Positions 1 to 64,000 of a DNA stretch of 64,000 bases are shown piece by piece (position 1 is the first letter of the stretch; every line of letters starts with the position of its first letter). The stretch is from Triglochin maritima (lineage: Eukaryota; Streptophyta; Magnoliopsida; Alismatales; Juncaginaceae): contig OY821784.1 of the NCBI GenBank assembly GCA_963682175.1, positions 38,917,621 to 38,981,620 of the forward strand, given 5' to 3'. Position numbers and translations under genes: made by a program. The notes under the pieces were generated by a model that was not told where the DNA came from, did not search any database, and worked only from the letters and a program-made list of their open reading frames with translations.

Positions 1-1880
1 CACCCGGGACCCGACGTGTCGACCTTCCCCTAGGTCGACCTCGTACCTTAGTATTTTCTGCGGGTTCTCCATAGTTCGACTGATCGGGGTGTAACTGTTC
101 GTATAAAATATGAGAGGCACTACGAATTACTGCAGGGTCGCTCTCCGAAATCTCATCAACGAGCTTCCGAAAACGCTGGACATCTTGTGCTAACTGATCC
201 ACAAACTCTGACATATGGACTCCTTCTCCAATGACAAGTGTTTTCCAGAATGGATGAATCTACTCTAAATAAATTCCATCACCTGACGCAAAACACTCGT
301 ACGTGGTACAAGCACAAGGAATCCCATGTGATGTCATAAAAGCACACCCGCAACGATATTCAACTTCATTACTAAAGTCCTGCATTCTATTCAACTCCTG
401 AGTCAATAACGACAAGCAGTGATGCGAAACTCGACCATTTATATGCTGAAACAAAAGACCGATGTAGTTTGCCAAAATTCGACGTCTCGATTCTTCAAGA
501 AAGTTCAGAATATTCGTCTGCTGCATTTCAATAGACGAGTTCACGCGGTCGAAAAGAGTGTCGAGAGCGGCAGTCGATGTAGTGATCCACTTTTTCAGAG
601 CCGAATGTGCACTTTCCACCCTGCAGTTCGTAGTGTTGCCAAAATGAAGAACTTTATTCGTCCAATTCAACACAAACTTTTCTTTATGCACCAATCACGT
701 GTCTTCCACATACTCCATGAGCACTGACCAGGACTTGAAAGAATCTTTCAGATTACAGACTGATCTATCGTAATCCGTCTGTGAATCAGAAACCATAACT
801 CTCCTCCACTTTCCACGCCTAAAACTCTCTGCAAGCTGCTTTCTTTTGCCGAATACGTGGTATGTGTAGTTGTACACGTCTTTGTTGATATGTCATATGC
901 AAAGTAAATGAGCAGACTCAGGAAAAACCTCTGTCACTGGTCGCATCAGACCCATTTCCTGGTCCGTTATTATTGCAATCAGGCTAACAATATTCAATAA
1001 CATATCTCGCAACCTCTCCAACACCCACCGATAACTAGACTTGGTCTCATCCTTCAAAATTGCATATCCGACGAGGAAATTCATATTTGTTGGAGTAACC
1101 CCAACCATCTCAAACAAAGACATCTTGTACTTGTTCGTCTTATACGTCGAATCCATGCAGATTACGAAAGGGTATGTACGCAACAACAGAACTGAAGTCG
1201 GATGTGACAAAAATGCATGAGTGAGGACATTAGGTTTCTTCATATGCCACAATCCAATGCAAATAGTTATACTGCACTGCCTGACTGAGAAACTGCTGAG
1301 CGGGATTCCTGTCTTCAGATTTCGTCCTCCTCATGTACTCTCTGAAGTTATAAATGTGTCTTTGATTCAGATTATCCTCCGGGAATTTCTCATTTACTAC
1401 CAACAAAATGTTACGTGGTCTTGCTTGTGCCTCAGTCATATCACCAACAATTTGCTTGGCCCCAACACTAACTCCGCTGACCTGTCCGTGACCCTCTGAA
1501 TAAACTACAAGTGCGTGGTTGTGCTGCCCATAGGTGCTATTAGAAATAACGACACATCCATCATGATCCCGTTGCTCGACTACTTTTACCAAAAAACGAC
1601 AACCGCAACCTTTTCTTATTGTGTTCTTTCGTAGTGCAATACTCGTATCACGAGAACTCATTTCATGTCTACGATCACATCTCAGGTAACAATCCATCCG
1701 GTTATCTGCTTTTCGTTTGTATGATGATATAACCAAAAAAATCCGACTCCTATTGCAACTTGTTTCGCCCATTTACACGCTTCCTCGATTGTTGTAAATA
1801 TTTGTTTACTATAAAAAAACTCACTGTAATCTACTCCATCACCACCGAAATCTTGCAATGGAACATGGAAAAAATTAATT
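1..1880 (-). pseudogene. MULE (Mutator-like) transposase pseudogene, FAR1/MURA type
   Basis: Remnant of a DNA-transposon transposase that would act in the nucleus on Mutator-type terminal inverted repeats. Read leftward it shows a FAR1/WRKY-GCM1-like zinc-binding N-terminal part (about 1860-1440, with GCGCRF and GQHNHAL), the MULE DDE core (1252-893, with MDSTYKTN around the first Asp and TDQEMGL around the second), the conserved block HFGNTTNCRVESAH near 640-590, a SWIM zinc finger CGCAFMTSHGIPCAC near 350-308, and a basic tail RGRPRG near 45-27. It is broken several times: a slip in the T-run at 1735-1741, a frameshift near 1240, TGA in place of a conserved Trp at 893-895 and again at 695-697, and TAG at 260-262. 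The left end runs off the window and no TIR is visible. The family assignment is secure; the element is dead. Confidence 0.93.
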
Positions 1881-1897
1881 TAACAAAAAATTAAAAA

Positions 1898-1950
1898 AAA
1901 ACGGGGCGTCTCTGCTAGACGCCTCCACCAATGTAGACGTCTCCACCAAT
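1898..1950. repeat. GGCGTCT hairpin and short direct repeats
   Basis: A small inverted repeat (GGCGTCT, 5-nt loop, AGACGCC) is followed by two near-identical copies of a GACG(C/T)CTCCACCAATG unit. The same GGCGTCT/AGACGCC stem returns at 3105-3130 on the far side of the PMD remnant, so the pair may bracket one mobile unit. Confidence 0.6.
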
Positions 1951-2520
1951 GCAGAATCTGAAAGACGTCATGCAACATGATCGTCATCTCTCCGAACGAC
2001 AAGTGGAAAGTGTTGGTGTCAGGCTACCACCGCTCCACAAAATCCGAAATCAACGACATGTCAATGCAGTAAAACATGTTGTACGACAAGTGACTCAATC
2101 CACTGTCATTAACGGTCGCCATCATATCATCAGTCATCACTGAACGCCAAACATGCAATGTAATACATGCTCTGTGCCGATCATGACACTTCAAACCTTC
2201 CAATCCTCACCATCCCGGATGCGTCTGGCGATGTGACCTCCGAAACTCGGAATGACGCTGCCATCTAGAGGACCACCGGGCATCATATCCGTCACGTTCC
2301 AAGACTCGTCCTCAACCCTCTTCTTCTTCTGAGCTCGGGCGTCTGCAGTGCACGAACTCGAATCACCGGTCCCAAACCGGCCACCTCGACCCTTCCTAAT
2401 GACCCACTCAGCCGAAGGACTACAATGTTGCCCCCGTCCTCGACCATACAGCTGTATCGCCTCCTCCTGTGGCTCCAAGCCATACCGGCCCCCATCGTCA
2501 CTCTCGTCGTGACTCTTCAA
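1949..2520 (-). pseudogene. Plant mobile domain (PMD/MAIN-like) gene remnant
   Basis: N-terminal half of a plant-mobile-domain protein, the family of MAIN and the 'phosphatase 7 long form homolog' proteins, which is often carried by MULE-like elements. A polar, low-complexity N-terminus starting at 2520 leads into the PMD signature GGPLDGSVIPSFGGHIA (about 2280-2225). After a one-base frameshift near 2195 it continues as LKCHDRH, then FVERW, then the TFHLSFGEMTI block, ending around 1960. A TAG stop follows FVERW, at the position where the family usually has Arg or Gln. It lies directly upstream of, and in the same orientation as, the MULE transposase remnant, so the two may have belonged to one composite element. 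The C-terminal half is missing. The PMD call rests on family motifs I recognise, not on a search. Confidence 0.8.
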
Positions 2521-2740
2521 CTCATTTGAATCATCCTCGTCGTTGAATGAATCCTCAGGTGTCTGACGACGACGTAAAAGATCTCTCTCTCTCTCTCTCT
2601 CCTAACTGAAGCAGAAATACCCCGTATACGTGGATAACGATGACCTGATTCATCTGCTATACTACGTACCACGCGTAAGGGAATTGATTTCCCTTTTCCT
2701 CCACGGTAACCCGATAACTATTAATTCAATTTTAAAAATA
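2521..2740. other. Intergenic stretch with (TC)n microsatellite
   Basis: No gene is visible. It holds a short (TC)10 microsatellite at 2582-2601 and then passes into AT-rich repeats. It could include the promoter side of the PMD remnant, which reads away from it. Confidence 0.6.
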
Positions 2741-3080
2741 AAATTTTATTGATGGATTTACTAAAATAATTAAACTAATTATTAACTTAATAATCAATTT
2801 ATTTAGCAATTATCATAATTTATAATCAATAATCTTTACTAAAATCGTCCACAACTAATTATTAACTTAATAATCAATTTATTTAGCAATTATCACAATT
2901 TATAATCAATAATTCTTTACTAAAATAATTAAACTAATTATTAACTTAATAGACAATTTATTTAGTAATTATCACAATTTATAATCAATAAATGATTTAC
3001 TAAACTAATTTAATTAATTATTAACATAATATTCAATTTATTTTGCAATTATCACAATTTATAATCAATTTAAATAATTT
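2741..3080. repeat. AT-rich tandem repeat, about 80-bp unit, four copies
   Basis: The unit contains ACTAATTATTAACTTAATA, TTTAGCAATTATCA and AATTTATAATCAAT. Unit starts fall near 2774, 2853, 2933 and 3012, so the period is 79-80 bp. The copies differ at a few positions and by small indels. Confidence 0.88.
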
Positions 3081-3102
3081 TTAAAAAATAAATAATTTTT
3101 TT

Positions 3103-3232
3103 GGGGGCGTCTACCGAAGACGCCCAATCCATCGGGGATGTGTCTGCCGGAGCCGCTTCCCCTTTGGGGGAGGCGGCTCCCGCAGACGCCCCCCTTTCGG
3201 TCGGGCGTCTGCGGGAGATGCCCGACCCAATT
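3103..3232. repeat. GC-rich hairpin block
   Basis: A GC-rich island in AT-rich surroundings. A short stem GGGCGTCT/AGACGCCC lies at 3105-3126. A long imperfect stem at 3142-3187 has arms of about 22 nt that meet at a TTT loop: GGAGCCGCTTCCCC pairs with GGGGGAGGCGGCTCC, extended by TCTGC/GCAGA. A further GGGCGTCTGCGGGAGATGCCC follows. I do not recognise the element. Confidence 0.7.
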
Positions 3233-3337
3233 TAAAAAAAAACTAAACAAGCCAATTTACCAGATTTGAGTAAGCCGAGGCGTCCGCTGGTTCTTTTCTC
3301 GGCCTCCGAGACATTCAACTCACAATGAAGGAAGCTA

Positions 3338-3942
3338 TGTTATATGCAATATGATATAAGACTAAGAGCAAACAAACCATTTTATAGACTCAAAAACCGA
3401 GCTACAATTAAGCAACCGAACAGAACTATTCATGGGGACACGGTTAACCGATGCTCGTTCGGTTAACCGTGCGTGCTTCAACATGAGCGATTCATGTTCC
3501 GATTCGATTAACCGAACCCTTCCCGGTTGGCAGGGGGAACACTTTTCACGCGACTCGGTAGACTGCGAGAACGATTCTTCCACGAACTAACGAATTCTCC
3601 AACAACCCTTTGGTCGACCGAGAACCCCTCGGTGAACCGTGCCAAATTGTCCAGACACTTTTAGATTCTCAAAACACCAAAAATCTCCTCAACGGTTTAC
3701 CGATCCCGTTGTTCCGAAGTGTCACTTGCTCTCTGATGGTAGACCGAATCCAATTCGGTCGTCCGATCCCAGCTGCACACGGAGTGCCTGTAATCCTCGG
3801 TTCGGTAGACCGAATCCAATTCGGTAGACCGACCCGTCTTCGCCGAAATTTCCTGGGTTGTGCGTCGGTAGACTGAATCCAATCCGGTCGACCGACTCTT
3901 CCTGAATTTGCTTCCTTAACAAATATAAGCCAATATTCAACA
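3338..3942 (-). repeat. Probable Ty1/copia 3' LTR
   Basis: On the minus strand a copia-type polypurine tract (AAGGTGGAGAT, about 3944-3955) is followed immediately by TGTTGAATATTGG at 3942, the usual copia LTR start. A TATA box (TATAAAA, 3380-3386) lies about 560 bp in. The segment between start and TATA, the U3, is filled with palindromes (GGTCGACC, GGTTAACC and one-base variants). The outer boundary is uncertain; TGTTATAT at 3338 is a candidate. It may be the LTR of the copia remnant at 11066-12300 or of another element. Confidence 0.6.
3441..3893. repeat. Palindrome cluster A (CGGTYRACCG), in copia U3
   Basis: Exact GGTCGACC at 3612 and 3886. Variants include CGGTTAACCG at 3441 and 3460, CGATTAACCG near 3505, CGGTGAACCG near 3630, and GGTAGACCGAATCCAATTCGG repeated in part around 3738-3830. 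This is the most degenerate of the six clusters in the window. Confidence 0.85.
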
Positions 3943-4019
3943 ATCTCCACCTTGGTTTAAATTTGTTACATGAGTCTTCTTCTAACCCGCATCCTTCGTG
4001 TCTTCACGAGACACTGCTT

Positions 4020-4255
4020 GACGCTACCCCCGGAGCGCCCTCCTTTTAATCCCAAACTAATTGGGATAGACTAGAAATGAAACTACAATGAGTCACGATT
4101 CAGGCACATGAATCATCTTCTTCCACGTTTTTCTATCAAATGCAAATTCCCGAGGAACATTCCAATCTTTTAGATCTTTTTTGACCGTTTCCTCCCAAGT
4201 CAATCGAGGTCTACATTTTCCTCTTTTTGTGTCTTCGATCTGACTCAATACTACC
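4020..4255 (-). pseudogene. LINE 3' end fragment (end of ORF2 and start of 3' UTR)
   Basis: On the minus strand the last roughly 45 codons of a plant LINE reverse-transcriptase ORF are readable (KRGKCRPRLTWEE, then RKTWKKMIHVPES and a TGA at 4093-4095). A 3' UTR with CCCAATTAGTTTGGGATTAAAAGG follows, a sequence commonly found at plant LINE ends. It is unrelated to the LINEs at the right of the window. Confidence 0.8.
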
Positions 4256-4798
4256 TCCTCTCCATGTAATCGTGGTCTACCTCAAATGTCAAACAATGAG
4301 TTTAAATTGTGAAAACACACTTGACATAAACCTACATGCCAAATAAACTCAATTCAACATTTTGCAACTTGTAACTTGTAATCCCTCGTTGTCAGAAAGA
4401 ATTCCTTACATGAAAAGGAAGTAGTTAAGATCTGCTGCTCGAAAGTGAATTCCAGCAAAAGAAACAATCATTCAATAATAACTTAATAAGTATGATCAAT
4501 CTGACTTTAAGAACTTAAATAACCTTTAAGCAACTTAGATTACAATATATGGACCAGCACCTGTACTCCTGTAACAAATCTGGTGAGAATTCCATGTCGA
4601 AATTGGGATAATGAATCCATCTATAAAAGTAAAATACCTGAGCAGCAGAATTTGTTGCGCAATGGCAGGGAAGAATGAATTGAACCTTGATTCTCCAGGG
4701 CGACACTTTAATTGTCTGAATCTTTTTCCGGACACAACATTCTGAAAACAGTGTAATGGTGATTCAAACTTTTCTCTCCATGTAATCTGTGAACACTT
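4256..4798. other. Unassigned stretch
   Basis: No gene, repeat or RNA that I can name. Two overlapping minus-strand ORFs of about 65 codons (4515-4735) show no family features. It ends at the outer edge of the gypsy LTR. Confidence 0.5.
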
Positions 4799-5651
4799 GT
4801 AACGTCCCGAAACAGCGGAAGAAATTTTTCAAATTTAAAACATAAACATACGACCGTCAACGGTCAACAAGGGCACGCTACTGGAAAAGTCAACAGAATA
4901 TATATATAAAATATCTCCACGTGGAAGTCATAATACAGAGTGTCAAAAGAGTGATCACATGTCTAATACATAACTACAGTAATCACTACCTCTACAAAAA
5001 GATAAAGCGACAGGACCCGATCCCGGAGGCACTCCCCTCGGTCACCACCAACCTAAGACTGCCTGCTCCCTGAAAATGAAACATAAAATCTGCCTGAGTT
5101 CCCGAAAGGAACCCCGTATGCCAACATCTCCTACATATACAGAAATACAGATGAAAATGCCAAGAATGCTCATGCAATGCAATCCTCCTCGGGCCCAATG
5201 AATGCCCCAACCGTCACGGACCATCTCCCAGCCGCACCAGGGGCATGGAAAACATCCCCCACCCTGCCAATCCAGGCCCACACGAGGGGGGTCGCCACAC
5301 TCATCTCCCAGCCGCACACAGGGGCAAAGGGAGGCATCCCCCCTGCCAATCCAGGCCAACAAGAGGAGGTCTCGGCTTTCCTCCACAAGGAAAGTGCATC
5401 CCCTTCCCCCACCAGGGAAGAAGGCATCTGCCACCCACACAGGCATGGCAGGCATCCCTCTGCCGCACCGGCATCCATGAGGGGTCCAACAGAAATACGC
5501 TCTCGTCGTAGGTGAAATCCGTAGCTCCGAGGTCCGGTGATCGACCGTGGGCTCGGCAGCCGGTAGTCGCCTCTGCTCGACGTCACGTATGTGGATAAAT
5601 CCACCAAGGAAAGATAATTCGACCCACCAGTCGAACAAGGTCAAATCTAGC

Positions 5652-6203
5652 GGTCGACCGTTTGGAAGGTCTACGCTATACGTTTTATATACATAGATAT
5701 CCTGTCGGTCAAACCAGGGTCCGTTCAACCGATAAGGAAAACTGCATGAATCCTGCCCACTGCATTCGGTCGACCGAAACTCTTTCGGTTGACCGGATCA
5801 GCAGACACTTCACTACAGGAAAACTGCACGCGGTCGGTCGACCGGATCCAGAGTGGTCGACCGTTTAGATGGTCAACGCTCTTGACCGACTTTGCGCAGT
5901 TCGGTCGACCGAGACACACACTCGGTCGGCCGAAGGTCTGTCTAACCTATCTACAGGGATCGGTCGACCGAACAACCACCGGTCGACCGGACTAATATAA
6001 CGCTTATAAAATATTCCCGCTAAAATTTGGCATAAACGGTCGACCGTCACACAGACGTCGTTCGACCGTTTTCGGGCAGCAAGTTATTTTTATAAAATAT
6101 CGGTCGACCGAACCTCACACGGTCGACCGAAACACTACAATATCGCACTGAACAGGCATCATTTAGACGCTGTTCGGTCGACCGAGACACACAACGGTCG
6201 ACC
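5652..6203. repeat. Palindrome cluster B (GGTCGACC x12), in gypsy U3
   Basis: Twelve exact GGTCGACC copies, starting at 5652, 5768, 5836, 5855, 5903, 5962, 5981, 6038, 6102, 6121, 6176 and 6196, most extended to CGGTCGACCG. One-base variants (CGGTTGACCG, CGGTCGGCCG) lie between them. Spacing is irregular, about 19-116 bp. All but the first lie upstream of the LTR TATA box in the element's reading direction. Confidence 0.95.
5683..5691 (-). promoter_or_regulatory. Candidate TATA box of gypsy LTR
   Basis: TATATAAAA on the minus strand, at the boundary between the palindrome-rich U3 and the GC-rich R/U5. Position and context fit an LTR promoter; there is no expression evidence. Confidence 0.5.
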
Positions 6204-6632
6204 GAACCAGTCGTCTTCAACCTTGGTTCAGTGGAGTTTTCGCCGGGGAAACGGCACCAACGCCGCCCCCTACACTCCCACACCTCTTGGGGAGTTACTA
6301 TGAAGACTTGGCATACCTTTCACCGCGAAGAAGACGTGTGCGGCGAGCTCCTCCTCCTCCGGTGTCGCTTCTAGCTTCTTCTTCTCGAGCTCCCTCCTAC
6401 GGCGCCTCTTCTCCTCGTCGCCGGTGCTCAAGCTCTCCTCCTGGTCCACCGGAAGCAAGGGAAGGGTGAGGTTTGGGTGGAAAACACGAATGGAAACAAG
6501 AGGTGCAAATGGGTGAGTTTTTGGTTTTTAAAACAAAACCTAATACCTAACCCATACCTCCCTCCATACCTCCCATACCACCTCACTCCACCCCATACTT
6601 CCCACTCTCTCTCACGTCCCACGTCTTTACAA

Positions 6633-6646
6633 TCCACCCTCCTTAA
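6633..6646 (-). other. Gypsy polypurine tract
   Basis: Minus strand TTAAGGAGGGTGGA lies between the pol stop (6665) and the LTR start (6631). This is the expected place and composition for the plus-strand primer of a plant Ty3/gypsy element. Confidence 0.8.
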
Positions 6647-6664
6647 AAGGATTTCGCCCCGAAA

Positions 6665-8512
6665 TCAGAAAGGTAACTCACCGAAAAGCTCCGGATACTG
6701 CTTCCGAACTTCCTCCTCGATCTCCCAGGTGGCCTCGCGCTCACTGTGATGCTGCCATCTGACCTTAACCATCGGAATGGTCCTCCTCCTGAGCTGATGG
6801 TCCATCCGATCGATGATCTCAACTGGCCTCTCCTTAAGTGACAAGTCCTGCCGGATCTCAGGCACTGCAATCTCTATCACATGTGTCGGGTCTGCAACGT
6901 ACTTCCTCAACATAGAAACATGGAAGACGTTGTGAAGGCCAGAGAACTGTGGTGGCAAAGCAACTCTGTAGGCGACCTCCCCGACACGGTCCAAGATCTC
7001 AAAAGGTCCGACATACCTCGGACTGAGCTTCCCCTTCTTCCCGAACCTCATCACTCCCCGAGCTGGTGAAATCTTCAGGAAGACGTGATCTCCAACCTCG
7101 AAGCTCAAAGTCCGTCTGCGTCGGTCAGCATAACTCTTCTGTCTGCTCTGTGCTGTAGCCAACCTCCTCCTAATCAGGTCAACCTTCTCTGCGTACATCT
7201 GCACAAGCTCTGGACCCACTAACTGCCTCTCGCCTACGTCACTCCAGCATACCGGCGATCTGCACGGCCTCCCGTACAATGCCTCATACGGTGCCATCCC
7301 AATACTAGCATGGTAGCTGTTGTTGTAGGCGAACTCGATCAGAGGTAGATGCTCATCCCAGTGTCCAGCCCAGTCCAGCGTGCAAGCCCTCAGCATATCC
7401 TCCAAAGTCTGGATAGTCCTTTCTGACTGACCGTCTGTCTGAGGGTGAAAAGATGTACTGAATCTCAGACGTGTCCCCAGTGCCTGCTGCAGACTCCCCC
7501 AAAATCTGGATGTGAACCTCGGATCTCTGTCAGAGATGATGCTCACCGGTACTCCGTGCAATCTGACGATCTCCACTACATACAGCTTTGCCAGACTCTC
7601 CAAAGGCAAGGTGGTCCTAATGGCCAGAAAGTGCGCCGACTTGGTCAGTCTATCGACTATCACCCAAATCGCGTCATGGAACCGCCTCGTCTTCGGTAGC
7701 CCCGTAACGAAGTCCATCGTCACGTGCTCCCACTTCCACTCTGGAAGCTCGATGCTCTGCATAGGCCCAGCTGGCCTCTGGTGCTCGATCTTCACCTGCT
7801 GACAGACCAAACACCGACTCACGAACTCTACAATGTCCTTCTTCATGCCTCTCCACCAGAAGTTCCGCTGCAGGTCCTTATACATCTTCGTGCTCCCTGG
7901 ATGGATGGTGTACTTCGCTCTGTGTGCCTCCTCCATGATGTCATCTCTCATCCCATCAACCCTCGGCACCCAGATCCGCCCTCTGAATCTCAGACCTCCA
8001 TCGACCCCAACACTGAAATCTGACCCCTCTCTGGCAGTCAACTCCAGCAAACTGGCCAACTCATCATCCTCATGCTGCGCCTGTACTACCTGTGAAACAG
8101 TCTGTGGCTCTACCCGCAATCTAGCTAACACTGCTCCCTCAGAGTCCCCAGTGAACGGCCTCCACTCTGCCAATGACTCAAGCAGTCTCCACTCCTGAAG
8201 GCACATGCCAGCAACTGATAGCTCCACTCTCCTACTCAAGGCGTCTGCAACTGAATTCGCCTTCCCCGGGTGGTAGGAGATGGTGAAATCGTAGTCCTTA
8301 ATGAACTCCAACCAACGACGCTGTCTCATATTCAACTCCTTCTGGGAGAAGAGGTACTTCAGACTCTGGTGGTCGGTGAACACCTCAAACTGCTCACCAT
8401 ACAAGTAGTGTCTCCATGTCTTCAGTGCGTGCACAACGGCTGCCAACTCCAAGTCATGCGTCGGGTAATTCCTCTCATGAGTCTTCAGCTGCCTCGAAGC
8501 GTATGCAATCAC
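6665..8512 (-). CDS. Ty3/gypsy pol, RNase H-integrase-chromodomain part
   Basis: C-terminal 615 codons of a gypsy polyprotein that are still open. RNase H sequence comes first ([19 protein letters not shown]), then an HHCC integrase zinc-binding region ([10 protein letters not shown] ... CLVCQQ), the integrase core with Asp in [10 protein letters not shown], Asp in ISDRDPRF and Glu in TDGQSERT, and a C-terminal chromodomain-like segment ([27 protein letters not shown]). The ending resembles the Tekay/Del lineage of chromoviruses, which tend to insert in heterochromatin. The integrase triad is intact. It is cut off from the upstream part by an in-frame TAG at 8522-8524. Confidence 0.93.
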
Positions 8513-8521
8513 CCTCCCGTG

Positions 8522-9019
8522 CTACATCAACACGCAACCCAAACCAATGCCAGACGCATCACTGTAGACCACAAAACCTCCTGTGCCGCTCGGCAGCGTC
8601 AAAACTGGGGCTGTCGTCAATCGTCTCTTCAGCTCCTGGAAGCTGTCCTCGCACTTCTGGGACCAAACAAAAGTGACTCCCTTCTGCGTCAGGGCAGTCA
8701 GAGGTGCAGCTAACCTCGAGAAGTCTTTGATGAAGCGACGGTAATAACCCGCCAACCCAACAAAGCTTCTGATCTCCGTCACGCTCGTAGGGGCTCTCCA
8801 CTCAGTCACTGCCTCTACCTTCGTCGGATCCACCGAAATCCCCTCCGCAGAAACGATGTGACCCAGAAATGCGACTCTGTCCAACCAGAATTCGCACTTC
8901 GAAAACTTAGCATACAACCTCTGGTCTCTCAAAATGCTAAGTACAATCCGCAGGTGCTCTCTGTGCTGCTCCACATCGGGTGAGTAAATCAGGATATCAT
9001 CCACAAAAGACAACGACAC
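8522..9019 (-). pseudogene. Ty3/gypsy pol, RT C-terminal half to RNase H start
   Basis: Begins at the reverse-transcriptase active site (FVDDILIYS) and runs through the RT thumb ([17 protein letters not shown]) to the start of RNase H ([15 protein letters not shown]). It is in the same frame as the downstream integrase part, separated only by TAG at 8522-8524 where the family has Gln (CAG), a single C-to-T change. Upstream it is separated from the rest of RT by a one-base frameshift in the T-run at 9005-9008, just before the catalytic Asp pair. Confidence 0.9.
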
Positions 9020-10320
9020 AACTATCCAAGTACTGCCTGAACGTCCGGTTCATCAGATCCATGAAAGCTGCTGGAGCGTTCGTCAACCCAAAAGGCATCA
9101 CCAAAAACTCATAGTGCCCATATCTGGTCCTGAATGCTGTCTTCTGGACATCCTCCTCTCGGATCCTCAGCTGATGGTATCCTGAGCGTAGGTCGATCTT
9201 AGAGAAGACCTTCGCTGACTGCAACTGATCGAACAGGTCCTCAATCCTAGGTAGGGGATACCTATTCTTGATGGTGACCTTGTTCAGCATCCTATAGTCA
9301 ATGCACATCCGCAAAGACCCGTCCTTCTTCTTCACAAACAACACTGGCGCGCCCCAAGGTGAGACACTCGGTCTGATGAATCCAGCCTCTATCAGCTCCT
9401 GTAGCTGCTTCTTCAACTCTGCCAACTCCGCGGGCGCCATCCTATACGGGGCCTTCGACTGCGGTGAGGTGTCTGCTGCCAGCTCAATGCAAAACTTCAT
9501 CTCTCGCGGAGGTGGCAATCCTGGAATATCATCTGGAAACACCTCTGTAAACTCCCGTACCACATCTATCTCGTCCAGCCTCGGAGACTCAGCCTCTGGA
9601 ACAACCAGCGTCGCCAGAAACGCTCTGCAACCCTGCTGCATCAACTTCTGAGCCCTCAAAGCTGACACCACAATGCGGCCTCCTCTGTTCCTGACTCCTC
9701 TAATCATGATATCAGGCAACCCCATCCTCGGAATCAAAACCTTCCTCTCACGGCAAAGGACACGCACGTCATGCCGGGACAGCCAGTCCATCCCAAGAAT
9801 AACGTCGAAGTCCTCCATCGGTAGCAAGACCAGATCTGCCGGAAAATCTTGGTCTCCCGAAACAACCGTGGCGCCGGGGACGAAGCTCCCCACAGTGCCC
9901 ACCAGACCCAGGGGTGTGCTGACCTCCAAAGTGGCAGTCAACATCGCAAGGGTACAGCCCAACACTCCCGCAAATCGCTCCGAGATGAACGAGTGTGTCG
10001 CGCCACAATCAAAAAGCACTCTAGCCTCTAAACCTGCCACAAGAAGTGTACCTTCCACGACGGTGCTGGCGTCCCTCGCCTCCTCTGCCTGGATAGTGAA
10101 GACTCGTCCAGTGCGCTGACCCTGCTGCGGTGCTGCAGGTCTCCTAGCTCCGCCGCCACTGACACTCGGAAGTCCCAGAGGTCTGCTCGGTCCAGCGCCC
10201 TTGCTAGGGCAGTTCCTGACGAAGTGGCCCTGCTGACCACAACCATGACAAGTAATCGACCCAAGACAGCGCCCAGTGTGCACTCTGCCACAGCTCCTGC
10301 ACGCCTCTGCTGCGGCGCCC
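8997..10320 (-). pseudogene. Ty3/gypsy zinc knuckle, protease and RT N-terminal half
   Basis: Carries the Gag zinc knuckle ([14 protein letters not shown], about 10250-10205), an aspartic protease motif [13 protein letters not shown] (about 10015-9980) and the RT fingers/palm ([42 protein letters not shown]). The protease active site reads Asp-Cys-Gly where Asp-Ser/Thr-Gly is usual. The frame ends at TGA 8997-8999 because of the T-run frameshift at 9005-9008. Upstream it is out of frame with gag; the shift lies near 10310-10330. Confidence 0.92.
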
Positions 10321-11065
10321 CTGCTCCCTCGATCCGGGGCCTCTTGCCCGACTTCCCCGAACTCTGCCCTCCTGGCCTCCCTGAGGATCTCCCTACCGAC
10401 CTCCTATCATCCTGATAATTCTCCCGGTAGTCCCTCTCCATGATAGTGGCGCTCCTCACTGCATCCGCCAAGGTGCGCGACATGCTCGACAACATTCGGG
10501 TCCTCAGATGCTTCCGGAGTCCCCCGACAAACTTCATCGACCTCTGCGCCTGAGTGACGAAAATCTCCGGACAGTAACGCTCAAGGGCGTTAAACTTCCC
10601 AATGTACTCCTCCAGTGTCATGCTCCCCTGCTCCAGGGCCAGGAACTCCACCCGCTTCCCGTCTCGCACATGCTCCGGAAAGTACTGCTCGTTGAACTCC
10701 TCAACGAACTCCTCCCATGACACATCCTCTCGACCGGTGAACACAACTGCTGAAGTCGACCTCCACCAGTTCGCTGCAGCTCCTCTCAGCACATAGGTGG
10801 CCAGGTCCACCTTCTTCTCCGGAGTACAGTCGATAGCCCTGAAGATCGTCTGCATAGTGAGGATCCACTCCTCAGCTGCCTCTGCATCCATCTGCCCATC
10901 AAAAGTCGGAGGGTGCTGCCTCATGAACCGGTCGTGCATCGCACTGGCCCCCGCCTGCGCACTCTGCGCTGCCTGGCGCTCTAACATCCTGCTCAACCGC
11001 TCCACGGTGTCGAACAGGACTCTGCGCTCTGCCTCCCGGGCCTCCTCTCTCTCGGTCTGCCACAT
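10310..11065 (-). pseudogene. Ty3/gypsy gag, N-terminally truncated
   Basis: Retrotransposon Gag core (MRQHPPTFDGQMDAEAAEEW, WWRS, FVEEFNEQYFPEHVRDGKR, MTLEEYIGKFNALERYCPE) with a basic tail before the zinc knuckle. The frame runs on to 10028 but leaves the family reading near 10310-10330. The apparent ATG (11065-11063) belongs to the neighbouring copia sequence, so the true Gag start, primer-binding site and 5' LTR are missing. Confidence 0.9.
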
Positions 11066-12304
11066 ATAGATCTATTCCTCTATGTGCCCATGAAGAAAAG
11101 TTGTCTTCACATCCATCTGCTCTAACTCTATGTTGTCCATAGCCACCATGACTAACAACACTCTAATAGAGGTATGTTTTACAACGGGTGAGAAGATCTC
11201 ATTGTAATCGACCCCTTTCTTCTGAGCATATCATTTTGCCACCAACCTTGCTTTATAATTTATCTCCTCCGTAGGAGATGACCCTTCCTTCTTCCTGAAG
11301 ATCCACTTGCACCCAATCACGCACTTTCCCTTGGGAAGCTCCGTTAACTCCCAAGTTTGATTCTTATTAAGAGACTCCATCTCTTTGGTCATGGCCACCA
11401 TCCACTTGTTGTTGTCCTCCTGCTCAATAACTTCTTTGAATGTGCAAGGGTCCCCACATTCGGTAACAAGTGCAAACGCAATACTAGCATCATCGTGACC
11501 ATACCTCACCGGTGCCTTTGTTATCCTCCTTTGTCTTCCTTGAGCAATTCTCTCTTGCTTAGCTTGCTCCTCTACTTGTGAGTCAATTGTTTCCTGCTGA
11601 ACTTCTTGATTCGATTCTCCTCTTGAAGTCGTGACCTCAACTTCAATTTCGTCTTCCCGCATGGGATTCCCTTGCTGCTCTTTCTCCTTAAGGCCCTTGA
11701 GCAAACTCGTCTCATCAAAGACCACATTACTCCGTAGGAGTACCTTCTTGCTCACCGGATCCCAAAGCTTATATCCTTTCACCGTCCTATCGTAACCAAG
11801 GAATATAAACTCTTTTGATTTCGAATCCAGCTTCGACCATTGTGTCTCATCGACCAACGCATAGGCTTTGCATCCAAATATCCCAAGCCTCGAGTAATCA
11901 AATAGCTCACCCGTCCGATGACGGTGAGATATTTATCAAGTAGCATGCAAGATCTACTGCTTCCGCCCAGAAATCCTTCGACAGATTCGCATGAAGCCTC
12001 ATGCTCCTTGCCCGTTCACATAGTGTCATGTTCATCCTTTCAACTACGCCGTTTTGTTCCGGACTCCACGGTGTAGTGAAATGCCTCGTGACACATTCTT
12101 TCTCACAAAAACTTGCAAACTCCCTTGAGGTGTACTCTCCTCCGTTATCTGTCCGTAAGTACTTGACAAATTTTCCTGTACTTTTCTCTACTTGGGCCTT
12201 CAATGCTTTAAACTTATCAAAGACATCAAATTTATGTTTCAGAAAATAAACCTATACCTTCCTTGAGAAGTTGTCTATGAATGTGACAAAATATTCGGCT
12301 CCAC
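11066..12304 (-). pseudogene. Ty1/copia integrase-RT fragment
   Basis: From right to left: integrase core starting at GGAEYFVTFIDNFS (about 12300), RTDNGGEYTSREF and WSPEQNGVVERMN (catalytic Asp and Glu), the post-integrase segment (FIFLGYDRTVKGYKLWDP), a linker, and the start of RT (WELTELPKGK, GCKWIFRKK, ARLVAK, DVKTTFLHG). It has several stops, one soon after FSRK, one at 11231-11233 and one in HIEE*IYM near 11078. A frameshift lies between 11857 and 11907. It is truncated on both sides: the satellite cuts the integrase at about 12305, and the gypsy element cuts RT at about 11062. Confidence 0.92.
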
Positions 12305-15300
12305 CTTTTGACAAATTTTCATTTTTTGATAAAATACAATGGCTATAGCTTACGAAATTTGATAAAAACAAGTTGTTTTTTAAAATTCATACTATTTTTC
12401 ATTTTTTGAACGATGTGATGATACAAATCAATATTAAAAAATGAAAATAATAAACATATGCGTGTCAACAGAGATATTACTTAAATTTTCACTTTTTTGA
12501 TAAAATCCAAATGTTATAGCTCACGCAATTTGATAAAACGCATCGTTGTTAAAATTCTTACGATTTCTTCATTTTTTGAACGGTGTGATGATTCAAATAA
12601 ATATTAAAAGATGAAAATGATAAACATATGCGTACGTGCCAATGAAGATATTTCTTAGATTATCATTTTTGATAAAATCCAAAGGCTATATAACTCACGA
12701 AAGTTGATAACAACACACTGTTATTAAAATTCTTACTATTTCTTTATTTTTTTGAACAGTCTCCTAATAGAAATCAATATTAAAAGATGAAAGATTAAAC
12801 ATATGCGTCTCAACGGAGTTATTACTTAGATTTTCATTTTTTTGATAAAATCCAAAAGTTATTAGAATTCTTACAATTTCTTTATTTTCTGATGAACGGT
12901 GTGATGACACAAATAAATATTAAAAGATGAAAATATTAAATATATGAACATCAACCGATTTATTATTTAGTTTTTCATTTTTTTGATAAAATCGAAAGCC
13001 TATACGTCACGAAATTTGATAAAAACACGTAGTTTTTAAAATTCGTACTATTTCTTTATTTTTTGAACAATCTTCTGTCACAAATCAATATTAAATGATG
13101 AAAATGTTAAACATATGCATGTTAACAGATATATTATTTAGATTTTCATTTTTTGATAAAATCCAAAAGTTATAGCTCACGAAATTTGATAAAAACACCT
13201 AGTTAGCAAATTATTTCTATTTCTTTAATTTTTGAGCGGTCTAATGATACAAATGAATATTAGTAGATGAAAATGTTAAACATATGCGTGCCAACGGAGA
13301 TATTACTTAGATTTTTTTTTTTTGATAAAAGCCAAATGCTATAGCTCTGGAAATTTGATAAAAACACTTAGTTTGCAAATCCTTACTATTTGTTTAATTT
13401 TTGAGTGGCCTCGTGATACCAACGAATATTAGAAGATGACAATGTTAAACGTAGGCGTGTCAACGGTGATATTATATATATTTTCATTTTTTTGAAAAAT
13501 CCAAAGGCTATAGCTCACGAAATTTGATAAAAAGACTATGTTTGCAAATCCTTACTATTTCTTTAATTTTTGAGTGGTCTCATGATACCAACGAATATTA
13601 GAAGATGACAATGTTAAACGTAGGCGTGTCAACAAAGATATTATATAGATTTTCATTTTTTGGAAAAATCCAATGGCAATAGCTCACGAATTTTGAGCGG
13701 TCTCATGATACAGATGAATGTTCCAAGGTGAAAATGCTTAACATATGCGTGTCAATGGAGAGATAAGTTAGATTCTCATTTTTTAATTAAATCCAAAGGG
13801 TATAATGGCCCATGAAATTGGATAAAAACACTCTTTTGATAAACCTTACTATTTTTTAATTTTTTAGCAGTCTCATGATTCAAGTGGATATTAGTACATG
13901 AAAATATGAAACGTATGCTTGTCAACGGAGATATTAGTTAGTTTTTTCATTTTTTTATAAAATCCATGGGTTATAGCTCACGAAATTTGATAAAAAATCA
14001 AATATTTGCAAGTTCTTACTATTTCTTTATTTTTTGAGAGGTGTCATGATACAAATGAATATTAGAAGATGAAATTGTTAAACGTATGCGTGTCAACGGA
14101 GATTTTAATTAGAATTTTCTTTTTTGATAATCCAAATGCTACTGCCCACGAAATTGATAAAAATAATCAATTTACAAATCCTTACTATTTTTTTATTTTT
14201 GGAGCGGTCTTATGATACAAATGAATGTTAAAAGTTGAAAATGGTAAACGCATACGCGTCAATGGAGAAATTACTTATATTTTAACTTTTTTGATAACCT
14301 CCAAAGGCTATAGCTCACGAAATTTGATAAAAACTCTATGTTTGCAAATCTTTACAATTTCTTTAATTTTTTAGATGTCTCATGATATAAATGAATATTA
14401 GTAGATGAAAATGCTAAACGTATGCTTGTCAACGAAGATATTAGTAAGAATTCATTTTTTTGATAAAATCCAAAATCTATATATAAGTCACAAAATTTGA
14501 TAAAACACTCTTTTTGGCGATCCCTACAATTTCTTTAATTTTTAGGGGTGTCATGATACAACTGAATATTAGTAGATGAAAATGTTAAACGTATGCTTGG
14601 CAATAGAGAGATTAGTAAGATTTTCATTTTTTTGATAAAATCTTTGATAAAAGCACACAGATGACAAATCCTTACTATTTCTTTAATTTTTGAGCGGTCT
14701 CATGATACGAATGAATATTAGTAGATGAAAATATTAAACGTGTGCTTGGCAACGGAAACATTATTTTGATTTTCATTTAAAAAAAAATCCATATGCTATA
14801 TATAAGTATAGAACACACGAAAATTGATAAAAACACTCTTTTTGGCAATCCTTACCATTTTTTCAATTTTTAGGGGTCTCTTGATACAAATGAATATTAG
14901 TAGATCAAAATGTTAAACGTATGCATGACAACGGAGATATTAGTTACATTTTCCTTTTTTTGATAAAATCCAAAGACTATTTCTTTACCTTTTTAGGGGT
15001 CACACGATACGAATGAATATTAGTAGAGTGAAAATGTTAAACGTATGCATGTGAAAGGAGATATTAGTTATATTTTCATTTTTTTGATAAAATCCAAATG
15101 CTATAACTCACGAAATTTGATAAAAATATTCTGTTTGAAAGTCCTTACCGTTTCTTTAATTTTTCAGGAGTCTCATGATATGAATGAATATTAGTAGATA
15201 AAAATGTTAAATGTATACTTGGCAACGAAGATATTAGTTATATTTTCATTTATTGATAAAATCCAAAGCCTATAGCTCACGAAATTTGATAAAAACACTC

Positions 15301-15716
15301 TATTCGCAAATCCTTACCATTTCCTCAATTTTTTGGGTTTTCATGATACGAATGAATATTAGTAGAAGAAAATGTTAAACGTATTCTTGACATCTGAGAT
15401 ATTAGTTACATTTTTATTTTTTTGATAAAATCCAAAGGCTATAACTCACGAAATTTGATAAAAACAATCTGTTGGCAAATCTTAAATGTTTATTTAATTT
15501 TTTAGGGGTCACACGATACGAATGAATATTAGTAGATGAAAATGCTAAACGTATGCGTGCCAACAGAGATATTAGTTATATTTTCATTTTTTGATAATAT
15601 CCAAAGCCTATAGCTCACGGAATTTGATAAAAACACTCTGTTTGCGAATCCTTACTATTTCTATAATTTTTGAGCGTACTCATGATACCAACAAATATTA
15701 GAAGATTAAAATGTTA

Positions 15717-15812
15717 AACGTAGGCGTGTCAACGGAGATTAAAATGTAGGCGTGTCAACGGAGATTAAAATATTAGAAGATTAAAATGTTAAACGTAGGC
15801 GTGTTTACAAAT
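15717..15812. repeat. Locally scrambled satellite monomer
   Basis: The word GTAGGCGTGT(C)AACGGAGATTAAAA is repeated in quick succession and then jumps into the middle of another monomer (GTTTACAAATACTTACC). This is a short internal duplication and recombination scar within the array. Confidence 0.75.
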
Positions 15813-18800
15813 ACTTACCATTTCCTCAATTTTTAGGGATGTCATGATACGAACGAATATTAGTAGATGAAAATGTTAAACGTAAGCTTGGCAAAGGAGA
15901 TATTAGCTAGAACTTTATTTTTTTATGAAACCCAAAGGCTATAACTCACGAAATTTGATAAAAATACTATGTTTGCAAATCTTAACCGTTTATTTAATTT
16001 TTTAGGGGTCTCACGATACGAATGAATATTATTAGATGAAAATGTTAAACGTATGCGTGCCAACGAAGATATTAGTTAGTTTTTTTATTTATTTGATAAA
16101 ATCCAAAGGCTATAACTCACGAATTTGTTAAAAACACTCAGTTTGCAAATCTAAACCATTTATTTAATTTTTAGGGGTCGCACGATACGAATCAATATTA
16201 GTAGATGAAAATGTTAAACGTATATGTGCCAACGGAGATATTAGTTGAATTTTCATTTTTTGATAAAATCCAAAGCCTACAGCTCACGAAATTTGATAAA
16301 AACACTGTGTTTGCAAATAATTACCATTTCCTCAATTTTTTAGGGTTTTCATGATACGAATGAATATTAGTAGATGAAAATGTTAAACGTATGCTTGGCA
16401 AGGAGATATTAGTTAGATTTTTATTTTTTTGATAAAATCCAAACGCTATAACTCACGAAATGTTATAAAAATACTATGTTTGCAAATCTTAACCGTTTTT
16501 TAATTTTTTAGGGGTCTCACGATACGAATGAATATTAGTAGATGAAAATGTTAAACGTATGCGTGCCAACGAAGATATTAGTTAGATTTTCATTTTTTTG
16601 ATAAAATCCAAAGGCTATAACTCACGAAATTTGATCAAAACACTCTATTTGCAAATCCTTACGGTTTCATTAATTTTTTAGGCGTCTTATGATACAAATT
16701 AATATTAGTACTTGAAAATGTTAAACATATGCTTGGCAACAGAGATATTAGTTATGTTTTTCTTTTTTGATAAAATTCAAAGGCTATAGCTCACGAAATT
16801 TGATAAAAACACTTTGTTTGCGAATCCTTACTATTTCTAAATTTTTTGAGCGTACTCATGATACCAACAAATATTAGAAGATTAAAACACTCTGTTTGCG
16901 AATCCTTACCGTTTCATTAATTTTATAGGGCTTTCATGATACGAAAGAATATTAGTAGATGAAAATGTTAAACGTATGCTTGGCAACGGAGATATTAGTT
17001 AGATTTTTATTTTTTTGATAAAAGCCAAAGGTAATAGCTCACGAAATTTGATAAAAACACTATGTTTGCGAATCCTTACTATTTCTATAATTTTTGAGCG
17101 TACTCATGATACCAACAAATATTAGAAGATTAAAATGTTAAACTTAGGCGTGTCAACAAAGATAGTATATAGATTTTCATTTTTTGATAAAGTCCATAGA
17201 CAATAGCTCACGAAATTTGATAAAAACACTCAGTTGGCAAATCCTTATTATTTCTTTAATTTTTGAGCGGTCTCATCTTACAAATGAATATTAGTAGATG
17301 AAAATGCTAAACGTACGCGTGTCAATGGAGATATTAGTTAGATTTTCATTGTTTTGATAAAATCCAAAGACTATAGCTCACAAATTTTGATAAAAACATT
17401 CAGTTGGCAAATAATTACGATTTCTTTTATTTTTTAGGGGTCTCACGATACGAATGAATATTACGATGAAAATATTAAACGTATGCATGTCAACGAAGAT
17501 ATTAGTTAGATTTTCATTGTTTTGATAAAATCCAAAGACTATAACTAACGAAATTTGATAAAAACCCTATGTTTGAAAATCCTTACCTTTTTTTTAATTT
17601 TTTGGGAGTCTCACGAATCGAATGATATTAGTAGTTGAAAATGTGAAACGTAAGCATGGCAACGGAGAGATTAGTTGAATTTTAATTTTTTTGATAAAAT
17701 CCAAATGATATATATAAGTATATAACACACGAAATTTGATAAAACCACTCTTTTTGGCAATCCTTACCATTTCTTTAATTTTTTAGGGATTTGATGATAC
17801 ACAGGAATATTAGTAGATGAAAATTTTAACCGTATGCTTGGCAACGAAGATATTAGTTAGAATTTTATATTTTTGATAAAATCTAAAGGCTATAACTCAC
17901 AAAATTTGTTAAAAACTCCGAATTTGCAAATCCTAATCGTTTATTTAATTTTTTAGGGGTCTCATAATACGAATGATTATTAGTAGATGAAAATGTTACA
18001 CGTATGCGTGCCAACGAAGATTTTAGTTAGATTTTCATTTTTTGGATAAAATCCAAAGGCTAAAACTCATGAAATTTGATTAAAACACTCTGTTTGCAAA
18101 TCCTTACCATTTCATTAATTTTATAGGGCTTTCATGATACGACTGAATATTAGTAGATGAAAATGTTAAACGTATCCTTGGCAACTGAGATATTAGTTAG
18201 ATTTTCATTGTTTTGAAAAAATCCAAATGCTATAACTAACGAAATTTGATAAAACCCCTATGTTTGAAAATCCTTACCGTTTCTTTAATTTTTTGGGGGT
18301 CCCATGAAACGAATGCATATTAGTAGATGAAAATGTGAAACGTACGCATGGCAACGGAGAGATTAGTTGAAATTTTCATTTTTTTGATAAAATCCAAATG
18401 ATATATATAAGTATATACCACACGAAATTTGATAAAAAGACTCTTTCTGGCAATCCTTACCATTTCTTTATTTTTTAGGGGTTTGATGATACGAATGAAT
18501 ATTAGTAGATGAAAATGTTAAACGTAAGCTTGGCATCGAAGATATTAGTTAGAATTTTATTTTTTTGATAAAATCCAAACGCTATAACTCAAGAAATTTG
18601 ATTAAAACTCCAAATTTGCAGATCCAAACCGTTTATTTAATTTTTAGGGGTCTCACGATACGAATGATTATTAGTAGATGAAAATGTTACACGTATGCGT
18701 GCCAACGAAGATATTAGTTAGATTTAGATTTTTTGGATAAAATCCAAAGGCTACAACTCACGAAATTTGATTAAAACACTATGTTTGCAAATCCTTACCG

Positions 18801-21800
18801 TTTCATTAATTTTATAGGGCTTTCATGATACGAAAGAATATTAGTAGATGAAAATGTTAAACGTATGCTTGGCAACGGAGATATTAGTTAGATTTTTATT
18901 TTTTTTATAAAAGCCAAAGGTAATAGCTCACGAAATTTGATAAAAACACTATGTTTGCGAATCCATACTATTTCTATAATTTTTGAGCGTACTCATGATA
19001 CCAACAAATATTAGAAGATTAAAATGTTAAACGTAGGCGTGTCAACGGAGATAGTATATAGATTTTCATTTTTTTGATAAAATCCATAGACAATAGCTCA
19101 CGAAATTTGATAAAAACACTCAGTTGGCAAATCCTTATTAATTCTTTAATTTTTGAGCGGTCTCATCGTACAAATGAATATTAGTAGATGAAAATGCTAA
19201 ACGTATGCGTGTCAACGGAGATATTAGTTAGATTTTCATTGTTTTGATAAAATCCAAAGACTATAACTCACAAACTTTAACAAAAACATTCAGTTGACAA
19301 ATAATTACGATTTCTTTTATTTTTTAGGGTCTCACGATACGAATGAATATTTTGATGAAAATATTAAACCTATGCTTGGCAATTGAGATGTTAGTTAGAT
19401 TTTTAATTTTTTGATAAAATCCAAAGGTTATAGCTCACGAAATTCGATAAAAACACTTTGTTTGCGAATCCTTACTATTTCTATAATTTTTGAGCGTACT
19501 CATGATACCAACAAATATTAGAAGATGAAAATGTTAAACGTAGGCGTGTCAACAAAGATAGTAATAGATTTTCATTTTTTTGATAAAATCCATAGATACT
19601 AGCTCACGAAATTTGATAACAACACTCAGTTGGCAAATCCTTATTAATTCTTTAATTTTTGAGCGATGTCATCTTACAAATTAATATTAGTAGATGAAAA
19701 TGCTAAACGTATGCGTGTCAACGGAGATATTAGTTAGATTTTCATTGTTTTGATAATATCCAAAGACTATAGCTCACAAATTTTGATAAGAACATTCAGT
19801 TGGCAAATACTTACGATTTCTTTTTTTTAGGGGTCCTCATGATATGAATGAATATTACGTTGAAAATATTAAACGTATGCATGTCAACGAAGATATTAGT
19901 TAGATTTTCATTGTTTTGATAAAATCCAAAGGCTGTAACTAACGAAATTTGATAAAAACCCTATGTTTGAAAATCCTTACCGTTTCTTTAATTTTTTGGG
20001 GGTCTCATGAAACGAATGAATATTAGTAGATGAAAATGTGAAACGTACGCATTGCAACGGAGAGATTAGTTGAAATTTTCATTTTTTTGATAAAATCCAA
20101 ATGATATATATAAGTATATAACACACGAAATTTGATAAAAGCACTCTTTCTGGCAATCCTTACCACTTCTTTATTTTTTAGGGGTTTGATGATACGAATG
20201 AATATTAGTAGATGAAAATGTTAAACGTATGCTTGGCATCGAAGATATTAGTTAGAATTTTATTTTTTTGATAAAATCCAAACGCTATAACTCACGAAAT
20301 TTGATTAAAACTCCAAATTTGCAAATCCAAACCGTTTATTTAATTTTTCGGGGTCTCACGATACGAATGATTATTAGAAGATGAAAATGTTACACGTATG
20401 CGTGCCAACGAAGATATTAATTAGATTTTCATTTTTTGGATAAAATCCAAAGGCTACAACTCACGAAATTTGATTAAAACACTCTGTTTGCAAATACTTA
20501 CCGTTTCATTAATTTTATAGGGCTTTCATGATACGAATGAATATTAGTAGATGAAAATGTTAAACATATGCTTCGCAACGGAGATATTAGTTAGATTTTT
20601 ATTTTTTTGATAAAATCCAAAGGTTATAGCTCACGAAATTCGATAAAAACACTCTGTTTGCGAATCCTTACTGTTTCTATAATTTTGAGCATACTCATGA
20701 TACCAACAAATATTAGAAGATGAAAATGTTAAACGTAGGCGTGTCAAAGGAGATAGTATATATATTTTCATTTTTTTGATAAAATCCATAAACACTAGCT
20801 CACGAAATTTGATAAAAACACTCAAATGGCAAATCCTTATTAATTCTTTAATTTTTGAGCGGTCTCATCTCACAAATGAATATTAGTAGATGAAAATGCT
20901 AAACGTATGCGTGTCAACGGAGATATTAGTTAGATTTTCATTGTTTTGATAAAATCCAAAGACTATAGCTCACAAATTTTGATAAAAAACATTCAGTTGG
21001 CAAATACTTACGATTTCTTTTATTTTTGAGGGGTCTCACGATACGAATGAATATTACGATGAAAATATTAAACGTATGCATGTCAACGAAGATATTAGTT
21101 AGATTTTCATTGTTTTGATAAAATCCAAAGGCTATAACTAACAAAATTTGATAAAAACCCTATGTTTGAAAATCCTTACCGTTTCTTTAATTTTTTGGGG
21201 GTCTCATGAAACGAATGCATATTAGTAGATGAAAATGTGAAACGTAGGCATGGCAATGGAGAGATTAGTTGAAATTTTCATTTTTTTGATAAAATCCAAA
21301 TGATATATATAAGTATATAACACAGGAAATTTGATAAAAACACTCTTTCTGGCAATCCTTACCATTTCTTTATTTTTTGGGGTTTGATGATACGGATGAA
21401 TATTAGTAGATGAAAATGTTAAACGCATGCTTGGCATCAAAGATATTAGTTAGAATTTTATTTTTTTGATAAAATCCAAACGCTATAACTCACGAAATTT
21501 GATAAAAACGCCAAATTTGCAAATCGTAGCCGTTTATTTAATTTTTTAGGGGTCTCACGATACGAATGATTATTAGTAGATGAAAATGTTACACGTATGC
21601 GTGCCAACGAAGATATTAGTTAGATTTTCATTTTTTGGATAAAATCCAAAGGCTACACAACTCACGAAATTTGATTAAAACGCTCTGTTTGCAAATCCTT
21701 ACCGTTTCATTAATTTTATCGTTCTTTCATGATACGAATGAATATTGGTAGAAGAAAATGTTAAACGTATGCTTGGCAACGGAGATATTAGTTAGATTTT

Positions 21801-24800
21801 TAATTTTTTTGATAAAATCCAAAGGTTATATATAGCTCACGAAATTCGATAAAAACACTCTGTTTGCGAATCCTTACTATTTCTATAATTTTTAGTGTAC
21901 CCATGATACCAACAAATATTAGAAGATTAAAATGTTAAACGTAGGCGTGTCAACAGAGATAGTATATAGATTTTCATTTTTTTGGTAAAATCCATAGACT
22001 ATAGCTCACGAAATTTGATAAAAACCCTCAGTTGGGAAATCCTTACTAATTCTTTAATTTTTGAGCGGTCTCATCTTACAAATGAATATTAGTAGATGAA
22101 AATGCTAAACGTATGCGTGTCAACGGAGATATTAGTAAGATTTTCATTGTTTTGATAAAATCCAAAGACTATATATAGCTCACAAATTTTGATAAAAAAC
22201 ATTCAGTTGACAAATAACTACGATTTCTTTTATTTTTAGAGGTCTCACGATACGAATGAATATTACGATAAAAATATTAAACGTATGCATGTCAACGAAG
22301 ATATTAGTTAGATTTTCATTGTTTTGATAAAATCCAAAGGCTATAACTAAAGAAATTTGATAAAAAAACACTATGTTTGAAAATCCTTACCGTTTCTTTA
22401 ATTTTTTGGGGGTCTCATGAAACGAATGCATATTAGTAGATGAAAATGTGAAACGTACGCATGGCAATGGAGAGATTAGTTGAAATTTTCATTTTTTTGA
22501 TAAAATCCAAATGATATATATAAGTATATAACACACGAAATTTGATAAAAACACTCTTTCTGGCAATCCTTACCATTTCTTTATTTTTTACGGGTTTGAT
22601 GATACGAATGAATATTAGTAGACGAAAATGTTAAACGTATGCTTGGCATCGAAGATATTAGTTAGAATTTTATTTTTTTGATAAAATCCAAACGCTATAA
22701 CTCACGAAATTTGATAAAAACTCCAAATTTGCAGATCCTAATCGTTTATTTAATTTTTTAGGGGTCTCACGATACGAATGATTATTAGTAGATGAAAATG
22801 TTACACGTATGCGTGTCAATGGAGATATTAGTTAGATTTTCATTTTTTGATAAAATCCAAAGACTATAACTCACAAACTTTGACAAAAACATTCAGTTGA
22901 CTAATAATTACGATTTCTTTTATTTTTTAGGGGTCTCACGATACGAATGAATATTACGATGAAAATATGAAACGTATGCATGTCAACGAAGATATTAGTT
23001 AGATTTTCATTGTTTTGAAAAAATCCAAAGGCTATAACTAACGAAATTTGATAAAAACCCTATGTTTGAAAATCCTTACCATTTATTTAATTTTTTAGGG
23101 GTCTCACGATACGAATGCTTATTAGTAGATGAAAATGTTACACGTATGCGTGCCAACGAAGATATTAGTTAGATTTTCATTTTTTGGATAAAATCCAAAG
23201 GCTACAACTCACGAAATTTGATTAAAACACTCCGTTTGCAAATCCTTACCGTTTCATTAATTTTATAGGGCTTTCATGATACGAAAGAATATTAGTAGAT
23301 GAAAATGTTAAACGTATGCTTGGCAACGGAGATATTAGTTAGATTTTTATTTATTTTGATAAAAGCCAAAGGTAATAGCTCACGAAATTTGACAAAAACA
23401 CTATGTTTGCGAATCCTTACTATTTCTACACAACTCACGAAATTTGATAAAATCCAAAGCTACACTCACGAAATTTGATTAAAACACTCTGTTTGTAAAT
23501 TCTTACCATTTCATTCATTTTATAGGGTTTTCATGATACGAATGAATATTAGTAGATGAAAATATTAAACGTATCCTTGGCAACAGAGATATTTGTTAGT
23601 TTTTTTTATTTTTTTGATAAAATCCAAAGACTTATTCTCACGAATTTTGATCAAAACACTCTGTTTGCAAATCCTTACCGTTTCATTAATTTTTTAGGTG
23701 TCTCATGATACAAATTAATATTAGTACTTGAAAAGGTTAAACATATGCTTGGCAACGGAGATATTAGTTATGTTTTTTTTGATAAAATTCAAAGGCTATA
23801 GCTCACGAAATTTGATAAAAACACTCTGTTTGCGAATCCTTACTATTTCTATAATTCTTTAGCGTACTCATGATACCAACAAATTTTAGAAGTTGAAAAT
23901 GTTAAACGTAGGCGTGTCAACGGAGATAGTATATAGATTTTCATTTTTTTTGATAAAATCCATAGACTATAGCTCACGAAATTTGATAAAAAGACTCAGT
24001 TGGCAAATCCTTACTAATTCTTTAATTTTTGAGCGGTCTCATCTTACAAATGAATATTAGTAGATGAAAATGCTAAACGTATGCGTGTCAACGGAGATAT
24101 TAGTTAGATTTTCATTGTTTTGATAAAATCCAAATGATATATATAAGTATATAACACACGAAATTTGATAAAAACACTCTTTTTGGCAATCCTTACCATT
24201 TCTTGAATTTTTTAGGGGTTTGATGATACACAGGAATATTAGTAGATGAAAATGTTAACCGTATGCTTGGCATCGAAGATATTAGTTAGAATTTTATATT
24301 TTTGATAAAATCTAAAGGCTATAACTCACGAAATTTGTTAAAAACTCCCAATTTGCAAATCGTAATCGTTTATTTAATTTTTTAGGGGTCTCACAATACG
24401 AATGATTATTTGTAGATGAAAATGTTACACGTATGCGTGCCAACGAAGATATTAGTTAGATTTTCATTTTTTGGATAAAATCCAAAGGCTACAACTCATG
24501 AAATTTGATTAAACACTCTGTTTGAAAATCCTTACCGTTTCATTAATTTTATAGGGCTTTCATGATACGAATGAATATTAGTAGATGAAAATGTTAAACC
24601 TATGCTTGGCAACTGAGATGTTAGTTAGATTTTTAATTTTTTTGATAAAATCCAAATGTTATAGCTCACGAAATTCGATAAAAACACTCTGTTTGCGAAT
24701 CCTTACTATTTCTATAATTTTTGAGTGTACCCATGATACCAACAAATATTAGAAGATTAAAATGTTAAACGTAGGCGTGTCAACGGAGATAGTATATAGA

Positions 24801-27800
24801 TTTTCATTTTTTTGATAAAATCCATAGACTATAGCTCACGAAATTTGATAAAAACACTCAGTTGGCAAATCCTTACTAATTCTTTAATTTTTGAGCGGTC
24901 TCATCTTACAAATGAATATTGGTAGATGAAAATGCTAAACGTATGCGTGTCAACGGAGATATTAGTTAGATTTTCATTGTTTTGATAAAATCCAAAGACT
25001 ATAACTCACAAACTTTGACAAAAACATTCAGTTGACAAATAATTACGATTTCTTTTATTTTTTAGGGGTCTCACGATACGAATGAATATTACGATGAAAA
25101 TATGAAACCTATGCATGTCAACGAAGATATTAGTTAGATTTTCATTGTTTTGAAAAAATCCAAAGGCTATAACTAACGAAATTTTATAAAAACCCTATGT
25201 TTGAAAATCCTTACCGTTTATTTAATTTTTTAGGGGTCTCACGATACGAATGCTTATTAGTAGATGAAAATGTTACACGTATGCGTGCCAACGAAGATAT
25301 TAGTTAGATTTTCATTTTTTGGATAAAATCCAAAGGCTACAACTCACGAAATTTGATTAAAACACTCTGTTTGCAAATCCTTACCGTTTCATTAATTTTA
25401 TAGGGCTTTCATGATACGAATGAATATTAATAGATGAAAATGTTAAACGTATGCTTGGCAACGGAGATATTAGTTAGATTTTTATTTTTTTTGATAAAAG
25501 CCAAAGGTAATAGCTCACGAAATTTGATAAAAACACTATGTTTGTGAATCCTTACTATTTCTAAAATTTTTGAGCGTACTCATGATACCAACAAATATTA
25601 GAAGATTAAAATGTTAAACGTAGGCGTGTCAACGGAGATAGTATATAGATTTTCATTTTTTTGATAAAATCCAAGACAATAGCTCACGAAATTTGATAAA
25701 AACACTCAGTTGGCATATCCTTATTAATTCTTTAATTTTTGAGTGGTCTCATCTTACAAATGAATATTAGTAGATGAAAATGCTAAACGTATGCGTGTCA
25801 ACGGAGATATTAGTTAGATTTTCATTGTTTTGATAAAATCCAAAGACTATAACTCACAAACTTTGACAAAAACATTCAGTTGACAAATAATTACGATTTC
25901 TTTTATTTTTTAGGGTCTCACGATACGAATGAATATTTTGATGTAAATATTAAACCTATGCTTGGCAACTGAGATGTTAGTTAGATTTTTAATTTTTTGA
26001 TAAAATCCAAAGGTTGTAGCTCACGAAATTCGATAAAAACACTCTGTTTGCGAATCCTTACTATTTCTATAATTTTTGAGCGTACTCATGATACCAACAA
26101 ATATTAGAAGATGAAAATGTTAAACGTAGGCGTGTCAACAAAGATAGTAATAGATTTTCATTTTTTTGATAAAATCCATAGACACTAGCTCACGAAATTT
26201 GATAAAAACATTCAGTTGGCAAATCCTTATTAATTCTTTAATTTTTGAGCGGTGTCATCTTACAAATGAATATTAGTAGATGAAAATGCTAAACGTATGC
26301 GTGTCAATGGAGATATTAGTTAGATTTTTATTGTTTTGATAAAATCCAAAGACTATTACTCACAATTTTTTGATAAAAACATTCAGTTGGCAAATAATTA
26401 TGATTTCTTTTATTTTTTAGGGGTCCCACGATACGAATGAATATTACGATGAAAATATTAAACGTATGCATGTCTACGAAGATATTAGTTAGATTTTCAT
26501 TGTTTTGATAAAATCCAAAGGCTATAACTAACGAAATTTGATAAAAACCCTATGTTTGAAAATCCTTACCATTTATTTAATTTTTTAGGGGTCTCACGAT
26601 ACGAATGCTTATTAGTAGATGAAAATGTTACACGTATGCGTGCCAACGAAGATATTAGTTAGATTTTCATTTTTTGGATAAAATCCAAAGGCTACAACTC
26701 ACGAAATTTGATTAAAACACTCTGTTTGCAAATCCTTACCGTTTCATTAATTTTATAGGGCTTTCATGATACGAATGAATATTAGTAGATGAAAATGTTA
26801 AACGTATGCTTGGCACCGAAGATATTAGTTAGAATTTTATTTTTTTGATAAAATCGAAACGCTTTAACTCACGAAATTTGATACAAACTCCAAATTTGCA
26901 AATCCTAACCGTTTATTTAATTTTTTAGGGGTATCACGATACGAATGATTATTTGTAGATGAAAATGTTACACGTATGCGTGACAACGAAGATATTAGTT
27001 AGATTTTCATTTTTTGGATAAAATCCAAAGGCTACAACTCACGAAATTTGATTAAAACACTCTGTTTGCAAATCCTTACCGTTTCATTAATTTTATAGGG
27101 CTTTCATGATAGGAAAGAATATTAGTAGATGAAAATGTTAAACGTATGCTTGGCAACGGAGATATTAGTTAGATTTTTATTTTTTTTTGATAAAAGCCAA
27201 AGGTAATAGCTCACGAAATTTGATAAAAACACTATGTTTGTGAATCCTTACTATTTCTATAATTTTTGAGCGTACTCATGATACCAACAAATATTAGAAG
27301 ATTAAAATGTTAAACGTAGGCGTGTCAACGGAGATAGTATATAGATTTTCATTTTTTTGATATAATCCATAGACAATAGCTCACGAAATTTGATAAAAAC
27401 ACTCAGTTGGCAAATCCTTATTAATTCTTTAATTTTTGAGCGGTCTCATCTTACAAATGAATATTAGTAGATGAAAATGCTAAACGTATGCGTGTCAACG
27501 GAGATATTAGTTAGATTTTCATTGTTTTGATAAAATCCAAAGACTATAACTCACAAACTTTGACAAAAACATTCAGTTGACAAATAATTACGATTTCTTT
27601 TATTTTTTAGGGTCTCACGATACGAATGAATATTTTGATGAAAATATTAAACCTATGCTTGGCAACTGAGATGTTAGTTAGATTTTTAATTTTTTGATAA
27701 AATCCAAAGGTTATAGCTCACGAAATTCGATAAAAACACTCTGTTTGCGAATCCTTACTATTTCTATAATTTTTTAGCGTACTCATGATACCAACAAATA

Positions 27801-30160
27801 TTAGAAGATGAAAATGTTAAACGTAGGCGTGTCAACAAAGATAGTAATAGATTTTCATTTTTTTGATAAAATCCATAGACACTAGCTCACGAAATTTGAT
27901 AAAAACACTTAGTTGGCAAATCCTTATTAATTCTTTAATTTTTGAGTTGTGTCATCTTACAAATGAATATTAGTAGATGAAAATGCTAAACGTATGTGTG
28001 TCAATGGAGATATTTGTTAGATTTTCATTGTTTTGAAAAAACCCAAAGACTATACCTCACAAATTTTGATAAAAAATTCAGTTGGAAAATACTTAGGATT
28101 TCTTTTATTTTTTAGGGTCTCACGATACGAATGAATATTTTGATGAAAATATTAAACGTATGAATGTCAACGAAGATATTAGTCAGATCTTCATTGTTTT
28201 GATAAAATCCAAAGGCTCTAACTAACGAAATTTGATAAAAACCCTATGTTTGAAAATCTTTACCGTTTCTTTAATTTTTTGGGGGTCTCATGAAACGAAT
28301 GAATACTAGTAGATGAAAATGTGAAACGTATGCATGGCAATGGAGAGATTAGTTGAATTTTCATTTTTTTGATAAAATACAAATGATATATATAAGTATA
28401 TAACACACGAAATTTGATAAAAACACTCTTTTAGGCAATCATTACCGTTTCTTTAATTTTTAGGGGTTTGATGATACGAATGAATATTAGTAGATGAAAA
28501 TGTTAAACGTATGCTTGGCATCAAAGATATTAGTTAGAATTTTATAGTTTTGATAAAATCCAACGGCTATAACTCACGAAGTTTGTTAAAAACTCCACAT
28601 TTGCAAATCCTGATCGTTTATTAGTAGATGAAATCCAAAGGCTATATCTGACGAAATTTGATTAAAACACTCTGTTTGCAAATACTTACAATTTCATTTA
28701 TTTTTTGGGGGTGTCATGATACGAATGAATATTAGTAGATGAAAATGTTAAACGTATGCTTCGCAATGGAGATATTAGTTATATTTTATTTTTGGATAAT
28801 TTCGAAGGCTATAGCTCACGATTTTTTTAAAAACACTCTGTTTGCGAATCCTTACTATTTCTATAATTTTTGAGCGTACCCATGATACCAACAAATTTTA
28901 GAAGATGCAAATGTTAAACGTAGGTGTGTCAACAGAGATAGTATATAGATTTTCATTTTTTTGATAAAATCCATAGACTATAGCTCACGAAATTTGATAA
29001 AAACACTCAGTTGGCAAATCCTTACTAATTCTTTAATTTTTGAGTGGTCTCATCTTACAAATGAATATTAGTAGATTAAAATGCTAAACGTATGCGTGTC
29101 AACGGAGATATTAGTTAGATTTTCATTGTTTTGATAAAATCCAAAGACTATAGCTCACAAATTTTAATAAAAACATTCAGTTGGCAAATAATTTCGATTT
29201 CTTTTATTTTTTAGGGGTCTCACGATACGAATGAATATTACGATGAAAATATTAAACATATGCATGTCAACGAAGATATTAGTTAGATTTTCATTGTTTT
29301 GATAAAATACAAAGGCTATAACTAACGAAATTTGATAAAAACCCTATGTTTGAAAATCCTTACCGTTTCTTTAATTTTTTTGGGGTCTCATGAAACGAAT
29401 GAATATTAGTAGATGAAAATGTGAAACGTACGCATGGTAACGGAGAGATTAGTTGAAATTTTCATTTTTTGATAAAATCCAAATGATATGTATATAAGTA
29501 TATAACACACGAAAATTGATAAAAACACTCTTTCTGGCAATCTTTACCATTTCTTTAATTTTTTAGGGTTTGATGATACGAATGAATATTAGTAGATGAA
29601 AATGTTAAACGTATGCTTGGCATCGAAGATATTAGTTAGAAATTTATTTTTTTGATAAAAGACAAACGCTATAACTCACGAAATTAGATAAAAACTCCAA
29701 ATTTGCAAATCCTAACCGTTGATTTAATTTTTAGGGGTCTCACGATACGAATGATTATTAGTAGATGAAAATGTTACACGTATGCGTGCCAACGAAGGTA
29801 TTAGTTAGATTTCATTTTTTTGATAAAAGCCAACGGCTATAACTCACGAAATTTGATTAAAAGACTGTGTTTGCAAATCCTTACCGTTTCATTAATTTTA
29901 TAGGGATTTCATGATACGAAAGAATATTAGTAGATGAAAATGTTAAACGTATCCTTGGCAACGGAGATATTAGTTAGTTTTTATTTTTTTGAAAAAATCA
30001 AAACGCTATAACTCACTAAATTTGTTAAAAACTCCAAATTTGCAAATCCTAATGGTTTATTTAAATTTTTAGGGGTCTCACGATACGAATGAATATTAGT
30101 AGATGAAAATATTAAACGTATGCATGTGAACGAAGATATTAGTTAGATTTTCATTGTTTT

Positions 30161-33100
30161 GATAAAATCCAAAGGCTATAACTAACGAAATTTGATAAAA
30201 ACCCTATGTTTGAAAATCCTTACCGTTTCATTAATTTTTTTGGGGTCTCATGAAACGAATGAATATTAGTAGATGAAAATGTGAAACGTATGCATGGCAA
30301 CGGAGAGATTAGTTGAATTTTCATTTTTTTGATAAAATACAAATGATATATATAAGTATATAACACACGAAATTTGATAAAAACACACTTTTTGGCAATA
30401 CTTACCATTTCTTTAATTTTTTAGGGGTTTCATGATACACATGAATATTAGTAGATGAAAATGTTAAACGTATGCTTGGCATCGAAGATATTAGTTAGAA
30501 TTTTATTTTTTTGATAAAATCCAAAGGCTATAACCCACGAAATTTGTTAAAAACTCCCAATTTGCAAATCCTAATCGTTTATTTAATTTTTTAGGGGTCT
30601 CACTATACGAATGATTATTAGTAGATGAAAATGTTACACGTATGCGTGACAACGAAGATATTAGTTAGATTTTCATTTTTTTGATAAAAGCCAACAGTTA
30701 TAACTCACGAAATTTGATTAAAAGACTGTGTTTGGAAATCCTTATCATTTCGTTAATTTTATAGGGCTTTCATGATACGAATGAATGTTAGTAGATGAAA
30801 ATGTTAAACGTATCCTTGGCAACGGTGATATTAGTTAGATTTTTATTTTTTTGATAAAATCAAAACGCTATAACTCACTAAATTTGTTAAAAACTCCAAA
30901 TTTGTAAATCCTAATGGTTTATTTAATTTTTTAGTGGTCTCACAATACGAATGATTATTAGTAGATGAATATGTTACACGTATGCGTGCCAACGAAGATA
31001 TTAGTTAGATTTTCGTTTGTTTGATAAAATCCAAAGGCTACAACTCACGAAATTTGATTAAAACACTTTGTTTGCAAATCCTTACCGTTTCATTAATTTT
31101 TAGTGGTCTCATGATACGAATTAATATTAGTACTTGAAAATTTTAAACATATGCTTGGCAACTGAGATATTAGTTATATTTTTATTTTTTGATAAAATTC
31201 GAAGGCTATAGCTCAAGAATTATTTTAAAAACACTATGTTTGCGAATCCTTACTATTTCTATAATTTTTGAGCGTACTCATGATACCAACAAATATTAGA
31301 AGATGAAAATGTTAAACGTAGGCGTGTCAACGGAGAGAGTATATAGATTTTCATTTTTTTGATAAAATCCATAGACTATAGCTCACGAAATTTGATAAAA
31401 ACACTCAGTTGGCAAATCCTTATTAATTCTTTAATTTTTGAGTGGTCTCATCTTACAAATGAATATTGGTAGATGAAAATGCTAAACGTATGCGTGTCAA
31501 CGGAGATATTAGTTAGATTTTCATTGTTTTGATAAAATCCAAAGACTATAACTCACAAACTTTGACAAAACATTCAGTTGACAAATAATTACGATTTCAT
31601 TTATTTTTTAGGGGTCTCACGATACGAATGAATATTAGTAGATGAAAATATTAAATGTATGCATGTCACCGAAGATATTAGTTAGATTTTCATTGTTTTG
31701 ATAAAATCCAAAGGCTATACCTAAGAAATTTGATAAAAACCCTATGTTTGAAAATCCTTACCGTTTCTTTAATTTTTTTGGGGTCTCATGAAACGAATGA
31801 ATATTAGTAGATGAAAATGTGAAACGTATGCATGGCAACGGAGAGATTAGTTGAATTTTCATTTTTTTGATAAAATACAAATGATATATATAAGTATATA
31901 ATACACGAAATTTGATAAAAACACACCTTTTGGCAATCCTTACCATTTCTTTAATTTTTTAGGGGTTTCATGATACACATGAATATTAGTAGATGAAAAT
32001 GTTAAACGTAAGCTTGGCATCGAAGATATTAGTTAGAATTTTATTTTTTTGATAAAATCCAAAGGCTATAACTCACGAAATTTGTTAAAAACTCCCAATT
32101 TGCAAATCCTAATCGTTTATTTAATTTTTTAGGGGTCTCACTATACGAATGATTATTAGTAGATGAAAATGTTACACGTATGCGTGACAACGAAGATATT
32201 AGTTAGATTTTTATTTTTTTGATAAAAGTCAACGGTTATAACTTACGAAATTTGATTAAAAGACTGTGTTTGGAAATCCTTACCATTTCATTAATTTTAT
32301 AGGGCTTTCATGATACGAATGAATATTAGTAGATGAAAATGTTAAACGTATCCTTGGCAACGGAGATATTAGTTAGATTTTTATTTTTTTGATAAAATCA
32401 AAATGCTATAACTCACTAAATTTGTTAAAAACTCCCAATTTGCAAATCCTAATGGTTTATTTAATTTTTTAGGGGTCTCACAATACGAATGATTATTAGT
32501 AGATGAAAATGTTACACGTATGCGTGCCAACGAAGATATTAGTTAGATTTTCGTTTGTTTGATAAAATCCAAAGGCTACAACTCACGAAATTTGATTAAA
32601 ACACTCTGTTTGCAAATCCTTACCGTTTCATTAATTTATAGGGGTCTCATGATACGAATTAATATTAGTACTTGAAAATTCTAAACATATGCTTGGCAAC
32701 TGAGATATTAGTTATATTTTTATTTTTTGATAAAATTCGAAGGCTATAGCTCACGAATTATTTTAAAAACACTATGTTTGCGAATCCTTACTATTTGTAT
32801 AATTTTTGAGCGTACTCATGATACCAACAAATATTAGAAGATGAAAATGTTAAACGTAGGCGTGTCAACGGAGAGAGTATATAGATTTTCATTTTTTTGA
32901 TAAAATCCATAGACTATAGCTCACGAAATTTGATAAAAACACTCAGTTGGCAAATCCTTATTAATTCTTTAATTTTTGAGCGGTCTCGTCTTACAAATGA
33001 ATATTGGTAGATGAATATGCTAAACGTATGCGTGTCAACGGAGATATTAGTTAGATTTTCATTGTTTTGATAAAATCCAAAGACTATAACTCACAAACTT

Positions 33101-34700
33101 TGACAAAAACATTCAGTTGACAAATAATTACGATTTCTTTTATTTTTTAGGGGTCTCACGATACGAATGAATATTACGATGAAAATATGAAACGTATGCA
33201 TGTCAACGAAGATATTAGTTAGATTTTCATTATTTTGAAAAAAATCCAAAGGCTTTAACTAACGAAATTTTATAAAAACCCTATGTTTGAAAATCCTTAC
33301 CGTTTCTTTAATTTTTTGGGGGTCTCATGAAACGAATGAATATTAGTAGATGAAAATGTGAAACGTATGCATGGCAACGGAGAGATTAAATGAATTTTCA
33401 TTTTTTTGATAAAATACAAATGATATATATAAGTATATAAGACACGAAATTTGATAAAAACACACTTTTTGGCAATCCTTACCATTTATTTAATTTTTTA
33501 GGGGTTTGATGATACGAATGAATATTAGTAGATGAAAATGTTAATTGTATGCTTGGCATCGAAGATATTAGTTAGAATTTTATTTTTTTGATAAAATCCA
33601 AAGGCTCTAACTCACGAAATTTGATAAAAACTCCAAATTTGCAAATCCTAATCGTTTATTTAATTTGTTAGGGGTCTCACTATAGGAATGATTATTAGTA
33701 GATTAAAATGTTACACGTATGCGTGCCAACGAAGATATTAGTTAGATTTTCATTTTTTTGATAAAAGCCAACGGCTACGACTCACGAAATTTGATTAAAA
33801 CACTCTGTTTGCAAATCCATACCATTTCATTAATTTTATAGGGCTTTCATGATACGAATGAATATTAGTAGAAAATGTTAAACGTATCCTTGGCAACGGA
33901 GATATTAGTTAGAATTATATTTTTTTGATAAAATCCAAACGCTATAACTCACAAAATTTGTTAAAAACTCCTAATTTGCAAATCCTAACCGTTTATTTAA
34001 TTTTTTAGGGGTCTCACGATAGGAATGATTATTAGTAGATGAAAATGTTATACGTATGCGAGCCAACGAAGATATTAGTTAGATTTTCATTTTTTGGATA
34101 AAATCCAAAGGCTACAACTCACGAAATTTGATCAAAACACTATGTTTGCAAATCCTTACCATTTCATTCATTTTATAGGGTTTTCATGATAGGAATGTAT
34201 ATTAGTAGATGAAAATGTTAAATGTATCCTTGAAAACAGAGATATTTGTTAGTTTTTTTATTTTTTTTGATAAAATCCAAAGGCTATAACTCACGAAATT
34301 TTATAAAATCACTGTGTTTGCAAATCTTAACCATTTATTTAAATTTTTAGGGGTCTCACGATAGGAATGATTATTAGTAGATGAAAATGTTATACGTATG
34401 CGTGCCAACGAAGATATTAGTTAGATTTTCATTTTTTTGATAAAATCCAAAGCTACAACTCACGAAATTTAATTAAAACACTCTGTTTGTAAATTCTTAC
34501 CATTTCATTCATTTTATAGGGTTTTCATGATACAAATGAATATTAGTAGATGAAAATATTAAACGTATCCTTGGCAACAAAGATATTTGTTAGTTTTTTT
34601 ATTTTTTTGATAAAATCCAAAGGTTTATTCTCACGAAATTTGATAAAAACACTATGTTTGCAAATCTTAACCGTTTATTTAATTTTTAAGGGTCTCACGA
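30161..34700. repeat. Higher-order repeat, 1538-1539-bp unit (9 monomers)
   Basis: The long-type monomer landmark AAATGATATATATAAGTATA occurs at 30341, 31879 and 33418, giving exact spacings of 1538 and 1539 bp, equal to eight 170-bp monomers plus one 182-bp monomer. Monomer types follow in the same order in each unit, with occasional one-base differences. Confidence 0.88.
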
Positions 34701-37700
34701 TACGAATGAATATTAGTAGATTAAAATGTTAAACGTATGCGTGCCAACGAAAATATTAGTTAGATTTTCATTTTTTTGATAAAATCAAAAGGCTATAACT
34801 CACGAAATTTGATCAAAACACTCTGTTTGCAAATCCTTACCGTTTCATTAATTTTTTAGGTGTCTCATGATACAAATTAATATTAGTACTTGAAAAGGTT
34901 AAACATATGCTTGGCAACGGAGATATTAGTTATGTTTTTTTTGATAAAATTCAAAGGCTATAGCTCACGAAATTTGATAAAAACACTCTGTTTGCGAATC
35001 CTTACTATTTCTAAAATTTTTGAGCGTACTCATGATACCAACAAATTTTAGAAGTTGAAAATGTTAAACGTAGGCGTGTCAACTGAGATAGTATATAGAT
35101 TTTCATTTTTTTGATAAAATCCATAGACTACAGCTCACGAAATTTGATAAAAACACTCAGTTGGCAAATCCTTACTAATTCTTTGATTTTTGAGCGGTCT
35201 CATCTTACAAATGAAATTAGTAGATGAAAATGCTAAACGTATGCGTGTCAACGGAGATATTAGTTAGATTTTCATTGTTTTGATAATATCCAAAGACTAT
35301 AGCTCACAAATTTTGATAAGAACATTCAGTTGGCAAATACTTACAATTTCTTTTATTTTTTAGGGGTCCTCACGATACGAATGAATATGACGTTGAAAAT
35401 ATTAAACGTATGCATGTCAACGAAGATATTAGTTAGATTTTCATTGTTTTGATAAAATCCAAAGGCTGTAACTAACGAAATTTGATAAAAACCCTTTGTT
35501 TGAAAATCCTTACCGTTTCTTTAATTTTTTGGGGGTCTCATGAAACGAATGAATATTAGTAGATGAAAATGTGAAACGTACGCATTGCAACAGAGAGATT
35601 AGTTGAAATTTTCATTTTTTTGATAAAATCCAAATGATATATATAAGTATATAACACACGAAATTTGATAAAAACACTCTTTTTGGCAATCGTTACCATT
35701 TCTTTAATTTTTTAGGGATTTGATGATACACAGGAATATTAGTAGATGAAAATTTTAACCGTATGCTTGGCATCGAAGATATTACTTAGAATTTTATATT
35801 TTTGATAAAATCTAAAGGCTATATCTCACGAAATTTGTTAAAAACTCCGAATTTGCAAATTCTAATCGTTTATTAAATTTTTTAGGGGTCTCACAATACG
35901 AATGATTATTAGTAGATGAAAATGTTACACGTATGCGTGCCAACGAAGATATTAGTTAGATTTTCATTTTTTGGATAAAATCCAAAGGCTAAAACTCATG
36001 AAATTTGATTAAAACACTCTGTTTGCAAATCATTACCGTTTCATTAATTTTATAGGGCTTTCATGATACGAATGAATATTAGTAGATGAAAATGTTAAAC
36101 GTATGCTTGGCAACTGAGATATTAGTTAGATTTTTAATTTTTTTGATAAAATCCAAAGGTTATAGCTCACGAAATTCGATAAAAACACTCTGTTTGCGAA
36201 TCCTTACTATTTCTTTAATGTTTGATAAAATCCAAAGGCTGTAACTAACGAAATTTGATAAAAACCATATGTTTGGAAATCCTTACCGCTTCTTTAATTT
36301 TTTGGGTGTCTCATGAAACGAATGAATATTAGTAGATGAAAATGTGAAACGTATGCATGGCAACAGAGAGATTAGTTGAATTTACATTTTTTTGATAAAA
36401 TCCAAATGATATATATGAGTATATAACACACGAAATTTGATAAAAACACTCTTTAGGGGTCTCATAATACGAATTAATATTAGTACTTGAAAATGCTAAA
36501 CCTATGCTTGGCAACGGAGATATTAGTTATATTTTTATTTTTTGAAAAAAATCGAAGGTTATAGCTCACGAAATTCGATAAAAACACTCTGTTTGCGAAT
36601 CCTTACTATTTCTATAATTTTTGAGCGTACTCATGATACCAACAAATATTAGAAGATGAAAATGTTAAACGTAGGCGTGTCAACAAAGATAGTAATAGAT
36701 TTTCATTTTTTTGATAAAATCCATAGACACTTGCTCACGAAATTTGATAAAAACATTCAGTTGGCAAATCCTTATTAATTCTTTAATTTTTGAGCGGTGT
36801 CATCTTACAAATGAATATTAGTAGATGAAAATGCTAAACGTATGCGTGTCAATGGAGATATTAGTTAGATTTTCATTGTTTTGATAAAATCCAAAGACTA
36901 TTGCTCACAATTTTTTGATAAAAACATTCAGTTGGCAAATAATTACGATTTCTTTTATTTTTTAGGGGTCCCACGATACGAATGAATATTACGATGAAAA
37001 TATTAAACGTATGCATGTCAACGAAGATATTAGTTAGATTATCATTGTTTTGATAAAATCCAAAGGCTATAACTAACGAAATTTGATAAAAACCCTATGT
37101 TTGAAAATCCTTACCGTTTCTTTAATTTTTTGGTGGTCTCATGAAACGAATGAATATTAGTAGATGAAAATGTAAAGGTATGCATGGCAACGGAGAGATT
37201 ACTTGAATTTTCATTTTTTTGATAAAATCCAAATGATATATATAAGTATATAACACACGAAATTTGATAAAAACACTCTTTTTCGCAATCCTTACCATTT
37301 CTTTAATTTTTTAGGGGTTTCATGATACGAATGAATATTAGTAGATGAAAATGTTAAACGTATGCCTGGCGACGGAGATATTAGTTAGTTTTTTATTTTT
37401 TTGATAAAATCCAAATGCTATAACTCAAGAAATTTGATGAAAACACTATGTTTGCAAATCTTAACCGTTTATATAATTTTTTAGGGGTCTAATGATATGA
37501 ATGAATATTAGTAGATGAAAATGTTAAACTTATGCGTGCCAACGAAGATATTAGTTAGATTTTCAAATCCTTACCGTTTCAATAATTTTTTAGGTGTCTC
37601 ATGATAGGAATTAATATTAGTAGTTGAAAATGTAAAACATATGCTTGGCAACGGAGATATTAGTTATATATTTTTTTGGATAAAATTCGAAGGCTATAGC

Positions 37701-40700
37701 TCACGAAATTTGATAAAAACACTCTCTTTGCGAATCCTTACTATTTCTATAATTTTTGAGCGTATTCATGATACCAACAAATTTTAGAAGATGAAAATGT
37801 TAAACGTAGGCCTGTCAACGGAGATAGTATATACATTTTCATTTTTTTGATAAAATCCATAGACTATAGCTCAAGAAATTTGATAAAAACACTCTGTTGG
37901 CAAATCCTTACTAATTCTTTAATTTTTGAGCGGTCTCATCTTACAAATGAATTTTAGTAGATGAAAATGCTAAACGTATGCGTGTCAACGGAGATATTAG
38001 TTAGATTTTTATTGTTTTGATAAAATTCAAAAACTATAGCTCACAAATTTTGATAAAAACATTCAGATGGCAAATACTTACGATTTCTTTTATTTTTTAG
38101 GGGTCTCACGATACGAATGAATATTACGACGAAAATATTAAACGTATGCATGTCAACGAAGATATTAGTTAGATTTTCATTGTTTTGATAAAATCCAAAG
38201 GCTATAACTAACGAAATTTGGTAAAAACCCTATGTTTGAAAATCCTTACCGTTTCTTTAATTTTTTGGTGGTCTCATGAAACGAATGAATATTAGTAGAT
38301 GAAAATGTGAAAGGTATGCATGGCAACGGAGAGATTACTTGAATTTTCATTTTTTTGATAAAATCCAAATGATATATATAAGTATATAACACACGAAATT
38401 TGATAAAAACACTCTTTTTCGCAATCCTTACCATTTCTTTAATTTTTTAGGGTTTTCATGATACGAATGAATATTAGTAGATGAAAATGTTAAACGTATG
38501 CCTGGCGACAGAGATATTAGTTAGTTTTTTATTTTTTTGATAAAATCGAAAGGCTATAACTCAAGAAATTTGATGAAAACACTATGTTTGCAAATCTTAA
38601 CCGTTTATTTAATTTTTTAGGGGTCTAACGATATGAATGAATATTAGTAGATGAAAATATTAAACGTATGCGTGTCAATGGAGATATTAGTTAGATTTTC
38701 ATTGTTTTGATAAAATTCAAAGACTATAGCTGACAAATTTTGATAAACACATTCAGATGGCAAATACTTACGATTTCTTTTATTTTTTAGGGGTCTCACG
38801 ATACGAATGAATATTACGATGAAAATATTAAACGTATGCATGTCAACGAAGATATTTGTTAGATTTTCATTGTTTTGATAAAATCCAAAGGTTATAACTA
38901 ACGAAATTTGATAAAAACCCTATGTTTGAAAATCCTTACCGTTTCTTTAATTTTTTGGGGTCTCATGAAAGGAATGAATATTAGTAGATGAAAATGTGAA
39001 ACGTATGCATGGCAACAGAGAGATTAGTTGAACTTTCATTTTTTTGATAAAATCCAAATGATATATATAACTAAATAACACACGTAATTTGATAAAAACA
39101 CTCTTTTTCGCAATCCTTACCATTTCTTTAATGTTTAGGGTTTTCATGATACGAATAAATATTAGTAGAAGAAAATGTTAAACGTATGCCTGGCGACGGA
39201 GATATTAGTTAGTTTTTTATTTTTTTGATAAAATCCAAAGGCTACAACTCAAAAAATTTGATGAAAACACTATGTTTGCAAATCTTAACCGTTTATTTAA
39301 TTTTTTAGGGGTCTCACAATATGAATGAATATTAGTAGATGAAAATGTTAAACGTATGCGTGCCAACGAAGATATTAGTTAGAATTTCATTTTTTTGATA
39401 AAAGCCAACGGCTATAACTCACGAAATTAGATTAAAACACTATGTTTACAAATCCTTACCATTTCATTAATTTTATAGGGCTTTCATGATACGAATGAAT
39501 ATTAGTAGATGAAAATGTTAAACATATCCTTGGCAACGGAGATATTAGTTAGAATTTTATTTTTTTAATAAAATTCAAACGCTATAACTCACAAAATTGG
39601 TTAAAAACTCCAAATTTGCAAATCCTAACTGTTTATTTAATTCTTTAGGGGTCTCACGATACGAATGATTATTAGTAGATGAAAATGTTATACGTATGCG
39701 TGTCAACGAAGATATTAGTTAGATTTTCCTTTTTTTGATAAAATCCAAAGGCTACAACTCACGAAATTTGATTAAAACACTCTGTTTGCAAATCCTTACC
39801 ATTTCATTAATTTTATAGGGTTTTCATGATACAAATGTATATTAGTAGATGAAAATGATAAACGTATCCTTGGCAACAAAGATATTTGTTAGATTTTTTA
39901 TTTTTTTGATAAAATCCAATGGCTATAACTCACGAAATTTGATAAAAACACTGTGTTTGCAAATCATAACCGTTTGTTTAATTTTTTAGGGGTCTCACGA
40001 TACGAATGAATATTAGTAGATGAAAATGTTAAATGTATGCGTGCCAATGAAGATATTAGTTAGATTTTATTTTTTGATAAAAACACTCTGTTTGCAAATC
40101 CTTACTGTTACATTAATGTTTTAGGTGTCGCATGATAGGAATTAATATTAGTAGTTGAAAATGTAAAACATATGCTTGACAACGGAGATATTAGTTATAT
40201 TTTTTTTGGATAAAATTCAAAGGCTATAGCTCACGAAATTTGATAAAAACACTCTATTTGCGAATCCTTACTATTTCTATAATTTTTGAGCGTACTCATG
40301 ATACCAACAAATTTTAGAAGATGAAAATGTTAAACGTAGGCCTGTCAACGGAGATAGTATATAGATTTTCATTTTTTATAAAATCCATAGACTATAGCTC
40401 ACGAAATTTGATAAAAACACTCAGTTGACAAATCCTTACTAATTCTTTAATTTTTGAACGGTCTCATCTTACAAATGAATATTAGTAGATGAAAATGCTA
40501 AACGTATGCATGTCAACGGAGATATTAGTTAGATTTTCAATGTTTTGATACAATTCAAAGACTATAGCTGACAAATTTTGATAAAAACATTCTGATGGCA
40601 AATACTTACGATTTCTTTTATATTTTAGGGGTCTCACGATACGAATGAATATTACGATGAAAATATTAAACGTATGCGTGTCAACGGAGATATTAGTTAG

Positions 40701-42258
40701 ATTTTCATTGTTTTGATAAAATTCAAAGACTATAGCTGACAAATTTTGATAAAAACATTCAGATGGCAAATACTTACGATTTCTTTTATTTTTTAGGGGT
40801 CTCACGATACGAATGAATATTACGATGAAAATATTAAACGTATGCATGTCAACGAAGATATTAGTTAGATTTTCATTGTTTTGATAAAATCCAAAGGCTA
40901 TAACTAACGAAATTTGATAAAAACCCTATGTTTGAAAATCCTTACCGTTTCTTTAATTTTTTGGGGGTCTCATGAAACGAATGAATATTAGTAGATGAAA
41001 ATGTGAAACGTATGCATGGCAACAGAGAGATTAGTTGAACTTTCATTTTTTTGATAAAATCCAAATGATATATATAACTAAATAACACACGTAATTTGAT
41101 AAAAACACTCTTTTTCTCAATCCTTACCATTTCTTTAATCTTTTAGGGTTTTCATGATACGAATGAATATTAGTAGAAGAAAATGTTAAACGTATGCCTG
41201 CAGACGGAGATATTAGTTAGTTTTTTATTTTTTTGATAAAATCCAAAGGCTATAACTCAAGAAATTTGATGAAACACTATGTTTGCAAATCTTAACCGTT
41301 TATTTAATTTTTTAGGGGTCTCACAATATGAATGAATATTAGTAGATGAAAATGTTAAACGTATGCGTGCCAACGAAGATATTAGTTAGATTTTCATTTT
41401 TTTGATAAAAGCCAACGGCTATAACTCACGAAATTTGATTAAAACACTCTGTTTGCAATTCCTTACCATTTCATTAATTTTATAGGGCTTTCATGATACG
41501 AATGAATATTAGTAGATGAAAATGTTAAACGTATCCTTGGCAACGGAGATATTAGTTAGAATTTTATTTTTTTGATAAAATCCAAACGCTATAACTCACG
41601 AAATTGGTTAAAAACTCCAAATTTGCAAATCCTAACCGTTTATTTAATTCTTTAGAGGTCTCACGATACAAATGATTATTAGTAGATGAAAATGTTATAC
41701 GTATGCGTGTCAACGAAGATATTAGTTAGATTTTTATTTTTTGATAAAATCCAAAGGCTACAACTCACGAAATTTGATTAAAACACTCTGTTTGCAAATC
41801 CTTACCATTTCATTAATTTTATAGGGTTTTCATGATACGAATGTATATTAGTAGATGAAAATGTTAAACGTATCCTTGGCAACAGAGATATTTGATTGAT
41901 TTTTCATTGTTTTCATAACATCCAAAGGCTATAACTCACGAAATTTGATAAAAACACTCTGTTTGCAAATCCTTACTAATTCTTTAATTTTTGAGCGGTC
42001 TCAACTTACAAATGAATATTAGTAGATGAAAATGTTAAACATATGCGTGTCAACGGAGATATTAGTTAGATTTTCATTATTTTGATAAAATACAAAGACT
42101 ATAGCTCACAAATTTTGATAAAAACATTCAGATGACAAATACTTACGATTTCTTTTATTTTTTAGGGGTCTCACGATACGAATGAATATTACGATGAAAA
42201 TATTAAACGTATGTTTGGCAACGGAGAGATTTGTTATATTTTAAATTTTGAAAAAAAT

Positions 42259-45200
42259 CGAAGGTTATAGCTCACGAAATTCGATAAAAACACTCTGTTT
42301 GCGAATCCTTACTATTTCTATAATTTTTGAGCGTACTCATGATACCAACAAATATTAGAAGATGAAAATGTTAAACGTAGGCGTGTCAACGGAGATAGTA
42401 TATAGATTTTCATTTTTTTTGATAAAATCCAAAGACTATAGCCCACGAAATTTGATAAAAACACGCAGTTGGCAAATCCTTACTAATTCTTTAATTTTTC
42501 AGCAGTCTCATCTTACAAATAAATATTAGTAGACAAAACTGCTAAACCTATGCGTGTCAACGGAGATATTAGTTTGATTTTCATTGTTTTGATAAAATCG
42601 AAAGACTATAGCTCACAAATTTTGATAAAAACATTCAGTTGGCAAATACTTACGATTTCTTTTATTTTTTAGGGGTCTCACGATACGAATGAATATTACG
42701 ACGAAAATATTAAACGTATGCATGTCAACGAAGATATTAGTTAGATTTTCATTGTTTTGATAAAATCCAAAGGCTATAACTAACGAAATTTGATAAAAAC
42801 CCTATGTTTGAAAATCCTTACCGTTTCCTTAATTTTTTGGGGGTCTCATGAAACGAATGAATATTAGTAGATGAAATGTGAAACGTTCGCATGGCAACAG
42901 AGAGATTAGTTGAATTTTTCATTTTTTTGATAAAATCCAAATGAAATATATAATTATATAACACACGAAATTCGATAAAACACTCTTTTTGGCAATCCTT
43001 ACCATTTCTTTAATTTTTTTGGGGTTTGATGATACGAATGAATATTAGTAGATGAAAATGTTGAACATATGCTTGGCATCGAAGATATTAGTTAGAATTT
43101 TATTTTTTTGATAAAATCCAAACACTATAACTCATGAAATTTGATAAAAACTCCAAATTTGCAAATCATAACCGTTTATTTAATTTTTTAGGGATTTGAT
43201 GATACGAATGAATATTAGTAGATGAAAATGTTAAACGTATGCTTGGCATCGAAGACTTTAGTTAGATTTTCATTTTTTTGATAAAATCCAAAGGCTACAA
43301 CTCATGAAATTTGATAAAAACACTCTGTTTGCAATTCCTTACCATTTCATTAATTTTATAGGGCTTTCATGATACGAATGAATATTAGTAGATGAAAATG
43401 TTAAACGTATCCTTGGCAACGGAGATATTAGTTAGATTTCTTATTTTTTGATAAAATCAAAAGGCAATAAGTCACAAAATTTGATAAAAACACTCTGTTT
43501 GCAAATCTTAACCGTTTATTTAATTTTTTAGGGTTGTCATGATATGAATGAATATTAGTAGATGAAAATGTTAAACGTATGCTTGGCAACGGAGAGATTT
43601 GTTATATTTTAAATTTTGATAAAAATCGAAGGTTATAGCTCACGAAATTCGATAAAAACACTCTGTTTGCGAAACCTTACTATTTCTATAATTTTTGAGC
43701 GTACTCATGATACCAACAAATATTAGAAGATGAAAATGTTAAACGTAGGCGTGTCAACGGAGATAGTATATAGATTTTCATTTTTTTTGATAAAATCCAA
43801 AGACTATAGCTCACGAAATTTGATAAAAACACGCAGTTGGCAAATCCTTACTAATTCTTTAATTTTTCAGCGGTCTCATCTTACAAATAAATATTAGTAG
43901 ACGAAACTGCTAAACCTATGCGTGTCAATGGAGATATTAGTTTGATTTTCATTGTTTTGATAAAATCGAAAGACTATAGCTCACAAATTTTGATAAAAAC
44001 ATTCAGTTGGCAAATACTTACGATTTCTTTTATTTTTTAGGGGTCTCACGATACGAATGAATATTACGACGAAAATATTAAACGTATGCATGTCAACGAA
44101 GATATTAGTTAGATTTTCATTGTTTTGATAAAATCCAAAGGCTATAACTAACGAAATTTGATAAAAACCCTATGTTTGAAAATCCTTACCGTTACCTTAA
44201 TTTTTTGGGGGTCTCATGAAACGAATGAGTATTAGTAGATGAAATGTGAAACGTTCGCATGGCAACAGAGAGATTAGTTGAATTTTTCATTTTTTTGATA
44301 AAATCCAAATGAAATATATAATTATATAACACACGAAATTCGATAAAACACTCTTTTTGGCAATCCTTACCATTTCTTTAATTTTTTAGGGGTTTGATGA
44401 TACGAATGAATATTAGTAGATGAAAATGTTGAACATATGCTTGGCATCGAAGATATTAGTTAGAATTTTATTTTTTTGATAAAATCCAAACACTATAACT
44501 CATGAAATTTGATAAAAACTCCAAATTTGCAAATCATAACCGTTTATTTAATTTTTTAGGGATTTGATGATACGAATGAATATTAGTAGATGAAAATGTT
44601 AAACGTATGCTTGGCATCGAAGACTTTAGTTAGATTTTCATTTTTTTGAAAAAATCGAAAGGCTACAACTCTTGAAATTTGATAAAAACACTCTGTTTGC
44701 AATTCCTTACCATTTCATTAATTTTATAGGGCTTTCATGATACGAATGAATATTAGTAGATGAAAATGTTAAACGTATCCTTGGAAACGGAGATATTAGT
44801 TAGATTTCTTATTTTTTGATAAAATCAAAAGGCAATAAGTCACAAAATTTGATAAAAACACTCTGTTTGCAAATCTTAACCGTTTATTTAATTTTTTAGG
44901 GTTGTCATGATATGAATGAATATTAGTAGATGAAAATGTTAAACGTATGCTTGGCAACGGAGAGATTTGTTATATTTTAAATTTTGATAAAAATCGAAGG
45001 TTATAGCTCACGAAATTCGATAAAAACACTCTGTTTGCGAATCCTTACTATTTCTATAATTTTTGAGCGTACTCATGATACCAACAAATATTAGAAGATG
45101 AAAATGTTAAACGTAGGCGTGTCAACGGAGATAGTATATAGATTTTCATTTTTTTGATAAAATCCAAAGACTATAGCTCACGAAATTTGATAAAAACACG

Positions 45201-46050
45201 CAGTTGGCAAATCCTTACTAATTCTTTAATTTTTCAGCGGTCTCATCTTACAAATAAATATTAGTAGATGAAACTGCTAAACCTATGCGTGTCAACGGAG
45301 ATATTAGTTTGATTTTCATTGTTTTGATAAAATCGAAAGACTATAGCTCACAAATTTTGATAAAAACATTCAGTTGGCAAATACTTACGATTTCTTTTAT
45401 TTTTTAGGGGTCTCACGATACGAATGAATATTACGATGAAAATATTAAACGTATGCATGTCAACGAAGATATTAGTTAGATTTTCATTGTTTTGATAAAA
45501 TCCAAAGGCTATAACTAACGAAATTTGATAAAAACCCTATGTTTGAAAATCCTTACCGTTACCTTAATTTTTTGGGGGTCTCATGAAACGAATGAGTATT
45601 AGTAGATGAAATGTGAAACGTTCGCATGGCAACAGAGATATTAGTTGAATTTTTCATTTTTTTGATAAAATCCAAATGAAATATATAATTATATAACACA
45701 CGAAATTCGATAAAACACTCTTTTTGGCAATCCTTACCATTTCTTTAATTTTGTAGGGGTTTGATGATACGAATGAATATTAGTAGATGAAAATGTTGAA
45801 CATATGCTTGGCATCGAAGATATTAGTTAGAATTTTATTTTTTTGATAAAATCCAAACACTATAACTCATGAAATTTGATAAAAACTCCAAATTTGCAAA
45901 TCATAACCGTTTATTTAATTTTTTAGGGATTTGATGATACGAATGAATATTAGTAGATGAAAATGTTAAACGTATGCTTGGCATCGAAGACTTTAGTTAG
46001 ATTTTCATTTTTTTGATAAAATCCAAAGGCTACAACTCATGAAATTTGAT
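42259..46050. repeat. Higher-order repeat, 1368-bp unit (8 monomers)
   Basis: CGAAGGTTATAGCTCACG occurs at 42259, 43627 and 44995, exactly 1368 bp apart both times. A second landmark, AAGGCAATAAGTC, at 43461 and 44829 gives 1368 again. The first two units differ at only a few positions; the third is complete for about 1055 bp and then switches to another monomer order. This is the most homogeneous part of the array. Confidence 0.92.
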
Positions 46051-46530
46051 AAAAACTCCAAATTGCAAATCCTAACCGTTTATTTAATTTTTAGGGGTCT
46101 CACGATACGAATGCTTATTAGTAGATGAAAATGTTACACATATGCGTGCCAACGAAGATAATAGTTAGATTTTCTTTTTTTTGATAAAATCCAAAGGCTA
46201 CAACTCACGAAATTTTATTAAAACACTCTGTTTGCAAATCCTTACCGTTTCATTAATTTTTTAGGTGTCTCAAGATACGAATTAATATTAGTACTTGAAA
46301 ATGTTAAACATATGTTTGGCAACGGAAATATTAGTTAGATTTTCATTTTTTTTGATAAAATCCAAATGCCATATCTCACGAAATTTGATTAAAACACTCT
46401 ATTTGCAAATACCTACAATTTCATTAATTTTTTAGGGGTGTCATGATACGAATGAATATTAGTAGATGAAAATGTTAAACGTATGCTTGGCAACGGAGAG
46501 ATTTGTTATATTTTAAATTTTGACAAAAAT

Positions 46531-49310
46531 CGAAGGTTATAGCTCACGAAATTCGATAAAAACACTCTGTTTGCGAATCCTTACTATTTCTATAATTTTT
46601 GAGCGTACTCATGATACTAACAAATATTAGAAGATGAAAATGTTAAACGTAGGCGTGTCATCGGAGATAGTATATAGATTTTCATTTTTTTGATAAAATC
46701 CATAGACTATAGCTCACGAAATTTGATAAAAACAGTCAGTTGGCAAATCCTTATTAATTCTTTAATTTTTGAGCGATCTCATATGACAAATGAATATTAG
46801 TAGATGAAAATGCTAAACGTATGCGTGTCAACGGAGATATTAGTTAGATTTTCATTGTTTTGATAAAATCCAAAGACTATAGTTCACAAATTTTGATAAA
46901 AACATTTAGTTGGTAAATAATTACGATTTCTTTTATTTTTTAGGGGTCTCACGATACGAATGGATATTACGATGAAAATATTAAACGTATGCATGTCAAC
47001 GAAGATATTAGTTAGATTTTCATTGTTTTGATAAAATACAAAGGCTATAACTAACGAAATTTGATAAAAACGTATGTTTGAAAATCTTTACCGTTTCTTT
47101 AATTTTTTGGGGGTCTCATGAAACGAATGAATATTAGTAGATGAAAATGTGAAACGTATGCACAGCAACGGAGAGATTAGCTGAATTTTCTTTTTTTGAT
47201 AAAATCCAAATGATATATATTACTATATAACACCCGAAATTTGATAAAAACACTCTTTTTGGCAATCCTTACCATTTCTTTAATTTTTTAGGGGTTTGAT
47301 GATACGAATGAATATTAGTAGATGAAAATGTTAAACGTATGCTTGGCATCGAAGATATTAGTTAGAATTTGATTTTTTTGATAAAATCCAAAGGCCATAT
47401 CTCACGAAATTTGATTAAAACACTCTGTTTGCAAATACTTACAATTTCATTAATTTTGTAGGGGTGTCATGATACGAATGAAAATTAGTAGATGAAAATG
47501 TTAAACGTATGCTTGCCAACGGAGAGATTTGTTATATTTTAAAATTTGATAAAAATCGAAGGTTATAGCTCTCGAAATTCGATAAAAACACTCTGTTTGC
47601 GAATCCTTACTATTTCTATAATTTTTGAGTGTACTCATAATACCAACAAATATTAGAAGATGAAAATGTTAAACGTAGGCGTGTCAACGGAGATAGTATA
47701 TAGATTTTCATTTTTTTGATAAAATCCATAGACTATAGCTCACGAAATTTGATAAAAACACTCGGTTGGCAAATCCTTACTAATTCTTTAATTTTTTTGC
47801 GGTCTCATCTTACAAATGAATATTAGTAGATGAAAATGCTAAACGTATGCGTGTCAATGGAGATATTAGTTAGATTTTCATTGTTTTAATAAAATCCAAA
47901 GACTATAGCTCACAAATTTTGATAAAAACATTCAGTTGGCAAATACTTACGATTTGTTTTATTTTTAGGGGTCTCATGATACGAATGGATATTACGATGA
48001 AAATATTAAACGTATGCATGTCAACGAAGATATTAGTTAGATTATCATTGTTTTGATAAAATACAAAGGCTATAACTAACGAAATTTGATAAAAACCCTA
48101 TGTTTGAAAATCTTTACCGTTTCTTTAATTTTTTGGGGGTCTCATGAAACGAATGAATATTAGTAGATGAAAATGTGAAACGTATGCACGGCAACGGAGA
48201 GATTAGTTGAATTTTCTTTTTTTGATAAAATCCAAATGATATATATAAGTATATAACACACGAAATTTGGTAAAAACACTCTTTCTGGCAATCCTTACCA
48301 TTTCTTCAATTTTTTAGGGGTTTGATGATAGGAATGAATATTAGTAGATAAAAATGTTAAACGTATGATTGGCATCGAAGATATTAGTTAGAATTTTTTT
48401 TTTTGATAAAATCCAAAGGCCATATCTCACGAAATTGGATTAAAACACTATGTTTGCAAATACTTACAATTTCATTAGTTTTTTAGGGGTGTCATGATAC
48501 GAATGAATATTAGTAGATGAAAATGTTAAACGTATGCTTGGCAACGGAGAGATTTGTTATATTTTAAATTTTGATAAAAATCGAAGTTTATAGCTCACGA
48601 AATTCGATAAAAACACTCTGTTTGCGAATCCTTACTATTTCTATAATTTTTGAGCGTACTCATGATACCAACAAATATTAGAAGATGAAAATGTTAAACA
48701 TAGGCGTGTCAACGGAGATAGTATATAGATTTTCATTTTTTTGATAAAATCCATAGACGCTAACGACATTTGATAAAAACACTAAGTTGGCAAATTCTTA
48801 CTAATTCTTTAATTTTTGAGCGGTCTCATCTTACAAATGAATATTAGTAGATGAAAATGCTAAACGTATGCGTGTCAACGGAGATATTAGTTAGATTTTC
48901 ATTGTTTTGATAAAATCCAAAGACTATAGCTCACAAATTTTGATAAAAACATTCAGTTGGCAAATACTTACGATTTGTTTTATTTTTAGGGGTCTCACGA
49001 TAGAAATGAATATTACGATGAAAATATTAAACGTATCCATGTCAACGAAGATATTAGTTAGATTTTCATTGTTTAGATAAAATACAAAGGCTATAACTAA
49101 CGAAATTTGATAAAAACCCTATGTTTGAAAATCCTTACCGTTTCTTTAATTTTTTGGGGGTCTCATGAAACGAGTGAATATTAGTAGATGAAAATGTGAA
49201 ACGTATGCATGGCAACAGAGAGATTAGTTGAACTTTCATTTTTTTGATAAAATCCAAATGATATATATAACTAAATAACACACGTAATTTGATAAACAAC
49301 GCTCTTTTTC
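46531..49310. repeat. Higher-order repeat, about 1025-bp unit (6 monomers)
   Basis: The same CGAAG landmark recurs at 46531, 47557 and 48582 (spacings 1026 and 1025), a six-monomer version of the neighbouring eight-monomer unit. The last unit runs to the telomeric junction. Confidence 0.88.
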
Positions 49311-49354
49311 GCAATCCTTACCATTTCTTTAATCTTTTAGGGTTTTCTTTAATC

Positions 49355-49639
49355 TTTTAGGGTTTAGGGTTTAGGGTTTAGGTTTAGGGTTTAGGGTTTA
49401 GGGTTTCGTTTAGGGTTTAAGGTTTAGGGTTAGGGTTTAGGGTTTCGGGGTTTAGGGTTTAGGGTTTAGGGTTTGGGTTTAGGGTTTAGGGTTTATTTAG
49501 GGTTTAGTGTTTATTTAGGGTTTAGGGTTTATTTTTTAGGGTTTAGGGTTTAAGGTTTAGGGTTTAGGGTTTGGGGTTTGGGGTTTGGTGTTTGGGATTT
49601 AAGGTTTGGGGTTTAGGGTTTAGGGTTTTAGGGTTTAGG
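49355..49639 (+). repeat. Degenerate telomeric repeat tract 1 (TTTAGGG)n
   Basis: Arabidopsis-type telomere repeat with the G-rich strand on the plus strand. Variants TTTGGGG, TTTCGGG, TTTAAGG and inserted TTTA units are interspersed. It starts seamlessly from a TTTTAGGG inside the last satellite monomer. Confidence 0.97.
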
Positions 49640-49741
49640 TTTTTTTTTTTTAACATCCAAACCTTTCATTTCTTAGCAAAAGAAATTACAAGTGTGTAGC
49701 ATTTTTGTGTGTGGGTCATATAAGCCCAACAAATCTTACAT
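49640..49741 (-). mobile_element. Element A: 100-bp LINE 3' end inside telomeric repeats
   Basis: Twelve T residues (49640-49651; oligo(A) on the element strand) are followed by about 90 bp that closely match the 3' end of element E at 62487-62575 (shared words TTTCATTTCTTAGCAAAAGA and TTACAAGTGTGTAGC). It breaks off at CTTACAT, and telomeric repeats resume directly. This is an extreme 5' truncation of the same LINE family. Confidence 0.85.
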
Positions 49742-49831
49742 AGGGTTTAGGGTTTAGGGTTTAGGGTTATTTTAGGGTTTAGGGTTTAGGGTTTATTTAG
49801 GGTTTAGGGTTTAGGGTTTAGGGTTTTTTTT
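49741..49831 (+). repeat. Telomeric repeat tract 2
   Basis: About 12 TTTAGGG-type units with occasional TTTA insertions lie between elements A and B, ending in eight T residues (49824-49831) that form the oligo(A) end of element B. Confidence 0.95.
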
Positions 49832-50039
49832 GCGGGCCCGAAAGTTTATAGAGGCTGGGATTACCTCTTCCTGTATTTCATCAAAAAAGTGTTACAAGCT
49901 AAGATCCTAGAGGCCACAGGCGGCCCAAATACAAGTATGGATGGGCCAAGATGGCCTGAAAATTATGCTAATGGTCTCAAGCCCAATAAAAGTAAAGCTA
50001 TGGCCAACATGGCCTTTTTGTTTGCTGAAAAGAAAATTC

Positions 50040-50231
50040 GGTCGACCGAAAATTTGTTTCGGTCGACCAAGTCGGTTTGGTCTAACCGAGAGGGTCTCAG
50101 TTCGACCGAACCTTCCATGGGATGCACTGTCGAGTTCAGTCGACCGAGACAAAATGTCCGGTCGACCGAAAACATCTAGTGAAGCCCCTGGTTACTGCGC
50201 CGGTCGACCGAGACATAGAGTCCGGTCGACC
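50040..50231. repeat. Palindrome cluster C (GGTCGACC x5)
   Basis: Exact copies at 50040, 50061, 50160, 50202 and 50224, with near-matches at about 50100 and 50135. It lies near the oligo(A) end of element B and corresponds to cluster E in copy 2. Confidence 0.93.
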
Positions 50232-51085
50232 GGAAAGATGCTGTTTGCTGAATCAAATGAAGGTTTTGATGAAAACCTTACCCATCTTCGCCCTGTGTTT
50301 GATGAGTCATCCACTCTTGATTCTTCCACCCGTCGGCTGCATCAAGATCGTAGAAGACGCTCCTCGTATTCTAGATACTCCCATGTACGTTCGACGATAG
50401 TTCCTCATCCAAAAACGCCAACGAAGCTTGGAATCGAGTAGACGACAGAACAATCACATGTACCTCCCTCCATTTGAAGTGTGGGTATGATTGCTTGAAG
50501 CTCAACTTCATTTGATCCGAGAATGTGGTGCTGATATGAAAGATGGGGAGATTTTGCGTCTTCCTAGTCCTATTCACCTTTGCTGTCCATTTAGAAGTCA
50601 AACATGGCTCCGCTTTCTTCAAAAGCTTCCACCGGCGTGAGGCACCCTTCCAAATAGCGGCTACTAACTGGAGATACTCGCGACAACCAAGATTCTTCAC
50701 CATGTAAGCAAAGGGGACAAGATTCGAAAAAAATAAACCTCCACTGTTTGTGTGATCGGCAAATGGTGCAAGTGAAGCCGACAAAGATGTTGGGTGGCCT
50801 CATCGCGTTCCAGACTTTCCCCCTCGGCGTCAACTTAGAAGTCACCAATTTTTCAGTGTTGCACTAATCAACATTCACCTTCCGTATGCCCGAGATGGAG
50901 TTCAACCGATCAAATTTGCTTGCTAGTGATCCTCCGTGAACTCCCATCTTGAATTTGGCTAGGGTTGAGGAGTGCATCAAGGAAAGGTTGGGTTCTTCAC
51001 CGCGGATGCTGCTGGATTATCGGCGTGGTTGGCGTGAAAATACCCGGAATTTATGCCCTGGTCGACTGCTGAAAACTGAAAAATC

Positions 51086-51430
51086 GGTCGACCGACCGCG
51101 GTTTCGGTCGACCGAAATTTGGAAATTGTGGCTCTGAGCTGGAACTGCACGTGTGTTTCGGTCGACCGGCGTAGGATCGTTAGAACTAAATGCGCATGCC
51201 GGTCGAACGAAGATGGTCTGTCGGTCGACCGGACGAAGAATTCGGTCGCCCGAATCTATTTCGCTCGACCGATGACAGGTAGCCCAAATCTCCTGCCCAA
51301 TTTCGGTCGACCGAAACATTAATTTCGGTCGACCGAAACATTAATTTCGGTCGACCGAATCTTTGTGTTGGCGAAAGTTGGAGAGCTTCTTCATTGTGGA
51401 TCGGTCGACCGTCCCCTGGTTCGGTCGACC
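51086..51430. repeat. Palindrome cluster D (GGTCGACC x9)
   Basis: Exact copies at 51086, 51106, 51160, 51223, 51305, 51327, 51349, 51403 and 51423. Three of them form a 22-bp tandem repeat with TTTCGGTCGACCGAAACATT as the unit core. It lies near the 5' end of element B. Confidence 0.95.
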
Positions 51431-51820
51431 GAATGTCGCGATTTTGCCGGAATCCGGAAAATCCAAAATTCAATCTGCCGATTCTTTGACGTTGGGGCTA
51501 AATTGATGGGTCGACGACCTTCCTGTGATGGTGTGGGAGTGGAATGGAGTGGGATTGGAGCTTGGGACGCGGTGTTGCGAGCCCAATATCCAGAAAACGC
51601 GCGGAGGCGGCTGTGAAGGTTTGAGCTCCAAGCTTGATTCCGGCGAGCTGCTGAGGCCTTGAGTGGCCTGGAAGGGTGAGAGGATGTTGTCCTTGCCTTG
51701 ATCCACGAGTATGAAGCCCTAAGTTCCTCGTGTGGTGGAGATCTTGGCCGGATTTTGAGAGGCGAATTTTGGGCGAAAAAATCGCCAGAGCAGAAAAAAA
51801 TTTGCGTGGAATGAGGTGGG

Positions 51821-51861
51821 TTTAGGGTTTAGGGTTAGGGTTTAGGGTTTAGGGTTTTTTT
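51821..51861 (+). repeat. Telomeric repeat tract 3
   Basis: Five TTTAGGG-type units join the 5' end of element B (GAGGTGGG) to the seven-T oligo(A) end of the 8.4-kb LINE. Confidence 0.95.
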
Positions 51862-51964
51862 CCCAAAGTCACACCTTTTCCATAAATGCTGAACAACAAA
51901 TACAAAAAATGTTTGCTCGAGAGTGAGCTAAACTGGTGCGACTCAAACGATAAGCCAAGATGGC

Positions 51965-52043
51965 TAACTAATCCAAGGAGATGGTGAAAAAACCTAGCTG
52001 GGGAACTAGGAAAAACCATCTCCTAAATTTATTGGATTAGTTA
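51965..52043. repeat. Large hairpin in LINE C 3' region
   Basis: Nested inverted repeats: TAACTAATCCA (51965-51975) pairs with TGGATTAGTTA (52033-52043), GGAGATGGT (51977-51985) with ACCATCTCC (52015-52023), and CCTAG with CTAGG inside, separated by A-rich internal loops. It lies about 100-180 nt from the oligo(A) end and could be a 3' RNA structure recognised by the LINE RT. Confidence 0.8.
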
Positions 52044-52082
52044 TACAATCCTTTTCCTATAAGAGAGACCAGGATAAAAAGT

Positions 52083-52179
52083 TGGGCCCAAAAGACCAGC
52101 AACTTAAGGCCCAAAAAGAGAAACCCGAAAGCCTTAAAGCAATCACTCGCCCCTTCACGTCTTCCACCAGTAACCCTAG
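52083..52179 (+). promoter_or_regulatory. Site II and telo-box motifs upstream of plus-strand gene
   Basis: TGGGCCCA at 52083-52090 and AAGGCCCA at 52106-52113 match plant site II (TGGGCY) elements. AACCCTAG at 52172-52179 matches a telo box 13 bp before the ATG. The combination is common in promoters of growth-related plant genes. It is also what nearby telomeric DNA could leave by chance. Confidence 0.45.
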
Positions 52180-52191
52180 CTGTCCAACACA

Positions 52192-52928
52192 ATGGAGAAC
52201 AACCAGGCGAACCGAGTGGAACGATTGAAGCAACTTGATAGGCAGATGGCCGGGAAGCTGGAACGTTACAACCAGTATGGGTTAGAGGGAACCCAGTTTT
52301 GGCGCACCGGAGTGGCAGCACATTTGGAAATGGCATGCCGATCCAACGCCCTTCAAAGAGATGGAATATTGCGACAGGAGAAGAAAAGGAGGGATGAAAC
52401 TTTGCAGTTTCTACTAGATTGCCCAGATCCTCCTCCATCAAAATGGCGAGAATTCCCCATTCCATCTGAATGGGGATTGTCTCTACATGCATCCATAGCT
52501 TCACAAAAATGTAAGAATCTATCAATAAGCCTCATTCAGAAATTGTAGATGTAATTTGTATGTTGAATGCAGATCCTTTGGTGCTTCTCGACCAGTTTCC
52601 CCGCTTGCAACGAATAAGCCGGATAGTGAATAGACTGCAGAAATGGCGAGCAAGTATGGTGTACTTAAGTCCGGTTGAAGAGCAGATGAGACAGACCCGT
52701 GAGGGAAGGGAGAAGCTGGAGTCAATAATGATTTATCGGCGAGATACTGTCCTGAATTTGGAGGAAAAGAGGCGCCGAGAGCTGGAACAGTTTTTGATGG
52801 ATTGCACTGATCCACCTCCTCCAAATTGGAGCCCAAGTCCACTTCTGGATGTTTATCCTCTTCAACAGATTCAGCCGGAGAGGAAGGTGCCAAATTGTGC
52901 TATGAATGAAGCAAGTTTTCCCGAGTGA
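52192..52928 (+). CDS. Unknown two-exon gene candidate with duplicated domain
   Basis: Unrecognised product. Exon 1 runs from ATG 52192 to 52510, then a 62-bp intron with GTAAG (52511) and TGCAG (ending 52572), then exon 2 at 52573-52928 ending in TGA. The phases match (codon split 1+2), giving about 224 residues. The two exons encode related, charged helical segments: exon 1 has EKKRRDETLQFLLDCPDPPP followed by SKW, exon 2 has EEKRRRELEQFLMDCTDPPP followed by PNW, so the protein is an internal duplication of about 100 residues. It has site II/telo-box motifs upstream and runs antisense to the 3' end of LINE C. It could be a host gene captured by the LINE, or a gene into which the LINE read. 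Without RNA evidence the splicing remains a prediction. Confidence 0.5.
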
Positions 52929-55310
52929 ATCGAGAAAGATGTAACGAGTGATGTAACTGATGTAAGAATGATGTACTAAAAGACTGAATGTGTAATAGAA
53001 GACTTTTATAATGATCAAGTTGCTTTTGAAATGTCTGTTCCCTATTCTCCAGCTCAAAATCTTTAAATGCTCCCAATTGTAACAACCCAACTGTGTCCTC
53101 CAAATGCTGAATTGAGAACTTCTAAATTGCAGGCAATAAGAATCATGGAGTACAAAATCAATTTCTTTGAAGTGCATATGAGTAAAAGGAAATATGCATA
53201 AGGAGTTCAGAGGAAGAGAACTTCCCATTTCCGACCAAATCAATATATGAACTTGATTTGGTCGGTTCCCATAATGGCTAGCCGATGCAATGCAAAACAT
53301 GTGCCATTTGCCATTGAAAAGATAATCCAGCTGGGAGTAGATCACCTCTGAACGAGCCAGCAGAAAATGAGATGCTGCAAATTTTTTGAATTTAGAATGA
53401 TGAAAGGGGAGAAACTTAATAAAAGTATAGGACATGTACTTCCCATTTCCGATCAAAGTACTCAAATGAGTAATTTGATCGGGTCCATGTGTGGCTTGCC
53501 AATGCATTGCAAGACATGTGCCAAAAGAACTGAAAAAATCAGCAAACATGTTAGAATAATAAAATCTGACACAAGGGAGAAGCTGCTTATCAGTGATGAG
53601 ATAGCCTTTGCTTTGTTGATCCAAATCATCAATAGTATGATACACATAATTTTGTTGTTTTTGAATCCCAATATTTGCCAAGTGATCAGCCAGCCCATTT
53701 GCTTCTCTGTATTGGTGCTGAATGTGATAATGAGCAGGCCAAATTTGATGAAGGAGGGGAATAAATCTCTGAAGGCTAACATGAGAAATATGGTCTTGCT
53801 TAAGAATATCCACCAAACAAGAAGAGTCAGATTCCATAATAACATTATGCAGCCCAAATTCCTTGCAAAGAATAAGACCATCCAACATAGCACGAAATTC
53901 AGCAACCAAATTATTGGTATAACCATAATAACTGTGATAAGCAACTATAAAATTCCCATTATTGTCTCTTATGATGCCCCCTCCACCTGAATAACCAGGA
54001 TTGCCCTTGCTGGCTCCATCAGAGTTGAGTTTAAAGGTGCCTTGGGGAGGTTTAATCCAATGAAAGATTTTATAATTCAAGTTAAAATTTTCAACAGTAG
54101 TAATTCCTATTTTGCGAAGTTGAGAAGACTCAAAATTGTTGCAAGAATGTGGAGGCTTCAATTGGGAATTAATGACATGAACCCAATCTTTAATTTTATA
54201 GATCATAGATCTAGGATTAATCTTCCTGTCCCCGAATCTTGACTCATTTCTGTTTTTCCAGATTTCCCAAACAATACAGCAACATATGAGTCTTCTCAGA
54301 ATGTGATATCTGTTAAGTCTGCTGGAAAGGGTAAGAATATCAGACATAAGCACCTCATAAGTCATAGTACCACCATGAAACCATCTGTTGTACCATCCCC
54401 AAGCACATTTACTCAGAAGGCTGTCAAAAAACAAGTGATGGAAGGTTTCAGACGTAGCAAAGTGGCAGCAGTTGCATTTGGAAGGACCCAGTCTTTGAAA
54501 TTTTTTCCATGTATCATCCAGTGGCAACCTCTGATTACAAAATTTAATCATGAAGTGAGAAATGTTGGGGGGAAGTTGAGGATGCCAGATACCCTTTGCC
54601 CAAGGTTTAATGCTATTTTTCTTTCTTATTAAATGCCAAGCACTTTTAACAGTGAAGACACCATTTTTAGTATGAGACCAATAGGCTTTATCAGGAGCTT
54701 CATTGAGAACATAATTGCCATAAGAGATATCCACTTGATATTCAGTAGGAATGGATATTTGTTGAAGAATTGAAAGGTTATTGAGCACTTCTTTAACTGT
54801 GAGACTAGCAACATGGTCAGGAATAGGAACAACATCACAAACTCTACCTCTTTCTAGCCACTTGTCATTCCAGAAATTAATGTTGCCATAACCAATTTCC
54901 CAATGAACATGAGGAGTGATGAGTGACCAGGCTTCTTTAAGATGATTCCAGGCAGCAGGTGTTCTAAGAAGAGGGGTCCTGAAGGTGCCATATTTATTAT
55001 TCATGAACTGCGAGAAAAGAGTATTCCTGTGTTGTATGTTCCAGGCAAGCTTCATTCTCATGGCTGTCATAATTTCTCTTAGAGATCTAATGCCAATGCC
55101 ACCTTCCTCCATAGGCTTACAAAGATTGTCCCAAGCAATCCAGTGGTGTTTTTTGACAGTAGAAGTTTCACCCCAATAAAAATTAGCCATTATACTTTCT
55201 ATTCTCTTGAGGATAGTGTGAGGAATATTATGAATGGACATGGTATGCAAAACCATGCTTGAAAGGACAGAAGTGATGAGAGTTTTCCTACCAGCATGGG
55301 TGAGTATTGG
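52722..55310 (-). pseudogene. LINE C ORF2, RT C-terminus, zf-RVT, RNase H and long tail
   Basis: Frame open from 55610, but it carries family sequence only from about 55310 (GRKTLITSVLSSMV). It includes the RT thumb/connection, a zf-RVT zinc-binding region (HFMIKFCNQRLP ... CNCC ... HHLFF) and a plant-LINE RNase H domain (about 54030-53670) with Asp in NSDGAS, Glu in VAEFRAM, Asp in MESDSS and Asp in LADHLA all present. After RNase H the frame stays open for another roughly 310 codons that match nothing I recognise and contain a diverged internal repeat. The preceding RT part is in another frame; the shift lies near 55310. Confidence 0.9.
53205..53545. repeat. Diverged direct duplication in LINE C 3' region
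   Basis: ACTTCCCATTTCCGA(C/T)CAAA ... TTTGGTCGG or TTGATCGGG ... GCAATGCAA(A/G)ACATGTGCCA occurs at about 53220-53310 and again at about 53438-53530. Each copy contains a small inverted repeat (CGACCAAATCAA pairing with TTGATTTGGTCG in the first). It lies within the open tail of ORF2. Confidence 0.7.
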
Positions 55311-56505
55311 ACTGCCAACCTTGAAGTTTTGCCTTAGTTTTCCTAACGAGGTCATCATAATAAGAAATTTTATTAATACCTTTATATATAGGACACCCCA
55401 GATAGATAAAAGGTAGATTAGCTTTGTTGATTCCTGAAATGTGGTGGATAATATTGATTCTGGCAGGAAGAGCTTTGGTAGAGGTATAAAAATTGCTTTT
55501 GTCATTATTAATTTTCTGTCCCGAGAAATGCTGGTAAGAATCAAGGAATTTAAAGACCTTTTGTAAGGAATCCTTTCTTCCCCTTGTAAATATGATGGTA
55601 TCATCAGCAAAGAAAAGGTGACTGATATTAAGGCATCTGTGATGACTCTTGTGTCTCATATTCAGATTATCTTGATGCAGCTTAATCAGCCCTCTACTTA
55701 AAATTTCTTCAGCAATAATGAAAAGAGAAGGAGAGAGCGGATCACCTTGTCTTAGGCCTTTAGTAGAGTGAAAAAGTTGACTAGGAGAGCCATTAAGAAG
55801 GAGAGCAAAATTGTTGTTCATAATGCAAGCTTTGATCATTTGAACCCAACTGTCATTAAATCCAAATTTTTGAAGAATCTGAATTAAAAAGTTCCAATCC
55901 AATCTGTCAAAGGCTTTTTCCATGTCAAGCTTGAATACAACATTATTACCATCAATTTTATCATCAATATGTTGCACAAGTTCTTGAACCAACACTATAT
56001 TTTCTTGAATTATCCTCCCTTCAACAAAGGCACCTTGGTTGGTGGTGATAAGTTTGGGGAGTATATGTCCCAGCCGTGAAGTCATGATCTTGGATATAAT
56101 TTTGTAAGAAACATTACATAATCCAATAGGTCTGGTTTCTTTGAAGTTGCTGATCTTATCCTTCTTAGGTATAATAGCTATATAAGTAGAACAATAAGAT
56201 TTGGGGAGAGTTCTGTAGATGAAGAATTCTTGGACAACTTTCACAACATCTTCAGAAACAATACTCCAACAGTGTTGATAAAAGTGACTAGTAAATCCAT
56301 CAGGACCAGGGGCACTATCAGGAGGAATAGAAAAAACAGTTTTTTTGATTTCATCAGCAGAAGGTATAGCCAGGAGCATGGAGTTATCTTCAGTTGTAAC
56401 CATCTCAGGAATGAGATTAAGAAATTCATCAGATATAGATTCAGTGGGAGGGCCATTTAGCAAGTTCTTGTAGTAGAAAACACCACATTCCTCGAGAGTG
56501 TTCAT
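55288..56505 (-). pseudogene. LINE C ORF2, reverse transcriptase core
   Basis: 405 codons with the L1-type RT blocks in order: SAPGPDGF (residues 64-71), RPIGLCNVSYKIISK, TNQGAFVEGR, KLDMEKAFDRLDW (first catalytic Asp about 194), GLRQGDPLSPSLF and the active site FFADDTIIF (FADD at 299-302), then SGQKIN and the YLGCPI block. Catalytic residues are intact. Copying RNA into DNA at a primed 3' end is the enzyme's role. It is separated from the endonuclease by a frameshift at about 56500 and from the RNase H part by one near 55310. Confidence 0.95.
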
Positions 56506-57662
56506 GTCATTGGATAATGACTATTTTCAAGCAAAAGATTAGCACAAGATTGTCTCCTTTGATAGGAAGCAAGGGCATGGAAGTACTTAGTATTCCTATC
56601 TCCCTCAATGTACCAAGTGGATCTCGATTTCTGTCTATAAAAAGTTTCCTGTTGAGCCAGAGTTTGGATATAATTGGTTTTTTTCAACCTGAGGTCAGAC
56701 CAAACTTTGTTATCCCATTGAGAGTTGAGAGATTCTTCTAATTTGGCTATCTCATTCTTTTCCAAGGTTTCTCTATTATTAATATCCCCAAACACAGTTC
56801 TATTCCAAATTTTCAGTTGAATTTTCAGTTTGTGTAACTTTATGCTGAGATTATCCAGTTGATTGTGCCCATAATGCCCTTGCCAGTTTAACGAGATAAA
56901 TTGAAAGAAATGATCATGCTGAATCCACATAGATTGAAATTTGAAGGTGGTAGGCCGAAAATCATAAGAGGAAGTCTTGTGAATAAGAATTGAAGAGTGA
57001 TCAGAACAAATTCTTTTATCATAGAAAGCCACCATATTTGAATAAGTAGAAGCCCAAGAGGAATTAGTGAAAACCCAGTCAATCTTTTGAGTGAGTCTAT
57101 CCCAAGCCTGTCTACCATTACACCAAGAAAATTTTTCACCCGTAGAATGCATAGGTATAAGACCAGCAGACTCAACATGTTCACTGAATTCTCTAGCAGA
57201 TCTAGAGTCAAAAGAAGTTCCACCTAATTTATTTTCAGGTAGTAGCATGGCATTGTAGTCACCTCCAAGGATCCAAGGAGTTGTAGTAGTAGATTCAATT
57301 TCAAGAATATCCTTCCAAAGATTTCTGCGGGCAATATAATCATAACTACCATAAACTACAGTGAGTTGGAAAGCCATACCTGAATGTTGCTGAATGCTGC
57401 AGTTTATAAATTGGTCAGAAGAGTTAAGAATATTGAGATAAATAGTTCCATCCCAGAAAAGCCATATATTGTTTTTGTGATTAAAGTGAAAATGAGAAAG
57501 ACCGATTCTTCTGCAAACAGTGGAAATAAGATCTGATTTGCATTTTGGCTCCATGACCCCCAGAATTTTGATATTATTAGTTTTGATACTCTTTCTGAGA
57601 GAATAAAGAGTAGGCTTGCTGGTGATGCCCCTGATATTCCAAAGCATAATGTTGTAATCCAT
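56502..57662 (-). pseudogene. LINE C ORF2, apurinic-type endonuclease
   Basis: I chose the start at ATG 57662 (MDYNIMLWNIRG), which overlaps the end of ORF1 by a few bases; the open frame extends further upstream only by chance. It is an EEP/AP endonuclease with Asn in LWNIRG, Glu in GVMEPK, Asp and Asn in GGDYNAM, Asp in KIDWVF and the SDH triad (CSDHSSI, residues 219-225), so the full catalytic set is present. It would nick target DNA to prime reverse transcription. It ends at a frameshift at about 56502, where the RT frame takes over. Confidence 0.95.
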
Positions 57663-57666
57663 AAAA

Positions 57667-58410
57667 TTAATTATGTTTTTTCTTCTTGAGCCTAAGAGAA
57701 ATTCTTGGGCCCTCTTGAACATTGGTTGCAATGGTAGTGCTGGCTTTGTGAAGCTCTTGAAGAGAAATTTCTGGTGAGAATGAAGGGTCTTTATTAGAAT
57801 CATCATTGTTGGTATCCTCCTCTTCATCAAATTGTCCTTCTCCTTCTCCAGTTTCAAAATCCTCCTCTTGAGACGATTCAGCAGTGGTGTCTCCTGTATT
57901 TTCATTAATATTCTCTTGATCTTGACTGTGAGGCTCCTTATAGCTTGTTTTGTAATCATTTCTTGCCTGAACTATAGCTTCTGCCTTGGTGTAACCACCA
58001 TCACTATATGTTTGAATTGCATCTTTGAGGTTAACTTGGTGAATCACGCCTCTCATTTTGATTAGTTGCATGTGATCCTCAGAATCTTCAAGTAAAGACA
58101 CTGCTTGTGGTGAACTGCGTTTGGTCTTTCTGAGTTTAGCAGAATTAGTGCTCCTAGGTGTGGAGAATTTAGAAGAGCTGGGAAGATTAGCAGTTGAGGA
58201 GACATTGGTGCTTCTGGCAACAGCTTCTTTCTTAGTATTAAGAGAGGCTTCATGATATTGTTCTTGAATGGAGTGCTCTAGACCTTGCTGCATGTTCTGA
58301 ATTTTTGGAGTGTCTTTGTCAACAATAATTTCTTCATTAATCTCAGTTACAGGATTGGGGTTAGGTTGGTTTGGTGGTGGAGGCTGAATATTTTCAACTG
58401 TAGTTCTCAT
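57667..58410 (-). pseudogene. LINE C ORF1, C-terminal part
   Basis: 247 codons of low-complexity, acidic sequence (EEDFETGEGEGQFDEEED) with a conserved segment HQVNLKDAIQTYSDGG that has a counterpart in element E (EEVNLEDEVTRLMKE), and the ending FSPEISLQEL matched by YEPEISLKEM in E. It is the continuation of ORF1 after a one-base frameshift near 58405, and it stops five bases before the ORF2 start. Confidence 0.85.
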
Positions 58411-58670
58411 GGTAGTTTTTCAACTTCTGAGTCCAAAATTTGGAAAGAATTGTCCAGTTGAATGCGGGCTTGAGTTGGTGGTGTCGTAGTTTCAGTAATT
58501 TGATTGTGTGCTGAATTACTGCTATGATGGTGTCCTTGATTGGGGGTTCTTTCTGCAATCTTTGGTACATCAATATTAGGCATTACTTTTGGCTTCCATA
58601 CTTGTTGAACCTTCTCTCCTCCTTGAGCAAGATTAAGTCGTCGTTTAACAACAGTAGGCTGAGTGGTTTG

Positions 58671-59543
58671 TTAATCTTGAGTCTTAGCAACATGCTCTTG
58701 CTGAATTCTGCATTTAGCCTGAGTATGGCCAACTCTTTGACAATAATTACAAAATATAGGAACTTGATTGTATATAATACGCTGCTTGTGAATTTGAATC
58801 CCATTGTGAATATAGATGAAGTCAGGAAAAGGCTTTGACAGATCCATTTCAACACAAATTTGACAAACTCCTGGTCTTGTAAATTCTTGCACTTCCTTAG
58901 AACAACATATATATTTTCCAAGAGCAGTAGCTAATGATTTAAGGGCACTAGGGTGATAGAGGTGCATGTCAAGAGCAGGAAAACTTAGCCAAACAGGGGC
59001 AAATGAGGGTTCTAATCCCGGCTTGAAGTAAGGTGACCATTTAAATATTCTCATTCTTTTAGCACCAAAGGTCCAATTGTTATGGAGCCAAGCCTTCACA
59101 AAATGACTATAGTCATTAAACCTCAAAGAAACATGTCTAGGGTCAATGGCTCCAAGAGTGCAGCTGGTAGTGATGCTGAGTTCATTGGATAGTTTTTTGT
59201 TGATTTCATCCAAAGATGCTCTAGGTCCAGCAAACTTACCAATTAGGCACCACTTAAAGTCATCTCCCATGAGTTTAAGTTCGGGAACAGTAAACCCCAC
59301 ATGTGCATGCCCTTCTTCATCAAAATAGGCATTTCGAATTGGAATTGCAGCAGTAAATTTAGGGGCCTGTCTAGTATTTTTGGTAGCAGCAGCATAAGAG
59401 ATTTTGGCCTTGGATGGGGCAGTTGCTGGATTACCATGAAACTGTCTGAGAGGTGAATGAATTTCAGGTGAATCAGGTGGCTTTGGGTCAGGGGGTTTAG
59501 GATCAGTTGGTTGTATGATGCGTGCTACATTCACTCCAGCCAT
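58671..59543 (-). pseudogene. LINE C ORF1, DUF4283 and CCHC part
   Basis: 290 codons from ATG 59543. A proline-rich N-terminus is followed by a DUF4283-type RNA-binding region (GDDFKWCLIGKFAGPR, RHVSLRFNDYSHFVKAW, MRIFKWSPYF, PVWLSFPALDMHLY) and a CCHC zinc knuckle (CNYCQRVGHTQAKC) near the end. This is the standard ORF1 (Gag-like) of plant L1 elements, which coats the element RNA. TAA at 58671-58673 interrupts it; the same frame then runs on to about 58405 before the frameshift into the acidic C-terminal part. Confidence 0.93.
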
Positions 59544-60261
59544 GTTGAGATGAAGAATTTGACCACGTTGACCGCTTCACAATTTTCCTGAACCAAGGTA
59601 AGTTAGATCTAATAAACCAAGAGAAAACGACAATGTGTACGTAGGAAGAACAATTCTTCCCTATTTCCAGCCCTACAACACCACCAACAGTGGGGTGTAA
59701 GGCCGGTACCAAGCTTCGGAGGCGGGGTTTGTGCGAGAGACCCGAAGGTCCTTAGCTCAATTCCTTCCACAGAAAGGTACGTCGGCGATTTCCTGAGCCT
59801 CCTGGGGTTGTAATTTGCCCGATTAATGTCACGTCGGAGAGTTGGAAATCTGGGGCGAAAATGGCAGTTGTGCTCGAAATCGGGGCTTGGATGCCCCAGA
59901 TTCAAATTAACTGCGAGTGGAGTTGCTTGGCGTCTTCCAGAATGTAATGGAGTCGTTTTGGAAGCCGGAGAACATTTCGCACCTCCTTTCCGCGTTGGAG
60001 AAGAAAATGAACAGTGAATTGCAGTTCTCCAAACTATGGCAAGAGCGATCTTGTTCGAAAGAGCAGAACAAGGGGAGCACAGATCGATGAAAGGTAAGCC
60101 TTGGAACCCTTTCAGTCGATCCAGATCAGGTGGAGAAGGTGGATGAGGGGGGGGGGGGGGGGGGAGAACACTGACGTGGCAAGGATTTCGGTGGGAAATC
60201 ACTTTTTCGCCAGAGCTGGGGTGGGGACCACGAGGAGAGAGAGAAAAAACGAACAAATGAG
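59544..60261 (-). other. LINE C 5' UTR with 18-G tract
   Basis: About 720 bp between the telomeric junction and ORF1. It contains a run of 18 G on the plus strand (60147-60164). A 215-codon minus-strand frame (60256-59609) is proline-rich and low in complexity and probably not a gene. Confidence 0.7.
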
Positions 60262-60284
60262 TTAGGGTTTAGGGTTTAGGGTTT
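60262..60284 (+). repeat. Telomeric repeat tract 4
   Basis: Three TTTAGGG units between the 5' end of LINE C and the 3' end of element D. Here the element joins without extra T residues beyond the TTT of the last unit. Confidence 0.92.
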
Positions 60285-60489
60285 GCGGGCCCGAAAGTTT
60301 ATAGAGGTCGGGATTACCTCTTCCTGTATTTCATCAAAAAGTATTACATGCTAAGATCCTAGAGGCCACAGGCGGCCCAAATACAAGTATGAAAGGGCCA
60401 AGATGGCCTGAAAATTATGCTAATGGGCTCAAGCCCAATAAGTAAAGCTATGGCCAACATGGCCTTTTTGTTTGCTGAAAAGGAAATTC

Positions 60490-60680
60490 GGTCGACCGAA
60501 AATTACTTCGGTCGATCGAAGCGGTCCGGTCGACCCGAGAGGGACTCGGTTCGACCGAACCTTCCATGAGATCCACTGTTTCATCCGGTCGACCGAAACA
60601 CAGGGTCCGGTCGACCGAAAATAGACAGTGTTTCCCCTGGTTACTGCGTCGGTCGACCGAAACAAAGAGTCCGGTCGACC
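60490..60680. repeat. Palindrome cluster E (GGTCGACC x6)
   Basis: Exact copies at 60490, 60528, 60587, 60609, 60651 and 60673, plus GGTCGATC at 60510. It is the positional equivalent of cluster C. Most palindromes are kept although the surrounding sequence has diverged. Confidence 0.94.
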
Positions 60681-61532
60681 GGAATGATGCTGTTTGCTGA
60701 ATCAACAGGAGATTTGGTGAAAACCTTACCCCACTTCGCCCTGTGTTTGACGAGCTGCCTACTCATGATTCGTCCACCCATCAGCTGCTTTAGGATCGTA
60801 GGAGACTCCCCTCGTATTCTAGATGCTCCAAGGTACGCTCGACGATGAGTCTTCATCCAAATACGCCATCCGAGTGTGGAATCGAGTAGTCACCAAGTCA
60901 ATCACATGTACCTCCCTCCAATTGAAGTATGAGTGTGGTTTCTGGAAGTGCCACTCCAGTTGATCCAAGGTGTGATGCCGAGATAAGGAATGGGGAGATT
61001 TTGTGTCTTCCTAGCCTTCTCCACCTTCACTGTCCATTTAGAAGTCAAACATGACTCCACTTTCTTCAAGAGCTTTCACCGGCGTGAGGCCCTCTCCCAA
61101 ATAGCGGCTACTAACTGGAGTTACTCGTGAAGCCAAGATTCTTCACCATTTTAGCAAAGGGGACAAGTTTCAAAAGAACAAACTTCCACTGTTTGTTGCG
61201 CTCGGCAGAAAGTGCATATTGGATTCGACAAAATGCGATGGAGACCTTCACGTTTTCCAAACTTTCCCCCTCGGCTTCTACTTAGAAGTCACCAACTTTT
61301 CAAAGTCGCACTAATCCACATTCACCGTCCGAAAGCTTGAGATGGAGTTCAACCGATCAAAGTGGCTTGCTGGTGATCCTCCGTGAACTCCCATCTTGAT
61401 GTCGGCTAGGGCGGATTTGTGCTTCAAAGAATGGTTGGATTCTTCACCATGGATGCTGTTGGTTTATCGGTGTGGATTGCGTGAAGAAACCCGGAGTATT
61501 TACCTCAGTCGACTGCTGAAAAGAGGAAATTC

Positions 61533-61853
61533 GGTCGACCGACCGCGGATTCGGTCGACCGAATTTTGACAGATGCGGCTCTGAGCTGGAAATGCACTGA
61601 GTTTCGGTCGACCGGCGTAGGATCGGTAGATGAAAACGCGCGTGCCGGTCGACCGAAATGTCTTTAGCGGTCGACCGGAAGAAGATTTCGGTCGCCCGAA
61701 TCTGCTTCGTTCGACCGGAAACAGGTAGCTCGAATCTCCTGTCCAATTTCGGTCTACCGAAAGTTTAAGTTCGGTCGACCGAATCTTTGTGTTGGCTCAA
61801 GCTGGAGAATTCTTCAGTGTTGATCGGTCGACCGTCCCCTGATTCGGTCGACC
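61533..61853. repeat. Palindrome cluster F (GGTCGACC x8)
   Basis: Exact copies at 61533, 61553, 61616, 61647, 61669, 61773, 61826 and 61846. It is the positional equivalent of cluster D. Some sites are intact here and mutated in copy 1 (for example 61647), and the 22-bp triplication of copy 1 is shorter here. Confidence 0.95.
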
Positions 61854-62250
61854 GCACCTCGCGATTTCGCCGGAACCCGGAAAATCCAAAATGCAATCGG
61901 CCGATTCGTTGATGCTGGGGCTAAATTGAAGGGTCGACGACCTTGCTGTGATGCTGTGGAAGCGGAATTGGGTGGAATTGGGGCTTGGGACGCAGTGTTG
62001 CGAGCCCGAAACCCAAAATTGCGCGGAGGCGGCCCGAAGTTTGGAAGCTTCAAAACGCGATTCCGGCGGGTTGCTAGGGCCGTGAGTGACCCAGAAAGGT
62101 GGAGTGGGTTGTCCTAGCCTTGATCCACGAGTATGAAGCCCGAAGTTGCTCGTGTGGTGGAGATCTTGGCCGGAATGTGTGATGCGAATTTTGTGCGAAA
62201 AATCGCCAAAATCGCCAGAGTAGAAAAAAATTTGCGTGGAATGAGGTGGG

Positions 62251-62486
62251 CTTAGGGTTTAGGGTTTAGGGTTTCGGGTTTAGGGTTTAGGGTTTCGGGT
62301 TTAGGGTTTAGGGTTTACGGTTTAGGGTTTAGGGTTATTTAGGGTTTAGGGTTTACGGTTTATTTAGGGTTTAGGGTTTAGGGTTTTAGGGTTTAGGGTT
62401 TTAGGTTTAGGGTTATTTAGGGTTTAGGGTTTATTTAGGGTTTAGGGTTTATTTAGGGTTTGTTTAGGGTTTAGGGTTTTTTTTTT
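62251..62486 (+). repeat. Degenerate telomeric repeat tract 5
   Basis: About 30 TTTAGGG-type units with TTTCGGG, TTTACGG and TTTA-insertion variants, ending in ten T residues (62477-62486) that form the oligo(A) end of element E. Confidence 0.96.
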
Positions 62487-64000
62487 CAACCAACCTTTCA
62501 TTTCTTAGCAAAAGAAATTACAAGTGTGTAGCCTATTTGTGTGTGGGTCATAGAAGCCCAACACACCTTACATCATATGGGTCTAAGGTATTTGTATAGT
62601 GATTCTGTGCTAATGGGCTCGCAGGCCCAAATTCTGTTCCTATCTAAAAAAGTAAATTTTGTTACCTAAAAGAAAACAGTGCTAATGGGCTCGCAGGCCC
62701 ACTTAATGTTCCTAATTAATTTTACCCATGTTTCTCTCAAATTGGCTTAGTGGGCTGAAGAAATTCAGCAGGAGATAGGCCGACCACGTTTGGCCATGAA
62801 GGCTGGACTTGCCTGGCTAATTGCTCGGCACTGTTCTTGCAGACTAGTTTTTGCACCTGTGCATCAAAATTCTAGCATAGTGAATTATTTACACTACTTG
62901 CTAATATACCTTAGATCTCCAACATCAATCAGAATGAACCCTTTCACATATGGAGTCTTTTGGATCTTCTTGGTTCAAGTTGCACTTGTAGTGGAGTTTT
63001 CAGCATTTCTTTCAAGGAAATTTCAGGTTCATACTCACTTTCTTCTTGATTTCCTTTTGCATTATTAACATATGAGTCTTCACTTTCAAAATCTTCTTCT
63101 TCTTTATCCTCTTGCTGCAAATCAGATTGAGTAGTGTCTGATTTCTCCATTTCCTTGTCAAATTCAGAGTCTCCTTTGCCATCAGCTGCATCCATCTTTT
63201 TCCAAAAAATATGTTGTTTTCGTGCTTCTACAATGGCTTCCTTTTTCTTCATGTTACTTTCTTTCATGAGACGTGTGACTTCATCTTCCAAATTTACTTC
63301 TTCCCTCCTTCCTTGAAATTTAACCATTTGTGTGGTTGAGTAGTTGACATCATCATCTTCACTTGAATTGAATCTAATGATTCGTTTTCCTCCTTTTTTC
63401 CTTCTTTTACTCTTTGTGTTTGTTCTCCCACTCTTGCTTTTCCTGTTCATGTTTGCATCATGATATTGTTGTTCCATTAATTCTTCTTTACTTGGTGTGT
63501 GTTCCTTGTCCTCAGATGTTTCTCCCCCTTCAACTTGAGTATTAAATGCACACATGGGTTGATACTCCAATGCTTGTGCAGACAAGGATGTTGTACTTCT
63601 CTTTTCTTTTAGTAGTTGAGCAAGTTGTGGTTGTGATGATGAGTGCACACTCATTGTTTGTGATGCTAACTGGGATACATGTTCTGAAATTATGTTTTCA
63701 TCCATGGACAACATCGAATTGCTGCTTGCTGCATGTGTAGCTTGCTGAATTTCCTTATTTGGTTGCTGAATTTGCTGTCCCATGTGTTCAAGTGTGGGAT
63801 TAATTAGTGGCGAGACTTGTGGTGTATCTGCTGGTTTTTGTCTTGCTATATTTGACACTTGATTTCCCAATTCAGCCCCATCTTGTGACCTTGCATCTGC
63901 ATTTACTTGTGCAAGTACTGGTATAAACTTAGGCCTCCATTCTTGCCGTGTGATTGTTGGTGCTGTTATTGTAGTTTTCTGGTGTAGAGATGTGGCAGGT
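62487..64000 (-). mobile_element. Element E: LINE with ORF1 but ORF2 deleted, partial
   Basis: The oligo(A) end abuts telomeric repeats at 62486; the 5' part runs off the window. After the ORF1 stop (62944) there is a short stretch resembling the ORF2 start of LINE C (TTGGAGATC ... GGTATATTAGCAAG near 62920-62895). The endonuclease, RT and RNase H are absent and only about 400 bp of 3' sequence remains. A 23-bp direct repeat (GCTAATGGGCTCGCAGGCCC core) occurs at 62607 and 62679. Confidence 0.8.
62944..64000 (-). CDS. Element E ORF1 C-terminal part (Gag-like), partial
   Basis: Open from the window edge to a stop at 62944, at least 350 codons; the true start lies beyond 64000. The sequence is low-complexity with a Lys/Arg-rich patch (KSKRRKKGGKRI) that could be a nuclear localisation signal, an acidic region, and the conserved ORF1 ending (YEPEISLKEM) shared with LINE C. 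The upstream part (QEWRPKFIPV) aligns with QVWKPKVMPN in LINE C. Unlike LINE C, this visible part has no stop or frameshift. It would be the RNA-binding protein of a LINE that lacks its own RT. Confidence 0.8.
   Translation of the reverse strand, partial: PATSLHQKTTITAPTITRQEWRPKFIPVLAQVNADARSQDGAELGNQVSNIARQKPADTPQVSPLINPTLEHMGQQIQQPNKEIQQATHAASSNSMLSMDENIISEHVSQLASQTMSVHSSSQPQLAQLLKEKRSTTSLSAQALEYQPMCAFNTQVEGGETSEDKEHTPSKEELMEQQYHDANMNRKSKSGRTNTKSKRRKKGGKRIIRFNSSEDDDVNYSTTQMVKFQGRREEVNLEDEVTRLMKESNMKKKEAIVEARKQHIFWKKMDAADGKGDSEFDKEMEKSDTTQSDLQQEDKEEEDFESEDSYVNNAKGNQEESEYEPEISLKEMLKTPLQVQLEPRRSKRLHM

Follow-up and report, generated by a model that had tools for sequence, protein, structure and literature searches.

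LINE retroelements nearly all in one orientation within telomeric repeats at chromosome ends of the land plant Triglochin maritima

A stretch of 64,000 nucleotides from a 39.0-Mb scaffold of Triglochin maritima, the whole of which is referred to here as the window, raises the question of how a series of retroelements came to lie between telomeric repeats in a plant, and what primed their reverse transcription. The window stops 8.4 kb short of the scaffold end (C16R), which closes with 2.5 kb of almost pure telomeric repeat. The original prediction of five TTTAGGG tracts and five elements (A to E), all on the minus strand, was borne out when the boundaries were read base by base. The features are as follows; the first base of each element counts the oligo(A) in.

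12313..49265, plus strand: array of a ~170-bp satellite, directly proximal to the telomeric tracts (Tandem Repeats Finder rows)
49356..49639, plus strand: tract T1, degenerate TTTAGGG
49640..49741, minus strand: element A, 90 bp plus oligo(A)12, a 5'-truncated copy of the E family
49742..49823, plus strand: tract T2
49824..51820, minus strand: element B, ~2.0 kb with oligo(A)8, in which no coding ORF could be recognised
51821..51854, plus strand: tract T3
51855..60261, minus strand: element C, an 8.4-kb L1-type LINE plus oligo(A)7
53600..57662 (low end approximate), minus strand: ORF2 of C, with APE-type endonuclease, reverse transcriptase (RT; FADD), zf-RVT and RNase H
57667..59543, minus strand: ORF1 of C, with DUF4283 and a zinc-finger-like part, broken by a stop and a frameshift
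60262..60281, plus strand: tract T4, 3 units
60282..62250, minus strand: element D, ~2.0 kb, without oligo(A)
62252..62476, plus strand: tract T5
62477 to beyond 64000, minus strand: element E, oligo(A)10, extending past the window

The window holds 148 copies of TTTAGGG and 0 of CCCTAAA, those outside the tracts lying mostly in the 170-bp satellite. Plus-strand T runs, which equal the sense oligo(A), measured 12, 8, 7, 3 and 10 for A to E, and as the three Ts of D are only the telomeric TTT its tail is absent; the tail lengths given earlier (12, 8, 7 and 10, with none in D) were therefore recovered exactly. An oligo(A) 3' end was present at all junctions read, D excepted. T runs of the D type differ by chromosome end, with 3 at C16R, 9 at C1R and 8 at C8L. 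An extra C stands at 62251, between D and TTAGGG.

From the Pfam domain set of its two ORFs element C is classed as an L1-type plant LINE, in keeping with its first description as a LINE. ORF1 matched PF14111 (E=7e-17) and ORF2, the frame of which is interrupted at two places, matched PF03372 (8e-5), PF00078 (1.1e-36), PF13966 and PF13456, the endonuclease (PF03372) and zinc-finger matches being under the curated cut-off. The best named protein matches of the RT part were plants, with identity of up to 52%, as were the named entries among the 120 RT matches listed. C is ~5 bp shorter at its 5' end than sibling copies at C1L and C8R. B and D, which are 83% identical over ~2 kb and have the B 5' end CCCACCTCATTCC in common, are ORF-less 2-kb companions of the C-type elements with a similar 5' end. 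A matches the 3' end of E at 91% identity. E consists of a ~0.46-kb 3' region and an ORF1-like C-terminal part (62944-63999) that gave no Pfam match; in the visible part of E no ORF2 lies between this ORF1-like part and the 3' end. E and C share 70% DNA identity over 331 bp of the ORF1 region. E is readable only to 64899 in the window frame, where a 5000-N gap beginning at 64900 separates it from the terminal telomere.

A survey of the assembly with three 3'-end probes yielded 82 sites, 79 of them on large scaffolds and some representing local duplications, so that not all are independent. When terminal was defined as lying no more than 50 kb from a scaffold end, which amounts to 0.23% of the assembly, 59/79 placed sites (75%) were terminal and 20/79 internal. 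The terminal sites occupied 29 of the 48 large-scaffold ends and in 58 of 59 the 3' end pointed inward and the 5' end tipward. Copies were thus neither mostly elsewhere nor randomly oriented, the two outcomes named in advance as contrary to the original prediction. At seven scaffold ends every element that was read directly had this orientation (22/22, a hand count), and a 1-kb E query placed 45 of 57 pieces terminally, 43 of the 45 correctly oriented. B/D 3' ends with TTTAGGGTTT no more than 20 bases before them gave 16 matches spread over 12 sites, every one of them terminal and in the expected orientation. Direct contact with telomeric repeats was seen for part of the terminal sites, namely these 12 and the junctions read individually, and the 3' junctions read at scaffold ends lay in telomeric repeats. 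Most copies therefore lie at chromosome ends and in one orientation, and in telomeric repeats where the contact was read, as telomere-resident LINEs do, and their oligo(A) end was seen to abut the G strand, as predicted. The C probe alone was divided between 12/23 terminal and 11/23 internal sites, and 5/23 E/A sites were internal with non-telomeric 3' flanks. One terminal B/D copy runs the wrong way (C15:41152), and at C17 left 2/4 E-related pieces are reversed, forming an inverted pair. At C20L three B/D copies ~3.46 kb apart carry an identical T16, a sign of local spread.

Terminal TTTAGGG stretches of 2.5-10 kb were found at six ends (C16R, C5L, C1R, C3R, C17R and C22R). At C22R an E-type 5' end passes without a gap into 8.7 kb of telomere reaching the scaffold end, and at C1R an element is followed gap-free by 5.8 kb of telomere, then by an N stretch with other sequence beyond. 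A telomerase-type telomere persists at the tips. Tracts between elements were far shorter than these terminal stretches (7-884 bp, median 76.5, n=14); in the window 20 bp lie between C and D, and at C8R there is a single TTTAGGG unit between C and a 29-bp fragment.

The original prediction held that the G-strand 3' end primed the copying of element RNA and that telomerase re-capped each new end. The junction geometry upholds the former part, implying that the telomeric G strand primed reverse transcription. A natural end as primer, with telomerase acting each time, is possible but less likely. Telomeric junctions fit priming at a nick and at a natural end alike. Both internal E copies with a readable 5' end showed apparent target-site duplications, of ~8 and 14-15 bp, each chosen by eye and one with a mismatch; from these non-telomeric copies it seems that the E/A family also makes ordinary target-primed insertions. 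At five internal insertion sites a clear TTT/A motif was not seen. In 13 telomeric elements with both flanks, a duplication test gave a mean match of 14.1 for own pairs versus 15.9 for shuffled pairs (P=1.0), telomeric repeats masking any duplication. Element A and an RPL38 copy were dropped as proof against duplication because duplications of 10 and 12 bp are still possible there. AGG stood directly before the T run at 4/26 junctions versus 20/611 in-tract units in a hand tally (P=0.013), and at 4/28 in a recount that left out one irregular junction (P=0.017); in both tallies the excess is weak and priming at AGG was not adopted. On the tip side most junctions show G followed by C or T and next by TTAGGG, with an extra C at 9/17 of those tallied.

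The RPL38 copy, at C1L, derives from the mRNA of an ordinary ribosomal protein; it is flanked by telomeric tracts and oriented like the LINEs, with a 5' UTR, an open frame and oligo(A)8 (Pfam 1.5e-34). Its presence suggests that the machinery at the telomere takes other poly(A) RNAs. The endonuclease of C has the expected motifs, the residues of which we take to be catalytic, and five endonucleases from chromosome-end copies retain the expected catalytic residues. Asp-Trp, beside the expected catalytic Asp, was found in 5/5 scaffold-end copies covering the position, one of them only 37% identical to C; the same position in 77 mapped homologs held Asp-Arg in 71, Trp, His and Ile in 1 each and a gap in 3. 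A solved-structure search with the endonuclease returned no match at E up to 1. The Asp-Trp gives a direct biochemical way into the question of how L1 endonucleases might come to favour telomeric DNA.

The reading that we favour, with a probability of about 0.57, is that these elements are a telomere-specialised plant L1 group for which an endonuclease nick on the G strand supplies the primer. The group would consist of the autonomous C type, the E type (no ORF2 in the part that can be read) and the ORF-less B/D. Reverse transcription of their poly(A) RNA would start at a 3'-OH on the G strand of telomeric DNA, made available when the element's own endonuclease nicks around TTT/AGGG near the telomere base, and the outcome would be target-primed reverse transcription by analogy with TRAS1 of Bombyx. 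The outer telomere would still be kept up by telomerase, and buried tracts would decay and recombine. A nick is preferred to a natural end because of the non-telomeric copies, the two apparent duplications and the conserved endonuclease residues with their shared Asp-Trp. Several observations count against it: internal sites without a clear TTT/A, the nearly equal division of the C probe, and the wrong-way copies at C15:41152 and C17 left. A nick at TTT/AGGG would predict the four junctions with AGG before the T run only if the unit cut had been a variant one, and the shortness of inter-element tracts relative to the terminal telomere speaks against insertion at random along it.

True end extension, in which the copying of poly(A) RNA starts without any nick from the natural 3' terminus of a telomere that is short or uncapped, and telomerase adds repeats to the cDNA end afterwards, is possible but was given less credence; tract lengths would then record how short each telomere had become. 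It would account for the one unit at C8R and the 20 bp between C and D, for the weak AGG excess and, by analogy, for a geometry like that of Drosophila ends. The G, C or T, TTAGGG order is what alignment of terminal Gs with the telomerase template would be expected to give, although microhomology at 5' junctions is usual in nick-primed insertion too. Endonuclease-independent L1 insertion is known at uncapped mammalian telomeres (Morrish 2007, as described in PMC4700185). Tracts of 3-7 units also adjoin the endonuclease-bearing FoTeRs of Fusarium (PMC12857005), and both the apparent duplications of internal copies, a mark of ordinary target-primed insertion, and the conserved endonuclease motifs tell against extension. 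A stronger version, that critically short ends were repeatedly lengthened by reverse transcripts of LINE RNA or mRNA (RPL38) on the natural G-strand terminus and then re-capped by telomerase, seems rather unlikely; if true, each inter-element tract would preserve the length that the telomere had when it was rescued, and a copied mRNA cap could explain the extra C seen at tip-side junctions. Insertion everywhere, with survival mainly subtelomeric and spread between ends by recombination, would suit the local spread at C20L and C17L and the 20 internal sites, but is improbable when 75% of placed sites fall in 0.23% of the assembly and when element order and oligo(A) lengths vary between ends so as to look independent; survival alone also leaves the junctions inside telomeric repeats and the 58/59 orientation unexplained. 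Misjoining of telomeric contigs to LINE contigs was prompted by N stretches of exactly 5000 between arrays and terminal telomere at C16R and C5L and by the sequence beyond the N stretch at C1R; it is very improbable, given N-free element-telomere joins at seven scaffold ends and the unbroken kilobases of telomere beside elements at C22R and C1R.

Athena and Terminon Penelope-like elements have a Penelope-type RT and no APE-type endonuclease; C, compared by domains only, has an APE-type endonuclease, zf-RVT and RNase H around its RT. HeT-A, TART and TAHRE of Drosophila lie with oligo(A) centromere-ward and the 5' end tipward in arrays that include RT-less members, and the T. maritima elements are like them in orientation and in having RT-less members. 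The Drosophila elements alone form the telomere, without telomerase (PMC10088271), whereas here kilobases of TTTAGGG cap the ends. In Bombyx mori, as in T. maritima, LINEs occur within telomerase-type repeats: TRAS1 and SART1 are R1-family elements inserting in opposite directions (PMC10088271), and the TRAS1 endonuclease nicks TTAGG between T and A (PMC7265360). They differ from the L1-type plant LINE described here, which has non-telomeric copies and an mRNA copy beside it at the telomere. MoTeR of Magnaporthe and FoTeR of Fusarium also lie in telomeric repeats with the 5' end terminus-ward and few repeat units adjoining (PMC12857005), a likeness in location, orientation and spacing, but have a restriction-like endonuclease in one large ORF where C has an APE-type endonuclease N-terminal to the RT; in the same paper FoTeRs were not found at non-telomeric loci. 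Zepp of Chlorella and Tx1-1_ACar of the anole are listed among telomeric-repeat insertions (PMC10088271) and are likened by description only, Zepp being the nearest green-lineage LINE but from an algal host.

Among land plants, L1-CS LINEs of Cuscuta europaea are concentrated in the satellite CUS-TR24, with a target preference and duplications of 13-16 bp (PMC8091179); they too are L1 LINEs concentrated in one tandem repeat, but that repeat is a heterochromatic satellite and not telomeric. A 2025 review of the niches of plant transposons (PMC12477314) describes plant telomere-associated elements as rare, citing Penelope-like elements of Selaginella moellendorffii and the subtelomeric Retand of Silene, and states that plant counterparts of Drosophila telomeric retrotransposons were not found. 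A barley paper with the phrase telomere-specific LINE was set aside because the phrase there refers to Drosophila only. The literature searched yielded no described land-plant telomeric LINE system, in agreement with the original prediction; a land-plant precedent for telomere association is the Selaginella elements, compared by description only and of a superfamily other than LINEs. The arrangement within telomeric repeats is known from insects and fungi and, as far as that literature shows, is new for land-plant LINEs. In this plant, whose telomeres are of the telomerase type, one can trace how a telomere parasite becomes a telomere component.

The order of elements toward the tip could not be used as an order of age, as the D copy at C8L is innermost of three and nevertheless shares 97.6% identity with D across the stretch that was read. 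On C1 there are also two interior telomeric stretches (L005 and L006) without element copies, with the exception that L006 contains 37-49-base matches to the B/D palindrome motif.

The window occupies positions 38,917,621-38,981,620 of C16, a scaffold of the 1.063-Gb assembly (167 pieces), and is placed at a chromosome end by the way the scaffold finishes 8.4 kb further on, that last stretch including a 5000-N gap and then 2,496 bp of 99.8% TTTAGGG. Re-reading confirmed the boundaries of the five telomeric tracts and five retroelements (A-E), all on the minus strand, as originally described. The G strand runs left to right and the satellite is to the left, so each element has its oligo(A) 3' end toward the centromere and its 5' end toward the tip.

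Features of the window
6665-10283, minus strand: proteins of the Ty3/gypsy LTR-retrotransposon type (protease, RT, RNase H, integrase, chromodomain), centromere side of the satellite
Centromere side of the telomeric tracts: satellite array, 37 kb, 170-bp unit
Element A, minus strand: truncated E-family copy, 90 bp
Elements B and D, minus strand: 83% identical across 2 kb, with an identical 5' terminus sequence; no coding ORF recognised in either
50020-51460 and 60480-61870: numerous palindromic CGGTCGACCGA motifs within B and D; similar motifs also flank an interior E insertion (C11, 42.83 Mb) and lie near one interior telomeric stretch on C1
Element C, minus strand: 8.4-kb L1-type LINE; DUF4283 ORF1, and ORF2 with endonuclease, RT, zf-RVT and RNase H, both interrupted
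52180-52925, plus strand: a pair of similar short ORFs, possibly separated by an intron, antisense to the C 3' region; Pfam gave nothing above cut-off; the second ORF is similar at its end to a stretch at about 45.9 kb on C27
53220-53523: two copies of an 88-bp repeat in the C 3' region, with more in the C1 and C8 relatives
Element E, minus strand: ORF1-like frame, with no ORF2 separating it from the 3' end in the visible part; E runs toward the 5000-N gap and its 5' part lies outside readable sequence

By eye, a CTCTGGC(G)A motif is common to the 5' ends of C, E and B/D, some 30-60 nt inward.

The whole assembly was searched with three short 3'-end probes, allowing at most one mismatch; these overlook diverged copies, the window's own C among them.

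Probe sites by position and orientation
E/A: 23 sites; 17 terminal, all of them oriented; 5 internal; 1 unplaced
B/D: 36 sites; 30 terminal, all but one oriented (29); 4 internal; 2 unplaced
C: 23 sites; 12 terminal, all of them oriented; 11 internal, including one at 53 kb from a scaffold end that has the opposite sense

The predicted concentration at chromosome ends and uniform orientation were borne out, with 59 of the 79 placed sites terminal and 58 of those 59 in the expected sense, where terminal covers sites up to 50 kb from a scaffold end and not every scaffold end need be a chromosome end (pure CCCTAAA opens 8 of the 21 large-scaffold starts inspected). The 24 large scaffolds, which cover 1,055 of 1,063 Mb, have 48 ends, and terminal sites occur on 29 of these. 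A 1-kb E query found 59 pieces, 45 terminal (43 oriented), 12 internal and 2 unplaced; the two pieces in the wrong sense both belong to C17 left, which carries an inverted pair of E pieces (18163-19062). Three B/D copies on C20 (10906, 14361 and 17826) lie about 3.46 kb apart and all carry T16, a run of 16 Ts complementary to the oligo(A) tail; they are a local tandem duplication.

Other scaffold ends were read directly, and orientation was identical in all 22 elements counted by hand.

Scaffold ends read directly
C1 right, in order: 3' fragment resembling C, two B/D copies of full length (86% and 97% identity to D), 8.4-kb LINE C' with an ambiguous 5' junction, 5.8 kb telomere, N stretch, other sequence
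C1 left, mirrored: E fragment, satellite, mRNA copy, then E, A-type and C-type copies
C5 left: B/D copy with T25
C8 left: D (97.6%), B/D variant, C (95.3%)
C8 right: C (96.8%), 29-bp C 3' fragment with T15, further C-like LINE
C22 right: E-type 5' end, then 8.7 kb telomere without a gap, its first kb degenerate and nearly pure farther out

C3 right and C17 right gave N and telomere alone within the 10 kb fetched and are uninformative either way. C3 left starts within a LINE related to C, with no telomere in view. The mRNA copy at C1 left, a single case flanked by two telomeric tracts, is of ribosomal protein L38 and comprises 5' UTR, an open reading frame of 69 codons (Pfam E 1.5e-34) and 3' UTR, with eight As adjoining the G strand; the uninterrupted frame and oligo(A) suggest that it is processed.

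Target-primed reverse transcription is the basis for reading such junctions, and the succession of G strand, oligo(T) and antisense element indicates that cDNA synthesis began at a 3' end of the G strand within telomeric DNA. That much of the original prediction is upheld by junction structure, but the natural chromosome end, which it took as the primer, is not the favoured source. Judged from sequence, it is somewhat more probable (roughly 0.57) that the element endonuclease would nick the telomeric G strand, the 3' end of the nick priming cDNA. Counted for a nick are the conserved endonuclease and interior copies with apparent duplications, and there is a precedent in TRAS1, which cuts between T and A (PMC7265360). 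The motifs expected of L1 endonucleases are catalytic and are retained in C, where the same role is predicted. Trp follows the expected catalytic Asp in 5/5 scaffold-end LINE copies spanning the position, these including C' (37% identity) and the copy within which C3 left begins, alongside which no telomeric repeats were seen. Among 77 mapped homologs, a sample taken from the 120 matches listed out of 4,234 in a single search and, where named, from plants, the residue is Arg in 71, Trp, His and Ile in one each, and a gap in three.

Interior copies found by the E/A probe number five, with non-telomeric 3' flanks and T runs of 7-10; the unplaced copy, on C155, sits in telomeric repeats. The 5' flanks were fetched for two short ones and duplications chosen by eye: on C26 ACCATCCT abuts the element on both sides, though its A could be tail, and on C13 a stretch of 14-15 bp does so with one mismatch. 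A script found exact common words of 8 and 9 bases, and a second 8-base word elsewhere in the C26 flanks, so that the abutting position is the argument for duplication. The E query added interior copies on C19 (4.15 Mb) and C3 (2.02 Mb); another at 21.5 Mb on C20 is 98% identical to E, and interior insertion is thus not solely ancient.

Priming by the natural 3' end without a nick is the less probable alternative. Several features count for it. Tracts between elements are short (7-884 bp, median 76.5, n=14, by hand) against 2.5-10 kb at tips, AGG|T junctions seem over-represented (P 0.013-0.017, hand tally), and on the tip side of elements the repeats mostly restart after a G. Of 17 tip-side junctions tallied (C1-right C' and C27 omitted as ambiguous), 9 have an additional C before TTAGGG, which could be a copied cap, but one 5'-truncated copy also has it.

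Elements in telomeric repeats have been described in insects, in fungi, in Giardia and Chlorella, and in a lizard (PMC10088271), and a 2025 review states that none like Drosophila's are known in plants, citing Penelope-like elements in Selaginella (PMC12477314). No plant telomeric LINE was found in the available text of open-licence papers, a range that may miss subscription work. The kind itself is already known; the new part is its land-plant L1 version, together with an mRNA copy.

Telomeric tracts also recur within satellite, a 144-bp tract on C1 4.31 kb apart (68160620 and 68164930) and two similar tracts at C5 left, so they have been taken into the satellite and multiplied with it. In tracts at C8 left, C5 left and C28 right, T runs of at least 6 separate telomeric units where there is no element (the tracts tallied contain 27 runs of 6-9, with longer ones at C28 right by eye); these may be left over from aborted copying of oligo(A), or may reflect slippage.
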